Source: Saccharopolyspora aridisoli (GTDB lineage: Bacteria > Actinomycetota > Actinomycetes > Mycobacteriales > Pseudonocardiaceae). From it: 64,000 nt of DNA. The translations under genes were made by a program, and so were the position numbers. Below the pieces are notes generated by a model, which was not told the origin of the DNA, did not search any database, and was given only the letters and a program-made list of their open reading frames with translations. Position 1 is the first letter of the stretch, and every line of letters starts with the position of its first letter. Positions 1-64,000 of the stretch are shown here, in pieces. The stretch is taken from the NCBI RefSeq assembly GCF_004348445.1, contig NZ_SMKV01000010.1:1-64000 (forward strand), given 5' to 3'.

Positions 1-2
1 TG

Positions 3-149
3 CCCGAACTCCCCAAGACCCGATCCGGCAAGATCATGCGCCGCCTGCTCCGAGACGTCGCCGAGAACCGCGAAGTCGGCGACGTCTCCACACTCGCCGA
101 CTCCTCAGTCATGGACCTCATCTCCAACAACCTCCACACCGGAGACTGA
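3..149 (+). CDS. acs: Acetyl-CoA/acyl-CoA synthetase, C-terminal end (partial)
   Basis: This is the last 48 codons of a gene that begins before the window. The peptide opens with [14 protein letters not shown], the lysine-bearing C-terminal signature ([11 protein letters not shown]) of acetyl-CoA synthetases in the ANL adenylating superfamily. In that family this lysine contributes to the adenylation half-reaction and is a known site of regulatory acetylation. The tail ([15 protein letters not shown]) also fits acetyl-CoA synthetase. The product would activate acetate to acetyl-CoA in the cytoplasm. A strong inverted repeat lies 16 bases after the stop. Confidence 0.88.
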
Positions 150-632
150 CCCCGCCACAGCGAAACCCCGCCGGTGGAGCGCTCCCTCAGCGCGGTCCAC
201 CGGCGGGGTCCACCAGGACTGCTCCAGGACGCGGCGTTCGCCGCTGTTCCCGAGTGCGGGACCCACCCGGCACCGCCAAGCAAGCCCCGGATCGAAGAGC
301 CTCAGCCTCTCCGCACGCCCGGGCTCCCCGTTCTCGACGAGGTCGGTGGCGCGGGTCTTGATCGGCGCCCCTTGCTTCTTCGTCACGTACGGCACGACGC
401 GGAAGCCGCTGCGCCACTGCTGGACGTAGCCGCGCTGCGAGCTGATGAACGCCACCTGCGAGTTGGCAGGAGGCCCCGTCATCGCAAGCTGGTTGCCCAG
501 CACCTCGTGCTCCTGCGCCGGAACGTGGAGGACCGCGAGCCCGTTCGCGGCGCCGCTGCCCGCGGGCAACCCGTTCACGCCGTGACTGGGCTCGCGCACC
601 CGCTCCGGACGTCGCGTCCGATATCGGGGCAC
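105..632 (-). CDS. Possible hypothetical protein or decayed gene
   Basis: An open frame of 175 codons from a GTG at 632 has GC-rich third positions between about 560 and 200, as a real gene would. The product matches no family I recognise. It contains [18 protein letters not shown] and a cluster of aromatic residues ending in a Trp-Trp pair. The frame then runs through the acs terminator hairpin and overlaps the 3' end of acs by 45 bases, which is unusual for an intact gene. Either the true gene ended earlier and its stop was lost by a small indel, or the frame is spurious. No convincing ribosome-binding site precedes 632. Confidence 0.25.
166..208. terminator. Strong inverted repeat, likely terminator of acs
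   Basis: A perfect 13-bp inverted repeat (CCCCGCCGGTGGA at 166-178, its complement at 196-208) has a 17-base loop and lies 16 bases after the acs stop. There is no T-tract, as is usual for actinomycete terminators. Confidence 0.7.
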
Positions 633-802
633 CCCCGCGCTGTCGTTATAACCTCACCCCGCCAGGGCAGAGTCATTTTTTCGCGATCAGCTCGCGTCCG
701 GCGCTGCGTCTCCGTTTCCGCGCGGAGGATGAGCCATTTCGTTGGCGATGAGATGTCGCGCGTCCGGGTTGTAGGCTATAAGCAACCGAGGGGGTCGAGC
801 AG

Positions 803-1468
803 ATGTCAGAACCTGCAGCGCCGCTGACGACCAAGAGCGACCTCGCCTACGACAAGGTGCGGGAGAAGATCCTCTCCGGCGAACTCCCTCCCGGATCGGT
901 GATCAACCAGGCCACACTCGCGCGCACCATCGGCATCAGCACCACCCCGCTCCGAGAAGCGCTGCGCCGGCTCGAAGCCGAAGGCCTGGTCGAGCTCGGC
1001 GCGCATCGAGACGCCAAGGTAACCGAGCTCAAGGCCGAGGAGAACCGCGATCTGCTGGAGATGCGCCGATCCCTCGACCCCCTGGCGGCCTCGCTGGCCG
1101 CGCAGCGGCGCACCAAGGACGACATCGCCGCGATTCGCGCGTCCCTGGACGGATTGCGCGCGATGCCCTCGAACCCGGGCTACGAACACCTGCTGCACCA
1201 CCGTCGCTACCACCGCGCGATCTACCGCGCCTCGCACAACGAGCTGCTCGTCGAGACGTTGGAAGGCCTGTGGGACAAGGCCGACCGCTACCGCAGGTTC
1301 GCACTCGAGGTCGACCGCGGACCGCAGGCGCGCGCCAAGAAGGACGAGGAGCACCGGATGCTGGCCGAGACCATCATCGCCGGTGATTCCGAGGGAGCCG
1401 CAGCCGTGATGATCGAGCACATCGACACCGGCCTCGCCGCCCAGGCGACTCGCCGCCTGCACCGATGA
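803..1468 (+). CDS. GntR family transcriptional regulator (FCD/FadR type)
   Basis: The 221-residue protein has an N-terminal winged helix (about residues 10-78: AYDKVREKILSGELPPGS, then the recognition-helix region TIGISTTPLREALRRLEAEG), followed by an all-helical FCD ligand-binding domain (about 85-215). The FCD part keeps the His-rich HHRRYHRAIYRASHN stretch that supplies metal/ligand contacts in this family. The ATG at 803 follows a GAGGGGG purine run at suitable distance. Its stop overlaps the start of the downstream MFS gene (ATGA), so the two are translationally coupled. The regulator probably controls that transporter in response to a small organic acid. The ligand cannot be told from sequence. 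Confidence 0.9.
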   Translation: MSEPAAPLTTKSDLAYDKVREKILSGELPPGSVINQATLARTIGISTTPLREALRRLEAEGLVELGAHRDAKVTELKAEENRDLLEMRRSLDPLAASLAAQRRTKDDIAAIRASLDGLRAMPSNPGYEHLLHHRRYHRAIYRASHNELLVETLEGLWDKADRYRRFALEVDRGPQARAKKDEEHRMLAETIIAGDSEGAAAVMIEHIDTGLAAQATRRLHR

Positions 1469-2628
1469 TCAACGCGAACCGGCAGGTATGGGCGCTGCTC
1501 GGCCACGCCACGCTCACCCAGCTCATCACCTTCGTCCTGCGTCCCGCCACCACCTACCGGGCGCTCGAACTCGGCGTTCCGGCGTCGTGGCTCGGCGTGC
1601 TCTCCGGCAGCTTCGCCATCGTCCCGCTGGTGCTGGCGCTGCCGGCCGGGCACATCGTCGACCGGCTCGGCGAACGGCGCGTGATGTTCGCTGGGAGCCT
1701 GCTGATGTGCACCGCGGGCACCGTGCTGCTCGCGCTCGGTCACACCGTTCCCGGCCTGGTCGCGGGCAGCGTCGTGCTCGGCACCGCGCACCTGGGAGCG
1801 ATCGTCGGGCAGCAGGCGCTGGTGGCCAACAGCACGACGTCAGGCCGGATGGACTCCGCGTTCGGCTACTACACCTTCGCCGCCTCGCTCGGCCAGGCCG
1901 CCGGACCGCTGGTGATCGTGGCTTTCGGTGGAACGCAGGCGATTCCGGACACCACACCGATCTTCCAGGTCGGCATCGCCGTCGCGATCGCGCTGTTCAC
2001 CCTGACCTTCGCCATCGAGAACACGTGGACCGAACGCGGCCGGGCCACCACCGAGAACGTCGGTGTGCGGCAACTGCTCCGGCTTCCGGGCCTGGCCGGA
2101 GCGCTGCTGACGGCGTGCGCGGTGCTCGCCGCGGTCGACATCTCCCTGGTCTACCTGCCCGCGCTCGGAGCCGAACGCGGGATCGCCTCGTCGCTCATCG
2201 GCACGCTGCTGGTGCTGCGCGCCGCCTCGTCGATGGCCTCGCGGTTCTTCCTCGGGCGGCTCTCGGAGGCGGTCGGGCGCCGCCGACTGCTGGACCTGAG
2301 CATCTTCGGCGCCGCCGCCGGCATCAGCGTCGCGGCCGCCCCCGTGCCCGTGTGGCTGCTGCTCCTCGCGGTCACCGTCGCCGGTTTCGGGCTCGGCGTA
2401 GGGCAGCCGCTGACGATGTCCTGGCTCGCGGAATCCGCCCCACCGGGCGCACGCGGGCGCGCGATGTCGTTGCGACTCACCGGGAACCGCGCGGGCCAGG
2501 TCCTCATCCCCGGAGCCATCGGGATGGTCGCGGTCGGCCTCGGAGCCGCGGGGGTCCTCTGGGTCACCGCCGCCGGACTCGCCCTCACCGGCGTCCTCGC
2601 CCGCAACCTCCCGGTCAACCGATCTTGA
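1465..2628 (+). CDS. MFS transporter
   Basis: The 387-residue protein has about twelve hydrophobic segments and the MFS loop motif between helices 2 and 3 (GHIVDRLGERRVMFAG, about residues 54-69), with a related DRLGERR-type copy in the second half (FLGRLSEAVGRRRLL). It is an inner-membrane secondary transporter or drug-type exporter. It overlaps the GntR gene by 4 bases, so the pair is an operon and the regulator probably senses the transported compound or its precursor. The substrate is unknown. Confidence 0.88.
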   Translation: MINANRQVWALLGHATLTQLITFVLRPATTYRALELGVPASWLGVLSGSFAIVPLVLALPAGHIVDRLGERRVMFAGSLLMCTAGTVLLALGHTVPGLVAGSVVLGTAHLGAIVGQQALVANSTTSGRMDSAFGYYTFAASLGQAAGPLVIVAFGGTQAIPDTTPIFQVGIAVAIALFTLTFAIENTWTERGRATTENVGVRQLLRLPGLAGALLTACAVLAAVDISLVYLPALGAERGIASSLIGTLLVLRAASSMASRFFLGRLSEAVGRRRLLDLSIFGAAAGISVAAAPVPVWLLLLAVTVAGFGLGVGQPLTMSWLAESAPPGARGRAMSLRLTGNRAGQVLIPGAIGMVAVGLGAAGVLWVTAAGLALTGVLARNLPVNRS

Positions 2629-2786
2629 CTCACAGGACGACCAACGTCCCCGGTCGACCACCGTGCCCGCCGCCATCCTCGAACCGCAGCGGCGGAGCAC
2701 GGCGCCACGGTCGCGTCATGAACACTTCACCGGCTGGTCAACCGCAAGAACCCGAGAACGTTCCGCGGACCGTCGAGCCTGAACCC

Positions 2787-4046
2787 ATGACCCCGACATC
2801 CCGACGCACGCGCCGATCGCCCGCTGCGGCGGGACTCGTGATCGCGGCCGTCCTCCCCTTCCTCCCGGCGAGCAGCGCCGACGCCGAGGGCGACCGCCTC
2901 CCGCTCGGCGACCCCGATCTGGCGGAGACGCGGTCGACGCGCGCGCTGGTCGAGGGCGTCGAACTGACGCAGATCGTTCGCGGGACCGAACCCGCCCCGC
3001 CGGACCAGATCAACACCACCACCCGCGGGCCCTGGGTGGTCAACGTGCTCGCCATCGATCCCACCAGGGCGAAGGGCCACGTCGAAGCGACCTACGGTCC
3101 CGATCTCGCACCGGTCGAGAAGACCACCGACCTGGTGGGCCTCTCGGGCGCCTTGGCCGGGGTCAACGCCTCCTTCTTCACCTTCTCCGCGAATCCGCAG
3201 TACCCCGGTGACCCGGTCGGCCTGGGCGTCTACGGCGGGAAGCTGCTCAGCGAGCCGACCACCGCCGAGGCGGAGGCGGACCTGATCGTCGACAGCAACA
3301 GCGACGAGGTCCTCATGGGCCGGACCGCCTGGTCCGGGTCGGTGCGGAACCGGCAGACCGAGGCCACCATGCCGCTCGAACACCTCAACCACCCGCCGGT
3401 GGTCCCGTCCGGATGCACCGAGCTGCCCGACCAGGCGCAGTGCGCCCAGCCGGGAGACGTGGTCCTGTTCCACCCCGAGTTCGGCCCCACCCCGTCCGGG
3501 GACGGCACCGAAGTCGTGCTCGACCAGCGCGGATGCGTCGTGCGCAGCTCCGCAGCGCGCGGCACGACGCTCGCGCCCGACCAGACCTCGCTGCAGGCGA
3601 CCGGGAAGGACTCGGCAGCACTGCTGGCGATCACCGAGCAGGGCTGCCTCGAGAAGTCCTCGACCTTGACCGACGAGAACGGCGACCAGGTCGACCTGCG
3701 ACCGGGCCTGTTCGGCGTCAACGGCCGCTACCGGCTGCTGGCCGACGGCGAGGTGGTCGTGCCACCGGGTTCCGGTGACTTCTTCGCGCGCAACCCGCGC
3801 ACCATCGCCGGAACCACCCCGGACGGCACGATCGTGCTGGCCACCATCGACGGCAGGCAGACCACCAGCGTCGGCACCACGATGGACGAGACCGCCGCGG
3901 TCGCCCAGGCGCTGGGCCTCACCGACGCGGTCAACCTCGACGGTGGCGGCTCCACCACCATGTCGGTCAACGGCACCCTCACCAACAAGCCCAGCGGCAG
4001 CGAAGAACGAGCTGTCGGCGACGCCCTCATCTACGTCGAGGACTAG
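2787..4046 (+). CDS. Secreted phosphodiester glycosidase family protein (NAGPA domain)
   Basis: The 419-residue protein starts with a basic n-region, a hydrophobic stretch (AAAGLVIAAVLPFLPASSADA) and a plausible signal-peptidase site after about residue 31, so it should be exported. The body carries the phosphodiester glycosidase (NAGPA-like, Pfam PF09992) hallmarks: GVNASFF near residue 130 and the conserved C-terminal NLDGGGSTTM block near 385-395. In this family the enzyme removes N-acetylglucosamine or a similar sugar from a phosphodiester, and in bacteria it acts on cell-wall or exopolysaccharide material. An in-frame ATG at 2718 would put 23 extra residues before the signal peptide, so I prefer 2787. 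Neither start has a strong ribosome-binding site. It follows the MFS gene after 158 bases and may have its own promoter. Confidence 0.82.
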   Translation: MTPTSRRTRRSPAAAGLVIAAVLPFLPASSADAEGDRLPLGDPDLAETRSTRALVEGVELTQIVRGTEPAPPDQINTTTRGPWVVNVLAIDPTRAKGHVEATYGPDLAPVEKTTDLVGLSGALAGVNASFFTFSANPQYPGDPVGLGVYGGKLLSEPTTAEAEADLIVDSNSDEVLMGRTAWSGSVRNRQTEATMPLEHLNHPPVVPSGCTELPDQAQCAQPGDVVLFHPEFGPTPSGDGTEVVLDQRGCVVRSSAARGTTLAPDQTSLQATGKDSAALLAITEQGCLEKSSTLTDENGDQVDLRPGLFGVNGRYRLLADGEVVVPPGSGDFFARNPRTIAGTTPDGTIVLATIDGRQTTSVGTTMDETAAVAQALGLTDAVNLDGGGSTTMSVNGTLTNKPSGSEERAVGDALIYVED

Positions 4047-4067
4047 GACGACGCAGCGAATTGCCCG

Positions 4068-4100
4068 TCAGGACAGGCAATCCCTCGCGATATGTCCTGA
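4068..4100. terminator. Weak hairpin between convergent genes
   Basis: An 8-bp inverted repeat (TCAGGACA at 4068-4075, TGTCCTGA at 4093-4100) lies between the stop of the phosphodiester glycosidase gene and the stop of dnaE. It is the only hairpin candidate in this 86-base convergent gap. The long loop (17 bases) keeps confidence modest. Confidence 0.4.
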
Positions 4101-4132
4101 AGCGGCCAGGACCGGCCCCGGTGCTCGGCCGG

Positions 4133-7100
4133 TCACCGCCCGACGCGTTCGACCGCGATGCCGCGCACCGACTTGAGCTCCGCTACCAGCTCGGTGCACA
4201 CGTTGACCGGCCACTCCGGCAGTTCCAGCCGCGTCTTGCCGAGGTGCACGTGCACGGGCGTGGTCCCCTTGTGCGCGGTCAACGTCTGCTTCAACTCGCT
4301 GATCACCTCGGCGTTGAGCTTGCGGGAGTCGGCCTTGAGCACGAGGGGCGGTTCGCTGCCGGGGTCGGTCTCGGCCGCGGTGATGTCGATCGGGACCGCG
4401 TCGGAGGCGAACACGCTGATCTCGCCCTCGCGCTCGTTGACCCGGCCCTTGACCGCCAGCGCGTTGTCCTCGACCAGGCAGTCGGCGAACATCTCGTAGG
4501 ACTTCGGGAAGAACAGCACCTCGATGCTGGCTTCGAAGTCCTCCAGCGTGACGATGGCCCAGGGCTGACCGTTCTTGTTCAGCCGCCGCTGGATGCCGGA
4601 GATCATGCCGGCGATCTTGGGCTGCTGATCCTTGCTGCCGTACCCGCTGGGTTCGCGTTCGCCGCCGACGAGCTCGGCGATGCTGGTGTCCTGGTACGGA
4701 GCCAGCAGCCTCTCGGCACCGTCGAGCGGGTGCGCGGAGACGTAGAGCCCCAGCATCTCGCGCTCGTAGGCCAGCAGCTGCTTGCGCGGCCACTCCTCGT
4801 CGGTGAACTGCAGGTGCGCCAACGGCGAGGTGTCCTCGCTGGGACCGGAGTCATCGCCCCCGAACAGGTCGAACTGCCCCATCGCCTGCTGGCGCTTGAG
4901 CCCGATCACCGCATCGACCCCGGCCTCGTGGTGAGCGTTGAGCGACATCCGCGTGTGGCGGAGCGAGTCGAACGCACCGGCCTTGATCAACGACTCGATG
5001 ACCCGCTTGTTGCACGCGGTGATCTCGATCTTGTCGAGGAAGTCCGAGAACGACGAGAACTTCCCCTTCTCCTCGCGGGAGGCGATGACCGATTCGACCA
5101 CGTTGGCGCCGACGTTGCGGATCGCGCCCATGCCGAAGCGGATGCGCCCCTCGACCGCGGTGTGCTCGGTCATGGACTCGTTCACGTCCGGCGGCAGAAC
5201 CTGGATGCTCATGCGCCGGCACTCCGACAGGTAGACGGCCGTCTTGTCCTTGTTGTTGCTGTTGGCGGTCAGCAACGCGGCCATGTACTCGGCCGGGTAG
5301 TGGGCCTTGAGGTAGGCGGTCCAGTAGGTCACCAGCCCGTAGGCGGCGGCGTGGGACTTGTTGAACGCGTACCCGGCGAAGGGGAGGACGGTCGCCCACA
5401 GCTGGTCGATCGCGGCCTTGGAGTAGCCGCGCTCCTTCATACCGGCCTCGAACCGGGCGAACTGCTCGTCCATCACCTCCTTCTTCTTCTTGCCCATCGC
5501 GCGTCGCAGCAGGTCGGCTTGTCCGAGGGTGTACCCGGCGACCTTCTGGGCGATCGCCATGATCTGCTCTTGGTAGACGATCAGACCGTAGGTCTCGCCC
5601 AGGATGTCCTTCAGCGGCTCGTCGAGCTCCGGGTGGATCGGCTCGACCGGCTTCTTGCCGTTCTTGCGGTCGGCGTAGTCCAGGTGCGCGTTGACGTCCA
5701 TCGGACCCGGCCGGTACAGCGCCACGCACGCGACGATGTCGCCGAACCGGGTGGGCTGCATGCGCTTGAGCAGCGACTGCATGCCGCCACCTTCGAGCTG
5801 GAACACTCCCAGGCTCTCGCCCCGCCCCAGCATCTCGTAAGTCGCGTCGTCATCCAGCGGGATGTCGAGCGGTTCGACCTCGACGGCGTGGTTGCTCTTC
5901 ACCATCCGCACGGTGTCGTCGATCGTGGTCATGTTGACCAGGCCCAGGATGTCGATCTTGAGCAGGCCGACGTCCTCGCACTGCGGACCGTCCCAACCGG
6001 TGATGATCTCGCCGTCGTCGCGCTTCCACAGCGGCAGCACGTCGAGCAGCGGCTCCCGCGAGATGATGTGCGCGCACGCGTGCACGCCCGCGTTGCGGAT
6101 CAGCCCTTCCAACCCGCGGGCGGTGTCGAAGATCTTGCCGATCTGCGGATCGGTCTCGATCAGGGAGCGGACCTCAGCGGCTTCCGGGTAGCGCTCGTGG
6201 TCGGGATCGACGATCCCTGACAGCGGGATGTCCTTGGCGGCGATCGGCGCGGGCAGCGCCTTGGAGAACTGGTCCGCCAGCTGGAAACCGGCCTGTCCCA
6301 TGTGGACCCGAGCGGCGTCCTTGAACGCGGCCTTGGTCTTGATCGTGCCGTAGGTGATGACCTTGGCGAAGAACTCCTCGCCGTACTTCTCCTTGGCGTA
6401 CTGGATGACCCGCTCGCGCTGACGCTCGTCGAAGTCGATGTCGATGTCGGGCGGCGAGTCGCGCTCGGGGTTGAGGAACCGCTCGAACAGCAGCCCGTGC
6501 TGGAGCGGATCGATGTCGATGATGTGCAGCACGTACGACAGCAGCGCGCCCGCCGCCGAACCACGGCCCGGCCCCACCCGGATGCCGTTGTTCTTGGCCC
6601 ACCGGATCATGTCGCCGACGACCAGGAAGTACGAGCTGTACCCCTTCTCGGTGATGACCTTCAGCTCCCATTCGAGCTGGTCGCGGTACTCCTGGGTGAA
6701 GCTGTCGCCGGAGAAGCGGCTCGGGATGAACGACTCGACCTCGTCGCGCAGCATCTCCACGTCGGTGCGACCGGCCTCGACCTTCGCCTGCGGCATCCGG
6801 TTGTGCGCGGCGAACGCCTCCTCGTAGCCCTCCACCATCTCGGTGATCAGCAGCGTGCTGTCGGCCGCGCCCGGGACCTCGGTGTCCCAGTACTCGCGCA
6901 TCTCCTCCGAGCTCTTGATGTGGTAGCCGTCGCCGTTGAACTTGAACCGGTCGGTGTCGGCGATCATGGAGCGCGTCTGCAGGCACAGCAGCGCGTCGTG
7001 GTGCCCGGCCTGATCGGAGGTCACGTAGTGGCTGTCGTTGGTCGCCACCGTCCGCAGGTCCAGCTGCTGGGCGATGTCGAGCAGCTCACCGCGGATGTTG

Positions 7101-7723
7101 CGCTCCATCTGGATGCCGTGGTCCATGACCTCGATGAAGAACCGGTCCGGCCCGAAGATGTCCTTGTAGTCCGATGCGGCCTGCAACGCCTCCTGCTTCT
7201 GCCCCAGCCGCAGCCGGGTCAGGATCTCGCCCGCCAGGCACCCCGAGGTGGCGATGATGCCCTCGGCGTGCTCGGCGATCAGCTCCTTGTCCATGCGCGG
7301 CTTGCGGAAGAACCCGTCCATGCTGGCCAGCGACGACATCCGGAACAGGTTGCGCAGGCCGGTGGAGTTCTGCGCGAGCATCGTCATGTGCGTGTAGGCA
7401 CCGGCGCCGGAGACGTCGCCGCTCTCGCCGTACTCGTCGACTTCCTTCTTGCCGGTGCGCGCCCGGGCACCCCAGAACACGGGCTTCTTGTGGAACCGGC
7501 TCTCCGGAGCGATGTAGGCCTCGATGCCGATGATCGGCGTCACCCCGGCCTTGACGGCCTTCTTGTAGAAGGAGTGCGCCCCGTACATGTTGCCGTGGTC
7601 GGTCATCGCCACCGCGGGCTGTTCGAGCCGAGCGACCTCGGCGAACAGCGCATCGTGCTTGGCAGCACCGTCGAGCATCGAGAACTCGGTGTGCACGTGC
7701 AGGTGAACGAACTGATCAGACAC
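4133..7723 (-). CDS. dnaE: DNA polymerase III subunit alpha
   Basis: The 1196-residue protein is full length for the replicative DnaE1 polymerase of Actinobacteria. It opens with the PHP domain (FVHLHVHTEFSMLDGAAK, residues 5-22; further metal-ligand motifs such as TDHGNMYG and NDSHYV). The palm acidic motif PPDIDIDFDERQRERV lies near residue 425. The finger and tau-binding regions follow, and an OB-fold lies near 1010-1100 (MISGIQRRLNKNGQPWAIVTLEDF). DnaE is the catalytic subunit of the chromosomal replicase in the cytoplasm, and in actinobacteria the PHP domain can provide proofreading. The gene stands alone, flanked by non-replication genes. Confidence 0.98.
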   Translation of the reverse strand: MSDQFVHLHVHTEFSMLDGAAKHDALFAEVARLEQPAVAMTDHGNMYGAHSFYKKAVKAGVTPIIGIEAYIAPESRFHKKPVFWGARARTGKKEVDEYGESGDVSGAGAYTHMTMLAQNSTGLRNLFRMSSLASMDGFFRKPRMDKELIAEHAEGIIATSGCLAGEILTRLRLGQKQEALQAASDYKDIFGPDRFFIEVMDHGIQMERNIRGELLDIAQQLDLRTVATNDSHYVTSDQAGHHDALLCLQTRSMIADTDRFKFNGDGYHIKSSEEMREYWDTEVPGAADSTLLITEMVEGYEEAFAAHNRMPQAKVEAGRTDVEMLRDEVESFIPSRFSGDSFTQEYRDQLEWELKVITEKGYSSYFLVVGDMIRWAKNNGIRVGPGRGSAAGALLSYVLHIIDIDPLQHGLLFERFLNPERDSPPDIDIDFDERQRERVIQYAKEKYGEEFFAKVITYGTIKTKAAFKDAARVHMGQAGFQLADQFSKALPAPIAAKDIPLSGIVDPDHERYPEAAEVRSLIETDPQIGKIFDTARGLEGLIRNAGVHACAHIISREPLLDVLPLWKRDDGEIITGWDGPQCEDVGLLKIDILGLVNMTTIDDTVRMVKSNHAVEVEPLDIPLDDDATYEMLGRGESLGVFQLEGGGMQSLLKRMQPTRFGDIVACVALYRPGPMDVNAHLDYADRKNGKKPVEPIHPELDEPLKDILGETYGLIVYQEQIMAIAQKVAGYTLGQADLLRRAMGKKKKEVMDEQFARFEAGMKERGYSKAAIDQLWATVLPFAGYAFNKSHAAAYGLVTYWTAYLKAHYPAEYMAALLTANSNNKDKTAVYLSECRRMSIQVLPPDVNESMTEHTAVEGRIRFGMGAIRNVGANVVESVIASREEKGKFSSFSDFLDKIEITACNKRVIESLIKAGAFDSLRHTRMSLNAHHEAGVDAVIGLKRQQAMGQFDLFGGDDSGPSEDTSPLAHLQFTDEEWPRKQLLAYEREMLGLYVSAHPLDGAERLLAPYQDTSIAELVGGEREPSGYGSKDQQPKIAGMISGIQRRLNKNGQPWAIVTLEDFEASIEVLFFPKSYEMFADCLVEDNALAVKGRVNEREGEISVFASDAVPIDITAAETDPGSEPPLVLKADSRKLNAEVISELKQTLTAHKGTTPVHVHLGKTRLELPEWPVNVCTELVAELKSVRGIAVERVGR

Positions 7724-8124
7724 GCGGGCGTCTCCGGCTGTGAATCGAGGGCTGGACGGAGAAGAACTCTATCCGCCCGACGCCACGCTCCCTCGCATCA
7801 CCACACCTCGTGTTGCCACCCAGGAACGACACGCCTGACCAGGCAGTTCACGTTGGTACCTGCGCGGGGCTGCCGAGAGCGAGCTGCGTCAGCGGCTCCG
7901 GCCATCCCGCACCGATCCGGTGGCGTGGTGCGCTGCCACACGCGAGATCGCTTGTTCGGCGATCACCGTGGCCCGCTGGTGACCGGAGCTGACCCGGCCG
8001 CCCTCGAGCTGGCCGACCGGCCCACCGGTGAACGGGTCGGCTGACCATGCCGGTGTGGTCCGAACAGCCCCAGGTGCCGGACCACGCCAGATCGTCGGCA
8101 GCACGGCCCCGAGGCGGACGCTTC
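7724..8124. other. Intergenic, no convincing gene
   Basis: The 401 bases between the dnaE start and the aldo/keto reductase stop hold only short open frames without ribosome-binding sites or recognisable products. The dnaE promoter should lie in the first part (7724-7850), but no clear -35/-10 pair was identified. Confidence 0.5.
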
Positions 8125-8976
8125 TCAGCAAGACATCACGAGCGCGTTCAGCTGGTGCAGTTGCTCGTCGGTCAGGCGGATGTCTCGGGCGGCGGCGTTG
8201 ATGCGGAGGTGGCGGACGTTCGTCGTGCCGGGGAGCGGGACGACCGTGACGTCGTGCACCTCGGTTCGGTGGTGGACCCAGGCCAGTGCGACTTGGCCTG
8301 GGGTGGCGTCGTGCGCGCGGGCGATCTCGTCGAGTGCCGGGCCGGCGTCCGGGACCCGGTGCAACGAGCCGTGATCTGTCGGCGAGTGCGCCACGATGGT
8401 CACCCCGAGGTCGGTCGCGGCGGGGAGCAGGCCCCGCTCCACATCTCGTTCGAACAACGACCACCTCTCCTGCAACGCCGTGATCGGGTGGACGGCGTGG
8501 GCGCGGCGGAGGTCGTCGGCGGTCACGTTGGACAAGCCCAGCGCGCGCACGACTCCCTTGTCGACCAGTTCCGCCATCGCTGCGACCGTGTCCTCGATCG
8601 GGACCGCCTCGCTGCGATGATGCAGGTAGTAGAGGTCGATGACGTCCACGCCGAGCCGCCGCAGGCTCGCCTCGGCCGCCTGTCGCACGTAGGCCGGATC
8701 GGCCCGCACGCGAAAGTTCCCAGCGATGCCGTCCTGCCACACCAGCCCGAACTTGCCGGCGAGCACCACCTCGTTGCGGCGCCGCCGGATGGCGCGGCCG
8801 ACGAGTTCCTCGTTCTGGTAGGCGTCGGCGGTGTCGACCATGGTGATTCCAGCGTCGAGCGCGGCATGGACGAGGGCCACCGGGTCCCGGTCGGGATCGG
8901 CGTCGGTGTGCTGGCGCAGTCTCATCGAACCGAGTCCCTGGCGACCTAGTTCCATCGGTGCGACCTGGCCTTTCAT
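8125..8976 (-). CDS. Aldo/keto reductase
   Basis: The 283-residue protein is of normal length for a single-domain aldo/keto reductase. The catalytic tetrad positions are visible: the Asp and Tyr in MVDTADAYQNEELVG (about residues 46-60), the Lys in VVLAGKFG, and the His in DLYYLHHR. A C-terminal NADPH-binding region follows (VPLPGTTNVRHLRIN). The enzyme would reduce aldehydes or ketones with NADPH in the cytosol. The ATG at 8976 overlaps the stop of the upstream FMN-reductase remnant (ATGA), so the two were once a coupled operon. The reductase itself looks intact. Confidence 0.92.
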   Translation of the reverse strand: MKGQVAPMELGRQGLGSMRLRQHTDADPDRDPVALVHAALDAGITMVDTADAYQNEELVGRAIRRRRNEVVLAGKFGLVWQDGIAGNFRVRADPAYVRQAAEASLRRLGVDVIDLYYLHHRSEAVPIEDTVAAMAELVDKGVVRALGLSNVTADDLRRAHAVHPITALQERWSLFERDVERGLLPAATDLGVTIVAHSPTDHGSLHRVPDAGPALDEIARAHDATPGQVALAWVHHRTEVHDVTVVPLPGTTNVRHLRINAAARDIRLTDEQLHQLNALVMSC

Positions 8977-9403
8977 GCTGCTTCGGGAGTGGTGCGAGCA
9001 GCGGTGAGCGCGTGCGCCCACCAGTGCAGCTGGTCGAGCACCTCGCGGGCCGCGGCGGCCGGCTCGTCCGGCCGGAGAAGATTCTCCCGTTCGTCGAGGA
9101 GCAGGTGGTAGCGCGGGAACAGACGTGGCTGCGGTTGTAGTCGGGCGTGACGGTGATGAACGCCTCGACCTCATCGAGCCGCCGGGTCAGGTCGACCATT
9201 CCTTCCGAACGGGGCGGACTCGGGTCCAGGCGGAAGGAGACGGCGGGCAGTTCCAGCGGCAGATCGGCTTCGGCGAGGTCGATGACATCCACCTCGAACG
9301 CTCCGTGGCGCGTGGCGTGCTCGGTGATCCACCGCGCGACCACCGGGCCGAAGCGCCCTTCCCGGACGCTGCCGATGACCACCGCGAGGTTGGTGCGGGA
9401 CAT
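8973..9403 (-). pseudogene. NADPH-dependent FMN reductase with internal deletion and frameshift
   Basis: Reading from the ATG at 9403 gives a clear flavodoxin-like reductase N-terminus: NLAVVIGSVREGRFGPVVA (the FMN phosphate loop), then DLAEADLPLELP and FITVTPDYNRSH. The conserved segment that should follow in this family, including the YPG..KN.LD and SYGG motifs, is missing. A different frame then resumes with the family's C-terminus (PRYHLLLDERENLL, then AREVLDQLHWWAHAL) and reaches a stop at 8973. About 60-70 codons have been lost, with a change of frame near 9105-9115. The product cannot be a working reductase. The stop overlaps the start of the aldo/keto reductase. Confidence 0.8.
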
Positions 9404-9547
9404 GTCGCTCCTCTTCACGCCGTCCGGGCGACCGGTCGGCCGCTGGTGCTGAATCTGCCCGTCCGCGGCGGTTGCCAGGAAGACCGCGGGAATGGTGGTA
9501 GTGGCAGAGCCACCCGAAAACCTGCGCACGCCGGTACCGTTCGAAGA

Positions 9548-10405
9548 GTGAGCGACAACGAGCTGGGCCTGTTCCTGCGGAGCCGCCGCGAAGCGGTCAC
9601 GCCCGTTCAGGCGGGCCTACCTGCGGGAACTCGGCGTCGCACGCCCGGTCTGCGCCGTGCGGAGCTGGCCACCCTGGCCGGTGTGAGCGTCGAGTACGTC
9701 ATCCGGCTCGAACAGGGGCGGGACCGCCGGCCGTCTCCGCCGGTGCTCTCGGCTCTGGCCGACGCCCTCTTGCTCTCGCCGAGCGAACGCATCCACCTGC
9801 ACCGCCTCAGCAAGGGCGCCGACCCCGGGTTCAACTGCATGGGCGGCGAGCAGCCGAAGCGGGAGGTCCGCGCGGCGGTGCGGGCGATCCTCGATCATCT
9901 CGAACCGGCGCCCGCCGTGGTGCTGAGCCGCCTGACAGAAGTCTTGGCCTGCACCGATGGTTACCGTCGGCTGATGGCGCCCCTCGGGGTCCTCGACGAC
10001 CCGGGCTGGCCCAACCTCGCCCGGTTCCTCTTCACCGTTCCCCGTGCCCGCACCTGCTTCCCCGACTGGGAGCACCGGGCCGACGAGATGGTGGCCGTGC
10101 TGAAGCACGGCCCATTCCGTGCTGATCCTGAGGTCGCCGCGCTGGCCGACGAGCTGACGGTCGCCGCGGGTGCGGACTTCGCTCGGCGGGTGGACACCAT
10201 TCCCGGCCTGGCCGCAGCAACGGGCGTCCACCGCGTGCACCAGCCCGAGGTGGGCGAAATACGCCTCAGCTACGAGGTCCTGGATCTGTCCGCCGACGAC
10301 GACCAGCGCCTCGTCGTGCACCTCCCCGCTGACGCCGCAGGCCGAGCCGCACTCGATCGGCTCGAAGGCAGGCGGTCCGGCGGTCTCCGCGCAGTGCGCG
10401 GCTGA
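9548..10405 (+). CDS. Helix-turn-helix transcriptional regulator with MmyB-like domain
   Basis: The 285-residue protein starts with an XRE-type helix-turn-helix (about residues 30-75: TPGLRRAELATLAGVSVEYV, with RLEQGRDRRPS after it), followed by a C-terminal MmyB-like ligand-binding domain (about 105-280) ending in the typical RLVVHLPADA segment. I chose the GTG at 9548 because the homology begins immediately with ELGLFLRSRREAV. It is divergent from the reductase remnant and aldo/keto reductase (144-base gap). Regulators of this family often control adjacent divergent oxidoreductases, so the reductase pair is the likely target. The target gene is now partly decayed. Confidence 0.88.
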   Translation: MSDNELGLFLRSRREAVTPVQAGLPAGTRRRTPGLRRAELATLAGVSVEYVIRLEQGRDRRPSPPVLSALADALLLSPSERIHLHRLSKGADPGFNCMGGEQPKREVRAAVRAILDHLEPAPAVVLSRLTEVLACTDGYRRLMAPLGVLDDPGWPNLARFLFTVPRARTCFPDWEHRADEMVAVLKHGPFRADPEVAALADELTVAAGADFARRVDTIPGLAAATGVHRVHQPEVGEIRLSYEVLDLSADDDQRLVVHLPADAAGRAALDRLEGRRSGGLRAVRG

Positions 10406-10514
10406 CCGGAGCGCTCCTACAACAGCCCGGCGAGGCCGGCTTCGCGCACTGTGGCCGTGCGGTTACGACCTCCCGCCCGAAGCTGGTCGAGCACACCCTC
10501 CAACGCCACGCCGC

Positions 10515-11087
10515 TCATTCGGGTTCGAAGCCCGGTGGAAGTGCGCCCGGTCGCGCCTGGTCGAGGTCTGCGGGCCGGAGCCGGTACAGCTGCATGGGCT
10601 GCCCGAAGTACTTGCCGGTTTCGCCCACCCACTCCATGCCGTTGCGGCGGATCGTCGACACCGCTCGTGCGTTCTCCGGCCGGACGACGGCGTAGAGCTC
10701 ATCGGCGTCGTGGCTGAACGCCCACTGCGCCATCGCGTAGGTCGCCTCGCTGGCGTAGCCCTGCCTCCACGCATTCGGGTGCAGCTGCCACCCCATTTCG
10801 AGATCATCACCGCCGGGTGGCAGCGGCAGCAGCGTCCCACCGCCGATCACGGCGGCATCCTCGCGGCGCTGAACGCACCACCGCCCGGTGGGAGGTTCCG
10901 CGCGCAGGTCCTCGACGATCCACTGCCGCAGCAGCACCTGCATCGCCGCCACGTCCGGGACTCGATCCATGATCGGACTCAGCCAGCGGGCGACATCGGC
11001 GTGCCCGAAGACCTCGAAGGCCGCGGGCACGTCCTCCATCTCCCAGCTCCGCAGGATTAGCCGATCCGTGACCAGGCGTTCAGCCAT
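10515..11087 (-). CDS. GNAT family N-acetyltransferase (RimJ/RimL type)
   Basis: The 190-residue protein has the Acetyltransf_3 layout: LVTDRLILRSWEMEDVPA at the N-terminus, a central strand (EMGWQLHPNAWRQGYASEA) that includes the acetyl-CoA pyrophosphate-binding Q/R-x-x-G-x-G/A motif as RQGYASEA, and ENARAVSTIRRNGM near residue 140. Proteins of this group acetylate N-terminal amines or small molecules. The substrate is not predictable. Convergent with the upstream regulator gene. Confidence 0.88.
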   Translation of the reverse strand: MAERLVTDRLILRSWEMEDVPAAFEVFGHADVARWLSPIMDRVPDVAAMQVLLRQWIVEDLRAEPPTGRWCVQRREDAAVIGGGTLLPLPPGGDDLEMGWQLHPNAWRQGYASEATYAMAQWAFSHDADELYAVVRPENARAVSTIRRNGMEWVGETGKYFGQPMQLYRLRPADLDQARPGALPPGFEPE

Positions 11088-11428
11088 GTGGCCAGCCTAG
11101 TGGCGCACCCGCCAACCGGCAGGCACGGCGCACCCGCCGACGGCGCGCCGCCGAGCTGGTCGCCGAGGCCGCGAACGCCCTGGTCGAGGGCACCCGGTGC
11201 ACGTTGAGATCAATCGAGGTTCGTGAGCGGTTCAATCCACGGGCCCGGCTTCACACCGGTCGTTGACCGACTCCACCATGGGACCCGACCAACGCTGCGC
11301 GCTCGCCCGCCAACCTGACCGCTTGGACACCCGTCTCCCTGGAAGCTCCGTGAAGAATTGAACCCCGTTGGAAGGCTGGCCTGGAGCACTCCGGGGTTTC
11401 GTCCACATGAGACGAGCGTGCGCCGTGA
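11088..11428. other. Intergenic, degraded sequence
   Basis: No intact gene. A short frame reading AAELVAEAANALVEGTR is present near 11150-11210, but it has no start and no recognised family. Together with the DUF418 fragment just downstream, this stretch looks like eroded former coding DNA. Confidence 0.4.
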
Positions 11429-11779
11429 ACGGAGCGGCTCAGCGGAACCCCGTTCGAGATCATCGGCGCTGGTGGAGTGGTCATCGCCGTGATCGGGCTG
11501 TGCCTGTTCGGTCAGCGCCTGCGCTGGTTGCTGCTGCCGATCTCCTCGGGTCGGGGCGCTCGCACTGACCTCCGACGCCGGTCACCTGCTCGCCCCGAGG
11601 CCTTCGGACCTGAACAGCTGGGACGGATGAGCGCTGAGAACCCCTACCTCCTCTGGATCGTGCTGGTCGCCGCGACGATGCTGATCACGACCGCCTGGCG
11701 CTCGCTGCTGCACCGCGGCCCCCTCGAATGGGCGCTCCACCACGCCTCCACCGCCCCTGCCCACCAGCTCATGCGCTGA
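11429..11779 (+). pseudogene. DUF418 membrane protein, C-terminal remnant
   Basis: After an in-frame TGA at 11426-11428 the sequence reads SGTPFEIIGAGGVVIAVIGL and a following LRWLLLPISS. These are typical of the last third of DUF418 integral-membrane proteins. Around 11550 the conserved VGALALTS segment continues one frame over. The first frame resumes at about 11640 with NPYLLWIVLVAATMLITTAW and the family's closing RGPLEWALHH, ending at 11779. Only about 115 of the usual 350-400 residues remain, and the piece is frame-shifted, so it is a dead fragment. The N-terminal two thirds are absent. Confidence 0.7.
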
Positions 11780-12166
11780 ACTCCTCCCACGAACACCGGC
11801 CGGGGCGCGGGACCCCCCTCCCACGCCCCGGCCTACCGCGTGATCAACGCCTCGAGGCGGCAGGCGTCCTTGACTTCCACGCCAGGCCTCCACCCCCGGC
11901 CCCATTGGCTTCAATCGACACTGAAGCAATAGCTGCGGCGGAGGAAATCGACCGAACCGGTGTGGCAGGGCACTCGTGCGGACACCTGCATCGGCCCCGC
12001 AGTCCACCTGCCACTCGCACTCGCCATCGCAGCATCCCTGGCCTCGACGACCGAGCGCCGGTGCGCACGTTCGATGCGGTAGGAGGGGCGCCTCCCAGAC
12101 CCTGGATCCCGCGCATCCGACGTGGCACACTCCGCTCCCCGTCGGAGCCGATCGAGGGGATGCGCA
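11780..12166. other. Intergenic upstream of methyltransferase
   Basis: The 387 bases contain no gene I can support. The region just before 12167 supplies the GAGGGG ribosome-binding site of the methyltransferase. Its promoter presumably lies here, but no clear hexamer pair was found. Confidence 0.45.
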
Positions 12167-12964
12167 GTGGAGGAAGGTGCGAGCTGGGTCCCTTCGCAGA
12201 TCGACTGGAACCAGCCGAGCGTGGCGCGGATCTACGACTACGCCCTCGGTGGCGCGCACAACTTCGAAGCCGACCGGCGGGCTCAGGACGCGGCGCTCGA
12301 AGTCTTCCCGCACCTCAACGACGCGGCCAAGGCCAACCGCGCCTTCCTGCACCGCGCGCTCCGGTTCTGCCTCGACCAGGGCATCCGGCAGTTCCTGGAC
12401 CTCGGCTCCGGAATCCCCACGGTCGGCAACGTGCACGAGGTCGTCCAGGAGATCGACCCCGCATCCCGCGTCGTCTACGTCGACCACGACCCCGTCGCCG
12501 TGACGCACGCCCGCAGCATGCTCACCGCCAGCCCGCGCGTCGTCATCCTCGGCGAGGACATCCGCGCGCCGCACACGATCCTCGAACACCCGGACACGCT
12601 GCGGCTCATCGACTTCCAGCAGCCCACGGCCCTGCTGTTGGTCGGCATGCTCCACTACGTCAACGACGCGGGCTCACCCCGACGCCTGCTTCGGGACTAC
12701 CAGGCCCGCATGGCTCCCGGCTCGTACCTGGTCGCCTCGCACCTCACCAGCGACCTTCCCGAGATGCGAGCTGCGGCACCGTTCTTCGACGACAGCCGAA
12801 ACCCGATGACGCTCCGCAGCAGAACCGAGATCGAGAACCTGCTCGCCGACTTCGACCTCATCGACCCAGGCGTCGTCCACACCGTCGAGTGGCGCCCCGA
12901 GACTCCCCCAGGCGACCACCCGGAACGCGCCGCCTGCTACGCCGCAGTGGCCCGCCAACGCTGA
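12167..12964 (+). CDS. SAM-dependent methyltransferase (DUF574 / Methyltransf_19 type)
   Basis: The 265-residue protein carries the N-terminal signature of the large actinomycete DUF574 methyltransferase family (SVARIYDYALGGAHNFEADR, about residues 14-33). The glycine-rich SAM loop is FLDLGSGIPTVGNVHEV (about 78-94), and the acidic residue binding the ribose is in VVYVDHDPVAV. The GTG at 12167 follows a GAGGGG site by about 8 bases and gives the usual family length. An upstream ATG at 12122 would add residues not seen in the family. The substrate is unknown. Streptomycetes and relatives carry many copies of this family. Confidence 0.88.
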   Translation: MEEGASWVPSQIDWNQPSVARIYDYALGGAHNFEADRRAQDAALEVFPHLNDAAKANRAFLHRALRFCLDQGIRQFLDLGSGIPTVGNVHEVVQEIDPASRVVYVDHDPVAVTHARSMLTASPRVVILGEDIRAPHTILEHPDTLRLIDFQQPTALLLVGMLHYVNDAGSPRRLLRDYQARMAPGSYLVASHLTSDLPEMRAAAPFFDDSRNPMTLRSRTEIENLLADFDLIDPGVVHTVEWRPETPPGDHPERAACYAAVARQR

Positions 12965-13371
12965 CCAACGCACTCAGCCTCGGATTTCACGGACCGTGCG
13001 CTTGGCGGCTGCACGCCGGCCGTCATCCACCCACGAGCCCCTAGCCGGGCGACGACTCGACGACCTCTCCAACCTCGGCGCGGTCGATCGCCCTGGGCCA
13101 GCCCGAGCAGTCTCGGAGCGGAGCACAGCGATCGCCATGACGACGACGGCCGCGCCGACTGGTCACTCGTCCCATCAGAGGTGGCGGTGTGAGTCGTTGG
13201 CGATTGGCAGAGGAAGGGGGTGGGACGGGTACTGGCGGTGCGAGATCGGCGTCGCTCCAGGCCGGATCACGTCGGCATCGGACGTTGAGCGCTCAAACCT
13301 CAGGCAGGGCAGGATCTTCCTGGTATGCACCACTTTGAGAGGTACGTGCGCCCCGGTGTCGCGCCGTTCCG
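12965..13371. other. Intergenic, no gene seen
   Basis: This 407-base stretch lies between a plus-strand and a minus-strand gene that converge on it. It contains only arginine- and serine-rich open frames typical of GC-rich noise. No strong hairpin was found. Confidence 0.45.
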
Positions 13372-14301
13372 TCACGTTGCTGGGTTCAGCGCGCGGTGGA
13401 GCGCGTCGCGGGTTTCGGCGGCTTGGCGTTGGGACACCGCTGCACCTGTGAGCACCGCTGATCTGTGGAACGTGCCGGGGAACAGGTGCAGTTCGACCGA
13501 CACGCCGGCGCGCAGCAGGCCGGAGGCGTAAGCCATGCCCTCGTCGCGCAGCGGATCGTTCTCGTACACCGAGACGTAGGCGGCGGGCAGCCCGGAAAGG
13601 TCGTCCGCGCGGGCCGGGGCCGCGTATGCCGGCACGTCCCCGTTCCACCCGCGCAGGTAGTGCCGCCAGCTCAGCACCGCGTCGGCGTGGTTCCACAACG
13701 GTGTTTCGTCGAACGTGCGTGCCGAGAACGTCTCGACGCGATCGTCGACCTCCGGGGCGTCGAGCACCTGGAAGCGCACCGGCGGTCCGCCCCGGTCCCG
13801 GACCAGCAGCGTCAGGGCGGCGGCGAGCCCGCCACCCGCGCTCATGCCGTACACCGCGATGCGCGCAGCATCCACGCCGAGCGACTCGGATTCCGACGCG
13901 GTCCAGCCGAGCGCGGCCTCGCAGTCCCGCAACGCCGCCGGGTAGGGATGCTCGGGGGCCAAGCGGTAGTCGACGGCGACGACGACCGCAGGCACGTGCG
14001 CGCACAGGCCCACCGCCTGCGCGGTGAGGGAATCCACGCCTCCCATCACGAACCCGCCGCCGTGCAGCAGGAGCACGGCAGGCAGCGGAACGGGCGCAGC
14101 GGTCGGGCGCAAGACCCGGACCGGCACCGGCACGCCGTCAACACCCGGGACCTCGTGATCTGTCGCGGTGACCTCGCCTGGCACCACCTGCCCGGAGTTC
14201 GAGGTGAGCTCGGCCATCCGCGCCCGAGCGCCGTCGAGGTCGTGGATGTGCAGGTCAGGCAACGCAGGAACGGCTGCTGCCAAATCGGGATCCAGATGCA
14301 C
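13372..14301 (-). CDS. Alpha/beta hydrolase (hormone-sensitive-lipase family)
   Basis: The 309-residue protein has the HSL/esterase layout: the oxyanion motif HGGGF followed by VMGG near residue 85, VDYRLAPEHPYPAAL near 118-132, and the nucleophile elbow GMSAGGG (Ser near 162). A likely acid is the Asp in VYENDPLRDEG (about 255), and the His of FPGTFHRS (about 285) completes the triad. It would hydrolyse short-chain esters or lactones. The GTG at 14301 has an AGGGGG site 7 bases before it and yields the usual length. The open frame upstream lacks family similarity. Confidence 0.9.
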   Translation of the reverse strand: MHLDPDLAAAVPALPDLHIHDLDGARARMAELTSNSGQVVPGEVTATDHEVPGVDGVPVPVRVLRPTAAPVPLPAVLLLHGGGFVMGGVDSLTAQAVGLCAHVPAVVVAVDYRLAPEHPYPAALRDCEAALGWTASESESLGVDAARIAVYGMSAGGGLAAALTLLVRDRGGPPVRFQVLDAPEVDDRVETFSARTFDETPLWNHADAVLSWRHYLRGWNGDVPAYAAPARADDLSGLPAAYVSVYENDPLRDEGMAYASGLLRAGVSVELHLFPGTFHRSAVLTGAAVSQRQAAETRDALHRALNPAT

Positions 14302-14930
14302 GGTTCGCCCCCTGAGGTGCGGGAATGACGCCACGGTCCCACCGAACGAACCCGACCCGCCACCGCTGCGGCGAGCCGTCGACGAGCCCGCTTCGGTCCA
14401 GCACCCGCCGGAGGGCACCGTGAACCTTCCGACCTCGACGAGGGCTCCGCCGAGCGAGCCAGCTGTTGACCACCTCGACGATGCACGGGTTCTCCTCGAA
14501 CACCACCTCGCCACCCAACGTGGTGACGCGCGACTTCCGCCGACTGCGGAGCCACCTGCCCGAGTCGCGTGCCGGTACACGGCGCAGCGCGGCAAGGCCG
14601 GCTCGACGGCGACACGCGATCAAGCCGCGACCGAACGGGCTGGTGGATCAGGCCTCGAGGATGTGAGCCAGCACCACGAGGCACAAGGAGGTGTCCGCCC
14701 GCCGCTACCGGCCAGCCGGACCAGGTGGCACCAGGACTCCCGAGAGCTCGGCGCCGAACCCACCACACCGTGTGCGATCGACCGGGCGACCAGAACCGCA
14801 GGTCGATCTCACCATCGTGCTGAGGGATCTTGAGCTCCCGGTCGGGAAACGATTCTTGACGCAGGGGACTGCTCGACTCACACTTCAGATCATCTTCGGA
14901 AGTATATTTCCACAAAGCGAAAGAGGGATC
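14302..14930. other. Long intergenic region with the dctA promoter
   Basis: The 629 bases between the divergent hydrolase and symporter genes contain no recognised gene. Several arginine-rich frames are open on both strands but lack starts with ribosome-binding sites. The last 60 bases are locally AT-rich (AAGTATATTTCCACAAAG at about 14900) compared with the surroundings, and probably hold the promoter of the symporter. Confidence 0.45.
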
Positions 14931-16304
14931 GTGCCTGCTGTCTCAGCTCCAGGGACGCGAAGTCCGGTTCGAAGCGTTCTGTCATCCCTGTTCGTCCAGG
15001 TCCTCATCGCCGCCGTCCTCGGCATCCTCGTCGGCCACCTCTGGCCCGGCTTCGGCGAATCGCTGAAGCCGGTCGGCGACGGGTTCATCCGGTTGATCAA
15101 GATGGTCATCGCGCCGCTGATCTTCTGCGTGGTCGTCGTGGGCATCGCCAAGGCCGGTGACATGCGCTCGGTGGGGCGCATCGGGCTCAAGGCCCTGATC
15201 TACTTCGAAGTCGTCACCACGGCCGCGCTCGCGCTCGGCCTCATCGCGGGCAACGTCGTCCAGCCCGGCGCAGGCCTCAACGTCGACCCCAGCACCCTCG
15301 ACACCTCCGGCGTGGAAGCCAAGACCGAGGGCGAGCAGATGCCCGGTGCCGCCGACTTCGTGCTGCACATGATCCCCGAGAGCGCTGTCGGGGCCTTCGC
15401 CGACAACGAGCTGCTGCAGGTCCTGCTGCTGGCCGTGCTGTTCGCCGCGGGGCTGCTGCACGTGGGCATCGACCGGGCCCCGCAGGTGTTCCACTTCATC
15501 GAGCAAGCCGGCGAGATCATCTTCAAGATCATCGGGTACGTCATGCGGCTGGCACCGATCGCCGTCTTCGGCTCGATGGCCTACCTCATCGGTCAGTACG
15601 GCCTGTCATCGCTGTCGACCTACGCCAAGCTCATCGGCGCCTGCTACGGCGCGGCCGCGCTGTTCATCGTCGTGCTCGGCGTGCTCATGCGCGTGTTCAC
15701 CGGACTGAGCCTGATCCGGTTCGTGCGGTTCGCGCGGGAGGAGTTCGCACTGGCCATCGGCACGGCGTCCAGCGAGTGCGTGATGCCGCGCATGATGGAG
15801 AAGCTGGAACGCGCCGGATGCCGGAAGGAGGCCGTCGGCCTGGTCGTGCCGACCGGCTACTCGTTCAACCTCGACGGTGCGTCGATCTACCTGTCGCTGG
15901 CGACGCTGTTCATGGCCCAAGCCGTGGGGGTCGAGCTCACCGTCGGACAGCAGATCACCGTCATCCTCGTGCTCATCCTCACCTCCAAGGGCATGGCAGG
16001 TGTGCCGGGCTCGGCGTTCATCGCGCTGTCGGCGACCGCCTCGGCGGTGGGCGTGATCCCGGTGGCGGCCGTCGCGCTGATCCTCGGCGCCGACCGGATC
16101 ATGGACACGATGCGCGTGGTCACCAACCTGCTCGGGAACTGCGTGGCGACCTTCATCGTGTCCAAGTGGGACGGTGCCCTTGACCCGGCTCAGGCACGCG
16201 AAACCCTCGCCGCTCCCGAAGCATCGGCCAAGGCGCTGGTGTCCGAGCGCTCCGAAGCCAGACCGGTTGCGACGCAGGACGACGAGCCGGAACTGACCAG
16301 GTGA
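14931..16304 (+). CDS. dctA: Dicarboxylate/cation symporter (DAACS family)
   Basis: The 457-residue inner-membrane protein is a full-length DctA/GltP-type transporter for C4-dicarboxylates such as succinate, fumarate and malate. Visible signatures are the N-terminal VQVLIAAVLGILVGHLWP helix, IKMVIAPLIFCVVVVGIA, the serine-rich hairpin motif GTASSECVMPRM, and the substrate-binding segments PTGYSFNLDGASIYL and SKGMAGVPGSAF. The GTG at 14931 follows a GAGGG site. The closest family members are DctA, but glutamate or aspartate transport cannot be excluded. It is monocistronic and ends in a strong terminator. Confidence 0.93.
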   Translation: MPAVSAPGTRSPVRSVLSSLFVQVLIAAVLGILVGHLWPGFGESLKPVGDGFIRLIKMVIAPLIFCVVVVGIAKAGDMRSVGRIGLKALIYFEVVTTAALALGLIAGNVVQPGAGLNVDPSTLDTSGVEAKTEGEQMPGAADFVLHMIPESAVGAFADNELLQVLLLAVLFAAGLLHVGIDRAPQVFHFIEQAGEIIFKIIGYVMRLAPIAVFGSMAYLIGQYGLSSLSTYAKLIGACYGAAALFIVVLGVLMRVFTGLSLIRFVRFAREEFALAIGTASSECVMPRMMEKLERAGCRKEAVGLVVPTGYSFNLDGASIYLSLATLFMAQAVGVELTVGQQITVILVLILTSKGMAGVPGSAFIALSATASAVGVIPVAAVALILGADRIMDTMRVVTNLLGNCVATFIVSKWDGALDPAQARETLAAPEASAKALVSERSEARPVATQDDEPELTR

Positions 16305-16344
16305 ACCGAGCCCTCGGGCTGCGGCTCCGGGGGTGGACGAACGA

Positions 16345-16376
16345 AGCGGGGCGACTCGATCTCGAGTCGCCCCGCT
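16345..16376. terminator. Bidirectional terminator
   Basis: A perfect 15-bp inverted repeat (AGCGGGGCGACTCGA, loop TC, complement) sits between the convergent symporter and hydrolase genes and can serve both. Confidence 0.85.
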
Positions 16377-16391
16377 GTCGTCTTCCTGCGG

Positions 16392-18230
16392 TCAGTTGCC
16401 GCCCACCGGCTCGACGTAGCCGCCGGTGAACACCGAATCCGGCGGCGGATCCGCGAGCGGACCCGGCAGGGTGAAGTCAACGGCGCCGCCCACGGCGTCG
16501 GCCGGGGCGGTGGCCCTCTGCTGTTCGAGGTAGCCGGCGAGCTGCACGCCCGGGGCGCCCTCGACCGTCATCGTCCGACGGTGCTGGAGGAACGGCAGGT
16601 CCACCGAACCGCCGCGGACCGTGACGGTCTGGCCGCTGGGTGCGGCCATCGGCCACCAGTCCTGGTTGTTGTCGGTGACGCGCACGCCGATGCGGTGACC
16701 GGCCGGCAACTTCCAGTCGGCGCTCCAGAGCCGCAGTGGGACGGTCGTCTCACCGGGCTCTCGCACCAGGTGGCCCTGGCGCGTGATCAGCGGACCCGTG
16801 CCGTCGGGTCCGAGATCGTAGACGTCGACCACCAGGTTGGCGTTGGGCATCGACGTCGTCACGTCGACCGATGCCGCCGGCGAGCCCGAGAGGTGAACGT
16901 CGTGCGGGAGCGGGTTCGACACGGTCCACACCCCCGAGGTCACGGCCGGGTCGGAGGGCTGACCGGACGAGGAGTTGGCCGCGGTCGAAACGGACTGGGC
17001 GTGGTCGACGTAGGTGCCGCTGTTCAACGGCGTCCGGAACTCGCTCATGTCCGCCGCAGGCCACTGGGCTTCCGAACGCCACACCCCGTCGTTGGTCTGC
17101 ACCGCGTGCGGCGGGTCCGCGACGGTCGGCGCCTGGTCCTTGAGGAAGCGGTCGTAGAAGCGCATGACCTCGTCGAACCAGCCCTGGCGGCCCATCTTGA
17201 GGCGACCGGTCTCGTCGACGTCGTTGCCGCGCACGTGATCCCACGGGCCCAGCCAGCTCCGCTCGTAGCCCGGGTGGTTGTCCAGGTACTCCTGCATCCC
17301 GTCGGCGACCGTGTTGTTCTCGGTCAGGCCTTGGGTGAGGAACAGCGGCACGTTCGACCCCACGGCACCGGGGATGAGGTTGCGCTCCTGCCAGAACGCC
17401 GAGTCGTGCCGGTCATCGCCTGCCTGCTGCGCGAAGTTCTGCGCCAGGCAGACCGGATCGTTGAGGCTCTGGAGGTTGTACTGGGGAGCGTCGGTGATCG
17501 GTCCCGGTGTGGCGGCGATGCCGTCGTAGAGGGCGGGCGTCGCCACCGAGTTCAGCCGGCGCATCCCGTCGCCGTAGAGGTACCGGTAGTCGTCGTACAC
17601 CGGTTCCTGGCTGACCACCGCGGCCAGCCCCGGAGGCCGTTCGTTGACCCCGATCAACCCGGTCAGCCCGTCGTAGGACTTGCCGTACATGCCGACCCGG
17701 CCCGTCGACCACGGCTGGCTCGCCGCCCACCGGACGGCGTTGACCACGTCGGCCTTCTCACCCGGTCCCGACCAGTCCAGGCACCCGGTGGAGCCGCCGA
17801 AGCCGCGCAGATCCACCATGACGAACGTGTAACCCTTCTCCAGCAGCCCGGAACCCTCGACGAAGTCCTGGAACCGCTCCGAAGGGCCGTCGTTGGGCCC
17901 GATCGGGTCGTACGACGTGCCTTCCACCGCACCGGCGGGTCCGACCTGACCGGAGTGGTTGAAGTACGGCCCGATCGAGAGGATCACCGGCGTCTTGTCG
18001 GTGGCCTCGTAGCCCTTGGGCCGCAGGACGTCCGCGTGCAGCGTCGCCTCCCCCGCGCTCGACGGGGAGGAGATCCAGGCCTCGCTCCACTCCGCGTCCG
18101 GGTAGGGAACACCCGACGCCTGCGCCGGCGGCACCGCCGGCACCACCACCGCAGCGATCGCAGCTGCGACCACCGCAGCGCCTCGACGGTGCCTTGTCCT
18201 CTCGAGCCTCTTCAACGTGCGCACTGGCAT
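16392..18230 (-). CDS. Secreted Xaa-Pro dipeptidyl-peptidase / CocE-NonD family hydrolase
   Basis: The 612-residue protein has a signal peptide (basic LKRLERTRHRRG, hydrophobic AAAIAAVVVPAVPPAQASG). An alpha/beta hydrolase domain of the X-Pro dipeptidyl-peptidase S15 family follows, with VDLRGFGGSTGCLDWSG near residue 130. The nucleophile elbow GMYGKSYDGLTG lies near 170, and a catalytic His is probably in GPWDHVRG near 335. The C-terminal jelly-roll (about 400-600) contains LRLWSADWKLPAGHRIGVRV. Such enzymes cleave X-Pro dipeptides or esters outside the cell. The ATG at 18230 places the signal peptide at the N-terminus. An upstream in-frame ATG at 18302 would add 24 basic residues. Confidence 0.88.
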   Translation of the reverse strand: MPVRTLKRLERTRHRRGAAVVAAAIAAVVVPAVPPAQASGVPYPDAEWSEAWISSPSSAGEATLHADVLRPKGYEATDKTPVILSIGPYFNHSGQVGPAGAVEGTSYDPIGPNDGPSERFQDFVEGSGLLEKGYTFVMVDLRGFGGSTGCLDWSGPGEKADVVNAVRWAASQPWSTGRVGMYGKSYDGLTGLIGVNERPPGLAAVVSQEPVYDDYRYLYGDGMRRLNSVATPALYDGIAATPGPITDAPQYNLQSLNDPVCLAQNFAQQAGDDRHDSAFWQERNLIPGAVGSNVPLFLTQGLTENNTVADGMQEYLDNHPGYERSWLGPWDHVRGNDVDETGRLKMGRQGWFDEVMRFYDRFLKDQAPTVADPPHAVQTNDGVWRSEAQWPAADMSEFRTPLNSGTYVDHAQSVSTAANSSSGQPSDPAVTSGVWTVSNPLPHDVHLSGSPAASVDVTTSMPNANLVVDVYDLGPDGTGPLITRQGHLVREPGETTVPLRLWSADWKLPAGHRIGVRVTDNNQDWWPMAAPSGQTVTVRGGSVDLPFLQHRRTMTVEGAPGVQLAGYLEQQRATAPADAVGGAVDFTLPGPLADPPPDSVFTGGYVEPVGGN

Positions 18231-18433
18231 CCTGAGACCACCCCACCCTTCCCGCACCGGGACCGACCTCGACCGACGAGTGCGCACCGCGAACGCGGCC
18301 ATGCACCCGTCGAGAGGCTAGGGGCTCGGACAGGTGGGGTGAGGAAACTTGCCCACACCGTTACGGCAGGCGGATGCCCGCAGTCCGGATCATGGCGAAG
18401 CGGCCCACGGAGACGGCCGCCCCGCTGCGCTGA

Positions 18434-18471
18434 TCGTCCTCGACTGCCTCGGACGAGGCAGTCGAGGACGA
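18434..18471. terminator. Terminator after yggT-like gene
   Basis: A perfect 18-bp inverted repeat with a 2-base loop (18434-18451 with 18454-18471) lies 31 bases beyond the stop of the minus-strand YggT gene. Confidence 0.85.
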
Positions 18472-18502
18472 CACGACCGGGCCATCTGCCAGGACGCCGC
18501 GG

Positions 18503-18778
18503 CTACAGGCTGAAGGCGGCGGAGCGCAGGACCAGCACGACGACGAACACGGCCGTGAAGGCGAGGTCGAGCGAGATCTCGCCGACCCGCACCGGCCGCA
18601 GCACCCGGCGCACCGGCGCGATCACCGGCTCGGTGGCGGTATGAGTCAGCGCCCGAGCCCGTCGTACCCAGTGCGGGCCTTCGGCCGCTGTTCGCGCCCA
18701 ATCCAGCACGAGCCGCGCGACCAGCACCAACAGGTACGCCGTCAAGGCGTACCCCAACACAGTCCCGATCGCGCTCAT
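18503..18778 (-). CDS. YggT family membrane protein
   Basis: The 91-residue protein has two hydrophobic helices separated by a basic linker: an N-terminal helix (IGTVLGYALTAYLLVLVARL), the conserved middle ALTHTATEPVIAPVRRVLRP, and a second helix ending in VVVLVLRSAAF. This is the YggT layout. Family members are often near cell-division or cofactor genes, but none is here. The ATG at 18778 is preceded by GGGAG and fits the family length. The same frame stays open upstream to about 18960 with another hydrophobic stretch, so a longer form is possible. Confidence 0.85.
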   Translation of the reverse strand: MSAIGTVLGYALTAYLLVLVARLVLDWARTAAEGPHWVRRARALTHTATEPVIAPVRRVLRPVRVGEISLDLAFTAVFVVVLVLRSAAFSL

Positions 18779-19037
18779 GACGAACTCCCACGTGTGTGCC
18801 CGACTGGCTTCATACCGGTACCAACGAGCCACCCGAGCCAGAAGTGCCCCCGGGCCGAACGCCGTCACCGGAGGGCCGGAACCGAACACCAGCGGCACCA
18901 GCGCGTACATGACAAGCATGAGCAGACCCAGGGAGAGCGCGTTGAGCCAGACGCCGGCCCGGCCCCAGGCTGATCATCCCGAGGCCCCGGCCTCGCCCGC
19001 TCCGACAGGCCCTGGCTGCCTCGGAAGGCCCCCAATT

Positions 19038-19067
19038 CGACCGCCTGGCCTCGACACCAGGCGGTCG
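19038..19067. terminator. Terminator of the carboxylase operon
   Basis: An 11-bp perfect inverted repeat (CGACCGCCTGG with CCAGGCGGTCG, 8-base loop) lies about 45 bases past the stop of the minus-strand carboxylase gene. Confidence 0.7.
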
Positions 19068-19109
19068 GTTCCGCAGTGAGGGCTTCGCGTGCTCCAGCAC
19101 CTCGTGGAA

Positions 19110-22100
19110 TCAGCCGCGGGGTCGGAGCGTGCTGATCCAGCGGCGGGTGTCGGCCGGGTCGATGACGTCGTCCAGCTCGAAGGTGGTGGCCGCGCGCAGC
19201 GCGCGGCCACGCTCGTAGGCCTCGGCCACCAGGCTGTCGTAGAGCTGCTGGCGTGCGACCTCGTCGGGTGCGGCTGCGAGTTCCTTGCTGTAGCCCAGCC
19301 GGACCGAGCCTTCCAGACCCATCCCGCCGATCTCACCGGTCGGCCACGCCACGGTGAACTGCGGGGCGCGGAAGGAGCCGCCGGTCATAGCCATCGCGCC
19401 CAGTCCGTAGCCCTTGCGGAGCACGACCGCGCCGAACGGCACCGTCAGGCGAGCGCCGAGCACGAACAGCTCACCGAAGCGCTTCACCGTCGCGTCCTTC
19501 TCCGCCTCGGGCCCGACCATGAACCCCGGTGTGTCGCAGAGGGAGACGATCGGCAATCCGCCTGATTCGCAGAGCGCGAGGAAGTCGGCCAGCTTGTCCG
19601 CCGCCTCGGCGTCGATCGCGCCGCCCAGGTGGTGACTGCTGTTGGCCACCAGGCCGTGCGCGACGCCCTCCACGCGGACCAGTGCCGTCACGACGCCCAC
19701 CCCGTAGTCGGGACGCAGCTCCAGCACCGAGTCCACGTCGACGACGGCGTCGATGGCGCTGCGGACGTCGTACGCGCGCAACCGGTTCTCGGGCACGACG
19801 TGCCGGGCCAGGCGCGGATCGGGCGCCTCCCACTCGACGCCCTCGCCCGGGGACAGCGGGCTCTGGAAGTACGACAGGTACCGGCGCGCCAGCTCGACGG
19901 CGTGCTCGTCGTCCCGCGCCACCACGTCGACGACCCCGTTGCGGCGCTGCACGTCGATGGGGCCGATGTCCTCGGGCCGGTACTCCCCCAACCCACCGCC
20001 GGAGATCATCGCGGGACCGCCCATGCCGATGTTCGCGTCGGGGGTTGCGATCACGACGTCGCAGGCGCCGGCCAGGGCGGCGTTCCCGGCGAAGCAGCGA
20101 CCCGAGGCGATCGCCACCGTCGGCGCACCACCGCGCAGCGAACCCAGCAGGCGGAACGTCGGAACGTCCAGCCCCGCAACGACATCCATGTCGGTGTCAC
20201 CGGGTCTGCCACCACCGCCCTCGGCGAAAAGCACCACGGGCACCCTCCGATCCCGGGCCACCCCGAGGATCCGGTCGGTCTTGGCGTGGTTGCGCATGCC
20301 TTGCGTCCCGGCGAGCACCGTGTAGTCGTAGGAGATCACCACGGCCTCGGCCGCCGCCCGACCGAACCGGTCCGCGCCGATGGTCGCTACGCCGCCGACC
20401 AGCCCGTCGGCCGGGGTGTTGGTGATCAGGTCCTGTTCGGACCGTCGGCTGCGCTGGGCCGCGAGCACCAGGGACCCGTACTCGACGAAGCTGCCCGGAT
20501 CCACCAGATCGCTGATGTTCTCGCGCGCGGTCCGACGACGCAGGCGGTGACGCTTGGCCACCGCCTCGGGACGTGCCGAGTCCTGGGTGACGGCTTGCCG
20601 CTCGCGCAGCTCGTCGAGGTCCGGCCGGGTGGCGTCCAGGTCGAGCTCGAAAGCGGATTCAGCCTCCCCCTCGTCGGTTCGCGCGAACACCACGAGCGGA
20701 TCGCCCGGAGCCACCGTGCGGCCCGGCGGCACCAGCGCGCGCACCACTCGCGCCGCGTGGTCGGCGGACAGGACGTGCTCCATCTTCATGGCTTCCAGCA
20801 CCGCCAGCTGTCCGCCCGAGGGAACTTCGTCGCCTTCAACGGCGACCGCGACGACGGTGCCCGCCATGGGGGCGCGTGCGACCTCCTCCCCCGTCCGCAG
20901 CTCCAGCGCGGTCACGGATGAGGGAACCGAGGTGCTCGCGCCCGCTTCGGCCACCAGCCGTTCGATGTTCTCCGCCAGGAACGCCGTGCTCACGGGCCCT
21001 GCTCGCAGCTGGTCATCCGCGAGCAGAGCGCGCAGCATGGGGATGTTCGTGGCCGCGCCCTCGATCGCGAACTCGCCCAGGGCCGCGTCGAGCTTGGTGA
21101 GGGCCGTGGTGCGGGTTCCCGCGCGCACGATCACCTTGGCCAGCAGGGAGTCGTACCGCGGGCTCACGACCAGGCCCGGCAGACCGAAGGTGTCCACGCG
21201 GACCCCCGGCCCGGTGGGTGGGGTGAACGTCGTGAGCGTGCCCGCGGTCGGCGCCGCGCCGCCGTCGGCGGTCATCGTCTCCAAGTTCACGCGGGCCTGC
21301 ACCGCCGTGTTCGCAGCCGTCGCCGGTTCACCGCGCTCGCCGGACGCGTCGGCCACCACGCCGTCCGTGAGCGCGAGGTCGTGCAGCCCGGCTCCGTCCG
21401 CGAGGGCGAGCTGCGCGGCCACCAGGTCCACGCCAGTGATCTCCTCGGTGATGGTGTGCTCCACCTGGATCCGGGGGTTGACCTCCAGGAAGGCGAACTC
21501 CTCGCCCCGCACCAGGTACTCCACCGTGGCCAGACCCCGGTACCCGAGGCTCGCGCAGAGCCGCACCGCGGCCTCGTGCGCACCGCGACGCACCTCGGGC
21601 TCCACGCCTGTTGCGGGGGCGATCTCGAGGAGCTTCTGGTGCCGCCGTTGCAGGCTGCAGTCACGGTCGCCGAGCGCCAGAGCTGCCGTGCCGTCGGCGA
21701 CCACTTGGACCTCGACGTGCCGGGCACCGTCGAACAGGGCCTCCGCGAACACCTCTCGGCTCCCGAAGCCCAGATCAGCCTCCTCCGCGCACGCCCGGTA
21801 CGCCGCCTCGACAGCGGCGGCCTCGCGAACCACCCGCATGCCGCGCCCGCCGCCACCGGCCAGCGCCTTGATCATGATGCCGCCCGGGTTCTCCGCGAGG
21901 AACGCCCGCACCTCCTCCACCGTCGCGGCACCTGCGGTGGCGGGCAGCACGGGCGCGCCGGCGGAGACCGCGGCGGCGCGGGCCGACACCTTGTCCCCCA
22001 ACGTCTCCAGGACCGCCGGGTCCGGTCCTGCGAACACGACCTGCGCTGCCGCGCAGGTTCGCGCGAATTCCGCGTTCTCCGAGAGGAATCCGTACCCGGG

Positions 22101-22331
22101 GTGCACCGCGTCGGCACCGGAGCGCGCGGCAGCGGCCAGCACCGCCGCGTGATCGAGGTAGGCAGCCGGACCTGCTCCGACCAGCGGCAACGCCTCGTCT
22201 GCGGCGTGCACGTGCGGCGTGTCCGCGTCGTCCTCCGCGTACAGGGCAACGGTGCTGACCCTCATCTCGCGCGCGGTGCGCACGACGCGCAGCGCGATCT
22301 CACCGCGATTGGCGATCAGGAGCTTCTTCAT
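19110..22331 (-). CDS. Single-chain biotin-dependent acyl-CoA carboxylase (BC-BCCP-CT fusion)
   Basis: The 1073-residue protein joins all three parts of an acyl-CoA carboxylase. Residues 1-450 are biotin carboxylase (KKLLIANRGEIALRVVRTAR; ATP loop AGGGGRGMRVV; NPRIQVEHTITEE). A biotinyl domain with the biotin-lysine motif EAMKMEH lies near residue 514. Residues 590-1070 are a carboxyltransferase of the AccD type (RRTARENISDLVDPGSF, then YGLGAMAMTGG and WPTGEIGGMG). This arrangement is known from the single-chain long-chain acyl-CoA carboxylase (LCC) group of mycobacteria. It would carboxylate an acyl-CoA in the cytosol. I start at the ATG at 22331, not the GTG two codons earlier, because GAGGGG lies 9 bases before the ATG but only 3 before the GTG. 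It follows the acyl-CoA synthetase gene by 18 bases, consistent with activation then carboxylation of the same acid. Confidence 0.93.
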   Translation of the reverse strand: MKKLLIANRGEIALRVVRTAREMRVSTVALYAEDDADTPHVHAADEALPLVGAGPAAYLDHAAVLAAAARSGADAVHPGYGFLSENAEFARTCAAAQVVFAGPDPAVLETLGDKVSARAAAVSAGAPVLPATAGAATVEEVRAFLAENPGGIMIKALAGGGGRGMRVVREAAAVEAAYRACAEEADLGFGSREVFAEALFDGARHVEVQVVADGTAALALGDRDCSLQRRHQKLLEIAPATGVEPEVRRGAHEAAVRLCASLGYRGLATVEYLVRGEEFAFLEVNPRIQVEHTITEEITGVDLVAAQLALADGAGLHDLALTDGVVADASGERGEPATAANTAVQARVNLETMTADGGAAPTAGTLTTFTPPTGPGVRVDTFGLPGLVVSPRYDSLLAKVIVRAGTRTTALTKLDAALGEFAIEGAATNIPMLRALLADDQLRAGPVSTAFLAENIERLVAEAGASTSVPSSVTALELRTGEEVARAPMAGTVVAVAVEGDEVPSGGQLAVLEAMKMEHVLSADHAARVVRALVPPGRTVAPGDPLVVFARTDEGEAESAFELDLDATRPDLDELRERQAVTQDSARPEAVAKRHRLRRRTARENISDLVDPGSFVEYGSLVLAAQRSRRSEQDLITNTPADGLVGGVATIGADRFGRAAAEAVVISYDYTVLAGTQGMRNHAKTDRILGVARDRRVPVVLFAEGGGGRPGDTDMDVVAGLDVPTFRLLGSLRGGAPTVAIASGRCFAGNAALAGACDVVIATPDANIGMGGPAMISGGGLGEYRPEDIGPIDVQRRNGVVDVVARDDEHAVELARRYLSYFQSPLSPGEGVEWEAPDPRLARHVVPENRLRAYDVRSAIDAVVDVDSVLELRPDYGVGVVTALVRVEGVAHGLVANSSHHLGGAIDAEAADKLADFLALCESGGLPIVSLCDTPGFMVGPEAEKDATVKRFGELFVLGARLTVPFGAVVLRKGYGLGAMAMTGGSFRAPQFTVAWPTGEIGGMGLEGSVRLGYSKELAAAPDEVARQQLYDSLVAEAYERGRALRAATTFELDDVIDPADTRRWISTLRPRG

Positions 22332-22349
22332 CGTCACGAACCCCTCGGT

Positions 22350-24053
22350 CTACGCGCGGTCACGGGCTGCGGGCAGTTCTGCGGCGCGGTCGAGGAGTTC
22401 GCCCTTGCGCACCTTGCCCGTGGCCGTCATCGGCAGCTGGTCCACCACGACGAGATCGGGCACCTTGTACCCGGCCATGTTGTCCTTCGCCCACGCGCGC
22501 AGGTCGTCGCTCCCGGCGCTGCTGTCCAGCACCACGAACGCCACCGCCACTTGGCCTTTCGCGCGGTCGGGACGGGGCACCACCGACACCGAACGGATCG
22601 CCGGGTGCAGGCGCAGCAGGGCTTCGACCTCGGACGGGAACACGCTCATCCCGTTGGTCTTGATCATCTCCTTGGCGCGCGCCAGGTAGTGCAGTGCGCC
22701 CCACTCGTCGAGCCGTCCCACGTCGCCGGTGTGCAGCCAGCCGTCGCGGATCGTCTCCGCGGTCGCGTCGGGCCGACCGTAGTAGCCGGTCAGGATCGAC
22801 GGGCTCCGCACGATGATCTCCCCCGACGTGCCCACCGGCACCGGATCGCCGGAGTCGTCGACGATCAGGACATCGGTCCCCGGAACGGGCAGCCCGCAGA
22901 ACACCGGGTCTGCGTGCAGATCCCGATCGCCGTCCTGGAACCCGAGCGTGAACGTGTCGGCCGTGTGCGTCTCGGTCATGCCGTACGACGCCTCCCGCAG
23001 GACGCTGCCGGTGGCCTCCCGCCACCGCGCCCGGACCTCCGGGGTCAACTTCAGCACGAACGAGACCGCGAGCGCGTTGCGCAACGACGCTACCCGCGCA
23101 CCCTCGAAACCCGGCCCGTCCATCAGCTCCACGTAGTTGTCGACCGTGGCGACCACGTCGGTCACGCCGTGCCGCTCGACCAGGGCGACGGCCGTGGCCG
23201 GGTCCCAGCGCGTCATGAGGACGACCTGCTGGCCGTTCACCAGCGGTTTCAGGACGCCGAAGTCCTCGCCGGCGATCCAGAACACGGGCAGGAAGTTCAG
23301 CGACACGACACCGGGGTCGCCCACTTGCGTCCCCCCGGCCAAGCTGGCCGTCGCCGCCGTGTAGACCATGTGCCGCTGGGTGTGCTCGCAGCCCTTCGGC
23401 AGCCCGGTCGTCCCGCCGGTGTAGTTGAGCGCCGCCAGCGCGTCGGGGTCGCTCGGCCGCGCTTCAGCGGGCGCCGAGGCGCTGATCTCGGCCCAGTCCG
23501 AACGCTCGGCGGTGAGCTCGAACGGCACCGGCACGTCGGGGTCGGCGGTGAGCAGGTCAGCGAGGCCGGTGTAGGCCACGTGCCGCAAACGTGCGTCGCC
23601 GCGCACCGATTCGACGAGGTCGGCGAACGTGTCCTGCGCCAGCAGCGCCGTCACCCCCGCGTCCTCCAGCTCGTACCGCAGCTCGTGGCCCCGGAACATG
23701 GGGTTGATCGGCACGTGCACCGCGCCCGCCTTGAGAACGCCCACCATCGCGATGAGGAACTGGGGGCAGTTGCTCAGGAACACGCCCACCCGGTCCCCCG
23801 GCTCCACACCGCGCTCGCCGAGCCAGCCGGCGAAGCGGTCGCTCAGCTCGTCGTACTCGGCATAGGTGATGTCCCGGCCGTAGAACGAGATCGCGGGGGT
23901 GTCCGGGCGGGTTTCGGCCCAGTGCCGGAGGTGTTCAGGCAGGCCGGGCACCTCGACGGGGTGCACGACGGCGCCCGGCACCTGATCCGGCCAGTTGGTC
24001 GCCTGCAGTCGGCGGACTTCGGCTAGGGCCTCTTCACGGCGGGACGACGGCAT
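22350..24053 (-). CDS. AMP-binding acyl-CoA synthetase
   Basis: The 567-residue ANL-superfamily enzyme activates a carboxylic acid as its CoA thioester through an acyl-adenylate. Motifs present are the P-loop LNYTGGTTGLPKGCEHTQ (about residues 205-222), SYGMTETHTAD (about 355), the ribose-binding Asp in DGWLHTGDVGRLDEWG, the hinge LARAKEMIKTNGMSVFP, and the C-terminal lysine in PMTATGKVRKGELL. The sequence resembles fatty or aryl acid:CoA ligases more than acetyl-CoA synthetase. It sits 23 bases after the TetR gene and 18 before the carboxylase, so the three form one operon for activating and carboxylating an organic acid. Confidence 0.92.
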   Translation of the reverse strand: MPSSRREEALAEVRRLQATNWPDQVPGAVVHPVEVPGLPEHLRHWAETRPDTPAISFYGRDITYAEYDELSDRFAGWLGERGVEPGDRVGVFLSNCPQFLIAMVGVLKAGAVHVPINPMFRGHELRYELEDAGVTALLAQDTFADLVESVRGDARLRHVAYTGLADLLTADPDVPVPFELTAERSDWAEISASAPAEARPSDPDALAALNYTGGTTGLPKGCEHTQRHMVYTAATASLAGGTQVGDPGVVSLNFLPVFWIAGEDFGVLKPLVNGQQVVLMTRWDPATAVALVERHGVTDVVATVDNYVELMDGPGFEGARVASLRNALAVSFVLKLTPEVRARWREATGSVLREASYGMTETHTADTFTLGFQDGDRDLHADPVFCGLPVPGTDVLIVDDSGDPVPVGTSGEIIVRSPSILTGYYGRPDATAETIRDGWLHTGDVGRLDEWGALHYLARAKEMIKTNGMSVFPSEVEALLRLHPAIRSVSVVPRPDRAKGQVAVAFVVLDSSAGSDDLRAWAKDNMAGYKVPDLVVVDQLPMTATGKVRKGELLDRAAELPAARDRA

Positions 24054-24076
24054 TCGGGCCTCCTGAGGTCCGGGCG

Positions 24077-24757
24077 CTAGTCGGCGGCGACGCCGACGGC
24101 GCGCTCGGTCAGCCGGATGTGATCGTTGATGAACTGCTCGCGGTCGCGGTCAGGAGCGTGACCGAGCCGGGCGGCGCCGCGGACGATCGAATCGCTCAGC
24201 ATCGACACCAGCTGCTGGGGCGGCACGCAGGGGTCGATCGTGGTCGGGTCCAGCCCGGACAGGTAGTGGGCGAAGCGCCGCACCAGCCGCCGCCGCAGCG
24301 TGCTCCACAACGCGTCCACTTCGGGGTCGACCCCGGCACGGCTGTCGATCTGCGCCACCAGCGACCCGTTGGCGAAGATCGCCTCCGCGAACGCGCGAGT
24401 GGTCGACCGCAGCACGGTGACCGGCGGGAGGGAGTCGATCCCGTCCAGCTGCTGGGTGGATTCGAGCTGAGCGCAGACCTGCTCGGTGACCGCGAGGAAC
24501 GCCTCGTCCTTGGATCGCAAGTAGGCGTAGAACGTCGGGCGCGAGGTCTGCGCCCGGGCCGCGATCAGCTCGACCGTGGTCGCCGCGTAACCGAGGTCGT
24601 CGAAGCACGCGGCGGCAGCAGCGAGCAGTTCCTCGCGCCGAGGGCCCGACGCCTCTCGGCGATTGGCCCGCGCACGCTCCTGGGCGTCACTCGTCGTCCC
24701 GACTCCATCGTCGTGACCTCGGTGCCGGCCTTCGGCGTGTGCCCGGGAAGCGGACAT
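24077..24757 (-). CDS. TetR family transcriptional regulator
   Basis: The helix-turn-helix is clear (REELLAAAAACFDDLGYAAT then TVELIAARAQTSRPTFYAYL and RSKDEAFLAV, about residues 40-95 of the 226-residue form). A variable C-terminal ligand domain follows. It heads the operon with the acyl-CoA synthetase and carboxylase and probably represses it until an acyl-CoA binds, as other TetR regulators of acyl-CoA genes do. The start is uncertain: the ATG at 24757 gives a disordered basic N-terminus and lacks a good ribosome-binding site. A palindrome at 24896-24917 is a candidate operator. Confidence 0.87.
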   Translation of the reverse strand: MSASRAHAEGRHRGHDDGVGTTSDAQERARANRREASGPRREELLAAAAACFDDLGYAATTVELIAARAQTSRPTFYAYLRSKDEAFLAVTEQVCAQLESTQQLDGIDSLPPVTVLRSTTRAFAEAIFANGSLVAQIDSRAGVDPEVDALWSTLRRRLVRRFAHYLSGLDPTTIDPCVPPQQLVSMLSDSIVRGAARLGHAPDRDREQFINDHIRLTERAVGVAAD

Positions 24758-24895
24758 CAGGGGGTTGACAGGACGAGTGCGGGAACGGCTTTCGGGTCGT
24801 CGCACGCCGAGGCCGGACGGGAAGCCCTGCGGATGGATGTGGTCAAAGCAGCCCCTCCGGAACGAGTGGCGGCACGTGATCCCGACCAACACTTG

Positions 24896-24917
24896 TTGAC
24901 GTTGACGTCCATGTCAA
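24896..24917. promoter_or_regulatory. Imperfect 22-bp palindrome, candidate TetR operator
   Basis: The site has TTGAC at one end, GACGTC at the centre and GTCAA at the other end. Of the 11 symmetric base pairs, 9 match. Its size and position, about 140 bases upstream of the TetR start and between the divergent TetR operon and PhoX gene, fit a TetR dimer site. On the minus strand the outer arm reads TTGACA, a perfect -35 hexamer, so binding would block the operon promoter. The 413-base gap (24758-25170) holds no gene. Confidence 0.55.
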
Positions 24918-25170
24918 TACGCCCAGGGCGATCCGGCCGAGGCGCGGCCGCCAGGTGAGCAGGTCGCGCCGCAGATTCCCGATGCGGCCCAGCCGCATGT
25001 CGACGTCCCCCTTCGACGGAACCGCGAGCTCACGCAGCCGAGACCGCGCCATCGACGTGAGCAGCGAATTCGCGACGCCGACGCCCTTTCGCCCCACCAG
25101 GTTCATCGAACGTACCCGCCCGCCGACGAGGCTGGTGCGCTGCTTCGATCGTTCTCACGTGGAGTCGCAC

Positions 25171-26589
25171 ATGAATCTTTCTCGCAGGCAGTTCGTCAAC
25201 CGCTCGCTGCTGGGCGGCATCGGAATCGCCCTCGTCGGCAACGTCGGAGCGGTGACCGCCGCCGCACCGGCCTCTGCCGGTGACGGCCAGCCCGCCGGTT
25301 ACGGTCCGCTGGTGCCCGATCCCGCGGGTCTGCTGTCGCTCCCCGCGGGGTTCAGCTACAAGATCGTCGCCGAAGCCGGCAAGACGAAGCTCGAATCCGG
25401 CGAAGCCACGCCGCAGAAGCACGACGGCATGGCCGCTTTCATCCGCCCCGAGGGCGGCAGCGTGATCGTGTACAACCACGAGATCAAGGTCAGCCAGAAC
25501 GCCGAGTTCCCGGTGCCTCGGCTCGACGGCCTCACCTACGACCCGGTCTCCCCTGGCGGCTGCACCGTCGTCGAGGTCGACGCCGAGGGCAACCGCGTCG
25601 CCGAGTACGTCGCGCTGGCTGGCACCTCCACCAACTGCGCGGGTGGCCGCACCCCGTGGAACACCTGGTTGAGCTGCGAGGAGACCGAGGACAAGGCCGG
25701 TGAGGACGGGCAGCTGTTCGACCACGGCCACACCTTCGAGGTCGACCCCTACGATCGCGAGGCGAACCAGAACCCGAAGCCGATCAAGGCACTCGGCCGG
25801 TTCTCCCACGAGGCAGCCGTCGTCGACCCGAACACCGGGCACATCTACCAGACCGAAGACGCGTCGGGCCCGAACGGCCTGTTCTACCGCTTCACCCCGC
25901 CGGCCTCCGCACTGCCGCTGGGCCACGGCAAGCTCCGCGCGCTCGGCGACGACGACGGCACCTTCGAAGCCATGAAGGCCGCCGACAAGTCCGGTCAGCA
26001 CGTCGACGACCTGTCCCGTGCGACCGAGGTCGGCACCACCTACGGCGTGACCTGGGTGGCTGTTGCGGACCGCGCCGCAGCCGCGACCGCGATCCGCGAG
26101 CAGTTCACCGACGACCAGATCACCCGTGGGCGCAAGCTCGAGGGCGCCTGGTGGGGCGAAGGCGGAGCCTACTTCGTCTGCAGCTACGCCCGCCTCGAAG
26201 ACAGCCCGGGCACCCCGCACGACGGTCAGGTGTGGTTCTACAACCCGCGCAACCAGACCATCGAGCTCAAGCTGCGGTTCGAGTACGACCAGGACGACGA
26301 CGCCAACTTCGATGGCCCCGACAACATCACCGTCTCCTCCCGGGGCAACGGCCTGATCCTCGCCGAGGACGGAGACGGGCAGCAGCACCTGTTCGGAGCG
26401 ACCTTCGAAGGCCAGACCTACCCGCTGGCCCGCAACGAGATCAACACCGGCACCGAAGCCGAGCCGGAGTACAGCGAGTTCTGCGGCCCCGTCCACTCCC
26501 CTGACGGCAACACCCTCTTCGTCAGCGTTCAGAACCCCGGCGTCCTCTACGCCATCACCGGCCCCTGGGACCGCCTGCGCAGCGCCTGA
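25171..26589 (+). CDS. Tat-exported PhoX-like phosphatase (DUF839)
   Basis: The 472-residue protein begins with a twin-arginine signal (LSRRQFVNRSLLGGIGIALV, cleavage probably after PASA near residue 36). It continues as a PhoX/DUF839 beta-propeller-like enzyme: HDGMAAFIRPEGG, YNHEIKVSQN, GGRTPWNTWLSCEET near residue 165, and GRFSHEAAVVDP. PhoX enzymes are calcium- and iron-dependent alkaline phosphatases folded in the cytoplasm and exported by Tat. The ATG at 25171 has GTGGAG 8 bases before it. It lies beside a secreted glycerophosphodiesterase, so the region may scavenge phosphate from organic phosphates. No Pho box was recognised. Confidence 0.87.
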   Translation: MNLSRRQFVNRSLLGGIGIALVGNVGAVTAAAPASAGDGQPAGYGPLVPDPAGLLSLPAGFSYKIVAEAGKTKLESGEATPQKHDGMAAFIRPEGGSVIVYNHEIKVSQNAEFPVPRLDGLTYDPVSPGGCTVVEVDAEGNRVAEYVALAGTSTNCAGGRTPWNTWLSCEETEDKAGEDGQLFDHGHTFEVDPYDREANQNPKPIKALGRFSHEAAVVDPNTGHIYQTEDASGPNGLFYRFTPPASALPLGHGKLRALGDDDGTFEAMKAADKSGQHVDDLSRATEVGTTYGVTWVAVADRAAAATAIREQFTDDQITRGRKLEGAWWGEGGAYFVCSYARLEDSPGTPHDGQVWFYNPRNQTIELKLRFEYDQDDDANFDGPDNITVSSRGNGLILAEDGDGQQHLFGATFEGQTYPLARNEINTGTEAEPEYSEFCGPVHSPDGNTLFVSVQNPGVLYAITGPWDRLRSA

Positions 26590-26605
26590 CCGACCCCAAC
26601 GCCGC

Positions 26606-26645
26606 AACGACGCCCCGACCTGCGAAGCCTGGTCGGGGCGTCGTT
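26606..26645. terminator. Strong terminator after PhoX-like gene
   Basis: A perfect 15-bp inverted repeat (AACGACGCCCCGACC with its complement, 10-base loop) begins 17 bases after the stop codon. Confidence 0.85.
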
Positions 26646-26776
26646 GTCAGCGCACGCGGACCGCGCCTGCCCGATGGACGACGGAGCCGCTCGGGGTGCC
26701 ACCTTCCGCACCGGGTCCCACCATCACGGCGGTGTTCCGGCACCACTCGGTGCCGACACCCCGCGGAGGTTGGTCG

Positions 26777-27646
26777 TCAGGCTGCTGGGCGGGTGTTGCG
26801 GATCTCCTCCCGGAGGACGTCCGGCCGGTCGCTGATGATGCCGTCGACGCGGTTGGCGATCAGCGCGCGCATCAGGGCCGGGTCGTTGACCGTGTACGGG
26901 TTGATGCGCATGCCGTGCTCGTGAACAGCGGCGACGTACTCCGGGGTCGCGGCCGAGTGGTGCGGGTTGACCTGGTTGGAGTAGGTGGCGACCTCAGCGA
27001 GCTGGTCCGTGGTCGGCGCACCCAGCACACCCACCTGGACCGCCGGGAGCAGGCCGTGGAAGTGGCGGATGAAGTCCCAGTTGAAGCTCTGCACCACCAG
27101 GTGCTGCGCCAGGGGGTCGGGCTGCATCCACTGGGGACGCTGCTGCAGCTCACCGGCGATCCGCTCGGCGATGCCCGGGTAGAGCTCCGGCGCCTTGGCC
27201 TCCAGCAGCAGGCCGGAGGCGGTGCGCTCCAACTCGTCGAGGACCTCGGTGAAGGTGGGCACCGTGGCGCCGGTGTAGCGCGGGTCCTTCCAGGAGCCCG
27301 CGTCGAGCGTGCGGATCTCCTCCAACGTGAAGTCCGCGACCCGCCACGGCGCCCGGTCGGGGAACTTCTGCTCGACATCGGTGGTGCGCGACAGCGTGGT
27401 GTCGTGGATGACGACCAGCTGCTCGTCCTTGGTCTGCTGGACATCGATCTCGACGAGGTCGGCCTGCATCTCGGCACCCAGCCGAACGGCGTCCAGGGTG
27501 TTCTCCGGCGCGTAAGCAGACGCCCCGCGATGGGCGATGTTGGTGACGGTGGCGGTCGGCTCCGCGGGAGCCGCGGTCACCGCCGTCGTCACCGTCATCG
27601 TCGTGAGCAGCGTGGCTGCGGCCACGGCCGCGACCCGGTGCAGCAT
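26777..27646 (-). CDS. glpQ: Secreted glycerophosphodiester phosphodiesterase
   Basis: The 289-residue protein has a signal peptide (LHRVAAVAAATLLTTMTVTTAVTAAPA split by the usual A-x-A site) and a GDPD barrel. It contains the catalytic HRGASAYAPENT (about residues 39-50), the metal ligands in DLVEIDVQQTKDEQLVVIHD, EAKAPELYP, and a closing DGIISDRPDVLREE. It hydrolyses glycerophosphodiesters from lipids or teichoic acids to glycerol-3-phosphate plus an alcohol outside the cell. Convergent with the PhoX-like gene. Confidence 0.92.
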   Translation of the reverse strand: MLHRVAAVAAATLLTTMTVTTAVTAAPAEPTATVTNIAHRGASAYAPENTLDAVRLGAEMQADLVEIDVQQTKDEQLVVIHDTTLSRTTDVEQKFPDRAPWRVADFTLEEIRTLDAGSWKDPRYTGATVPTFTEVLDELERTASGLLLEAKAPELYPGIAERIAGELQQRPQWMQPDPLAQHLVVQSFNWDFIRHFHGLLPAVQVGVLGAPTTDQLAEVATYSNQVNPHHSAATPEYVAAVHEHGMRINPYTVNDPALMRALIANRVDGIISDRPDVLREEIRNTRPAA

Positions 27647-27795
27647 AGGTCGATCTCCTCGTCAGTGTCAGTTTTGTCCGGAAAGGACGGGAGCATACTG
27701 CGGACTTCCGGTATCGCGGACCGAATCACGGACTGGACGACTGGTGGAGCGCGCCTGAACGTTGGACCGCAACCCACGAATCCGGAACCGCCCCG

Positions 27796-28132
27796 TTGCA
27801 GATCGACGCTCCCCATCGACGGAAGGTCGTTGACCCGTCGCGGGATGTCATCGGCGAGCACCGCTGCCCGTACCCGGCACCGCTCGACGAGATCGGTCGC
27901 TGCGGCGACACCGCCGAGCAGGCCTGCACCGACGGCCTGGTCAACATCGCCGACGACATCGCCGCGAACGATCCCCATGTGGCACGCGCGCGAGTCCTCA
28001 GCCTCTTCGCCACGCCCTTTCGGTACGCTGCAGCTCGCCCGCGCGGTGGCCGGTCCGAGCCTCTCCGACGCGATCCTCGACCAGGGCCTCCGCAACGCCC
28101 TGGCGATCCTGGACGACGCGACCCCGAACTGA
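27796..28132 (+). pseudogene. TetR regulator C-terminal remnant, frame-shifted
   Basis: The first frame reads VVDPSRDVIGEHRCPYPAPL, then DEIGRCGDTAEQACTDGLVN and RARVLSLFATP. This is characteristic of the ligand domain of TetR regulators, where a Cys-Pro pair and an ARARVLSLFAT stretch precede the last helices. Near 28018 the homology jumps one base to a second frame: GTLQLARAVAGPSLSDAILD then QGLRNALAILDD, ending at a stop at 28132. The DNA-binding N-terminal half is absent. Upstream there is only the promoter side of the divergent glycerophosphodiesterase gene, so this is a dead fragment. Confidence 0.7.
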
Positions 28133-28575
28133 CCCGCACCACCAGCGAGCGGATCCGACCATGACCACCACGAAGCGCACCACCTTCGCCGATGTCAGCC
28201 GCATCGACGGGATCTCACGGGGCGCTCTCGGTTCCAGCCGAGGCATCCGAACGGTTCGGGTGTGCTGCGCGGGTGGCTGGGACTTCCCGACGGCGAGCGC
28301 TCGGACCCGATCTCACTGCGCTACGCCGTCGACTCCTCCCCACCTGCCACCACGACATCGCGCCTCAGCGTTGCCCACCGGGAACTCACCGCCCAGGTTC
28401 GCGCCCTGCACACGGGCCGGTGCAGATCCTGCGCTCCGCACATCTCGTCGAAACCGTGAAGACGAGTCCTGATTCGTCCGGGACAGCAGTGGCCCGAGCC
28501 ACCCAACTAGCAGGAGATCGCCTCGACCCACCCGAATGACAAGGACGACCCCGCTGACGGGTACAGGAGGAAGCC
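28133..28575. other. Intergenic, possibly decayed coding DNA
   Basis: Several overlapping frames are open (for example from an ATG at 28161). None gives a recognisable protein and coding character changes frame several times, as expected of eroded sequence next to the TetR fragment. The end supplies the AGGAGG site of the dehalogenase. Confidence 0.4.
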
Positions 28576-29262
28576 ATGCCCACTCGACCTCGCACGGTGG
28601 CGTTCGACGTCGTCGAAACGCTCATGTCCCTGCAACCCCTCCGGCCCCGGTTCGCAGACGCGGGACTCGCACCCGAACTGCTCGAGCGCTGGTTCGACCG
28701 GCTCCTGCGCGACGGCATGGCCCTGACCCTCGCAGGGGACTACGAGCCCTTCCCCGACGTCGCCGCAGCAGCGCTGAGAACGCTCGCCCGCGGCGACCTC
28801 GACGACGACACCATCGCCCACGTCCTGACCGGGTTCCACGAACTCCCCGCGCACCCCGACGTCGAACCCGCCATGCGCACGCTCTCCGAGGCAGGCATCT
28901 CCATGATCTGCCTGAGCAACGGCACCACCGAGACCACGACCAGGTTCCTCGAGCACAACGAACTCGATCACCACATCGATCAGGTCATCAGCGCGGCCGA
29001 CGTCCACAGCTGGAAGCCACCCGCCCGCGTCTACGACCACGCCCTCAACGCCATCGGCCAAGCCCCGCACGACGTCGCCCTGGTCGCCGTGCACGCGTTC
29101 GACTGCCACGGCGCGAAACGAGCCGGACTCACCACCGGCTGGGCCAGCCGCCTCGAAGGCCACTACAGCGACGTCTTCACCCCGGCCGACTTCGTCGGAC
29201 CCGATCTCATCGACGTCGCCCAGCAGCTCGCAGCGCTTCCCGAAGCCGGACGTGGCGCGTGA
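28576..29262 (+). CDS. Haloacid dehalogenase type II (HAD superfamily)
   Basis: The 228-residue protein shows the HAD motifs: nucleophile Asp in VAFDVVETLMSLQP (residue 10), SNGT near 115, Lys in ADVHSWKPPARVYDHAL near 143, and the acidic/His motif VALVAVHAFDCHGAKRAGL. These match the L-2-haloacid dehalogenase subgroup, which releases halide from 2-haloalkanoates, although many relatives are generic phosphatases. A perfect AGGAGG lies 5 bases before the ATG. Confidence 0.88.
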   Translation: MPTRPRTVAFDVVETLMSLQPLRPRFADAGLAPELLERWFDRLLRDGMALTLAGDYEPFPDVAAAALRTLARGDLDDDTIAHVLTGFHELPAHPDVEPAMRTLSEAGISMICLSNGTTETTTRFLEHNELDHHIDQVISAADVHSWKPPARVYDHALNAIGQAPHDVALVAVHAFDCHGAKRAGLTTGWASRLEGHYSDVFTPADFVGPDLIDVAQQLAALPEAGRGA

Positions 29263-29561
29263 AGGCAAGCGATCCACGGTCCGAACACCCGGGCGATGCG
29301 CGAGGCACTGCGCGATGATCGGTTGTTGAACGCGTGCGCCGCAGTCCACGACCGACGCGCGAAACACGACCCGGGCCACCGCGTCCACCGCGCCAGCACA
29401 CCCCACGACCACGTGGACGCCCGCAACTCCCACGCACGCACCACCGAGTTCCCGACATCGGGCCGCGTCGGCGAACGGGAACAATGACCTCCGACTCTGG
29501 TCGCTTCCGTCCGCTGGCGCTGAACTGAACGGTGACACGAGGAGACGGGGGATGATCAGTC
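29263..29561. other. Intergenic, no gene seen
   Basis: About 300 bases with no supportable frame. The last 30 bases contain purine-rich GAGGAGACGGGG upstream of the next start. Confidence 0.4.
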
Positions 29562-30875
29562 GTGGTGAAGTACGACCAGATGATGCCTGCTGGAACTGAG
29601 GCGATGGCTGACTTGGCAGCCTTCCCACTGGTGGAAGCGCTGTTCGGCCGACGCTCCCGGCGCTTCGCCCTGGGCGATGAGATTCCCGACGGCCCCCTTG
29701 CCTACCGCTCTCGGCACGAACCCTTCTCGCTCACAGAGCTCGAACGGATGCTCGTGCTGAGCGCGATGGGCGGAACGACTGGCTGGCACCACTCGATCAC
29801 CCGACATGCCCGCTACGCACCGCACGTCTCCAACTACGCCGGAGGGGCCGCTGGGCGCACCTTTCCCTCCGCGGCCGGGTTCCACACAGCCGAATTGTTC
29901 TTCACCGACGACTCGGGGCTGTACTACTTCCCCACCCGCGACGCAGGGGCACTCGTCGACCCGGCGGCCGAGGAAGTCACACCAGAGCTGATGGTCGAGC
30001 GCCACCGCGACCGGTTGCAACAGCTCTCCGCCAGCAGGCTGCACCTGCCCGCCGAGGAGCCCTACATCGAGGGGCACAACACCTGGTGCGTCAACGTTCC
30101 CGGCTCGCTGCTGGTCATTCCGGTGGCCGACCTGGCACAGCACCTGATCGCCGTGCTGTGCTTCTTCGTCCAGAACGGCTACGCGATCTACGACGACATC
30201 AACGACCGCAAGATCCCCGGCCTCGACGAATTCAGCGGGCTGATCGACGTTGACGAGCCGTTCCCGCTGACCTTCACCGAGCAATACGCGCTCACCGAAG
30301 CCACGGCCGAGTTGGCGACCGCGTGCTACGCGGGTGTGCTGATGTTGCAGGCGATGGGACTCGGCGGGTGGATGTTCGACGGCATCGACCGATTCTCGAT
30401 GCTCGGTGCCTCGGGCAACCCCGACGTACCGGGCCTCGGATTCCGCTACGACGAGGACGAGCGCTGGTCAACACCGAACCCCACCGGCCGCGATGGCGTC
30501 TTCGAGGCCTACTGCCCACCCCACCACCAAGACATGAGGGCAGCGGTGGACGCGTTCGCCGAACGGAAGTTCGGACCCGGCGGTCCGTTCCACCGCGACA
30601 CGCCAGGCGCCTGGACCGACAGCCCCGGATTCCGCGCGAGCGCCCAGGTCCACGACGACGCGTTCAAGTCCTGCGTCGGACTCCAAGTCCAGTACATCTT
30701 CGACACCTTCGGCAAGTTCCCCGCAACAGTGCCGACGGTGTTCATCCTCAACTACGTCCAAGCACACCACCTCGACCTGGACTTCTACGACCACTTCTTC
30801 AAACCCGGCGCCTACCTGCGCACGCACGCCACGCACATGCACGAGTGGCACGACCGAGGCCACGGCACACCTTGA
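29562..30875 (+). CDS. Uncharacterised nitroreductase-like protein
   Basis: I do not recognise a named family with certainty. The 437-residue soluble protein begins with FPLVEALFGRRSRRFALGDE, resembling the FMN-contacting RRS-x-R-x-F segment of nitroreductase/SagB-type enzymes, and continues with FSLTELERMLVLSAMGGTTG. Later parts are rich in aromatic and His residues (GWHHSITRHARYAPH, LRTHATHMHEWHDRGHG at the C-terminus). No signal peptide or membrane segment is visible. The start is ambiguous among GTG 29562, GTG 29565 and ATG 29580. It stands alone between a dehalogenase and an SDR. A flavin-dependent oxidoreductase role is a guess. Confidence 0.65.
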   Translation: MVKYDQMMPAGTEAMADLAAFPLVEALFGRRSRRFALGDEIPDGPLAYRSRHEPFSLTELERMLVLSAMGGTTGWHHSITRHARYAPHVSNYAGGAAGRTFPSAAGFHTAELFFTDDSGLYYFPTRDAGALVDPAAEEVTPELMVERHRDRLQQLSASRLHLPAEEPYIEGHNTWCVNVPGSLLVIPVADLAQHLIAVLCFFVQNGYAIYDDINDRKIPGLDEFSGLIDVDEPFPLTFTEQYALTEATAELATACYAGVLMLQAMGLGGWMFDGIDRFSMLGASGNPDVPGLGFRYDEDERWSTPNPTGRDGVFEAYCPPHHQDMRAAVDAFAERKFGPGGPFHRDTPGAWTDSPGFRASAQVHDDAFKSCVGLQVQYIFDTFGKFPATVPTVFILNYVQAHHLDLDFYDHFFKPGAYLRTHATHMHEWHDRGHGTP

Positions 30876-31216
30876 CGGGTGACGGCGGTAGCCGCGGGCA
30901 TTGGCCGCGCGCGGCATCCCGTCCAGTTCGATTCGGAGGCTCGCCCGGTCACAGCGGACATCACCCTGTGGAGCACTTCCGCGGGTTGCGCGAGCTCACT
31001 GCCCGCGATCGCGATCCCCGAGCGGGAACGATGCCGGAAGCGCTGCGGCGAGCACCTCGACGCCTGGCGCTGACCCGAGCGGGCCCCGTGAGGCCTTCAG
31101 CTTCCGAAGCACGAGGTCGAGACCTCGCTGCTGCCGGAATTGCGCGAGCCGTCGTGCCCCCACGGCGCCGCTCGGGGCGCGGGAACGCCCTGGGCGGCGT
31201 GAATTCCGCCCCGCAG
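30876..31216. other. Intergenic between convergent genes
   Basis: The 341 bases contain no gene I can support and no strong hairpin. Confidence 0.45.
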
Positions 31217-32302
31217 TCAGCGCTTCCGCTGCCGCACGGCGGCAGTCGCCAACGCGGCCGCACCGATCGCCGCGAGAGCCAGGGCACCGTGGCGTTGCGA
31301 TGCCCACAGCTGCCAACTGCGTGTGTTCGACTCCTCGTCGAACACACCCCGTGCTCCGTGGTCGTGGCCCGAACGTCCGTCGGCGGGCACCCACAGGTTC
31401 GCGGTGCGGTCAGGATCGGAGACCGCGTCCGTCTGCTGGGCCGCGAAACCGTTGCGCGCGAGGTAGCGGTCCAGAACACCCGGCGCGAGCGCGTTCGCGA
31501 TCAGGGTGGCCACCGTGCTGCCCCCGCACCAGTACTCGCGACGACGAGGATGATCGGCGGCGTGCACCACGGCTCGGGCCGCCACCTCCGGCTGGAACAT
31601 CGGCGGCAGCGGCTGCGGGTGCTTCGGCAACCGCGACAGCACCCAGGAGAACTGCGGCGTGTTCACGGCGGGAAGCTGCACCATCGTCACCCGAACACCA
31701 CTGCGGTCGTGCAGCAGCTCGCACCGCAGCGACTCGTGGAAGCCCTGAACGGCGTGCTTGGAAGCGCAGTAGGCCGACTGCAACGGCACACCCCGGTAGG
31801 CCAACGCCGAGCCCACCTGCACGATCGTTCCTCGATCGCGCGGACGCATCCGTTCCAGCGCAGCTCTCGTCCCGTGGACGAATCCGAGGAGGTCCACTTC
31901 CACGACACGACGGAACTCCTCCGGAGCGATCTGCGAGAACGGCGCGAACACCGAGGTGAACGCCGCGTTCACCCAGACGTCGATCGGCCCCAGACGTTGC
32001 TCGACCTGCTCGGCGGCGTCGCTGACCTGCTCCTCATCGGCGACGTCGACCTCCACGGGCAACGCTTCACATCCGGCTGCACGGACCTCCTCAGCGGTGG
32101 CCTCCAGGCCGGTGCTACCCCGGGCGAGCAAGGCCACCCCCCAGGCGCGCCGAGCGTATTCGCGGGCCACCGCCCGCCCAACGCCACCGGTCGCGCCCGT
32201 GATCACGACGACCTGTGACCGCGCTGCGGTTCGCACTCCCGGACCCGCCTTCCTGCCGTCGGGGGTGGAGCCACGATCACCCTCTCGCGCGCAGCACCAC
32301 AT
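31217..32302 (-). CDS. SDR family oxidoreductase with C-terminal membrane anchor
   Basis: The 361-residue protein has a classical short-chain dehydrogenase domain: NAD(P) loop VVVITGATGGVGRAVA (about residues 32-47), NAAFTSVFAPF in place of NNAG, catalytic Ser in VQVGSALAYRG, and YCASKHAV as the YxxxK motif. It extends beyond the usual 250 residues with a linker and ends in a hydrophobic helix plus basic tail (LALAAIGAAALATAAVRQRKR split). This suggests attachment to the inner face of the membrane. The ATG at 32302 has GAAGGAC about 8 bases upstream. The substrate is unknown. Confidence 0.88.
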   Translation of the reverse strand: MWCCAREGDRGSTPDGRKAGPGVRTAARSQVVVITGATGGVGRAVAREYARRAWGVALLARGSTGLEATAEEVRAAGCEALPVEVDVADEEQVSDAAEQVEQRLGPIDVWVNAAFTSVFAPFSQIAPEEFRRVVEVDLLGFVHGTRAALERMRPRDRGTIVQVGSALAYRGVPLQSAYCASKHAVQGFHESLRCELLHDRSGVRVTMVQLPAVNTPQFSWVLSRLPKHPQPLPPMFQPEVAARAVVHAADHPRRREYWCGGSTVATLIANALAPGVLDRYLARNGFAAQQTDAVSDPDRTANLWVPADGRSGHDHGARGVFDEESNTRSWQLWASQRHGALALAAIGAAALATAAVRQRKR

Positions 32303-32482
32303 GTGATGATCCGTCCTTCCCCTCGGGGCTACCCCCGGAGCCGTCACCGCAACACAGTGCCGGTGGGCTGGGCGCGGACGGCGTGGGGAGCGCTGGCCGG
32401 CCGATCTCGAGGCGGGTTTGCTGTCGTCCCCGCATCGGGTAACTCGACGAGTGCCCGGAAAGGACGCGTTGGGAGGTAAGTG

Positions 32483-32668
32483 ATGGACCGCGGGACACGT
32501 GGCGAACACGAGCAGAACCCGGCCGAAGGTGAACCGGCGACGCAGAACCCCGCCGCTGGCGCGGACGACGACACGTCCTACGACGAGGGCACCGGCGACC
32601 AGATCAGGCCGGATGCGGAGGGGGCGCCGGCGCGACCGAGCAGGGCCGGGACGATCCCGGAGCGGTGA
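32483..32668 (+). CDS. Small acidic hypothetical protein
   Basis: The 61-residue, strongly hydrophilic protein is rich in Asp, Glu, Gly and Pro (GADDDTSYDEGTGDQIRPD) and probably disordered. GGAGG lies 6 bases before the ATG at 32483, which makes translation credible. A GTG three bases earlier is in frame. Similar small acidic proteins near hemerythrin and stress genes occur in actinomycetes. Function unknown. Confidence 0.6.
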   Translation: MDRGTRGEHEQNPAEGEPATQNPAAGADDDTSYDEGTGDQIRPDAEGAPARPSRAGTIPER

Positions 32669-32752
32669 GTGCCGGTTCGGTGACGGCTCGCGGGACGCGC
32701 GGTCACGTGGGCACGCGAGCGGCCGGGGGTGGTGCAGCCGCCGTGGTCGTCT

Positions 32753-33322
32753 TCACCGCTGTCGTCCGGACAGCGCGTCCCGCAGCCGATCGATCATGCC
32801 CGCGCCCCGGTCGAGGACCATGTTCGCGGGCGGGGTGTCCGGTGCCGATGGGTGTGGGCGCGTCGGGGCGTGTTCCTTCGCCTCGAGGATCTTGTCCCCC
32901 AGGTGTCGGAGCTCCTCCACCGTGCACGCCGCTTGGAGGCGGGGGAACAGGCCTCGTTCCTCCTCCTCGACGTGGTGGCGGATGTCCCGGGCGAGCTCGA
33001 GGACCTTCTCGTCGAATTCCGGATCTGAGACCTCGAGCCGCTCGAGCTCCTTCATGAGCTTCTCAGCCTCGGCATGCTCCTCGATCTCGTGGTCGGCCAA
33101 CTCGTCACCGCCCGGCAAGTGCTCGCGCGCGGCTGGGTAGAGGTACTGCTCCTCGGCCACCGAATGACGCACCAGCTCGGTGATGATGTGGTCGACGAGA
33201 TCACGACGCTGCTCCTCGGAAAGCCCTCCGCTCTCGTACTTCTCGAACGCCGAGTCAACGGCCCGGTGATCGCTGGTGAGAACGGCGACGAGATCGCCCT
33301 CGTGAGTGGTCGTTCGTGCCAT
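32753..33322 (-). CDS. Hemerythrin domain-containing protein
   Basis: The 189-residue protein contains a hemerythrin HHE four-helix bundle (about residues 10-145). Candidate diiron ligands are HRAVD, the His and Glu of VRHSVAEEQYLYP, the His pair of ADHEIEEHAEA, and RHHVEEEERGLFP. Such proteins bind oxygen, nitric oxide or iron and serve in oxidative or nitrosative stress. The C-terminal 45 residues are a flexible tail. I prefer the ATG at 33322 (ARTTTHEGDLV). An in-frame GTG at 33343 adds seven residues. Confidence 0.9.
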   Translation of the reverse strand: MARTTTHEGDLVAVLTSDHRAVDSAFEKYESGGLSEEQRRDLVDHIITELVRHSVAEEQYLYPAAREHLPGGDELADHEIEEHAEAEKLMKELERLEVSDPEFDEKVLELARDIRHHVEEEERGLFPRLQAACTVEELRHLGDKILEAKEHAPTRPHPSAPDTPPANMVLDRGAGMIDRLRDALSGRQR

Positions 33323-33593
33323 GGCGCGGACCATTCCCTTCACACGGCAGGCGGTTCGGCAAAAAAGCGCACCTCATGGGTCCCCAACAGCGGCTGATCG
33401 CCAAACGCCCGAGTGCTGGGCCTACTGGGTCACCCATCGCCGGGGCTCGTCCACCACCCTCCGCCGGGAACGGTGAACGGGTTGGTCGGGCCGACCACGG
33501 GTAACCGGTGCGGGAGGACGGGACGCTCCGCGCGAAACCCGCTGTGAAGTCCCGAGGGGACGAGGTAACCCGTACCGACCTTACGGAGGCTCC

Positions 33594-34598
33594 ATGCTCA
33601 CGCGAGGCGATGCGAAGGCCACTCCCAGCAGAACCGGATCCGGTATCGGCCTCGTGCTGGGGGCCGGAGGGGTGCTGGGAGCGTGCTGGAGCATAGGGGC
33701 GCTCCGCGCCCTGGAAACCGTCGGTGGCTGCGACCCCCGCACCTGCGACACGATCGTGGGCACTTCGTCCGGCTCGGTGATCTCCGCGATGCTGGCCTGC
33801 GGCACCAGCGCCCAGGACCTCGACGCCAGCCAGCGCTGTCCTGACGAAGGAGTTCTGGCCGAACACGCGTTCAACTGCGCCAACCCCTTGCTGTTGCGCA
33901 GTCCGCTGAGCCTGCCCGGGTTGGGATCGCCGAGGTTGCTGGCGCGATGCCTGGCCAACCCCCTCGGCGCGCCCCTCCTGCACTGGTGCACCGCGCTGGC
34001 CCCGTGCGGCCGCGGCTCGCTGGGGGCCCTGCGTGAACTCATGGAGCACATCGCGGGCTCCCACAGCGCTCGTTCGCCCCTGAAGGTGGTCGCGACCGAC
34101 TACGACGACGGACGGCGCGAGGTCTTCCACCCGGGTACCGATGACGCTCTGACGCTCGCCGAGGCCGTGGTCGCCTCCTGCTCGGTGCCGGGGCTCTTCC
34201 CACCGGTGACCATCGCGGGCCGACGCTACGTCGATGGTGCGGTCGGCTCCAGCACGAACGCCAACCTGCTCCTCGACGAGGACGTGGACACCGCCATCGT
34301 GGTGGCGCCGATGGCGGCGAAATCGGTCGACCGCCCGCTCTCCCCCCTGACCCACGCCGAACGGCTCCTCCGCAGACGGGTGACGGACCGACTCACCGCC
34401 GAAGTCGCCGAGCTGCACGAAGCCGGCATCGACACCACGGTGCTCGCCCCGACCGCCGAGGACCTCGCCGCCATCGGTGTCAACATGCTCAACTGCTCCC
34501 GCAGGTTATCGGTCATGGACACCGCGCTGCGCACGACCAGCCAGCAGCTGGAGGAGGATCCACCCCGCGTCCGAACCTCGCGAGCGCGCTCGATGTGA
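33594..34598 (+). CDS. Patatin-like phospholipase
   Basis: The 334-residue protein has the patatin core: oxyanion loop GLVLGAGGVLGACW (about residues 19-32), nucleophile GTSSGS (about 56-61), and the catalytic Asp in DGAVGSSTNANLL (about 214). It would hydrolyse acyl chains from lipids by a Ser-Asp dyad. There is no signal peptide. GGAGG sits 6 bases before the ATG. It is convergent with a DUF2267 gene and divergent from the hemerythrin gene (271-base gap with no gene). Confidence 0.88.
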   Translation: MLTRGDAKATPSRTGSGIGLVLGAGGVLGACWSIGALRALETVGGCDPRTCDTIVGTSSGSVISAMLACGTSAQDLDASQRCPDEGVLAEHAFNCANPLLLRSPLSLPGLGSPRLLARCLANPLGAPLLHWCTALAPCGRGSLGALRELMEHIAGSHSARSPLKVVATDYDDGRREVFHPGTDDALTLAEAVVASCSVPGLFPPVTIAGRRYVDGAVGSSTNANLLLDEDVDTAIVVAPMAAKSVDRPLSPLTHAERLLRRRVTDRLTAEVAELHEAGIDTTVLAPTAEDLAAIGVNMLNCSRRLSVMDTALRTTSQQLEEDPPRVRTSRARSM

Positions 34599-34635
34599 AC
34601 CACGTGCGGCCGACACCCCCTGCGCCGCAGCGCGG

Positions 34636-35028
34636 TCAACGACCCGCGCCACGGGCACCAGCGTCGAACAACACCCGCAAGTCGTGGCCGAGGGAGAGGC
34701 GAACCGCGGCCAGCGCACCGGGCCCCGCCGACTCGTGCACCAGCTCGAACACGACTCGTGCTGCGTAGGTGCTCTGCGGGATCTCCAGTTCGGACAGCTG
34801 GCTGACGCGCTGGATGAAACCGCACAGGTCCACACCGGTGCGGCGCGGCGCGTCGGACAGGGGTTCGGCGAGGACCGGCGGCAGCTCCGCTGCCAGCGCC
34901 GCGACCAGGTCGCCCGGGGCGCAACACGCCAAGGTGCGCAACGTTGCCCGCACGACGCGGTCAGCGTCAGTTCGTGTGCGTAACCCGCTTCGGCGCACGA
35001 TCTCGTCCAAGGTCTGTTCGTAGTCCAC
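34636..35028 (-). CDS. DUF2267 domain-containing protein
   Basis: The 130-residue protein starts VDYEQTLDEIVRRSGL and has the helical DUF2267 repeat layout with ADRVVRATLRTLACCAPGDL and LAAELPPVLAEPL. Family members are of unknown function and commonly occur near stress genes. The GTG at 35028 begins exactly at the domain and has GGAGGG just before it. An in-frame ATG at 35049 is the alternative. A second DUF2267 gene is at 48391-48780. Confidence 0.8.
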   Translation of the reverse strand: MDYEQTLDEIVRRSGLRTRTDADRVVRATLRTLACCAPGDLVAALAAELPPVLAEPLSDAPRRTGVDLCGFIQRVSQLSELEIPQSTYAARVVFELVHESAGPGALAAVRLSLGHDLRVLFDAGARGAGR

Positions 35029-35217
35029 GAACCCTCCGCGGGGCGACATGACGCCAACGCCCGGGTGCCGCACGAAGTTTCCATCGGCCCGTGCGGGCAT
35101 CCGTCGCTCAGGCAAGCCTTCCTCCGATCCGGCAACGGAGTACCCGGAAGCCATGGCAGCAAACGAGATGAGCAGGCGATTGCGGGTCAGCTCAGGGTCG
35201 CGGCGGGCCCGCAGTGG

Positions 35218-36426
35218 TCACCTGCTCAGGACCAGCAGTGTGACGTCGTCCCCGGACGACGTCACACTCATCAGCTGGTTCATCACCGAAGCGCACACCT
35301 CGTCCGCTGGTGCGCTGACGACCGCTGCGCACAGGGCCTCCAGCCCGATGTCGATCGGCTGCTGGCGGCGTTCGATGAGTCCGTCGGTGTAGAAGCACAC
35401 AGCGGACTCCGGCGGAACCCTGATCTCGGTCGAGCGACGCCGCCGCTTCGACACCTCCACGCCGACCGGTGGGTCCACCGGCGCCTTGACGAGGTCGCCG
35501 CAATCACCGGGCAGCGCGAGCACCGGGGGCAGGTGCCCTGCCAGCGAGAGCTCCAGCCGCGCCTCGGCCGGGTCGTAGAGCGCGTAGCACACGGTGGCCA
35601 TGGCATCAGGCTCGAAGTGGGTGACCTTGCGGTCGAGCTTGTGCAGCACGCGGGCAGGGTCCTCGTCGTCGAGCGCGTAGGCCCGGAGCGCGCTGCGCAG
35701 ACGCCCCATGACCACGGCCGCCGACAGACCGTGCCCGACGACGTCACCCACGACCATCCCGATCCGCCCAGACGGAAGCCGGAAGACGTCGTACCAGTCA
35801 CCGCCGACCCCGTTGTCCGCGCCTCCGACGTAGCGCCCGTCCATCGAAGCGCCCGGGATCGTGGGCAACCTCTCGGGGAGCAGGCTGTGCTGCAGCACGG
35901 TCGCCGCGATGCGCTCGGCGCGTGAGGCACCGACCTTCGAGACCGAGGCGATGCGGTCGGCGGCGGCTTGGACCAGTCGTGCGTCCTCGTCGGTGAATCC
36001 GCGCTCGTTGAAGGCACCGACGCACAGCACGCCGAGCGTCTCGCCGTCGACGACCATGGGCGCGCCCACGAGCGAGCTGATGCCCTTGTCCCGCAGTGCT
36101 CGGCTGACCAGCATCTCGTCGACCACGCGGTCGAAGACGCAGGCCTCGCGCCCGGCCAGCACGGTGCCGGCGAAACCGTGTCCCACCGGCATCCGAACAC
36201 CCTGCTTGACGTCGTCCTCGATGCCCACGGCTGCCGTGGCGATCAACTCGTCGCCGTCGGCGTCGAGGAGCAGGGCAGTCGCGACGTCCACGTCAAGGAC
36301 ATCGCTCACTCGTGCCAGTACCTCACGCAGCAGGTCCCTGACGTCCAGGTGTGCGAGCGCGGTGTCCGTGACCAGTTCGATGCGTCGCAAACGCTCCTCG
36401 GCGGAAGACTCCGCGGAAGCATGCAT
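35218..36426 (-). CDS. GAF domain-containing PP2C/SpoIIE-type protein phosphatase
   Basis: The 402-residue protein has an N-terminal GAF sensor (about residues 15-165: ARVSDVLDVDVATALLLDAD, GHGFAGTVLAGREACVF, MVVDGETLGVLCVG) and a C-terminal SpoIIE/RsbU phosphatase domain (about 185-400). The metal-binding aspartates are in GGDWYDVFRLPSG and VVGDVVGHGLSAA, with CFYTDGLIERR and SSGDDVTLLVL near the end. Such proteins dephosphorylate anti-sigma-factor antagonists after sensing a signal. No anti-sigma gene is adjacent. A 14-bp hairpin at 35238-35267 lies just inside the 3' end of the gene. Confidence 0.92.
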   Translation of the reverse strand: MHASAESSAEERLRRIELVTDTALAHLDVRDLLREVLARVSDVLDVDVATALLLDADGDELIATAAVGIEDDVKQGVRMPVGHGFAGTVLAGREACVFDRVVDEMLVSRALRDKGISSLVGAPMVVDGETLGVLCVGAFNERGFTDEDARLVQAAADRIASVSKVGASRAERIAATVLQHSLLPERLPTIPGASMDGRYVGGADNGVGGDWYDVFRLPSGRIGMVVGDVVGHGLSAAVVMGRLRSALRAYALDDEDPARVLHKLDRKVTHFEPDAMATVCYALYDPAEARLELSLAGHLPPVLALPGDCGDLVKAPVDPPVGVEVSKRRRRSTEIRVPPESAVCFYTDGLIERRQQPIDIGLEALCAAVVSAPADEVCASVMNQLMSVTSSGDDVTLLVLSR

Positions 36427-36731
36427 GCCGCCAGCATAACTGTGGCGTGGCGGCGTGTCCGCACCCACGAAGGACGGTCCCTTCGCCAGCAAAACCCGCG
36501 ACCGCCACCACGGAGGACATGGCTCCCGACATCACCGATCCGCAGCCGCTCCGCGCGGTGACCGAGTGGTCGGACCACACGTTGTTCGTCACCGAGCGGT
36601 CGGCGCCCTCTTCCGGGGCGTCGCGGACAACCCGGGCACCACGCGACCGATCCAGCTCGGCATCGGACCAGGGGTTCGAGGTCTTCGGGTCCGGCCCGTG
36701 CGGCGGCCCACGCGGGCAGCTCGCTGTCGCG
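36427..36731. other. Intergenic, no convincing gene
   Basis: About 305 bases. A frame from an ATG at 36520 (APDITDPQPLRAVTEWSD) looks coding-like at first, then coding character moves to another frame (GVADNPGTTRPIQLG). This may be a decayed small gene, but no family is recognised. Confidence 0.4.
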
Positions 36732-38021
36732 TCACCGCAGGGTGCGGCCGGTTCCCCGCCAGGTGAACCCCTCGAGCGCGAGCTCGCGCGGATCGAGCTG
36801 GTTGCGGGCGTCGACGAGCACCGGTGCCCGCATCACCTCGGCGATCTTCGGCCAGTCCAGCTCAGCGAACTCCGGCCAATCGGTCAGCAGCACCAGGGCT
36901 TCCGCGCCTTCGGCCGCCAGGTAGGGATCGGCAACGCACCGGATCCGCTGCACTGCGGACCTCTGCGCGCACGCGGGGTCGTAGCCGCGCAGCCGCGCGC
37001 CCCGACCGGACAGCACGCGCGCCACCGCGAGAGCCGGCGAGTCGCGCAGGTCGCCCGTGCCCGCCTTGAACGTCAGACCGAGCAGACCGATCCGAGCGCC
37101 CGACACGTCACCGCCGCAGCAATCCACCACCTTCTGCACCACCCTGGCCTGGTGGTGCGCGTTCGCGCGAACCGCGGCGCCCAGCAGCGGGAAGTCCACG
37201 CCGACGGAATCGGCGGTGTGGAGCAGTGCTGCGGTGTCCTTCGGCAGGCAGGAACCTCCCCAGCCCGGCCCGACGCTCAGGAACGACGGCGCGACCCGGT
37301 GATCGCGCCTCATCCCCTCGGTGACCACGTCGATGTCGCCACCGGTGCGCTCGCAGAGCTCGGCGAGGTCGTTGACGTAGGAGAGCTTGGTGGCCAGGAA
37401 ACCGTTGGCGGCGTACTTGACGAGCTCGGCGCTGACCGGGTCGATCAGCACTGCGCGGGCGTCCAGCGGGGCGTAGAGGGCGGCGACGCGCTCGGCCGCC
37501 TGCTGCTGCTCGGCGCCGACGACGACGCGGGCTGGGTGGAGGAAGTCCTGGACCGCGAAGCCCTCGCGCAAGAACTCCGGATTGCTGACCACCGCGACGT
37601 CCTCGCGCACCAGCAGACGGGTGAGGCGGGTCGCCGTTCCCACCGGCACGGTCGACTTGGTGACCACCACCGTTCCGCGCGGCAGCAACTCGCGGATCTC
37701 GACGGCGACGGTCTCCACGGCGCTGAGGTCGGCGGCGCCGTCGGCGCCCATCGGCGTCGGCAGGCACAGGAACACCACCTCGGCCCCGGTCACGGCACGC
37801 GCGCTGTCCTGGGTGAAGCGAAGGGAGCCTGCCGCCACACCCTCGGCGACCAGCTCGCCGAGGTCCGGCTCGCGGATGTCCACATGACCCCGCCGCAGCC
37901 TGGCGATCTTCTCACCGTCGAGGTCGCAGCAGGTCACGTCGTGTCCGAGCCTGGCCAGGCACGCACCCGTGGTGAGGCCGACGTAGCCGCAACCGATCAC
38001 GACGATCCGCCCCGCGTCCAT
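36732..38021 (-). CDS. UDP-glucose 6-dehydrogenase
   Basis: The 429-residue enzyme is full length for the UDP-glucose/GDP-mannose dehydrogenase family. Residues 1-200 are a Rossmann domain (IVVIGCGYVGLTTGACLA; KSTVPVGT; SNPEFLREG with its catalytic Glu residues). The middle contains AELVKYAANGFLATKLSYVN with catalytic Lys and Asn. The active-site Cys is in GPGWGGSCLPKD near 255. The C-terminal domain includes LGLTFKAGTGDLRDSPAL. It oxidises UDP-glucose to UDP-glucuronate with two NAD. It is the last gene of the operon that runs 42820 to 36732, and the epimerase/decarboxylase at 56552-57505 could use its product. Confidence 0.9.
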   Translation of the reverse strand: MDAGRIVVIGCGYVGLTTGACLARLGHDVTCCDLDGEKIARLRRGHVDIREPDLGELVAEGVAAGSLRFTQDSARAVTGAEVVFLCLPTPMGADGAADLSAVETVAVEIRELLPRGTVVVTKSTVPVGTATRLTRLLVREDVAVVSNPEFLREGFAVQDFLHPARVVVGAEQQQAAERVAALYAPLDARAVLIDPVSAELVKYAANGFLATKLSYVNDLAELCERTGGDIDVVTEGMRRDHRVAPSFLSVGPGWGGSCLPKDTAALLHTADSVGVDFPLLGAAVRANAHHQARVVQKVVDCCGGDVSGARIGLLGLTFKAGTGDLRDSPALAVARVLSGRGARLRGYDPACAQRSAVQRIRCVADPYLAAEGAEALVLLTDWPEFAELDWPKIAEVMRAPVLVDARNQLDPRELALEGFTWRGTGRTLR

Positions 38022-38045
38022 CGGCTCCTCCTTCGGGACCGGCCG

Positions 38046-38777
38046 TCAGAGCAAGGTTTCGAGCTCAGCGAGCACCGGTGGCGGATGAGCTTCGCACAAT
38101 CTCGCCGCAGGACCGCGCCGTGACGAGTCCCAACGCTGCTCGGGGTCGGCACCGATGCGCGGGTCGAGGCGGACGCATTCGATCACCCGATCCACGTCCG
38201 CACCGACTGCGCGGCACAGTTCGGCCAGCTCGTCGAAGTACTCGCGTTCCACTTCGAGTAGCCCGTTGGTCGCGTGCAGCACCAGGTCGGCGCTGTCGAC
38301 GTCGCAGTGCAGCGGCGGCACCGGCACACCGGCCAGGACCACGTCGGCCCGCACCAGCGCCTCGGCGTCGTCGGCGCCGAGGACGGCGAAGTCCGCGCTC
38401 AGGAAGTCCTCCAGCGCAGAGCCTTCTCGCAGCAGCTGCGGATTGCTCACCACCGGCCTGCCCAGCGCCGCCTGGAGGTCCCGGGTGCGCTCCCACGGCG
38501 GCAGCACGCAGTTGATCACGGAGCTGCCGGGTGGGGCGGTGACCTCTTCGGCGCCGCAGACGAACACGGCGTCGGGATCGGCCAACTCGCCGAAGCTCAG
38601 AGCACCGCGGCGGCGCAGGCTCCGCATCACCTCCTGCAGGCGCGGTTCGCTCGCCGACACCGACGGATCCGGGCGCGCGCAGCTCACCTTGAGACCGCTC
38701 CAGGCAAGGCCGGTGGCGACCGCGACGGCGGTCAGCCCGTCGCCCAGCACACGTGCGCGCAGTCCCCTCACGGCCAT
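38046..38777 (-). CDS. Truncated, probably inactive UDP-sugar dehydrogenase paralogue
   Basis: The 243-residue protein aligns with the first 60% of the adjacent dehydrogenase. SNPQLLREGSALEDFL matches SNPEFLREGFAVQDFL, and DLVLHATNGLLEVEREYFDE matches ELVKYAANGFLATKLSYVND. The first catalytic Glu is replaced by Gln, the catalytic Lys by Leu, and the Cys-bearing domain is missing altogether. The N-terminal Rossmann loop is degenerate. GGAGGAG precedes the ATG at 38777, and the frame is clean and embedded in the operon (10-base overlap with the SDR gene), so it is probably translated. A scaffolding or regulatory role is inference. Confidence 0.75.
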   Translation of the reverse strand: MAVRGLRARVLGDGLTAVAVATGLAWSGLKVSCARPDPSVSASEPRLQEVMRSLRRRGALSFGELADPDAVFVCGAEEVTAPPGSSVINCVLPPWERTRDLQAALGRPVVSNPQLLREGSALEDFLSADFAVLGADDAEALVRADVVLAGVPVPPLHCDVDSADLVLHATNGLLEVEREYFDELAELCRAVGADVDRVIECVRLDPRIGADPEQRWDSSRRGPAARLCEAHPPPVLAELETLL

Positions 38778-39454
38778 GACGACTCCTCCGAGTGGCACAC
38801 GACGAGCTCGCGGACCTCGCAGCCAGCCGGCTGCCGCAGCGCGAACAGCACCGCCTCGGCGACGTGCTCTGGCCGGTTGAGCTTGGCGTCCTGCGGTGGC
38901 TTGTACTGCTCGGGCCTGCCCTCGAAGAACGCGGTGTGCATGCCGCCCGGCACCAGCATCGTCACCCCGACCCGGCCGCTGAGCTCAGCGGCCAGCGCCC
39001 GGGAGAGTCCGACGACGCCGAACTTCGAGGCGCAGTAAGCGGACGCGTCGGGCAAGCCCTTGAGCCCGAGCGTGGACGAGCAGGTGACCACCGTGCCCCG
39101 GCTCTCCTCCAAGTAGGGCAAGGCGGCGCGCACGACGGCGGCGGTGCCCAGCAGGTTGACCTCCACCACGCGTTCCCAGTCCTCGGCGGGAACCGACTGC
39201 AGCGAACCGCAGGCATCGATGCCCGCGGCGGTGAACACGCCGTCGAGACCACCGGCGGTGTCGGCCACCTCGCGCACCGCTCGCTCCGCCGCGCGCCTGT
39301 CGGCCAAGTCGACCTGGGCGTGCTTCACCGGCGCCGAGGGCACCTCCCGGTCGAGGACCAGCGGGGTGCCACCGGCCGAGATCACCGCATCGACGACCGC
39401 AGCACCGAGACCCGAAGCGCCTCCGGTGATCAGGACATTACCCGGCCCGTTCAT
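38768..39454 (-). CDS. SDR family oxidoreductase / sugar epimerase-like
   Basis: The 228-residue classical SDR has VLITGGASGLGAAVVDAVI (cofactor loop, residues 7-25), FTAAGIDACG, catalytic Ser in VTCSSTLGLKG, and SAYCASKFGVVGLSRALAAE (YxxxK). It overlaps hldE upstream by 17 bases and the truncated dehydrogenase downstream by 10, so it is tightly coupled in the operon. It may modify a nucleotide sugar or a glycan intermediate, or act as a general alcohol dehydrogenase. The substrate cannot be read from sequence. Confidence 0.87.
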   Translation of the reverse strand: MNGPGNVLITGGASGLGAAVVDAVISAGGTPLVLDREVPSAPVKHAQVDLADRRAAERAVREVADTAGGLDGVFTAAGIDACGSLQSVPAEDWERVVEVNLLGTAAVVRAALPYLEESRGTVVTCSSTLGLKGLPDASAYCASKFGVVGLSRALAAELSGRVGVTMLVPGGMHTAFFEGRPEQYKPPQDAKLNRPEHVAEAVLFALRQPAGCEVRELVVCHSEESSWP

Positions 39455-40799
39455 GGAGTTCCTCCCGATTGACGTCCAGTTCCAGCAGGTTCCGCAACAT
39501 CCGGGTGGTCGAGTACCCGCCGACGAGCGGGACCCGGACGATCTCACCGCCGTACTGCTCGACCACCCTCGCTTCGGGCAGCTGCGACGGTTCGTAGTCG
39601 CCGCCCTTGACCCACACGTCCGGTCTGATGGCGGCCAGCAGCTCGCACGGGGTCGTCTCCTCGAAGACCGCGACGGCGTCGACCGATTCGAGGGCCTCCA
39701 GCAGGCACTTGCGGTCCTCCACGCCCACCAGCGGGCGAGGAGCGCCCTTGAGCCTGCGCACCGAGGCGTCGGAGTTCAGGCAGACGACGAGGGCGTCACC
39801 GAGCCGCCTGGCTTGGCTGAGCAGGTCGACGTGTCCCGGGTGCAGCAGGTCGAAGCAGCCCCCTGCCGCGACGAGCCTGCCGCCGCGCTCCCGCACCCGC
39901 TCGACCACGTCCAGGCCGTTCTCGGACACCGGTCGGTCGCCCGCGGTCCAGGCACCGGCGCCGCCGGAAGCGACGAACCGGCTTGCCGCCAGCACCGCGT
40001 CGGCGACGGCGTCCGATGTGGACTCGGCGCGGGCCAGCGCGAGGGCGGCGGCGACGGCGAAAGCGTCCCCGGCGCCGCAGGTGTCGATCGCGGTGTCCAG
40101 CTCCGGAGCTGCGATCAGCTCGCAGCTCGGTGCCAGCGCAGCACCCCGCTCACCCATGGTCACCGCTACCGCACCGCACTCCCACTCACGCCACAGCGCC
40201 ATCGCGCCAGCCGGTTGCGCGGTCATGCCGCTGAACCGCATCGCTTCGGCTTCGTTGGGCACCACGAGATCCGACCGGGCCACCGGCGCGGCTCCCCGCG
40301 GGTGCGGGTCCCAGACCAGCGGTGTGCCAGGCGGCAGGCGGGAGAGCTCGTGGCGCAGCCGGGAGTTGTTCGCGGCTCCGCGACCGTAGTCGGCGACGAG
40401 CACGGCATCGGCGCTGCGGAGCTCTCGCACGACCGCCGGCCCCGGGACCACGTCCGGCACGGCTCCCGCGCCGGAGTCCAGCCGCACGACCGATTGGCCG
40501 CCGGCCCGCACCCGCGTCTTGCTCGGCGTCCCACCGGTGAAAGGCAGGTCCACCAAGCGGACGCCGGTCGGCAGCAGGCGGTCGATCTCGTAGCCGGCGG
40601 GATCGGCACCGCGGCCGCTGATCAAGGTCACCTCGGTGCCCTGGTCCACGGCCAGCGCCGCGGCGAGCGCGGCTCCGCCGGGCCTACCGCGTCGCGACTC
40701 GACGTCGACCACTGGTACGGGCGCGTCGGGGCACAGGCGGGAGGCGCTCCCGGTCAGGTCCAGGTCCAGCAGGGCGTCGCCCACGATGACGAGCTTCAC
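39438..40799 (-). CDS. hldE: Bifunctional heptose kinase / heptose-1-phosphate adenylyltransferase
   Basis: The 453-residue protein fuses two enzymes as in HldE (RfaE). Residues 1-300 are a PfkB sugar kinase (KLVIVGDALLDLDLTG; GGAALAAALAV; anion hole DTCGAGDAFAVAAALALA). Residues 315-445 are a cytidylyltransferase-fold nucleotidyltransferase (VAAGGCFDLLHPGHVDLLSQ, LNSDASVRRLKG, KGGDYEPSQLPEA, and VGGYSTTRMLRNLL). The kinase makes heptose 1,7-bisphosphate and the transferase makes ADP-heptose from heptose 1-phosphate. The intermediate phosphatase (GmhB) and the isomerase (GmhA) are in the sister operon. It lies between the GT4 gene (15-base gap) and the SDR gene. Confidence 0.92.
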   Translation of the reverse strand: MKLVIVGDALLDLDLTGSASRLCPDAPVPVVDVESRRGRPGGAALAAALAVDQGTEVTLISGRGADPAGYEIDRLLPTGVRLVDLPFTGGTPSKTRVRAGGQSVVRLDSGAGAVPDVVPGPAVVRELRSADAVLVADYGRGAANNSRLRHELSRLPPGTPLVWDPHPRGAAPVARSDLVVPNEAEAMRFSGMTAQPAGAMALWREWECGAVAVTMGERGAALAPSCELIAAPELDTAIDTCGAGDAFAVAAALALARAESTSDAVADAVLAASRFVASGGAGAWTAGDRPVSENGLDVVERVRERGGRLVAAGGCFDLLHPGHVDLLSQARRLGDALVVCLNSDASVRRLKGAPRPLVGVEDRKCLLEALESVDAVAVFEETTPCELLAAIRPDVWVKGGDYEPSQLPEARVVEQYGGEIVRVPLVGGYSTTRMLRNLLELDVNREELHERAG

Positions 40800-40814
40800 G
40801 TCGACCTCCTCGGG

Positions 40815-41816
40815 TCACCGGCGCACTTCGTGCAGGAGCGCCGTCCAGTCGGTCAAGAACCTCTCCAGCGAGTACCGGCTCAGCGCCGCCCGGCGGGCCG
40901 CCTCGCCGGCCTCCCGGGCGCGGTCCGGGTCAGCGGTGAAGGCGGCGACCGCGTCGATCAGCGCGTCGATCCGGGTGGAGACGACTCCCGCTTCCGGTGG
41001 CACGGCTTCGGAGACCTCGGTGGCCGCGACGGCCACGACCGGCATGCCCAGGTGCATCGCCTCCAGCAGCGCCAGCCCGAGCGAAGTCCACCGGTAGGGG
41101 TGCAGGTACACGCGGCGGGCGGCCAGTTCGGCGTGCATCTTCGGCTGCGGCAGGTCTTCGTGCGGCGTGATGCGGTCACATCCCAGCACCTGCGGGAGGT
41201 CCCTCACCCGCATGCCGAACACGTCCAGCGGCGCCCCTCCGCTCAATCGGGGCAGCAGGTCGGTTCCGGCGATGTGACTGCGCCGCACCGGCTCGTTGAC
41301 CACCACCCCGGCATGCGGCACGGTTCCGGTCCAGCGGTGGCCGGGATCGACGATGCCGTGCTCGATGACGGTGTTCGGCGCTCGCCCGTTGTCCCACCAC
41401 ATCTGGTTGAAGTGGGTGACGTGCGCGATCGGGATGTCGTCGCGGTCGGCCACGGGATGCCGGTCGGGGCCCGCGGGACCGCGCGGGGTGTCGTGCTCCA
41501 CGTACACGGCCGGCAGGTCGACGCCGGGTCGGCGGCCTGTCCACAGCCGGGTGAGCTCGAGCTCGTCGGGTCGTTGGAGCACCACGACGTCGATGCGCTG
41601 GTCGTGCAGCTCGCCGGGTTCGACCTCCACGGCGCTGTCCGGCCACGGGACGGTCTGCGAGCGGCCTCTCCCGTCGGGCCCGCGATCGGCGGTCGTGGGC
41701 ACCAGGTAGGTGTGCGGCCCGTGCACGAACGACGTCGTCCACGACCCGTGCCGGTGCCACACGAGGATCCGCAGCCCTTCCTGCTGGGACGGCGCGGTTG
41801 TTCGGGGGCTCGTCAC
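40815..41816 (-). CDS. Glycosyltransferase (GT4-like)
   Basis: The 333-residue protein has a weak N-terminal Rossmann domain (RILVWHRHGSWTTSFVHGPH) and a clearer C-terminal GT-B donor domain with ARRVYLHPYRWTSLGLALLE and AMHLGMPVVAVAATEVSEAV. This is the E-x7-E-type nucleotide-sugar binding region of GT4 enzymes. The GTG at 41816 follows GGAGGTGACGTC, and it overlaps the GT9 gene by 4 bases. Donor and acceptor are unknown. It is cytoplasmic or membrane-associated. Confidence 0.85.
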   Translation of the reverse strand: MTSPRTTAPSQQEGLRILVWHRHGSWTTSFVHGPHTYLVPTTADRGPDGRGRSQTVPWPDSAVEVEPGELHDQRIDVVVLQRPDELELTRLWTGRRPGVDLPAVYVEHDTPRGPAGPDRHPVADRDDIPIAHVTHFNQMWWDNGRAPNTVIEHGIVDPGHRWTGTVPHAGVVVNEPVRRSHIAGTDLLPRLSGGAPLDVFGMRVRDLPQVLGCDRITPHEDLPQPKMHAELAARRVYLHPYRWTSLGLALLEAMHLGMPVVAVAATEVSEAVPPEAGVVSTRIDALIDAVAAFTADPDRAREAGEAARRAALSRYSLERFLTDWTALLHEVRR

Positions 41817-42820
41817 GACGTCACCTCCGCGACCGCGGCGGCGACCTCTTCCGGGGTCACCAGCGTCAGGCACGGGTGGCCGGGTACCGGGCAGGACCGC
41901 GCGCGGGTGTTGCGGCACGGGGCGAGCTGCTCGCCGAGCACGACGCGCGGCACGCCGTAGGGAGCCCAGCGGGCCGCGCTGACCACGGGTGCGAACAACG
42001 AGACCACGGGTGTTCCCACCGCCGCGGCCAGGTGCGCCGGCCCTGTGTTGGGCGCGACTACGGCATCCGCGCCGTCGAGGACCGCCGCCAGCTCCGCCAG
42101 GTCCGTGCGCCCGCCGAGGTCGACCCCTGCGTGCCCGGCCACGTGAGCGGTGAGCTCCCGGTCAGCCGGTGCGCCCGTGACGACCACCGTCCATCCGGCC
42201 GCGGCCAGTTCGCGCACCGCCGCTCGGCAGCGGAACATCGGCCACTCCCGCGCGGGGACCGAAGCGGCGGGATGCACCACGACGTAGCCCTGCTCCGCGA
42301 CGAGGTGGCTGACGTCGGGCAGGGGGCGGCGCACCGCCAACCTCCCGTCGTCTCCGCTCGGCAGTTCGAATCCGGCGGCGCGTGCCAGCGAGAGCGCGCG
42401 TTCGGGCTCAGGCGGATCACCCTCGACCCGGTGCCGCACGTCGAGCAGCGAGCCCGGGTAGTCCTCGCTGATCGCCGCGATCCGCTCCACACCGGCCATC
42501 CGCAGCAGCAGCGCCAGCGGCAGCGCGGTCTGGTGGAACGAGGTGAACACCACCGCGGAGTCGACGTCGACCTTGCGCAGCACCTCGGAGAACTCGTGCA
42601 TCGCCGATTCGGTGACCGGCGGCGGTTCCGGGTCGATCCACGGCGCGCACCAGGACACGACCTCGTCCACACCGGGCAGCATCTCCGCGGCCGCCGCACC
42701 GCGCGGTCCCGCGAGCATGACCACGGAATCGGCGTGCGCTGCCACGGCCCGCACCGCAGGACCCGCGAGCAGCACGTCGCCCAGGTTGTCCTGACGTGCG
42801 ACCAGCACCCGCCCCCTCAC
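41813..42820 (-). CDS. Glycosyltransferase family 9 (ADP-heptosyltransferase-like)
   Basis: The 335-residue GT-B protein resembles LPS heptosyltransferases. It starts RVLVARQDNLGDVLLAGPAV, carries VVVHPAASVPAREWP near 180, and DAVVAPNTGPAHLAAAVGTP near 250-270 (the GD/NTGPxH donor motif of GT9). It would transfer heptose from ADP-heptose. It is the first gene of the operon containing hldE, about 126 bases downstream of the 45-bp shared element. GAGGGGG lies 4 bases before the GTG. Confidence 0.9.
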   Translation of the reverse strand: MRGRVLVARQDNLGDVLLAGPAVRAVAAHADSVVMLAGPRGAAAAEMLPGVDEVVSWCAPWIDPEPPPVTESAMHEFSEVLRKVDVDSAVVFTSFHQTALPLALLLRMAGVERIAAISEDYPGSLLDVRHRVEGDPPEPERALSLARAAGFELPSGDDGRLAVRRPLPDVSHLVAEQGYVVVHPAASVPAREWPMFRCRAAVRELAAAGWTVVVTGAPADRELTAHVAGHAGVDLGGRTDLAELAAVLDGADAVVAPNTGPAHLAAAVGTPVVSLFAPVVSAARWAPYGVPRVVLGEQLAPCRNTRARSCPVPGHPCLTLVTPEEVAAAVAEVTS

Positions 42821-42945
42821 GGTTCCCCCTCGGCGCGGTGCCGCGGGCGCGGAAGACCTCGTGCTGCGTGCAGAACTGGAACGAGCACAGCTACGCCTCC
42901 CGTGTGTCGTTCTGCTCGGTGTGGTCGGCGCCCCGCAACGGCACG

Positions 42946-42990
42946 CCTGCCTATACCGCTACCCAGCGAAGCGGCTCGTCTACACATGTG
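42946..42990 (-). promoter_or_regulatory. Conserved 45-bp promoter-like element, copy 1
   Basis: On the plus strand it begins CCTGCCTATACCGCTACCC and ends TACACATGTG. The copy at 56463-56507 is identical over the first 19 bases and matches 39 of 45 overall without gaps. Read on the minus strand, each copy precedes a minus-strand heptose operon. This one ends about 126 bases before the GT9 gene at 42820. The GGTATAGG block could be the -10 region and CACATGTG, a perfect palindrome, a protein-binding site. This copy also lies 147 bases before the divergent GT2 gene at 43137. The rest of the 316-base gap holds no gene. Confidence 0.65.
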
Positions 42991-43136
42991 CGCCCGGATG
43001 CCCGCCCGACTTCGGTTTCGACCCGGCCGCACTCAGGCGTTCGATCACGCTGTGCGAGCGACTGCGGGTTTTCCGCGCCCGGTGCGGGTAACCGCGAGAA
43101 GGGTGGCTGTCCGCTGCCGATATCCGGGAGTGCAGG

Positions 43137-43994
43137 ATGGATGGACGAATCAACACCGACGTGGTGATCGCGACGCGCAACCGGCGCGGCGAACTGCTCC
43201 GCACCGTGCGCAACCTGCTAGAGCTGCGTCCACGTCCGCGGATCGTGGTGGTCGACAACGCCTCGACCGACGGCACCGCGGAAGCGATCGCGGAGCTGCA
43301 CCCGAGCGTGGAGTTGATCCGCGCGCCGCACAACCTCGGGGCGGCGGCGCGCAACCTCGGCGTGCTGAGCTGCCGGGCGGAGTACGTGGCCTTCAGCGAC
43401 GACGACTCGTGGTGGGAGCACGACGCGCTGCCCCGCGCCGAACACCTCTTCGCAGCGCATCCCAACGTCGGTTTGATCGCCGGCAAGACCCTCGTGGGCG
43501 AGCTCGAGCGGACCGATCCGGTCAACGACCTCATGGCGCGCTCGCCGCTCGGGAGCTCGGGCGGGCTGCCTGGTCCACGGGTGCTGGGCTTCACGGCGTG
43601 CGCGGCTATCGTCCGGAGACGAGCTTTCCGAGAGGTCGGCGGCTTCGACCCGATGCTCTTCTTCGGCGCCGAGGAGAAGCTGCTCGCCTGCGATCTCGCG
43701 GCTGCGGGATGGGACCTGGTCTACGCCGACGAGGTCGTCGCGCACCACCACCCGTCCAACGCCCGGTTGAGCCGTCCCGAGCGGGAAGCCCTGGAACTGC
43801 GCAACAACCTGCTGATCGCTTGGATGCGCCGATCTCCGTCCGCTGCGGCGTCCGAGACGTTGCGCGCCCTGCACCGGTCCTGGCCTGCCGTCGCCGGTGC
43901 GCTGCGGCGGTTCCCGATGGCGTTGCGCCGCAGACGGCGGCTCCCCGGACGAGTCGAACGAGAGCTGACCGCCGTGGAGTCCCAGACGTCATGA
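43137..43994 (+). CDS. Glycosyltransferase family 2
   Basis: The 285-residue GT-A protein starts TDVVIATRNRRGELLRTVRN, has the nucleotide-binding VVDNASTDGTAEAI (about residues 38-51) and the metal-binding DxD region as AFSDDDSWWEHDAL (about 85-98). It ends with a basic C-terminus. It transfers a sugar from a nucleotide donor. Its stop overlaps the GAF-protein start (ATGA), and a second GT2 of similar sequence (44410) follows, so the pair looks like a duplication around the GAF gene. Confidence 0.9.
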   Translation: MDGRINTDVVIATRNRRGELLRTVRNLLELRPRPRIVVVDNASTDGTAEAIAELHPSVELIRAPHNLGAAARNLGVLSCRAEYVAFSDDDSWWEHDALPRAEHLFAAHPNVGLIAGKTLVGELERTDPVNDLMARSPLGSSGGLPGPRVLGFTACAAIVRRRAFREVGGFDPMLFFGAEEKLLACDLAAAGWDLVYADEVVAHHHPSNARLSRPEREALELRNNLLIAWMRRSPSAAASETLRALHRSWPAVAGALRRFPMALRRRRRLPGRVERELTAVESQTS

Positions 43995-44407
43995 GGACCT
44001 CCGAGATCCCGTCCCATGCCGACCGGCTGTCCGAACTGCTGGCGCACGTGCCGCACGCCGACATGGCGGTGCTCGGCACGATCGCCCCGGAGCCAGCGGT
44101 CCTCGCCCACACCGACGATCGCGCCCGGTCCTTGGAGGTCGACCAGCTGCGCATCGGCAAGGGCCCGAGCGTGGAGGTGGCCACCTCGCAACGCGCGGTG
44201 CTCGCCGACCTCAGCCAGATCAGGACCTATTGGCCGGATTTCGCCCGGCGCGCCCGCGAACTGCGGCTGCACAGCCTGCTCATCGTTCCGCTGGACCCCG
44301 CCCTCCCCGCCGGTGCGCTGAGCCTCTACGCGCACCGCTCGCACGCGTTCGACGACCGGGACGAGGACGTGGTGCGCCGATCCCTGCCCGACTTCGTGCG
44401 GAGGTGA
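43991..44407 (+). CDS. Small GAF domain protein
   Basis: The 138-residue protein is almost entirely one GAF-like domain: LLAHVPHADMAVLGTIAPEP, the GAF strand DQLRIGKGPSVEVATSQRAV, RTYWPDFARRARELRLHSLL, and IVPLDPALPAGALSLYAH. It resembles the sensor half of GAF-ANTAR regulators but has no ANTAR or DNA-binding part. It overlaps the preceding GT2 gene by 4 bases and is followed after 2 bases by another GT2 gene, so all three are co-translated. A sensory or partner role toward the glycosyltransferases is inference. Confidence 0.78.
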   Translation: MRTSEIPSHADRLSELLAHVPHADMAVLGTIAPEPAVLAHTDDRARSLEVDQLRIGKGPSVEVATSQRAVLADLSQIRTYWPDFARRARELRLHSLLIVPLDPALPAGALSLYAHRSHAFDDRDEDVVRRSLPDFVRR

Positions 44408-44409
44408 GC

Positions 44410-45300
44410 ATGTTCGGGACAACGGTGGTCATCGCGACGCACGAACGCCGCGAGGAACTCCTCCGCACCCTCGACCACATGACCGCGCTGCCCGACGCGG
44501 CACCGATCATCGTGGTCGACAACGCATCACGGGACGGGACGGCTTCGGCGGTGCGTCGGCACTTCCCCGAAGTCGAACTGCTGGTGCAGGACCGCAACCT
44601 CGGCGCCTGCGCCCGCAACGTCGCCGTCGACCGCGTCCGCACGCAGCACGTGACCTTCTGCGATGACGACACCCGCTGGCAACCGGGTTCGCTGCGACGG
44701 GCCACCGAGCTGCTGGACCGCTACCCCGGGATCGGCGCGGTCATGGGCCGGTGCCTGGTCGAGCCCGATCTCGTCGAGGACCCGCTGACCCCGGAGCTGC
44801 GCACCTCCCCGGTGCCCGCGCCGCACTGGCTGCCCGGGCCGGCTTTGCTGAGCGTGATGGCGGGGCTCACCACCTTCCGCACCAGCGCCTTCACCGATGC
44901 CGGTGGGTTCTCCGAGCGGTTGTGGCTCGGCGGCGAGGAGGAGCTGCTGGCACTGGACCTGGCGGCTAGGGGCTGGTGGTTGTGCTGGTCGCCGGACGTG
45001 CTGATCCACCACGCGCCCTCCCGCGCACGGGATGCGCGGCGGCGCAGGGGCCTCGGGATCCGCAACACGCTGCTGACCACGTGGCTGCGCCGGCCGGCTG
45101 GTAGCGCCCTGCGGCGCAGCGCTCAGGTGCTCAGTTCCGCGCCGAAAGACCGGTGCACGGCCGCCGCCGCGCTGGAGGCGCTGCGGCTGTGGCGGTGGGT
45201 GTCGCGGGAACGCCACGTGGTGCCCGCCGAGGTCGAACGCGGTCTGCGCCTGCTGGAGGAGCCGCAGCACCATTCCGCCGCGCGCCGCTACGTGGGCTGA
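44410..45300 (+). CDS. Glycosyltransferase family 2
   Basis: The 296-residue protein parallels the GT2 at 43137: TTVVIATHERREELLRTLDH, IIVVDNASRDGTASAVRRHF, DRNLGACARNVAVDRV and the metal-site TFCDDDTRWQPGSL. A perfect GGAGG site lies 5 bases before the ATG. Its last 170 bases overlap, antisense, the 3' end of the MFS gene. It probably extends the same glycan as its neighbour. Confidence 0.9.
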   Translation: MFGTTVVIATHERREELLRTLDHMTALPDAAPIIVVDNASRDGTASAVRRHFPEVELLVQDRNLGACARNVAVDRVRTQHVTFCDDDTRWQPGSLRRATELLDRYPGIGAVMGRCLVEPDLVEDPLTPELRTSPVPAPHWLPGPALLSVMAGLTTFRTSAFTDAGGFSERLWLGGEEELLALDLAARGWWLCWSPDVLIHHAPSRARDARRRRGLGIRNTLLTTWLRRPAGSALRRSAQVLSSAPKDRCTAAAALEALRLWRWVSRERHVVPAEVERGLRLLEEPQHHSAARRYVG

Positions 45301-46687
45301 TGCTCCCGGTGACGTGAGGCCGACGACGTCCGCCGGTGATCCGCTGCCCCGGTCGCGTCCACCGCGGTCCCCGTCCGGGTCGCGCAGTCGCCCTGCCGGG
45401 CAGCGGTGGTTGCGCGGGCTGCGGTGGTGTGGGGTGCACCCCCGCCAGCCGCGCCCAGCGCTCCTCGGCGGGCATGGCGCGGCGCTGCGGAGAACGTGCG
45501 AACAGCAACCAGGCCACGGCGGTGGCCACCACGGTGGCCGCGCCGGCGATCTCCAACGCCGGGCCGGGGCCAGCGAACTCCGACAGCCAACCCAGCAGCG
45601 GGCCGCCGACGGCGCCGGACGCTGCGGTCACGATCCCCTTGGCCGCCAGGACTCGACCGCGCATGTCCTCGTCGGTGTCGAGCTGGATGCGGGTGCTCGT
45701 CGCGGTGTCGAGCACCACCGCACCGATCGCGATCGGCACCAGCAGCGTCGCGAAGCTCCACAGGGTGGGCGTGACGCCGCTGAAGAACTGCAGGACGCTG
45801 GTGCCCAGCGCGCTCCACAGCACCAAGCGCAGCGTCAAGTTCTTGCAGGCCGCGGCGACGAAACCGCCGAGGACCGTGCCTGCGGAGAAGATCACCGACA
45901 GCACTCCGTAGCCCGCGGGCCCGGCCGCGAGCGGGCCTTCGCTCATCGCCGCCATCGTGACCTGGTAGTTGCGGCCCAGGCAGGAGAGCACGAAACCGAG
46001 CAGGAACATCAGCACCAGCGGCCGGTGGCCGAGCACGTACCGGATGCCCGCCTTGATGCCGGTCCGCTCCGCCGTGCTCGTGGCGAGGTGGAACATCCCC
46101 TCCCGCCGGACCTTGCCGAGCGCCAGCAGCACCGCGCCGAAGCTCACCGCGTTGATCACGAAGAGGAGGGGGACGCCGGTGACGGCCACCAAGCCGCCGG
46201 CCAACCCCATGCCGAGGATGCGGCCTCCCGAGCTCAGGATGGAGCCCAACCCCAACGCGTTGCTCAAGTCCTCGCGAGGTACCAGCTGCGAGCCGAAGCG
46301 GCCGAGGGCGGGGCCGTCGAAGACCGTCACCACCCCGCCGGCGAGAGCCAGCACGTAGACGGCGGACAGCGGGCCGTCGAGCCACGCCACTCCCGCCAGC
46401 ACCAGCGCGAGCACGCCGTGCAGTGATTGGGTGACCAGCAGCACGCGCTTGGTCGGCCACCGGTCGGCGACCGAACCTGCCACCGAGCCCAGCAGCACGC
46501 CGGGCAGCAGTTGGAACAGCAGGGAGAGTCCGAGAAGTCCGGGCGAACCGGTCTTGACGAGGACGAACCAGTTCAACGCGAGGTTCTGCATCCACGCACC
46601 GGTGACGGAGACGAGATCGGCGACCGCCCAGCGGCGGTAGTTGGGATGTCGGAGCGCGCGGAACATCGGAGCCACGGCTGCGCGCAC
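45131..46687 (-). CDS. MFS transporter with long basic C-terminal tail
   Basis: The 518-residue protein has about twelve membrane segments over residues 10-395, starting PMFRALRHPNYRRWAVADLV, the signature of the MFS_3 (enterobactin-exporter-like) group, with GSVAGSVADRWPTKRVLL as the loop 2-3 motif. The tail of about 120 residues is Pro/Arg/Ala-rich and low complexity, and overlaps the convergent GT2 gene by 170 bases. Either the true stop was lost by a frameshift near 45480 or the overlap is genuine. The GTG at 46687 has AAAGGA 7 bases upstream. Adjacent to glycosyltransferases, it may export the locus product. Confidence 0.85.
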   Translation of the reverse strand: MRAAVAPMFRALRHPNYRRWAVADLVSVTGAWMQNLALNWFVLVKTGSPGLLGLSLLFQLLPGVLLGSVAGSVADRWPTKRVLLVTQSLHGVLALVLAGVAWLDGPLSAVYVLALAGGVVTVFDGPALGRFGSQLVPREDLSNALGLGSILSSGGRILGMGLAGGLVAVTGVPLLFVINAVSFGAVLLALGKVRREGMFHLATSTAERTGIKAGIRYVLGHRPLVLMFLLGFVLSCLGRNYQVTMAAMSEGPLAAGPAGYGVLSVIFSAGTVLGGFVAAACKNLTLRLVLWSALGTSVLQFFSGVTPTLWSFATLLVPIAIGAVVLDTATSTRIQLDTDEDMRGRVLAAKGIVTAASGAVGGPLLGWLSEFAGPGPALEIAGAATVVATAVAWLLFARSPQRRAMPAEERWARLAGVHPTPPQPAQPPLPGRATARPGRGPRWTRPGQRITGGRRRPHVTGSISPRSGARRNGAAAPPAGADRVRPRRAPRGVPATPTATAAAPPARRRPCTGLSARN

Positions 46688-46980
46688 GCGGGATTCCTTT
46701 CCGAAAGGCGAATGGTCGGTCTCCGGCTCAGTTCGGCTCGGAAACCGACACGAATGTGCCAGCCAATTCGCCGAGATCGACACGTTTTGTGCCCGGACTC
46801 TCAGCAATCAGCGCGAAATTCGAAACAGTTCCCACGGAAAGGGGGATGACTGGGCACGAAGAGTCAATGACTGGCGGATTCGACCTTCACCGAGAGTGAA
46901 CCGCCCCACGCTGGGTTTGACCACTCCCGCCGCTGACAACCCAAGAGGAGCGAGCGAAGTCCGCGACGAGGAGGATCCCC

Positions 46981-47211
46981 ATGGCCGGCGAACCTGAAAG
47001 CCCGGTGAAGGACAAGAACTACAACCTCATCACCGTGTTGCAGTTGTCCTTGCACCACGCGTGGATGCTGGACCAGTACGTCAAGGATGCCGAGTCTCAA
47101 GGCGACGACGAACTCGCCAAGTGGCTGCACCGGATCCAGGACAACAACCTGAAGGCCGGTGAACAGGGAAAGCAGATGCTGTTGAAGCGACTGCAGTACG
47201 AGAACGGTTGA
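46981..47211 (+). CDS. Small conserved hypothetical protein
   Basis: The 76-residue helical, charged protein (NLITVLQLSLHHAWMLDQYV, KWLHRIQDNNLKAGEQGKQM) has GAGGAGG before its ATG. It looks like a well-constrained soluble helical protein, with a His-rich helix in the middle. I do not know a function. It is followed after 14 bases by another small gene, and a terminator closes the pair. The 293 bases upstream, shared with the divergent MFS gene, hold only promoters. Confidence 0.72.
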   Translation: MAGEPESPVKDKNYNLITVLQLSLHHAWMLDQYVKDAESQGDDELAKWLHRIQDNNLKAGEQGKQMLLKRLQYENG

Positions 47212-47225
47212 GAGGGATCAGCACC

Positions 47226-47411
47226 ATGCTTGGTGAGCGGATCCGGCAGTTGACCGGGCGGGTGCGCAACGGGATCGCGCAGCACGCGCCCGCGAAGTCG
47301 AAGGACGAGAGGTCTGCCGACCGGCGGAAGCATCGATCCGGCAGGGCGAACTCGCTGCTCGAGACGGGCCCGCGGGTTCCGCCGGAGTCGGGACCCCACA
47401 AGAAGCGCTGA
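47226..47411 (+). CDS. Small basic hypothetical protein
   Basis: The 61-residue protein is basic and probably disordered after a short helix (LGERIRQLTGRVRNGIAQHA). AGAGGG lies about 9 bases before the ATG at 47226. It is co-transcribed with the preceding helical small protein and ends 8 bases before a terminator. No family is recognised. Confidence 0.5.
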   Translation: MLGERIRQLTGRVRNGIAQHAPAKSKDERSADRRKHRSGRANSLLETGPRVPPESGPHKKR

Positions 47412-47419
47412 TGGCTGGT

Positions 47420-47449
47420 GGTGGTGCCCCGGAGGACCGGGGCACCACC
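47420..47449. terminator. Terminator after two small genes
   Basis: A perfect 13-bp inverted repeat (GGTGGTGCCCCGG and complement) with the 4-base loop AGGA. Confidence 0.85.
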
Positions 47450-47465
47450 TCTCGATGGGGGCTTG

Positions 47466-48362
47466 ATGCGAGCGCTGGTGACGGGGTGGGCGAGCTTCCT
47501 GCACGGGGAAGCCACCGCTGGGGATGTCGCGAGCCTGCACCGGGTGGCCACCCGGCTGACCGCCGACGGCATCGAGCACGAGATCGTGTTGAGCCCCGAG
47601 TTCGCGCCCGGTGCAACGCACTTCGACGACGTCGACCCGGACGACTACACCCACGTCATCTTCTGCTGCGGACCTGTGCACGGCTGGCAGGTCGAAGAGC
47701 TGCACAGCCGGTACTCGAGGTGCACGCGGATCGCCGTGGGAGTCTCGGTGATCGACCCGGGATCACCGGCCACCAAGGGTTTTCACACGCTGCTACCGAG
47801 AGACGGCCCAGGCCTGCGCGCATCAACGGACCTCGCCGCCGGTCTGGACCCCAGCGGCGTGCCGGTGGTGGGTGCCGTGCTCGCGCCGGCACAGCCGGAG
47901 TACGGAGACCGCGCCAGGCACGACGAGACGCACGAGGTCCTGCAGCGCTGGTTGGCCGGAGTGGACGCTGCGCGAATCCCGCTGGACACCCGGCTGGCTC
48001 GCGGTGACTGGCGGTTGTGCTCCTCCCCCGAGGCGTTCGCCGCTCTCGTCCGGCGCACCGATGTCCTGGTCACCACTCGTCTGCACGGGCTCGTCGTCGC
48101 GCTGTCCGCGGGCGTCCCCGCGCTGGCCGTTGATCCCGTCTCCGGCGGGGGCAAGGTCACCGCGCAGGCGCACGCGCAGGACTGGCCCGCGGTGATCGGC
48201 GCCGACGAGCTCACGGATGCCGAGCTGGATCGCTGGTGGCGGTGGTGCAGGTCCGACGAGGGTGCCTGCCGAGCCGCCGCGACCGGTCGCTCGGCAGGCA
48301 CCGACTCGGGTCCGCTGGACGCGCTGGCACGCCACCTGCACGCCGCCGCGCTCGATCGGTGA
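47466..48362 (+). CDS. Polysaccharide pyruvyl transferase family protein
   Basis: The 298-residue protein has the GT-B-like fold region of the pyruvyltransferase family: LVTGWASFLHGEATAGDVAS at the N-terminus and the conserved C-terminal block TDVLVTTRLHGLVVALSAGV followed by PALAVDPVSGGGKV. Family members add pyruvate ketals from phosphoenolpyruvate to sugars in exopolysaccharides and cell-wall polymers. The ATG at 47466 starts at the homology. Its start lies 16 bases after a terminator hairpin, so transcription may depend on readthrough or a promoter within the hairpin region. Confidence 0.78.
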   Translation: MRALVTGWASFLHGEATAGDVASLHRVATRLTADGIEHEIVLSPEFAPGATHFDDVDPDDYTHVIFCCGPVHGWQVEELHSRYSRCTRIAVGVSVIDPGSPATKGFHTLLPRDGPGLRASTDLAAGLDPSGVPVVGAVLAPAQPEYGDRARHDETHEVLQRWLAGVDAARIPLDTRLARGDWRLCSSPEAFAALVRRTDVLVTTRLHGLVVALSAGVPALAVDPVSGGGKVTAQAHAQDWPAVIGADELTDAELDRWWRWCRSDEGACRAAATGRSAGTDSGPLDALARHLHAAALDR

Positions 48363-48388
48363 CGTCCCGGCGCAGGAAGACCGGGACG
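48363..48388. terminator. Hairpin between convergent genes
   Basis: An 8-bp perfect inverted repeat (CGTCCCGG with CCGGGACG, 10-base loop) fills the short convergent gap and may end both transcripts. Confidence 0.5.
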
Positions 48389-48390
48389 CG

Positions 48391-48780
48391 TCAGGCCAGT
48401 TCCGGGTGACCGAAGAACGTGGCGTACCCGCTGGGCAGCTGGCTGAGCACGTGGTTGAGCTCGCCGCCGTCGATGCTCTCGGTCACCGTGGTGAGCACGG
48501 CGCTGACATCCCACCGCGCCGTCTCCGCGCTCGCGCCCTCCAAGCGGGCGGCGACCGCCTCTGCGAACCCGTCAGGTGACAGGTCCGGCATCGGCTGCTC
48601 CTCCGAGCGCAGAGCCTCGGCCAGATCGCCGGGCAGCTGCGCGGCGAGGTCCTCTGCCTCCTGGGCGGTGATGCGGGCGCCGAGCACACCCAGCACACAG
48701 CGCGTGACGTGCTCCGCGCGCTCATTCGACTCGTACTCACCGAGCCGACGGACGGTCGCGATGAACTCGTCGTACTTCAT
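48391..48780 (-). CDS. DUF2267 domain-containing protein
   Basis: The 129-residue protein starts KYDEFIATVRRLGEYESNER and shows the two-repeat DUF2267 layout (VTRCVLGVLGARITAQEAED, then DGFAEAVAARLEGAS and SQLPSGYATFF near the end). GGAGGTG lies just upstream of the ATG at 48780. It is the second DUF2267 gene in the window. Function unknown. Divergent from the ATP-grasp gene. Confidence 0.85.
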   Translation of the reverse strand: MKYDEFIATVRRLGEYESNERAEHVTRCVLGVLGARITAQEAEDLAAQLPGDLAEALRSEEQPMPDLSPDGFAEAVAARLEGASAETARWDVSAVLTTVTESIDGGELNHVLSQLPSGYATFFGHPELA

Positions 48781-48890
48781 GACGCACCTCCGGGACGCGG
48801 TCGTGCGTGGCCGCCTCCAGGGTTCCACCGGCGGCCGGGGTGAAAACAGCTGGATTAGCGACAGGCGATCCGGGTATGCGACGTGGTGTG

Positions 48891-50165
48891 ATGGAGAAGC
48901 CGAAGAACGTGTTCCTGCTGGGACCCGATGAGCGCAACCTCGCCCTGATGCACGAGCTCGAGCACCTCGCGCCGTACCGGTTCCACGCGCTGCTGGACAA
49001 GGAGCAGCTGATGTTCGGCGACATCGGCTTGGAGGAACTGCTCGAGAAGGCGCAGCAGCGCCTCGACGACTTCCCGGAACCGATCGACGCGATCGTGGGC
49101 TACTGGGACTTCCCGGTGAGCTCGATGGTTCCGATCCTGGCCACCGACAACGGCCTGCCGGGGCCGAGCCTGGAATCGGTGGTCAAGTGCGAGCACAAGT
49201 ACTGGAGCCGCCTGGTCCAGCGCGAGGTCACCGACGCGCACCCCGGGTTCGCCATCATCGACCTCGACGAACCGCGAACACCGTCAGGGATGCGCTTCCC
49301 GATGTGGCTCAAACCGGTCAAGTCCTTCTCCTCCGACCTGGCGTTCAAGGCCAACGACGAAGAGGAACTACGCGCAGCGACAGCCGAGATCCGGGAAGGC
49401 ATCGGCCGCATCGGACGTGCCTTCGACTTCCTGCTGTCCAAGCTGGAACTGCCGCCGGCCATCGAGGAAGCCGGAGGCATGGCATGCCTGGCCGAAGAAG
49501 CCGTGCACGGTGAGCAGATCACCACCGAGGGCTACGTCCACGACGGCCACGCGCAAATCCACGGCATCATCGACTCGCTGTGCTACCCGGACTCCTCCAG
49601 CTTCCTGTGCTACCAGTACCCCTCGCGAATCCCCGAGCACGTGCAACAACGAGCCTGCAGCATCACCCGAGACGTCATCGAGCACATCGGGCTCAACGAC
49701 TCGACCTTCAACATCGAGTTCTTCTGGGAACCCGACACCGACGCGCTCAACATCCTCGAGATCAACCCGCGACTGTCCCAATCCCACGCCCCCCTGTTCG
49801 AACTCGTCGACGGCATGCCCAACCACCAAGCGATGGTGCAACTCGCAGTCGGGGAAGAACCGAACATGCCCCACCGCCAAGGTCAACACCACATCGCCGC
49901 CAAGTGGTTCCACCGCACCTTCGAAGACGCCACCGTCACCTCCACACCGTCCGAGAGCGACCTCGCACGACTGACCGAGGAGCTCCCCGACGCCACCGTG
50001 GACATCATCGCCCAACAAGGTTCCCGGCTCTCCGAACTACCAGCCCAGGACAGCTACAGCTACGAACTCTTCGCCGCCTACCTCGGCGCAGCCAACGAGG
50101 AGGAACTGCGGGCCAAGTTCGACCGCTGCGTACAACTGCTGCCGTTCGGCCTCGACCGGACCTGA
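48891..50165 (+). CDS. ATP-grasp enzyme, ligase of unknown substrate
   Basis: The 424-residue protein resembles carbamoyl-phosphate-synthase/biotin-carboxylase-type ATP-grasp ligases. A PreATP-like N-terminal domain (NVFLLGPDERNLALMHELEH) is followed by the ATP-grasp part, with FPMWLKPVKSFSSDLAFKAN near 140-160, EAVHGEQITTEGYVHDG near 205, and the metal-binding LNILEINPRLSQSHAPLFEL near 285. Such enzymes join a carboxylate to an amine or thiol through an acyl phosphate. Start choice between ATG 48876 and ATG 48891 is uncertain. Beside glycan genes it could add an amino-acid amide to a sugar, but that is inference. Confidence 0.82.
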   Translation: MEKPKNVFLLGPDERNLALMHELEHLAPYRFHALLDKEQLMFGDIGLEELLEKAQQRLDDFPEPIDAIVGYWDFPVSSMVPILATDNGLPGPSLESVVKCEHKYWSRLVQREVTDAHPGFAIIDLDEPRTPSGMRFPMWLKPVKSFSSDLAFKANDEEELRAATAEIREGIGRIGRAFDFLLSKLELPPAIEEAGGMACLAEEAVHGEQITTEGYVHDGHAQIHGIIDSLCYPDSSSFLCYQYPSRIPEHVQQRACSITRDVIEHIGLNDSTFNIEFFWEPDTDALNILEINPRLSQSHAPLFELVDGMPNHQAMVQLAVGEEPNMPHRQGQHHIAAKWFHRTFEDATVTSTPSESDLARLTEELPDATVDIIAQQGSRLSELPAQDSYSYELFAAYLGAANEEELRAKFDRCVQLLPFGLDRT

Positions 50166-50172
50166 GCATCGC

Positions 50173-50196
50173 CCGCGACGGTCAGCAACGTCGCGG
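50173..50196. terminator. Hairpin after the ATP-grasp gene
   Basis: An 8-bp perfect inverted repeat (CCGCGACG with CGTCGCGG, 8-base loop) starts 8 bases past the stop codon. Confidence 0.6.
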
Positions 50197-50516
50197 CGTC
50201 ATCACCGGGTCTTGTGCACCGCCGCGCCGCCGCACCGCCGCGGGGACGCTCCCACAGGCCGTTGTGCACGATCAGCCAGCCGACCAGCCCGCCACGGCGA
50301 AGAGTGAATCAGTGCCAGGCGCACTGGGCGAGGCTATCGGCCAGGCTTGAGGAAGAGCACGCCGGTGGCGGCGGCCGCTCCCGCAGCCGCCGCCACCGCG
50401 GGACAGCCCCGGCAACCGCAGGAGGTCCGTCAAGCAGACCAGCAGGTCACGGTGCTCGCTGCGGCTGTCCTCCTCGGCCTTCTCGGCGATGTCGATCGTG
50501 CCGTTCTCGCCCAGCG
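50197..50516. other. Intergenic between convergent genes
   Basis: About 320 bases. A minus-strand frame reading ALGENGTIDIAEKAEEDS has GC-rich third positions but no start codon of its own, because it lies just after the GT9 stop in another frame. It may be a remnant of a gene that followed GT9. No family recognised. Confidence 0.35.
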
Positions 50517-51437
50517 CTATGGCACCGCTGTTCGCGCAGCTTCGATCACCTGCTCCGTCGTGAGGGCCAGCAGCCCGGGGTCCGGCTCGGAGGCGAAGGT
50601 GTCGCCGCTGCGCCCGTGCCACAGCGCGACGTGCCGGGCGTCGTCAGGCGGGCCCCAGCAGCGAGGTGCGACCGGCCCGAACAGCACCACCGACGGCGTC
50701 CGGAAGGCGCTGGCCAGGTGCGCGATGCCGGTGTCACCGCAGATCAGCAGACGTGCGTGGGCGACCAGCGCGGCCAGCTCGCGCAACCCGGTCCGTCCCG
50801 CCAGCACGGAGTCGGCTGGAAGTCCCGCGAGCTCGGCCACCCGCTCGGCGCGTTCGCGCTCGGATTCGGAACCGGTGAGGACCACGTCGGAGCCGCCGTC
50901 CACGGCCCAACGCACGACCTCGGCGTAGCGTTCCACCGGCCACATCCGAGCGCCGTGGCTGGCGCCAGGGTGGACGATCGCCACGCCGGGTCGGGCAACG
51001 TCCAGTGGCGTCGGCAGCAGCAGGTCGTCCGGGTCGGCGTCGATGTCGTAGTGCCGGAGCAGCCGGCACCAGCGCTGCCGCTCGTGCTGCTCGTCCTCCC
51101 AGCCCGGACCGGCGACGGGAGGGGCGGCCGGGTGCCGGTGCGAGAGGACACGGCGCGCTCCGGTCGAGCACACCGCGCGCACCGATTCCGGCCCGCTGCC
51201 GTGCAGGTTCACCGCGACGTCCGGACCCGATCGCTGCCAGCGGAAATCCGCGAGCCCTGCGGTGGGCACCAACTCGTCCACCTCGGGCACCAGGTCCAGC
51301 AGCGCTGCCAGCGGTTCGGGAGCGGCCAGCAGCACCTGGTGGTCCGGGAACGCATGCCGCAGACCGCGCAGCGCGGGCACGGCGGTGAGCAGGTCTCCCA
51401 ACCCCAGCGCGCGCAGCACCAGAACGCTCCCGATCAC
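50517..51437 (-). CDS. Glycosyltransferase family 9 (ADP-heptosyltransferase-like)
   Basis: The 306-residue GT-B protein is the second GT9 of the locus. It starts IGSVLVLRALGLGDLLTAVP, matching the heptosyltransferase N-terminal loop. VAIVHPGASHGARMWPVERY lies near 155-175 and RLLICGDTGIAHLASAFRTP near 240-260 (GDTGxxH donor site). It overlaps gmhA by 4 bases (GTGA) and ends the operon that begins at 56410. It should use ADP-heptose made by the two operons. Confidence 0.9.
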   Translation of the reverse strand: MIGSVLVLRALGLGDLLTAVPALRGLRHAFPDHQVLLAAPEPLAALLDLVPEVDELVPTAGLADFRWQRSGPDVAVNLHGSGPESVRAVCSTGARRVLSHRHPAAPPVAGPGWEDEQHERQRWCRLLRHYDIDADPDDLLLPTPLDVARPGVAIVHPGASHGARMWPVERYAEVVRWAVDGGSDVVLTGSESERERAERVAELAGLPADSVLAGRTGLRELAALVAHARLLICGDTGIAHLASAFRTPSVVLFGPVAPRCWGPPDDARHVALWHGRSGDTFASEPDPGLLALTTEQVIEAARTAVP

Positions 51438-52009
51438 CGGCTTTCCGGCACCCCGTCGACGGTCAACGCGTCGAACTCGCCGCACAGCGCGTGGATCAGC
51501 GCCAGGTGGATCTCCTGCACCGTCGCCACACCCGGCGCCTCCACGGCCACCACGTCATCGCAGACCGCGGCGAGGTCGTTGGGAGCAGGTCCGGTCAACG
51601 CCCAGGTCAGCACGCCCAGCTCCCGTGCGGTCTTGGCCGCGGCGAGCACGTTCTGACTGCGGCCGCTGGTGGACAGAGCGACCAGCACATCACCGGGACG
51701 CCCGTGCGCGCGCACGGCACGAGCGAAGACCTCCTGCTCGCCGTAGTCGTTGAGCGTGGCGGTGAACGCCGAGGTGTCGGCGTGCAGCGCGATCGCCGAG
51801 TACGGCCTGCGATCACGGAGGAACCGCCCGGTCAGCTCACCCGACAGGTGCTGCGCTTCCGCGGCACTGCCGCCGTTCCCACAGGTCAGCAAGCGCGCTC
51901 CGGAGGTGAGCCGGTCCGCGAGCGTGCCCGCCCAGCTCCGCAGCTTCGGCGCGGTGGAGCTGATGTGCCACGCGGCTGCGCCCAGGTCCTGGAAGTGCTG
52001 CTCGATCAC
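51434..52009 (-). CDS. gmhA: Phosphoheptose isomerase (SIS domain)
   Basis: The 191-residue protein is the usual GmhA length and has its motifs: RLLTCGNGGSAAEAQHLSGE (about residues 37-56), TGRFLRDRRPYSAIALHADT, FTATLNDYGEQEVFARAVRA, the SIS loop VLVALSTSGRSQNVLAAAKT, and VQEIHLALIHALCGEFD with metal-ligand His. GmhA converts sedoheptulose 7-phosphate to D-glycero-D-manno-heptose 7-phosphate, the first step to ADP-heptose. The GTG at 52009 overlaps the preceding GT4 stop by 4 bases. Confidence 0.94.
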   Translation of the reverse strand: MIEQHFQDLGAAAWHISSTAPKLRSWAGTLADRLTSGARLLTCGNGGSAAEAQHLSGELTGRFLRDRRPYSAIALHADTSAFTATLNDYGEQEVFARAVRAHGRPGDVLVALSTSGRSQNVLAAAKTARELGVLTWALTGPAPNDLAAVCDDVVAVEAPGVATVQEIHLALIHALCGEFDALTVDGVPESR

Positions 52010-53238
52010 GGTGCTCCCCCTCCCGGCGCGGCGGCGACCGCGGCCCGCTTGGGCCGCGCCGAACGCACCTGCTGGTAGATGTCCTCGGCTTCGCCGACGA
52101 GCCGATCCCACCCGTAGCGGTCCCGGACGCGGTGCGCACCCGCCGCTCCGAGTTCCGCGCGCAGGGCCGGTCGATCCAGCAGCTCCCGCACGGCACGGGC
52201 GGTCGCCGCCGCATCGTGCGGTGTGACGTGCAGTCCCGTCCTGCGGTCGACGACGGTGTCGAGGTGACCTCCGACAGCACTGACGACGACCGGAACGCCG
52301 CAGGCCATCGCCTCCGGTGGCACCGTGCCGAACGGCTCGTACCACGGCACGCTGGCGACGACGTCGACCGACCGGTAGAGGTCGGGCGCGTCGTCGTGGG
52401 GCACTGGCCCGAGGAACTCGGTGCGGTCGGCGACACCCGATTGTCGGGCCACCGCCTGCAACCGGTTGACCTCCGGATCATCAGGCCACTCCGACTCCGG
52501 CGGTCCACCTGCGATGAGCAGCCGGGCGTCTGGGAGGTCGCGCATGGCCCTGATCATCACGTCCACCCCCTTGCGCTCGACCAACCTGCCGATGCTCAGG
52601 ATTCGCGGAGCACCGCGCTTCGGCTCGCGCGGCGCGGCCGGGAAGAACCGGTCGACGTCGATGCCGCAGGGCAGCACGGCGGTGCGCTCCGGCGCCACTC
52701 CCATCTCGGCGAGCTCCCCGACCTCGTCCGTGCAGGTGGCGATGACGAGATCAGCTGCGCGGGCGATCTGCGCCTCCAGCTCGACGCGTTGCGGTGGACT
52801 GGTGTCCTTGGCCCCCTGCTCGCGGCGCTTGACGCGGCCCAGCGCGTGGAAGGTCTGCAGCACCGGTACGCCGAGCCCCGCGGCTCCGCGCTGCGCGGCG
52901 AGCCCGCTCATCCAGAAGTGCGCGTGCACCAGGTCCGGCGGCCTGCTCACCCAGGTCTCGGCGAGCCGCGCGGCGAAGGCGTCCATGTGGGGCAGCAGTT
53001 CGTCCTTGGGCACGACTTCGGGCGGCCCGGCCGCCACGTGGCGCACCGTGAAGCCCTCCTCGGTGCGCACCCGCTCCGGGATCGTCGTGGAATCGCGGCG
53101 AGTGTGCACGACGACGTCGTGGCCGCGACGGGCGAGCCCGGTCGCCAGTTCGGCCACCTGCACGTTCTGCCCCCCGGCGTCGGCTCCCCCGAGAGCCGCC
53201 AGCGGGCTGGCGTGCTCGGAGACCATGTCGATCCTCAT
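52006..53238 (-). CDS. Glycosyltransferase family 4
   Basis: The 410-residue GT-B enzyme begins RIDMVSEHASPLAALGGADA, with the GGQNV motif typical of GT4. It has LVHAHFWMSGLAAQRG near 105, ILSIGRLVERKGVDVMIRAM near 230, and the E-x7-E donor motif in SVPWYEPFGTVPPEAMACGV near 315. The sequence resembles sucrose-phosphate-synthase-like and MshA-like retaining enzymes. GGAGGTG precedes the ATG at 53238. Both ends overlap neighbours by 4 bases. It acts on an unknown acceptor within the heptose pathway. Confidence 0.92.
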   Translation of the reverse strand: MRIDMVSEHASPLAALGGADAGGQNVQVAELATGLARRGHDVVVHTRRDSTTIPERVRTEEGFTVRHVAAGPPEVVPKDELLPHMDAFAARLAETWVSRPPDLVHAHFWMSGLAAQRGAAGLGVPVLQTFHALGRVKRREQGAKDTSPPQRVELEAQIARAADLVIATCTDEVGELAEMGVAPERTAVLPCGIDVDRFFPAAPREPKRGAPRILSIGRLVERKGVDVMIRAMRDLPDARLLIAGGPPESEWPDDPEVNRLQAVARQSGVADRTEFLGPVPHDDAPDLYRSVDVVASVPWYEPFGTVPPEAMACGVPVVVSAVGGHLDTVVDRRTGLHVTPHDAAATARAVRELLDRPALRAELGAAGAHRVRDRYGWDRLVGEAEDIYQQVRSARPKRAAVAAAPGGGAP

Positions 53239-54776
53239 CGCGGCACCTCCTGCCGAACGGGACGCCGCGTCGCCGCACGCACCCGGCCGTCCCGCAACAC
53301 GCGGGACACGGCCGCCTCGAGGGTCGGTGCGACCTCGGCTTCGGCGAGCGCCCTGGCCGTCTCCTCCGTCCTGGTCCGCTCGGTGGGCACCAGGATCGCC
53401 CTGGCTCCCGCGGCCAGCGCTGCAGCGACGTCCGCTCCGGTGTCGCCGATGACCACGCAGGTCCGCGGCAGCACGCGCAACCGGGCGGCGGCTCGTTCGA
53501 TCAGCCCGGGTTCCGGTTTGCGGCAACCGCATCCGTCGTTCTCGTCGTGCGGGCACCACTGCCAGGTGTCGAACGGTCCCAACACCCGCTGCACCGCGCC
53601 GTTGACGGCGGCGACGTCCTCGTCGCGCAGCAGTCCGCGCGCCACTCCGGACTGGTTGCTCACCACACCGATCGGAATGCCGGCCACGCGGAGCCGGTCC
53701 AGCGCTTCCCGTGCCCCGCTGACCGGATGCACGCGGGCGGGGTCGCCGTTGTAGGGAACGTCGTGGACGAGCGTGTCGTCCCGGTCGAACAGCACCGCAG
53801 CAGGCCTTTCCGCTGTGCCCGTGCGCACTTCCCACTCGCCGCGCAGTCGGTGCAGGCACGCTGCGGGCGGGATCAGGACGCTCGTGACCAGCATTCGGGC
53901 CACCTCGGAGGGGGCACCCGATCCCGGAGCGATCCGGCGGGCCGCGAACTCGGCGGTCAAGCCCAGCCACACCGCCGCACCTGAGGCCGCCGCTCGGCGC
54001 GCGCCGAGCCCCGAGGCCACGAGCGCGGCCCCTCCTGCCACCGTGATCGCCAGGTGGCGCCGAATCCTGCCCGGGCCTTCACCGATCCGCCTGCGCCAAC
54101 GCTTCCCGTACTTGCGGCGCATGATGGCGTTGTCGGCGTTGCCCCGTTGCGCGCGCACGCTGGCGAAGAAGCCCGACGGACGCGCGGGATGACTGGTCAC
54201 GCGCGCGCCGTTGACGAGTCGCCACCCTGCCGCCTGCACCCGCAGCGCCAGGTCGGCGTCCTCCCGGAAAGCGCGGCGGAACCCCTCGTCGAAGCCCCCG
54301 CAGGCCGACAACACCTCGCGCCGGTAGGCCATGTCGGCGGTGATCCACAGCGCGTCGGTGAGCGCGGCCGTGTCGCGTTCGGCATCGGTCGGCTTCCGCT
54401 CGCTCGGGAGCGGGACGACGATGTCCCCTTGGCACGCCCCGACGTCCGGACCGACGTCGAGGTCGTCCTCGACCTGCTCTCGCCACTCCGCGGAGGGCAC
54501 GACGTCGTCGTCCAGGAACACCACCCAACCGGCGCCCACTTCGCGCCAACCGATGTTGCGCGCTGCGGCAGGACCGCGTCCGCCGGAACGCACGACGCGG
54601 ATCGGCAGCTCGCTGCGCGGCAACGGCAGCGGCTCGCGCGGGTCGGGTCGGTCGTCGACCACCACGACCTCGCGCGGACCGGGACCGTGACCGGTGTCGA
54701 GGGCGGCCAGGGTTCCGGCGAGGCTGTTGCGGCCCGTGGTCGGGATGACCACCGCGTAGTCGCCGTGGGCGGTCAT
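53235..54776 (-). CDS. gmhB: GT2 glycosyltransferase fused to GmhB-type heptose bisphosphate phosphatase
   Basis: The 513-residue protein combines two enzymes. Residues 1-240 are a GT2 domain (YAVVIPTTGRNSLAGTLAAL; VVVFLDDDVVPSAEW-type metal site; FREDADLALRVQAAGW). Residues 245-310 are hydrophobic or amphipathic and may lie on the membrane. Residues 325-470 are a HAD phosphatase with motif I as LFDRDDTLVHD, SNQSGVARG, the GmhB zinc-binding loop CPHDENDGCGCRKPEPGL, and VVIGDTGADVAAAL. GmhB removes the 7-phosphate of heptose 1,7-bisphosphate. Overlaps of 4 bases occur on both sides. The symbol refers only to the phosphatase half. Confidence 0.9.
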   Translation of the reverse strand: MTAHGDYAVVIPTTGRNSLAGTLAALDTGHGPGPREVVVVDDRPDPREPLPLPRSELPIRVVRSGGRGPAAARNIGWREVGAGWVVFLDDDVVPSAEWREQVEDDLDVGPDVGACQGDIVVPLPSERKPTDAERDTAALTDALWITADMAYRREVLSACGGFDEGFRRAFREDADLALRVQAAGWRLVNGARVTSHPARPSGFFASVRAQRGNADNAIMRRKYGKRWRRRIGEGPGRIRRHLAITVAGGAALVASGLGARRAAASGAAVWLGLTAEFAARRIAPGSGAPSEVARMLVTSVLIPPAACLHRLRGEWEVRTGTAERPAAVLFDRDDTLVHDVPYNGDPARVHPVSGAREALDRLRVAGIPIGVVSNQSGVARGLLRDEDVAAVNGAVQRVLGPFDTWQWCPHDENDGCGCRKPEPGLIERAAARLRVLPRTCVVIGDTGADVAAALAAGARAILVPTERTRTEETARALAEAEVAPTLEAAVSRVLRDGRVRAATRRPVRQEVPR

Positions 54777-56410
54777 GACCGCTCACCCCCGCGGCGGACC
54801 ACGAACGGCCCGATCACGAGCAGGTCGATCGGCGACGCTCCGAAGCACTCCAGGGCGTCGACCGGGCTGTCGACCATGGGGCGCCCAGCGGTGTTGAAGC
54901 TGGTGTTGATCAGCGCTGGGACACCGGTGCGCGCCGCGAAGGAGTCCAGCAACCTGGCCACCAGGGGTTCGGCGGCCCGGTCGACGGTCTGCGGGCGCGC
55001 GGTGCCGTCGATGTGCACGGCGGCCGGTATGCGGTCCTGCCACTCCGGCGTCACGTCGTGCACGAACAGCATGTGCGGGCTGCTCTCCGGGCCCCGGGTG
55101 AACAGCTCCGCGGAACGTTCGGCCAGCACCATCGGTGCGACCGGGCGGAACTGCTCGCGGCCCTTGATGTCGTTGAGGCGTTCGACGTTGTCGGCGTTGC
55201 CGGGATGGGCGAGCAGGGATCGGTGTCCCAGCGCGCGCGGGCCGAACTCGCTGCGCCCCTGGAACCAGCCGACCGACTCGTCGCGCGCCAGCGCTTCGGC
55301 GGCGACCTCCGCGACGTCGCTCGGTCGTTCGTAGGCCAGTTTCGCGGTGCGGAGGGCGTTCTCGATCTCCTCATCGCTCCATCCGCGCCCGAGGTCGGCG
55401 CCGGGCATCGGCCTGATGGGCTCGTCGTGCTGCGCCGCGATCTGCAACGCGGCGCCGAGCGCGGTGCCCGCGTCACCGGCCGCGGGTTGCACCCACACCT
55501 CGTCGAACGGCCCTTCGCGAGCGATCCGGGTGTTGGCCACGCAGTTCAACGCGACTCCGCCGGCCATCGCCAGTCGACGCTCCCCGGTCTCCCCGTGCAG
55601 CCACCGCGCGAGGTCGAGCAGCACTTCCTCCAACCTGGCCTGCACGCTCGCGGCGAGCTGGGCGTGCTTGTCCCCCAGCTGTTCCTGAGCGGTGCGACGG
55701 GGAGCCCAGCGCTGCCAGTCGATCTGCTCGATCTCGTAGCGCCCGTCGCCGGTGCTGCGGACCAATTCCCTGAACTCCGGCAGGAAGGCGGGCTCGGCGT
55801 AAGAAGCCAGGGCCATCACCTTGTACTCGTCGCTGGAGCGCCGAAAACCCAGGTGGTCGGTCAGTTCCTCGTACATCAGCCCGAGCGAGTGCGGCAGTCG
55901 CTGCTCGACCAACGTGGTCAGCCGGCCGCCGGTGCAACGTCCGGCAAGCCCCGCGGTGCTCTCGCCGCGGCCATCGGCGGTGAGCACGGCGCAGTCACCG
56001 AACGGTGCGGCGAGCGCAGCGGAAGCGGCGTGCGCGACGTGGTGCGGCACGCACACCACCGCGTCGCGGTCGAGCCCTGGCAGCGCGGTGGCCAGGAAGT
56101 GCGGTGCCCGTTCGGCGAAGGTCGTGCGCAACCACTCCCACGCGGGATCCAGTCCACCCACCGCGTCGTCGACCAATGCCGGGTCGTAGGAGAAGGCCAC
56201 CGCGTCCAGTTCTGACGCCTCGATCCCGCCCTGGCGCAGGCACCACGCCGCAGCCTGCTCGGGTTGTTCCCACGCCGAGAACGGGACGGGCGTCTTGCCG
56301 TGCTTGCGACGGGAGAAGCGTTCCTCCTCTGCGGCAGCCACGATGCGGCCGTCGACCACGAGTGCGGCTGCCGAGTCGTGGAAGACCGAGTTGATGCCGA
56401 GGATTCGCAC
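54773..56410 (-). CDS. O-carbamoyltransferase (NodU/CmcH/TobZ family)
   Basis: The 545-residue protein has the two-domain layout of carbamoyltransferases: RILGINSVFHDSAAALVVDG at the N-terminus, VCVPHHVAHAASAALAAPFG near 115 (catalytic His region), and MAGGVALNCVANTRIAREGP. The C-terminal YrdC-linked domain contains GRSEFGPRALGHRSLLAHPG and INTSFNTAGRPMVDSPVDAL. It transfers carbamoyl from carbamoyl phosphate to a sugar or metabolite hydroxyl. The GTG at 56410 follows GGGAGGACGACC. In-frame ATG at 56440 is less likely. It heads the gmhA/gmhB operon, so the glycan is probably carbamoylated. Confidence 0.92.
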   Translation of the reverse strand: MRILGINSVFHDSAAALVVDGRIVAAAEEERFSRRKHGKTPVPFSAWEQPEQAAAWCLRQGGIEASELDAVAFSYDPALVDDAVGGLDPAWEWLRTTFAERAPHFLATALPGLDRDAVVCVPHHVAHAASAALAAPFGDCAVLTADGRGESTAGLAGRCTGGRLTTLVEQRLPHSLGLMYEELTDHLGFRRSSDEYKVMALASYAEPAFLPEFRELVRSTGDGRYEIEQIDWQRWAPRRTAQEQLGDKHAQLAASVQARLEEVLLDLARWLHGETGERRLAMAGGVALNCVANTRIAREGPFDEVWVQPAAGDAGTALGAALQIAAQHDEPIRPMPGADLGRGWSDEEIENALRTAKLAYERPSDVAEVAAEALARDESVGWFQGRSEFGPRALGHRSLLAHPGNADNVERLNDIKGREQFRPVAPMVLAERSAELFTRGPESSPHMLFVHDVTPEWQDRIPAAVHIDGTARPQTVDRAAEPLVARLLDSFAARTGVPALINTSFNTAGRPMVDSPVDALECFGASPIDLLVIGPFVVRRGGERS

Positions 56411-56462
56411 GGTCGTCCTCCCGTCGTAGGCGGTGTTCACCGAGCGCGTGCCCTAGGTCCGT

Positions 56463-56507
56463 CCTGCCTATACCGCTACCCTGTGCAGCGACTCGTAAAC
56501 ACATGTG
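56463..56507 (-). promoter_or_regulatory. Conserved 45-bp promoter-like element, copy 2
   Basis: Matches the element at 42946-42990 in 39 of 45 positions with no gap. Here it ends about 53 bases before the GTG of the carbamoyltransferase gene, which heads the second heptose operon. The six differences fall in the middle, while the GGTATAGG end and the CACATGTG palindrome are fully conserved. This pattern suggests two protein-contact regions at fixed spacing. No third copy was seen in the window. Confidence 0.65.
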
Positions 56508-56551
56508 GACGACGGCTTCCTCGACGGAGGGGAGGAGCTGCGCTCGCGTGA

Positions 56552-57505
56552 TCACGCGGCAGCGGGCCGAGCGGCGAACCAGTCGATCGTGCGGCGGAGT
56601 CCCATGACGACGTCGATCTGCGGTCGCCAGCCGAGGTGCTCCGTCGCGACGGTGATGTCCGGGCATCGGCGGCTCGGTTCGTCGGCGACGGCGGCGGTGT
56701 GGGTGATCGGTGATGACGTCCCGGTCAGCGACCGCACGAGCTCCGCGATCTCCAGCACGGTCATCTCCTCCGGCCTGCCGATGTTGACCGGTCCGGCGTG
56801 GTCACCGGCCGCCGCGGCCAGCAGCCCGCGCACCGTGTCGTCCACATAGCACAGTGAACGCGTTTGGCTCCCATCGCCGTTGACGGTGATCGGGTCTCCT
56901 GCCAGCGCTTGCGAGACGAAGGTGGAGACCAAACGCCCGTCGGTGGGCCGCATTCCCGGGCCGTAGCTGTTGAACAGCCGCACGATGCGGGTGTCGACCT
57001 GCCGGTGCGCGCGGTAGCAGGACGTCAGCGCCTCGGCGTAGCGCTTGGCTTCGTCGTAGACCGCGCGAGGGCCGACCGGGTTGACGTTGCCCCAGTAGTC
57101 CTCGCGCTGCGGGTGTTGCAGCGGGTCCCCGTAGACCTCGCTGGTGGAGGCGAGCAGGAACCGCGCACCGGCGCGCTCGGCCAAGCCCAGCGCGTGCGCG
57201 GTGCCGTTGCTGCCCGCCTGAAGGGTTTCCACCGGCATGCGCAGGTAGTCCACCGGCGATGCGGGAGAGGCCAGGTGCAGGACGAGGTCGACGTCCTCGG
57301 CGTGCCAGGGTTCGCGGGAGATGTCGTGTTCGACCAGTTCGAACCGGGGGTCCGACTGCAGTTCCCGAACGTTCTCGGCTCCGCTGCTGCTGAAGTTGTC
57401 CAGGCAGTGCACCACCGCGCCGCGGCGCAGGAGCTCCGCGCACACCGGCGCTCCCAGGAATCCTGCTCCACCGGTCACCACAGCACGTTCGAACGCCCAC
57501 GACAC
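56552..57505 (-). CDS. NAD-dependent epimerase/decarboxylase (UDP-xylose synthase-like)
   Basis: The 317-residue extended SDR has RAVVTGGAGFLGAPVCAELL (NAD loop), DLVLHLASPASPVDYLRMPV, the characteristic STSEVYGDPLQHPQREDYWG, YDEAKRYAEAL (YxxxK), and RLFNSYGPGMRPTDGRLVS. These are hallmarks of UDP-glucuronate decarboxylase (UXS). It would turn the UDP-glucuronate made by the dehydrogenase at 36732 into UDP-xylose. I prefer the GTG at 57505 over the one at 57514, because a GAGGGG site is about 10 bases upstream of the former and abuts the latter. It sits outside the 45-bp element. Confidence 0.88.
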   Translation of the reverse strand: MSWAFERAVVTGGAGFLGAPVCAELLRRGAVVHCLDNFSSSGAENVRELQSDPRFELVEHDISREPWHAEDVDLVLHLASPASPVDYLRMPVETLQAGSNGTAHALGLAERAGARFLLASTSEVYGDPLQHPQREDYWGNVNPVGPRAVYDEAKRYAEALTSCYRAHRQVDTRIVRLFNSYGPGMRPTDGRLVSTFVSQALAGDPITVNGDGSQTRSLCYVDDTVRGLLAAAAGDHAGPVNIGRPEEMTVLEIAELVRSLTGTSSPITHTAAVADEPSRRCPDITVATEHLGWRPQIDVVMGLRRTIDWFAARPAAA

Positions 57506-57799
57506 CGCGACCACTCCCCTCGTCCCTCCGGACGCTCACCGGAGTTCCCCCTTCTTCCCGGTCAGCAAACTCTCCGGCGGCGGTCGACGGGATGCCGTGG
57601 CGGCGCGAGGAGTGCGGCACGATTGCTTTCAGTCACCACTGACGCCACAGGCTATTCGAACAGTGCCCCGAACGAGGTGTTGACGCGCCTGGAGAGCCAG
57701 CCGCACCATTGCGTCATCAGCACCGAGGTGCGCAGTGAGCAACACGGATGTCCGCGTCTCCACCGCACCGCGCGGTGCGCTGATCGTCTGGAGGGTCCG

Positions 57800-58807
57800 A
57801 TGAGGATCTTGATCGCCGACGCCTTCCCCGAGGAGCACCGCGACCGGCTCGCCGCGGCGCACGACTGCGACTACGAGCCGGACATGACCGCCGACCAACT
57901 GCCCGCGGAGCTCGCCGGGTACGAGTCGCTGGTCGTGCGCAGCACCCGCGTCACAGCTCAGGCGCTGGAATCCGGCAACGCGCTGCGACTGGTGATCAGA
58001 GCTGGTTCGGGGACCAACACCATCGACAGCGACGCCGCCTCTCGCCTCGGGGTCCACGTGTGCAACGTGCCCGGGCGCAACGCGATCGCGGTCGCCGAGC
58101 TGGCCTGCGCGCTATTGCTGGCCATCGACCGCGACATCGCGAACAACGTGGCCGACATGCGCGCGGGCAGGTGGGACAAGAAGCGCTACTCGCACGCGCG
58201 TGGGATCTACGGTCGTGACGTCGGCGTCGTCGGGCTCGGTCAGGTCGGCCTCGCGTTCGCCGAGCGAGTCGGCGCGTTCGGAACGCGGGTGCACGCCGTG
58301 GCCAAACCCGGCCGCGACCGGGAGACCCTGGAGCGGGCCCAGGACATCGGGATCACCTTCGTCGACGACCTCCCCGAACTCGCGCGCACCTGCGACGTGC
58401 TGTCGCTGCACGTTCCCGCCACCGACACGACCAGGCGGCTCGTCGACCGAGACCTGCTCGCCCAGGTGCGACCCGGCACGATCATCCTGAACACCGCGCG
58501 CGGAGACCTGATCGACGAGGATGCGCTGATCGAGGCGATGGAGGCCAAGGGAGTGCGGGCCGGGATCGACGTCTTCGCCGACGAACCCGCCACCAGCACG
58601 GGCACCTTCCGATCCCGGCTCGCCGCACACCCGAACGTCTGCGGCACCCACCACATCGGAGCGTCGACCGAACAGGCACAGGAGGCGGTTGCCGCCGAGG
58701 CCGTGCGCGTGATCGAGGAGTACGCGGCGGGGACGGTCCTGCACTGCGTGAACCCGCAGCCGCCCCGCGAGTTCGCCCCGTCCCTGCCAGCGAACGACCG
58801 GACATGA
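57800..58807 (+). CDS. D-2-hydroxyacid dehydrogenase, phosphoglycerate dehydrogenase-like
   Basis: The 335-residue NAD-dependent enzyme has the D-isomer-specific hydroxyacid dehydrogenase fold: VIRAGSGTNTIDSDAASRLG, the NAD loop VGVVGLGQVGLAFAERVGAF near 145-165, LNTARGDLIDEDALIEAM near 230, and catalytic His in HIGASTEQAQEAVAAE near 290. The RAGSGTNTID and THHIGAST segments point to SerA (3-phosphoglycerate dehydrogenase) without the usual C-terminal ACT domain. GGAGGG precedes the ATG at 57800. It overlaps the DUF1015 gene by 4 bases. Confidence 0.88.
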   Translation: MRILIADAFPEEHRDRLAAAHDCDYEPDMTADQLPAELAGYESLVVRSTRVTAQALESGNALRLVIRAGSGTNTIDSDAASRLGVHVCNVPGRNAIAVAELACALLLAIDRDIANNVADMRAGRWDKKRYSHARGIYGRDVGVVGLGQVGLAFAERVGAFGTRVHAVAKPGRDRETLERAQDIGITFVDDLPELARTCDVLSLHVPATDTTRRLVDRDLLAQVRPGTIILNTARGDLIDEDALIEAMEAKGVRAGIDVFADEPATSTGTFRSRLAAHPNVCGTHHIGASTEQAQEAVAAEAVRVIEEYAAGTVLHCVNPQPPREFAPSLPANDRT

Positions 58808-59892
58808 GCACCCCACGCACCGAGGCGACCGACGCGGGAGTCATCGCGAGGTTGCCGCGCGGTCTCCGCTTGGACCGCCGTTGCGACGAGCGCCCGGCCA
58901 GTGCGACGCGTACCCGGGAACCGCTCGACCCGGCTCGGTACGAGCACATGCCCGGTCCGGCCGTGGTCGTGTACCGCATCGCGAACGGGAGCCACCAGCA
59001 GACCGGAATCGTCGTGGAGGTCTCGGTCGAGGAGTACCGGGCCGGTCGCATCCGACCGCACGAGGCGACCCAACCCGACCGCGAACGGCTGCTGGAGGAG
59101 CACACCGAGGCTTCCGGGATCGAGCGGATGCCCGTGACGCTCGCCCACTCCCCCGACCGGGCCCTGCGGTCGGTGACCGAGAGCGTCACCTCGGCCGAGC
59201 CCGTCGTGGACCTCACCGCCGGAGACGGCACGCGGCACACGGCGTGGATCTCGCGGGACCCCGGTCTCGCGCGGACCACCGAGGTGGGCCTGCGCGGGGT
59301 CGAGGCGCTCTACATCGCCGACGGCCACCACCGGATGGCCGCGGCACTGCGCCACGCCACGCGCCACCACCTCGGCCCGAACCACCCGACCGCGTTCACG
59401 CTCGCCGCGCTGTTCCCCACCGACGAGATGCGGGTCTTCGGCTACCACCGCTGCCTGCCCGTTCCCAGCGACTCCGCCGGAGGGGTGCTCGCGAAGCTGA
59501 AATCCTTGGCGGTGGCGGAGAGGTGGGAGGAGCGTTCGGCGGCGATCCCGGAGCCGGGTGTCGTGGTGGTGCGCTTCGCCGACGAGCGCCACCGGTTGAA
59601 GCTGCGACCGCACGCTCCGAACGAGCACGTGCGCGCATCGCTGGACATCGTCGCGCTCGACGAGCAAGTGCTGCCCGAGCTCGGGATCACGCCGACCTCG
59701 TGCGGCAACGGCCCGCCCGAGAGCTGTCGCCATCCCTCCGACGGGGCGGTGCTGCTCGTAGCACACCCGCCCAGCGTCGAGCAGATCATGGCGGTTTCCG
59801 ACGCGGGCCTCGTGATGCCACCGAAATCGACGTGGTTCGCGCCCAAACCCGCTCCCGGACTGTTCCTGCGCGAGTTGACCGACCCGACGTGA
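58804..59892 (+). CDS. DUF1015 family protein, serine-kinase-like
   Basis: The 362-residue protein has the DUF1015 core: YEHMPGPAVVVYRIANG, YIADGHHRMAAALRHA near 170-185, and the C-terminal VMPPKSTWFAPKPAPGLFLR. In archaea a related family (SerK) phosphorylates serine using ADP. Bacterial members are often beside serA. Here it overlaps the SerA-like gene by 4 bases, which strongly implies a joint role in serine or phosphoserine metabolism. Whether it is a kinase is inference. Confidence 0.85.
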   Translation: MSTPRTEATDAGVIARLPRGLRLDRRCDERPASATRTREPLDPARYEHMPGPAVVVYRIANGSHQQTGIVVEVSVEEYRAGRIRPHEATQPDRERLLEEHTEASGIERMPVTLAHSPDRALRSVTESVTSAEPVVDLTAGDGTRHTAWISRDPGLARTTEVGLRGVEALYIADGHHRMAAALRHATRHHLGPNHPTAFTLAALFPTDEMRVFGYHRCLPVPSDSAGGVLAKLKSLAVAERWEERSAAIPEPGVVVVRFADERHRLKLRPHAPNEHVRASLDIVALDEQVLPELGITPTSCGNGPPESCRHPSDGAVLLVAHPPSVEQIMAVSDAGLVMPPKSTWFAPKPAPGLFLRELTDPT

Positions 59893-60116
59893 CCGGTGAT
59901 GTCCGCGCCGGTCCGGGGGTCACCTGAGCGCTCTGCCCGAGTCGAGCAGGCGCGCCGGAGCGGTCAGCACGACTTGCTCGGTTCTCCCCTCATCTCCCGT
60001 GGGGAGTCGCGTCATCCGCCAGGCGATCTTCCTCACCCCGCCGGTGATGCGTAGAACTTGATCGAGGTGGGTAGATCTGGACAACGCACAAACCGACCGG
60101 GAAAGGACGGACAACA

Positions 60117-60272
60117 ATGATCACGCTCGGAGTCGTGCTCCTCATCGTCGGCTACCTCACCGGTGTTCAGATCATCTGGATGCTCGGCATCGTCGCCGTC
60201 GTCCTCGGCGCCGTCTTCGCCATCGCCGGCAGCGCAGGCCACGCCATCGGCGGGCGACGCCACTGGTTCTGA
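60117..60272 (+). CDS. DUF6131 small membrane protein
   Basis: The 51-residue protein is almost wholly hydrophobic (ITLGVVLLIVGYLTGVQIIW, MLGIVAVVLGAVFAIAG) and ends in the basic GGRRHWF. This matches the small actinobacterial DUF6131 family. It probably spans the membrane twice. AAAGGACGG lies about 6 bases before the ATG. Function unknown. It is the first of several small or stress-linked genes. Confidence 0.78.
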   Translation: MITLGVVLLIVGYLTGVQIIWMLGIVAVVLGAVFAIAGSAGHAIGGRRHWF

Positions 60273-60361
60273 ACGACCACGACGCACGTCGCAGGACTCT
60301 TCCGGCTTCGGGGAGAGCGGTCGACGAAACCCGGTGCCCCACCGACACTTCTGGAAGGAAC

Positions 60362-62233
60362 GTGATCAGAAGAAGCAGAGCTGCCCCGGCCGAGTGGTTC
60401 TTGACGCACGCCGAGCGCGGCAACCCGTGGTCGAAGCTCGACGGCCTCGGCCCGGGGCACATCGCGTGGTCCGAGGGCAACCTCGCGCACCCCCTGATCG
60501 ACGGTGCGGAGTACTTCCCCCGGCTCGCCGCTGAACTGGCCGACGTCCACGCCGGTGACCAGGTCTACCTCTCGGCGTGGATCGTCGATCAGGACAAGCA
60601 CCTCGACGGACCGGGAACGTCGATGAGGGAGCAGTTCGCCCGCGTTCTGCGCGACGGAGCCTCGGTCCACGCGCTGCTGTGGTGGCCGTACCTGGACCTC
60701 GACCACGATCTCGTCTCCGCCAACCGCGATTTCGCTTCCTCGTTGCGGGAGGCGGGCGCGAACGTGGTGCTGGACCAGCGAGTTCGCCCAGCGGGCTGCC
60801 ACCACCAGAAGTTCCTGGTGATCCGGCGCCCGCGACGTCCCGAGACCGACATCGCGTTCCTCGGCGGGATCGACCCGTGCCCGAGCCGGCTGGACGCGCA
60901 CGAGCATCGTGGTGACAGCGACGTTCAGCTCTCCATCGACAACGACTGCTACGGCGAGCGACCGGCCTGGCACGACGCGCACCTGCAGGTGCGCGGTCCC
61001 GCGGTGGCCGACGTCGAGCACTGCTTCCGCGAACGCTGGCAGGACGCTGCGATCCGCCTGCGCGGACCGCTCTCCCGACTCCGACGCCGTTTCGGTCCCG
61101 GCGAACCCGAGGCGGGCGAACTTCCCGAACAGCTGCCCGCACCGCCTCCCAGTGGCCCGCACTCGGTGCAGCTGCTGCGAACCTACCCGAGGAAGCACCC
61201 TCCGTACCTGTTCGCCAGGAGCGGAGAACGCAGCGTTGCGAGGGGCTACGCCAAAGCCCTCCAGCGCGCCCGTCGACTCGTCTACGTCGAAGACCAGTTC
61301 CTCTGGTCACCCATGGTGGCTGATGCCTTCGCCGCGGCACTGCGCCGCGAACCCGAGCTGCGCTTGATCGCCGTGGTACCCGCTCAGCCCGAGAAGGGCG
61401 GCGCCGTGGAAGTCGCCACCTGCGATGCCGCGCAGGACAAGGCGCTGAGCCTGCTGTACGCCGCCGGTGGCGATCGCGTCGACGTCTTCGAGCTGGAGAA
61501 TGACAGAGAACTCCCGACATACCTGCACTCGAAGGTGTGCGTCATGGACGACAGCTGGGCAGCCGTGGGCTCGGCGAACCTCAACCGCCGTTCCTGGACC
61601 TACGACTCCGAACTGACCGCAGCGGTGCTCGACGAGAGGCAACCGACGACCGGCTTCGCGCGCGAACTGCGCCTCCGGCTGTGGCGAGAGCACCTGGGAC
61701 GGGAGGCCGGGGACAACTCAGGACTGACCGACCCCGAGAACGGCGTCGAGGTGATGCGCAGCGCCGCCGCAGAACTCGACGCGTGGCACGAATCGGGGCG
61801 GAGGACACCTCGGCCTCGGGGGCAGTTGCGCAGACACCCCCGGCGCGCGAAGTCCACGGCAACGCGGTTGTGGGCGATCCCCCTGGGCCGACTGATGATG
61901 GACCCCGATGGCCGTCCGATGCGGGCCCGGCTGGCCGATTGGTCTCGCGACCGGTTCGGAGCGAGTCGAGCCCCAACGTCCGCCCGCGAAACCTCCAATC
62001 ATGAGCCCCGGGCGGAAGCGGAGGGTGAACCGCCGTCACCGCAAAAGGTCTCGCTCGATCGACGTGCCACGCGGCGGGCCGCGGCGGACGGCGAGCTCTC
62101 CGCTGAATCCGATTGCCCGCGCACGGCGGCGGGTATTGCGCAAGGAAGCTGCCGTGAATCGCAGCCACTCGTACCCACCAGCGGAGGTGACGATGCACCG
62201 GGAGCGGCCACGCACGCCAGCGAAGGGCGATGA
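60362..62233 (+). CDS. Phospholipase D family protein with extended C-terminus
   Basis: The 623-residue cytosolic protein carries two HKD motifs: CHHQKFLVIRRP with a following Asp (near residue 146), and LHSKVCVMDDSWAAVGSANL (near 388). This is the complete catalytic pair of phospholipase D enzymes, which hydrolyse or transfer phosphodiesters. The PLD domain ends near residue 530. The last 90 residues are basic and Ser/Arg-rich without similarity, and the end overlaps the Pup-like gene by 41 bases in another frame. The GTG at 60362 follows GGAAGGAAC. Confidence 0.88.
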   Translation: MIRRSRAAPAEWFLTHAERGNPWSKLDGLGPGHIAWSEGNLAHPLIDGAEYFPRLAAELADVHAGDQVYLSAWIVDQDKHLDGPGTSMREQFARVLRDGASVHALLWWPYLDLDHDLVSANRDFASSLREAGANVVLDQRVRPAGCHHQKFLVIRRPRRPETDIAFLGGIDPCPSRLDAHEHRGDSDVQLSIDNDCYGERPAWHDAHLQVRGPAVADVEHCFRERWQDAAIRLRGPLSRLRRRFGPGEPEAGELPEQLPAPPPSGPHSVQLLRTYPRKHPPYLFARSGERSVARGYAKALQRARRLVYVEDQFLWSPMVADAFAAALRREPELRLIAVVPAQPEKGGAVEVATCDAAQDKALSLLYAAGGDRVDVFELENDRELPTYLHSKVCVMDDSWAAVGSANLNRRSWTYDSELTAAVLDERQPTTGFARELRLRLWREHLGREAGDNSGLTDPENGVEVMRSAAAELDAWHESGRRTPRPRGQLRRHPRRAKSTATRLWAIPLGRLMMDPDGRPMRARLADWSRDRFGASRAPTSARETSNHEPRAEAEGEPPSPQKVSLDRRATRRAAADGELSAESDCPRTAAGIAQGSCRESQPLVPTSGGDDAPGAATHASEGR

Positions 62234-62384
62234 AGAAGCCGAGAGGGGACCGGCCACGTCCGGGCAGCAGCGGCGTGAGCGGCTCGACGAGACGACCGAC
62301 GATCTCCTGGACGACATCGACGACGTCTTGGAGGAGGATCCTCAGACGTTCGTGCGCGGCTACGTGCAGAAGAACGGCCAATGA
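62193..62384 (+). CDS. pup: Prokaryotic ubiquitin-like protein Pup (orphan copy)
   Basis: The 63-residue protein matches Pup, which is usually 60-70 residues. It has a disordered charged N-terminus (HRERPRTPAKGDEEAERG), GQQRRERLDETTDDLLDDID with the coiled-coil that binds the proteasomal ATPase, then DVLEEDPQTFVRGY and the C-terminal VQKNGQ. The last residue is Gln, as in Pups that Dop deamidates before PafA links the resulting Glu to lysines. The usual GGQ is NGQ here. A GGAGGTGA site lies just before the ATG. No mpa, dop, pafA or prcBA gene lies in the window. Confidence 0.85.
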   Translation: MHRERPRTPAKGDEEAERGPATSGQQRRERLDETTDDLLDDIDDVLEEDPQTFVRGYVQKNGQ

Positions 62385-62568
62385 CCGCACCGGTCGTGAC
62401 CCCGTCTCGCCCGCTGGAGGTCTCCGGCCGCACGGCGGCGACTGGACCGCGGTGCTCCGGCGAGACCGGCCGCCATCGAAGAGCGAGTTCGGGGAGGTGA
62501 CCGACGTCCTCCTCGCGCGCCGCGGAGGGTCTCGTTTCGCCCGCGCACGTGCCGGTTACCCGTCAGGC

Positions 62569-62808
62569 ATGTCATCACAGCCCTCCGAGCCCGATCCGGA
62601 GCCACGCCGCACTCCCGGGCTGCAACCTGGCGGGTCCGTTCCGCCCGGGGAAACGCCGCCGGAGTCGGCCCAAGCGACCAGCGGCCTGTCCCACGAGCAA
62701 CGGGCCGGTGCGCACGCGACGAAGTGGGCGTGGCTGACCGTGCTGGCCGTCCTGGTGCTCCTGGTGGCGGGCTTGTTCACCTACCTCGCCATCGCCCTGC
62801 TCATGTGA
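62569..62808 (+). CDS. DUF6480 family small membrane protein
   Basis: The 79-residue protein has an N-terminal Pro/Glu-rich segment with RRTPGLQPGGSVPPGETPPE and a C-terminal membrane helix (WLTVLAVLVLLVAGLFTYLA). This matches the actinobacterial DUF6480 family. The start ATG has no strong ribosome-binding site but begins the family's usual sequence. Function unknown. Confidence 0.75.
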   Translation: MSSQPSEPDPEPRRTPGLQPGGSVPPGETPPESAQATSGLSHEQRAGAHATKWAWLTVLAVLVLLVAGLFTYLAIALLM

Positions 62809-62838
62809 ACTCCCGCCGCTCTCGGAGATCGGGCACCG

Positions 62839-62931
62839 CTCGAGACGTTGTCAGACGAGCCTTCGCACTTGGTCTTCGGCGTCGTCACCGCCGTTACCTA
62901 CGACCTGCTCGGCCCGCGCTCCGGGCACTGA
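62839..62931 (+). pseudogene. C-terminal remnant of a membrane protein (YagU/DUF1440-like)
   Basis: An open stretch reads APLETLSDEPSHLVFGVVTA and then VTYDLLGPRSGH before a stop. It resembles the closing helix of small actinobacterial membrane proteins that have a DELPSHLVYGVVT segment. Upstream sequence in frame does not continue the family. This is a short fragment. The rest of the 362-base gap (62809-63170) holds no gene. Confidence 0.4.
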
Positions 62932-63170
62932 CCCGGCTTGGGAACCCCGCCAAGCGGAACCGGCTCCCACCGGATCAACGTGCAGCCATCGCTTGAGAAG
63001 GAAGTCGTGGCAGGAACCCGAGGCACGACGGATCGGGGGCTTCCTCCACCACCCGTTCTCGCGCTCGCCTGCGGATCGACCGCACGTGGCTGTTCGTGTG
63101 CCACTGGCGCGGTCGGGTACTCGGACGGGACCGACCGCGCCGGAGGGGTCGCGGACGAACGGGAGGGGCC

Positions 63171-63821
63171 ATGTCACCACGAGAAGCCCGAGCCGAGGCG
63201 TTCGTGCCCGCGAAAGGGGGCCTGCCCGCGATGGCGAGCGCGGTCCAGGCCTGCCGTGGGTGCGGCCTCCACGAGAACGCGACCCAAGCCGTGTTCGGCC
63301 AGGGATCGACCCGAGCCCGGGTCCTCCTCGTCGGTGAGCAGCCGGGTGCCTCCGAGGACGTGGAGGGCCACCCCTTCGTCGGCCCCGCAGGCCGCACGCT
63401 CGACGAGGCCTTCCGGGAAGCCGGCCTGCGCCGCGACGACGTGTACCTGACCAACGTGGTGAAGCACTTCAAGTTCGTGCCCGCGGAGAGGGGGAAGCGG
63501 CGAATCCACCAGAAGCCGAGCGTGGGCGAGGTGCGCGCGTGCACGCCCTGGCTGACCGCCGAGCTGCGTCTGGTCAAGCCCGAACTCGTCGTCTGCCTGG
63601 GCGCGACCGCGGCCAAAGCGCTGTTCGGCGAGTCCTTCCGCGTCACCCGCGACCGCGGGGTCCTGCTCGACTTCCCGGCGGGCTTCGAGCTCGGCGGGCG
63701 CAGCCCGGACTCCGTCCTCGCGACTGTGCACCCCTCGTCGGTCTTGCGATCCTCGGACCGGGAGGCCGCGTACCTCGACTTCCGGAACGACCTCCGCACC
63801 GCGGCTGACGCTCTCTGCTGA
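63171..63821 (+). CDS. udgX: UdgX family uracil-DNA binding protein
   Basis: The 216-residue protein belongs to the uracil-DNA glycosylase superfamily: a Cys pair CRGCGLHENA (Fe-S cluster ligands), VLLVGEQPGASEDVEGHPFV (GEQPG active-site loop, residue about 54), LTNVVKHFKFVP, and HPSSVLRSSDREA near the end. It contains KRRIHQKP around residue 110-117. This matches the R-loop of UdgX, whose His (113 here by my count) forms a covalent bond to abasic DNA after removing uracil. The ATG at 63171 has GGGAGGGG before it. Confidence 0.9.
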   Translation: MSPREARAEAFVPAKGGLPAMASAVQACRGCGLHENATQAVFGQGSTRARVLLVGEQPGASEDVEGHPFVGPAGRTLDEAFREAGLRRDDVYLTNVVKHFKFVPAERGKRRIHQKPSVGEVRACTPWLTAELRLVKPELVVCLGATAAKALFGESFRVTRDRGVLLDFPAGFELGGRSPDSVLATVHPSSVLRSSDREAAYLDFRNDLRTAADALC

Positions 63822-63864
63822 TGGGCCGCCACCCCGTCGGGGACTCACCTCGCCCTTCGCGCGC

Positions 63865-64000
63865 TCAGCGATCGGTGATCAGCGGGTACACGCCGTCCTC
63901 GTCGTGAACCTCCCTGCCCGTGAGCGGCGGGTTGAAGACGCACACCGCGCGCATCTCAGTCGTCGGGCGCAGCTGGTGGTGCTCGTGTCCGTCGAGCAGG
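63865..64000 (-). CDS. ectC: Ectoine synthase, C-terminal end (partial)
   Basis: The reverse strand reads [20 protein letters not shown], then [20 protein letters not shown], and stops at 63865. This is the conserved C-terminus of EctC ([20 protein letters not shown]). EctC closes the ectoine ring from N-acetyl-diaminobutyrate in the osmoprotectant pathway. The gene starts beyond the window. Confidence 0.92.

Follow-up and report, generated by a model that had tools for sequence, protein, structure and literature searches.

An orphan pup gene behind a SigB-type promoter-like element, and a family of extra Pups in Saccharopolyspora

Why does Saccharopolyspora aridisoli carry a gene for the protein tag Pup at a place where neither dop nor prcB lies nearby? 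The question arises from a stretch of 64,000 nucleotides (hereafter the window; positions 1 to 64,000 of contig NZ_SMKV01000010.1, assembly GCF_004348445.1, genome G000), in which a first-pass annotation, made from the letters alone, placed a Pup-like gene at 62193..62384 (+). Its reading of the open reading frame, including the coordinates, the length of 63 residues, the C-terminus VQKNGQ, and an overlap of 41 bases (62193-62233) with a phospholipase D (PLD)-like gene, is reproduced here in full. The Pup homology that it proposed to check by HMM also holds, and profile searches score the protein above the cut-offs of both family models, PF05639 (E 1.1e-16; 61.9 bits, cut-off 27 bits) and TIGR03687 (E 1.8e-14; 53.5 bits, cut-off 41.45 bits). 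In addition, it aligns to solved Pup chains (E 1.9e-15) and ends in GQ, in keeping with the C-terminal G-[EQ] stated as the signature of the Pup family in the available part of PMC2588565. A Shine-Dalgarno-like GGAGGTGA, read from the sequence at 62183..62190 (+), precedes the start at 62193; a longer alternative ATG frame of 158 aa opens at 61908, with the Pup match confined to its last part. With homology far above chance, the gene is a genuine extra copy of Pup, and it probably encodes a working paralogue.

The isolation of the gene, also described in the first pass, was borne out for dop and prcB by tblastn searches with Dop and PrcB of the same genome, which gave no match in the window or in bases 60001-80000 of contig 1. 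A canonical dop-pup-prcB locus, for which a search had been recommended, lies elsewhere in this genome (6.0 Mb, 83 contigs), namely on contig 2, where a Pup with a GGQ end is flanked by dop and prcB. Because this cluster exists, the window gene is not a displaced sole Pup, and that explanation is ruled out. The earlier description of a "second copy" is right in that the gene is an extra Pup and wrong in its count, as the genome holds three PF05639 matches. The third, on contig 40, has 62 residues, an NGQ end, and a WhiB-like gene upstream. Exactly two genes of the Dop/PafA family (PF03136) are present, both at the canonical locus. The window Pup resembles the canonical Pup of the dop-pup-prcB locus in its family models, its C-terminal core, and its terminal Gly-Gln, but it is an orphan beside neither dop nor prcB, ends in NGQ rather than GGQ or GGE, falls outside the canonical clade, and has a SigB-type element upstream. 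In the accessible text of PMC2588565, pup is called invariably adjacent to a PafA gene; extra-pup loci are exceptions to the adjacency stated there.

Such loci are widespread in the genus. Pup occurs in all 22 Saccharopolyspora genomes and with more than one match in 18 of them (51 matches in total, up to six in G014), and each of the 22 has exactly two PF03136 genes, which rules out a co-duplicated Dop or PafA. No relative of Dop or PrcB turned up around any of the other 28 extra pups of the genus (loci of 12 to 19 kb), and the same search detected such relatives in canonical loci used as controls. Two of the 29 extra copies are broken (L061 in G014 and L080 in G016), so the family is also being lost. 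Across the taxonomic family, 384 of 390 genomes have a Pup match, and outside the genus two matches were found in ten genomes. Among these, G339 has two canonical-looking Pups, and the second Pups of G027 and G237, from two other genera, are very divergent (L106, 40.4 bits; L107, 28 bits). Seven genomes from four other genera also have second Pups (L099-L105, in G372, G075, G379, G068, G070, G368, and G371); most of these lie outside the canonical clade, and the G379 one is the closest neighbour of that clade. In a class-wide sample of 394 genomes, 319 had a match, three in the window's genome and one in each of the other 318, by a single-sequence search at E 0.001 that may miss weak paralogues. 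A match in Segniliparus rugosus was considered as a further extra Pup and rejected, since its GGQ end and adjacent relatives of Dop and PrcB identify it as a canonical pup. Carriage as plasmid or phage cargo was also rejected, as the window Pup had no match at E 0.01 in a plasmid or phage collection.

The extra Pups are also separate in kinship. In a tree of 63 rows, which used 63 columns only (few for the tree tool) and omitted the broken L061 and L080 and the divergent L106 and L107, the 29 Pups of canonical type group together in one clade, to which none of the 27 intact extra Pups of the genus belongs. The three NGQ Pups, from the window, contig 40, and genome G004, form one clade (support 100/99), in which the terminal branch of the window row is long (0.47). 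The contig-40 gene (L005, up to base 6878) and the G004 gene (L078) both sit directly 3' of a WhiB-like gene, identified as WhiB by PF02467 in G004. The contig-40 locus has a confirmed SpoIIE/GAF protein, and an HATPase_c_2 protein was verified in G004; each locus also contains relatives of the two. For comparison of upstream regions we divided the intact extra pups of the genus into two groups, drawn after the upstreams had been read: a sister group of 13, which with one row of G372 makes up a 14-row fork of weak support (78/71), and the 14 that lie outside this fork, including the window copy (the window's group).

At the C-terminus, all 27 intact extra Pups retain a terminal Gly-Gln or Gly-Glu, with GGE in 13, GGQ in 11, and NGQ in three. 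The replacement of GGQ by NGQ, pointed out in the first pass, stands for the window Pup and is limited to the three-gene clade, the other 24 ending in GGQ or GGE. For the final 38 codons, dN/dS is 0.087 between the contig-40 and G004 genes and 0.132 and 0.15 between these and the window gene, and whole-gene values among comparable extra-pup pairs range from 0.175 to 0.556, all from sampled pairs with few sites. By these ratios, the C-terminal part is under purifying selection in the pairs sampled, and the N-terminal part appears looser because the whole-gene values are higher than those of the last 38 codons.

Could the altered residues make a different tag? Pup alone is disordered, and when Pup is bound to PafA the Pro of the window Pup would fall in the gap that separates the two helices. 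A functionally distinct tag would be ligated and then meet another fate, such as slower depupylation or degradation, owing to the Gly-to-Asn change at the start of the GG motif, to the Pro that follows helix 1, or to a changed N-terminus that Mpa threads. We think this unlikely, though it has several points in its favour: the whole three-member NGQ clade retains NGQ and [DN]PQ, the N-termini of the genus extra Pups are unlike the canonical MSQEK, MSQDK, and MAQDK, and a Glu end occurs in 13 of 27 extra Pups versus one of 22 canonical Pups of the genus, so that many would need no deamidation. These points are set against the GGQ or GGE kept in 24 of the 27 and against the residues of mycobacterial Pup that are reported to respond to Mpa (PMC3769308, in its available part), 12 of 17 of which are kept in the window Pup when aligned to solved Pup chains. 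The changes at these positions are K7P, E42D, A51P, D53T, and A57G, and G62N is found besides. Searches of the open-licence literature brought up no paper seen to examine what a change at the leading Gly of this motif does.

The surroundings of the gene bear on its age and on its supposed link to the PLD-like gene (60362..62233, +; PF13091 9.9e-12, PF00614 7.2e-7), whose frame covers the first 41 bases of pup. At the equivalent site in G004, DNA similarity ends at window position 61954 and restarts at 62514; the pup-carrying stretch between (61955..62513) has no DNA match there, and G004 has about 92 other bases instead. The PLD protein alignment with G004 extends to residue 559 (window 62038). 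Downstream, a small DUF6480 protein (62569..62808, +; PF20088 3.5e-25) is kept in G004 and has 89% identity in L088. A partnership of pup with PLD was ruled out, as the latter is present in only five of the 22 genus genomes, its own included, and the G004 site has PLD and DUF6480 without pup between them. Coupling of the two genes through their overlap, as first suggested, is not supported either: the pup gene has Shine-Dalgarno-like and promoter-like elements of its own, and the overlapped end of PLD lies in a stretch that has no counterpart at this site in G004. Because that end lies beyond both the DNA and the protein similarity to G004, the overlap looks incidental. An element of the form GTTT-N16-GGTTAC, seen by eye at 62534-62559 ahead of the DUF6480 gene and also in G004, is perhaps a stress promoter.

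The window copy differs from its nearest relatives by a dS of 0.97 (contig 40) and 0.81 (G004). As both values exceed that between contig 40 and G004 (0.257), the window copy seems older than the split of the two species, which suggests that it predates the separation of G000 and G004. Its absence from the G004 site may mean that G004 has lost the gene or that G000 has gained it by transfer. DNA similarity of the window copy to the contig-40 and G004 copies is confined to the pup region. A DNA search with the pup stretch matched pup genes of the genus, along with two short segments that fall within pup itself; outside the pup part it gave a single 27-base match, in G010, with at most 27 candidates per genome scored. 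Further upstream, a carbamoyltransferase (54773..56440, -; PF16861, PF02543), also found near the extra pup of G021, and an epimerase are shared neighbours: within the window's group, relatives of the former lie near the extra pup in one other locus and of the latter in four, and relatives of both occur in the pup-less locus of G004. This sharing favours, without proving, an old position of the window pup.

These observations also weigh on whether the gene is a decaying duplicate without function. The stretch missing at the G004 site, the two broken copies among 29, and the long end branch of the window row are what decay would leave behind. We nevertheless consider decay improbable, given that the dS values point to age, that dN/dS stays at 0.13-0.15 over the last 38 codons, that the similarity to the contig-40 and G004 copies is limited to the pup region, and that Shine-Dalgarno-like and promoter-like elements are in place.

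The promoter-like element is of SigB type, GATT-N16-GGGTAT, at 62111..62136 (+), 82 bases upstream of the pup ATG. A pattern fixed beforehand, GNNT-N14-17-GGGTAY within 400 bp, was found before six of 29 extra pups, including the window's, and before none of the 20 canonical pups covered. The motif was then relaxed after the upstreams had been read, where GGGTA preceded other bases. In the form GNTT-N14-17-GGGTA within 200 bp, it occurs in 12 of 14 members of the window's group, none of 13 in the other group, none of 28 canonical upstreams (22 of the genus and six of other genera), and 0.9% of 4000 random windows, with 500 resamplings giving at most one in 14. Within the group it precedes 10 of 11 GGQ/GGE pups and two of three NGQ pups; the exact element is missing before the contig-40 copy and before L067 of G006. 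A looser GNNT form gives 12/14, 0/13, and 3/28 in the same three sets and 2.3% of random windows. The upstreams of the window's group are related to one another and fall into seven clusters at 65% identity, the element being present in some member of six and in all members of five. At starts of neighbouring genes, predicted with a simple custom caller, the element was seen at 11 of 114 in loci of the window's group versus one of 92 in those of the other group. In the window itself, the strict GTTT form was observed four times versus 0.14 expected, and a GTTT-N14-17-GGGTA element at 56477..56500 (-) precedes the carbamoyltransferase gene.

A sigma factor gene of the SigB/F/G type lies on contig 25 of the same genome (TIGR02980, 295.7 bits, cut-off 234.35 bits). 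Promoters of SigB homologues in Streptomyces coelicolor have such a form, GGGTAG included (PMC8346170, in its accessible part), and the predicted pup element shares with them a GNNT/GTTT-type -35 and a GGGTA-type -10. The SigB-type element fits the idea of a regulated variant, one of several readings offered by the first-pass annotation. The SpoIIE/GAF and HATPase relatives at the contig-40 locus also count in favour of stress control.

As the best reading of this evidence, and with moderate confidence, we propose that the extra Pup is a stress-induced second supply of tag served by one Dop/PafA pair. A SigB-type general-stress promoter of its own would drive the window pup, apart from the proteasome operon, and the gene would be translated from its own start when a SigB-type sigma factor is active. 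Dop would then deamidate the terminal Gln, and the single set of PafA, Mpa, and 20S would use the extra Pup like ordinary Pup, through ligation and degradation, such that tagging capacity would increase under stress. For the window Pup we infer stress induction, deamidation, ligation, and degradation alike; the Dop, PafA, Mpa, and 20S steps follow the pathway known from the available portions of PMC3511204 and PMC7947786. A protein that binds Dop, PafA, or Mpa and damps pupylation without serving as a tag could likewise combine a conserved binding half with an altered C-terminus. Such a decoy or regulator is very improbable, since it would not need the Dop-processable terminal Gly-Gln that all three NGQ genes keep, nor the terminal Gly-Gln or Gly-Glu found in 27 of 27.

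The sister group, to which the window copy does not belong, has a different upstream signal. Its 13 intact extra pups (L055, L057, L059, L062, L063, L064, L066, L069, L070, L072, L075, L076, and L079) carry a sequence like AGGGCCGATCGGCCCT 92-171 bases upstream. The palindrome was spotted by eye before counting, and the published OsdR consensus was met afterwards. With at most four of 16 mismatches within 200 bp, and with the G372 row left out of the count, the box is present in 11 of 13 of the sister group, one of 28 canonical upstreams, none of 14 in the window's group, and 2.8% of random windows; 500 resamplings give at most two in 13. Relatives of Usp, found with a model built from members within these very loci, occur in nine of the 13 loci versus none of 14 in the window's group, and the Pfam families of P-type cation ATPases (7/13) and nitroreductases (6/13) are both absent from the 14. 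The latter two families are linked to the DosR regulon. Six Usp proteins of Mycobacterium tuberculosis are in that regulon (PMC2914252, in part), and OsdR is described, in the available text of PMC5069765, as orthologous in function to DevR, which regulates dormancy, with the consensus AGGGCCGATCGGCCCT. Box and Usp neighbours are thus what the sister group has in common with the OsdR/DevR dormancy regulon (PMC5069765); the comparison is inapplicable to the window copy.

Overall, the extra Pup family seems to be placed in two stress regulons, and because its genes stand behind stress- and hypoxia-type control elements, the supply of the tag may itself be regulated. A bolder and more tentative possibility is that these are condition-specific forms of the tag, namely a proteasome Pup, a general-stress Pup of the SigB regulon (to which the NGQ form would belong), and an OsdR/DevR-regulon hypoxia Pup, which would differ in Gln/Glu readiness and fate and be read by one ligase and proteasome. 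If true, this would be a bacterial counterpart of several ubiquitin-like modifiers. Up to six Pup matches alongside one Dop/PafA pair make tag discrimination by a single pair directly testable.

Duplicated pup genes have been published before. Two pup genes in one organism, a PupQ and a PupE, are described in the accessible part of PMC3511204, as are duplicated system parts in S. erythraea; more than one pup per genome in the same genus is common to that account and ours, but its available text is without separate subfamilies, NGQ ends, or placement in stress regulons. The second pupylation system of Leptospirillum ferrooxidans likewise includes an additional Pup whose C-terminus is unusual, but that organism has a duplicate of the entire system in the customary gene context (PMC3511204, same portion), whereas in Saccharopolyspora it is pup only. 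In the open-licence literature we found no account of Pup paralogues in stress or hypoxia regulons, of the regulon split, or of an NGQ Pup or clade. Low amounts of Pup, of whichever copy, are reported late in fermentation for S. spinosa (PMC3936707, in part).

Finally, two further features of the window may be recorded. The region 41800-57514, with glycosyltransferases, a polysaccharide pyruvyl transferase, ATP-grasp, the carbamoyltransferase, and the epimerase, looks like a polysaccharide island, and multiple GTTT-N14-17-GGGTA sites occur within or close to it. On the other side of pup, 63096-63821 (+) encodes a UdgX-family uracil-DNA binding protein (TIGR03914, 3.1e-70).
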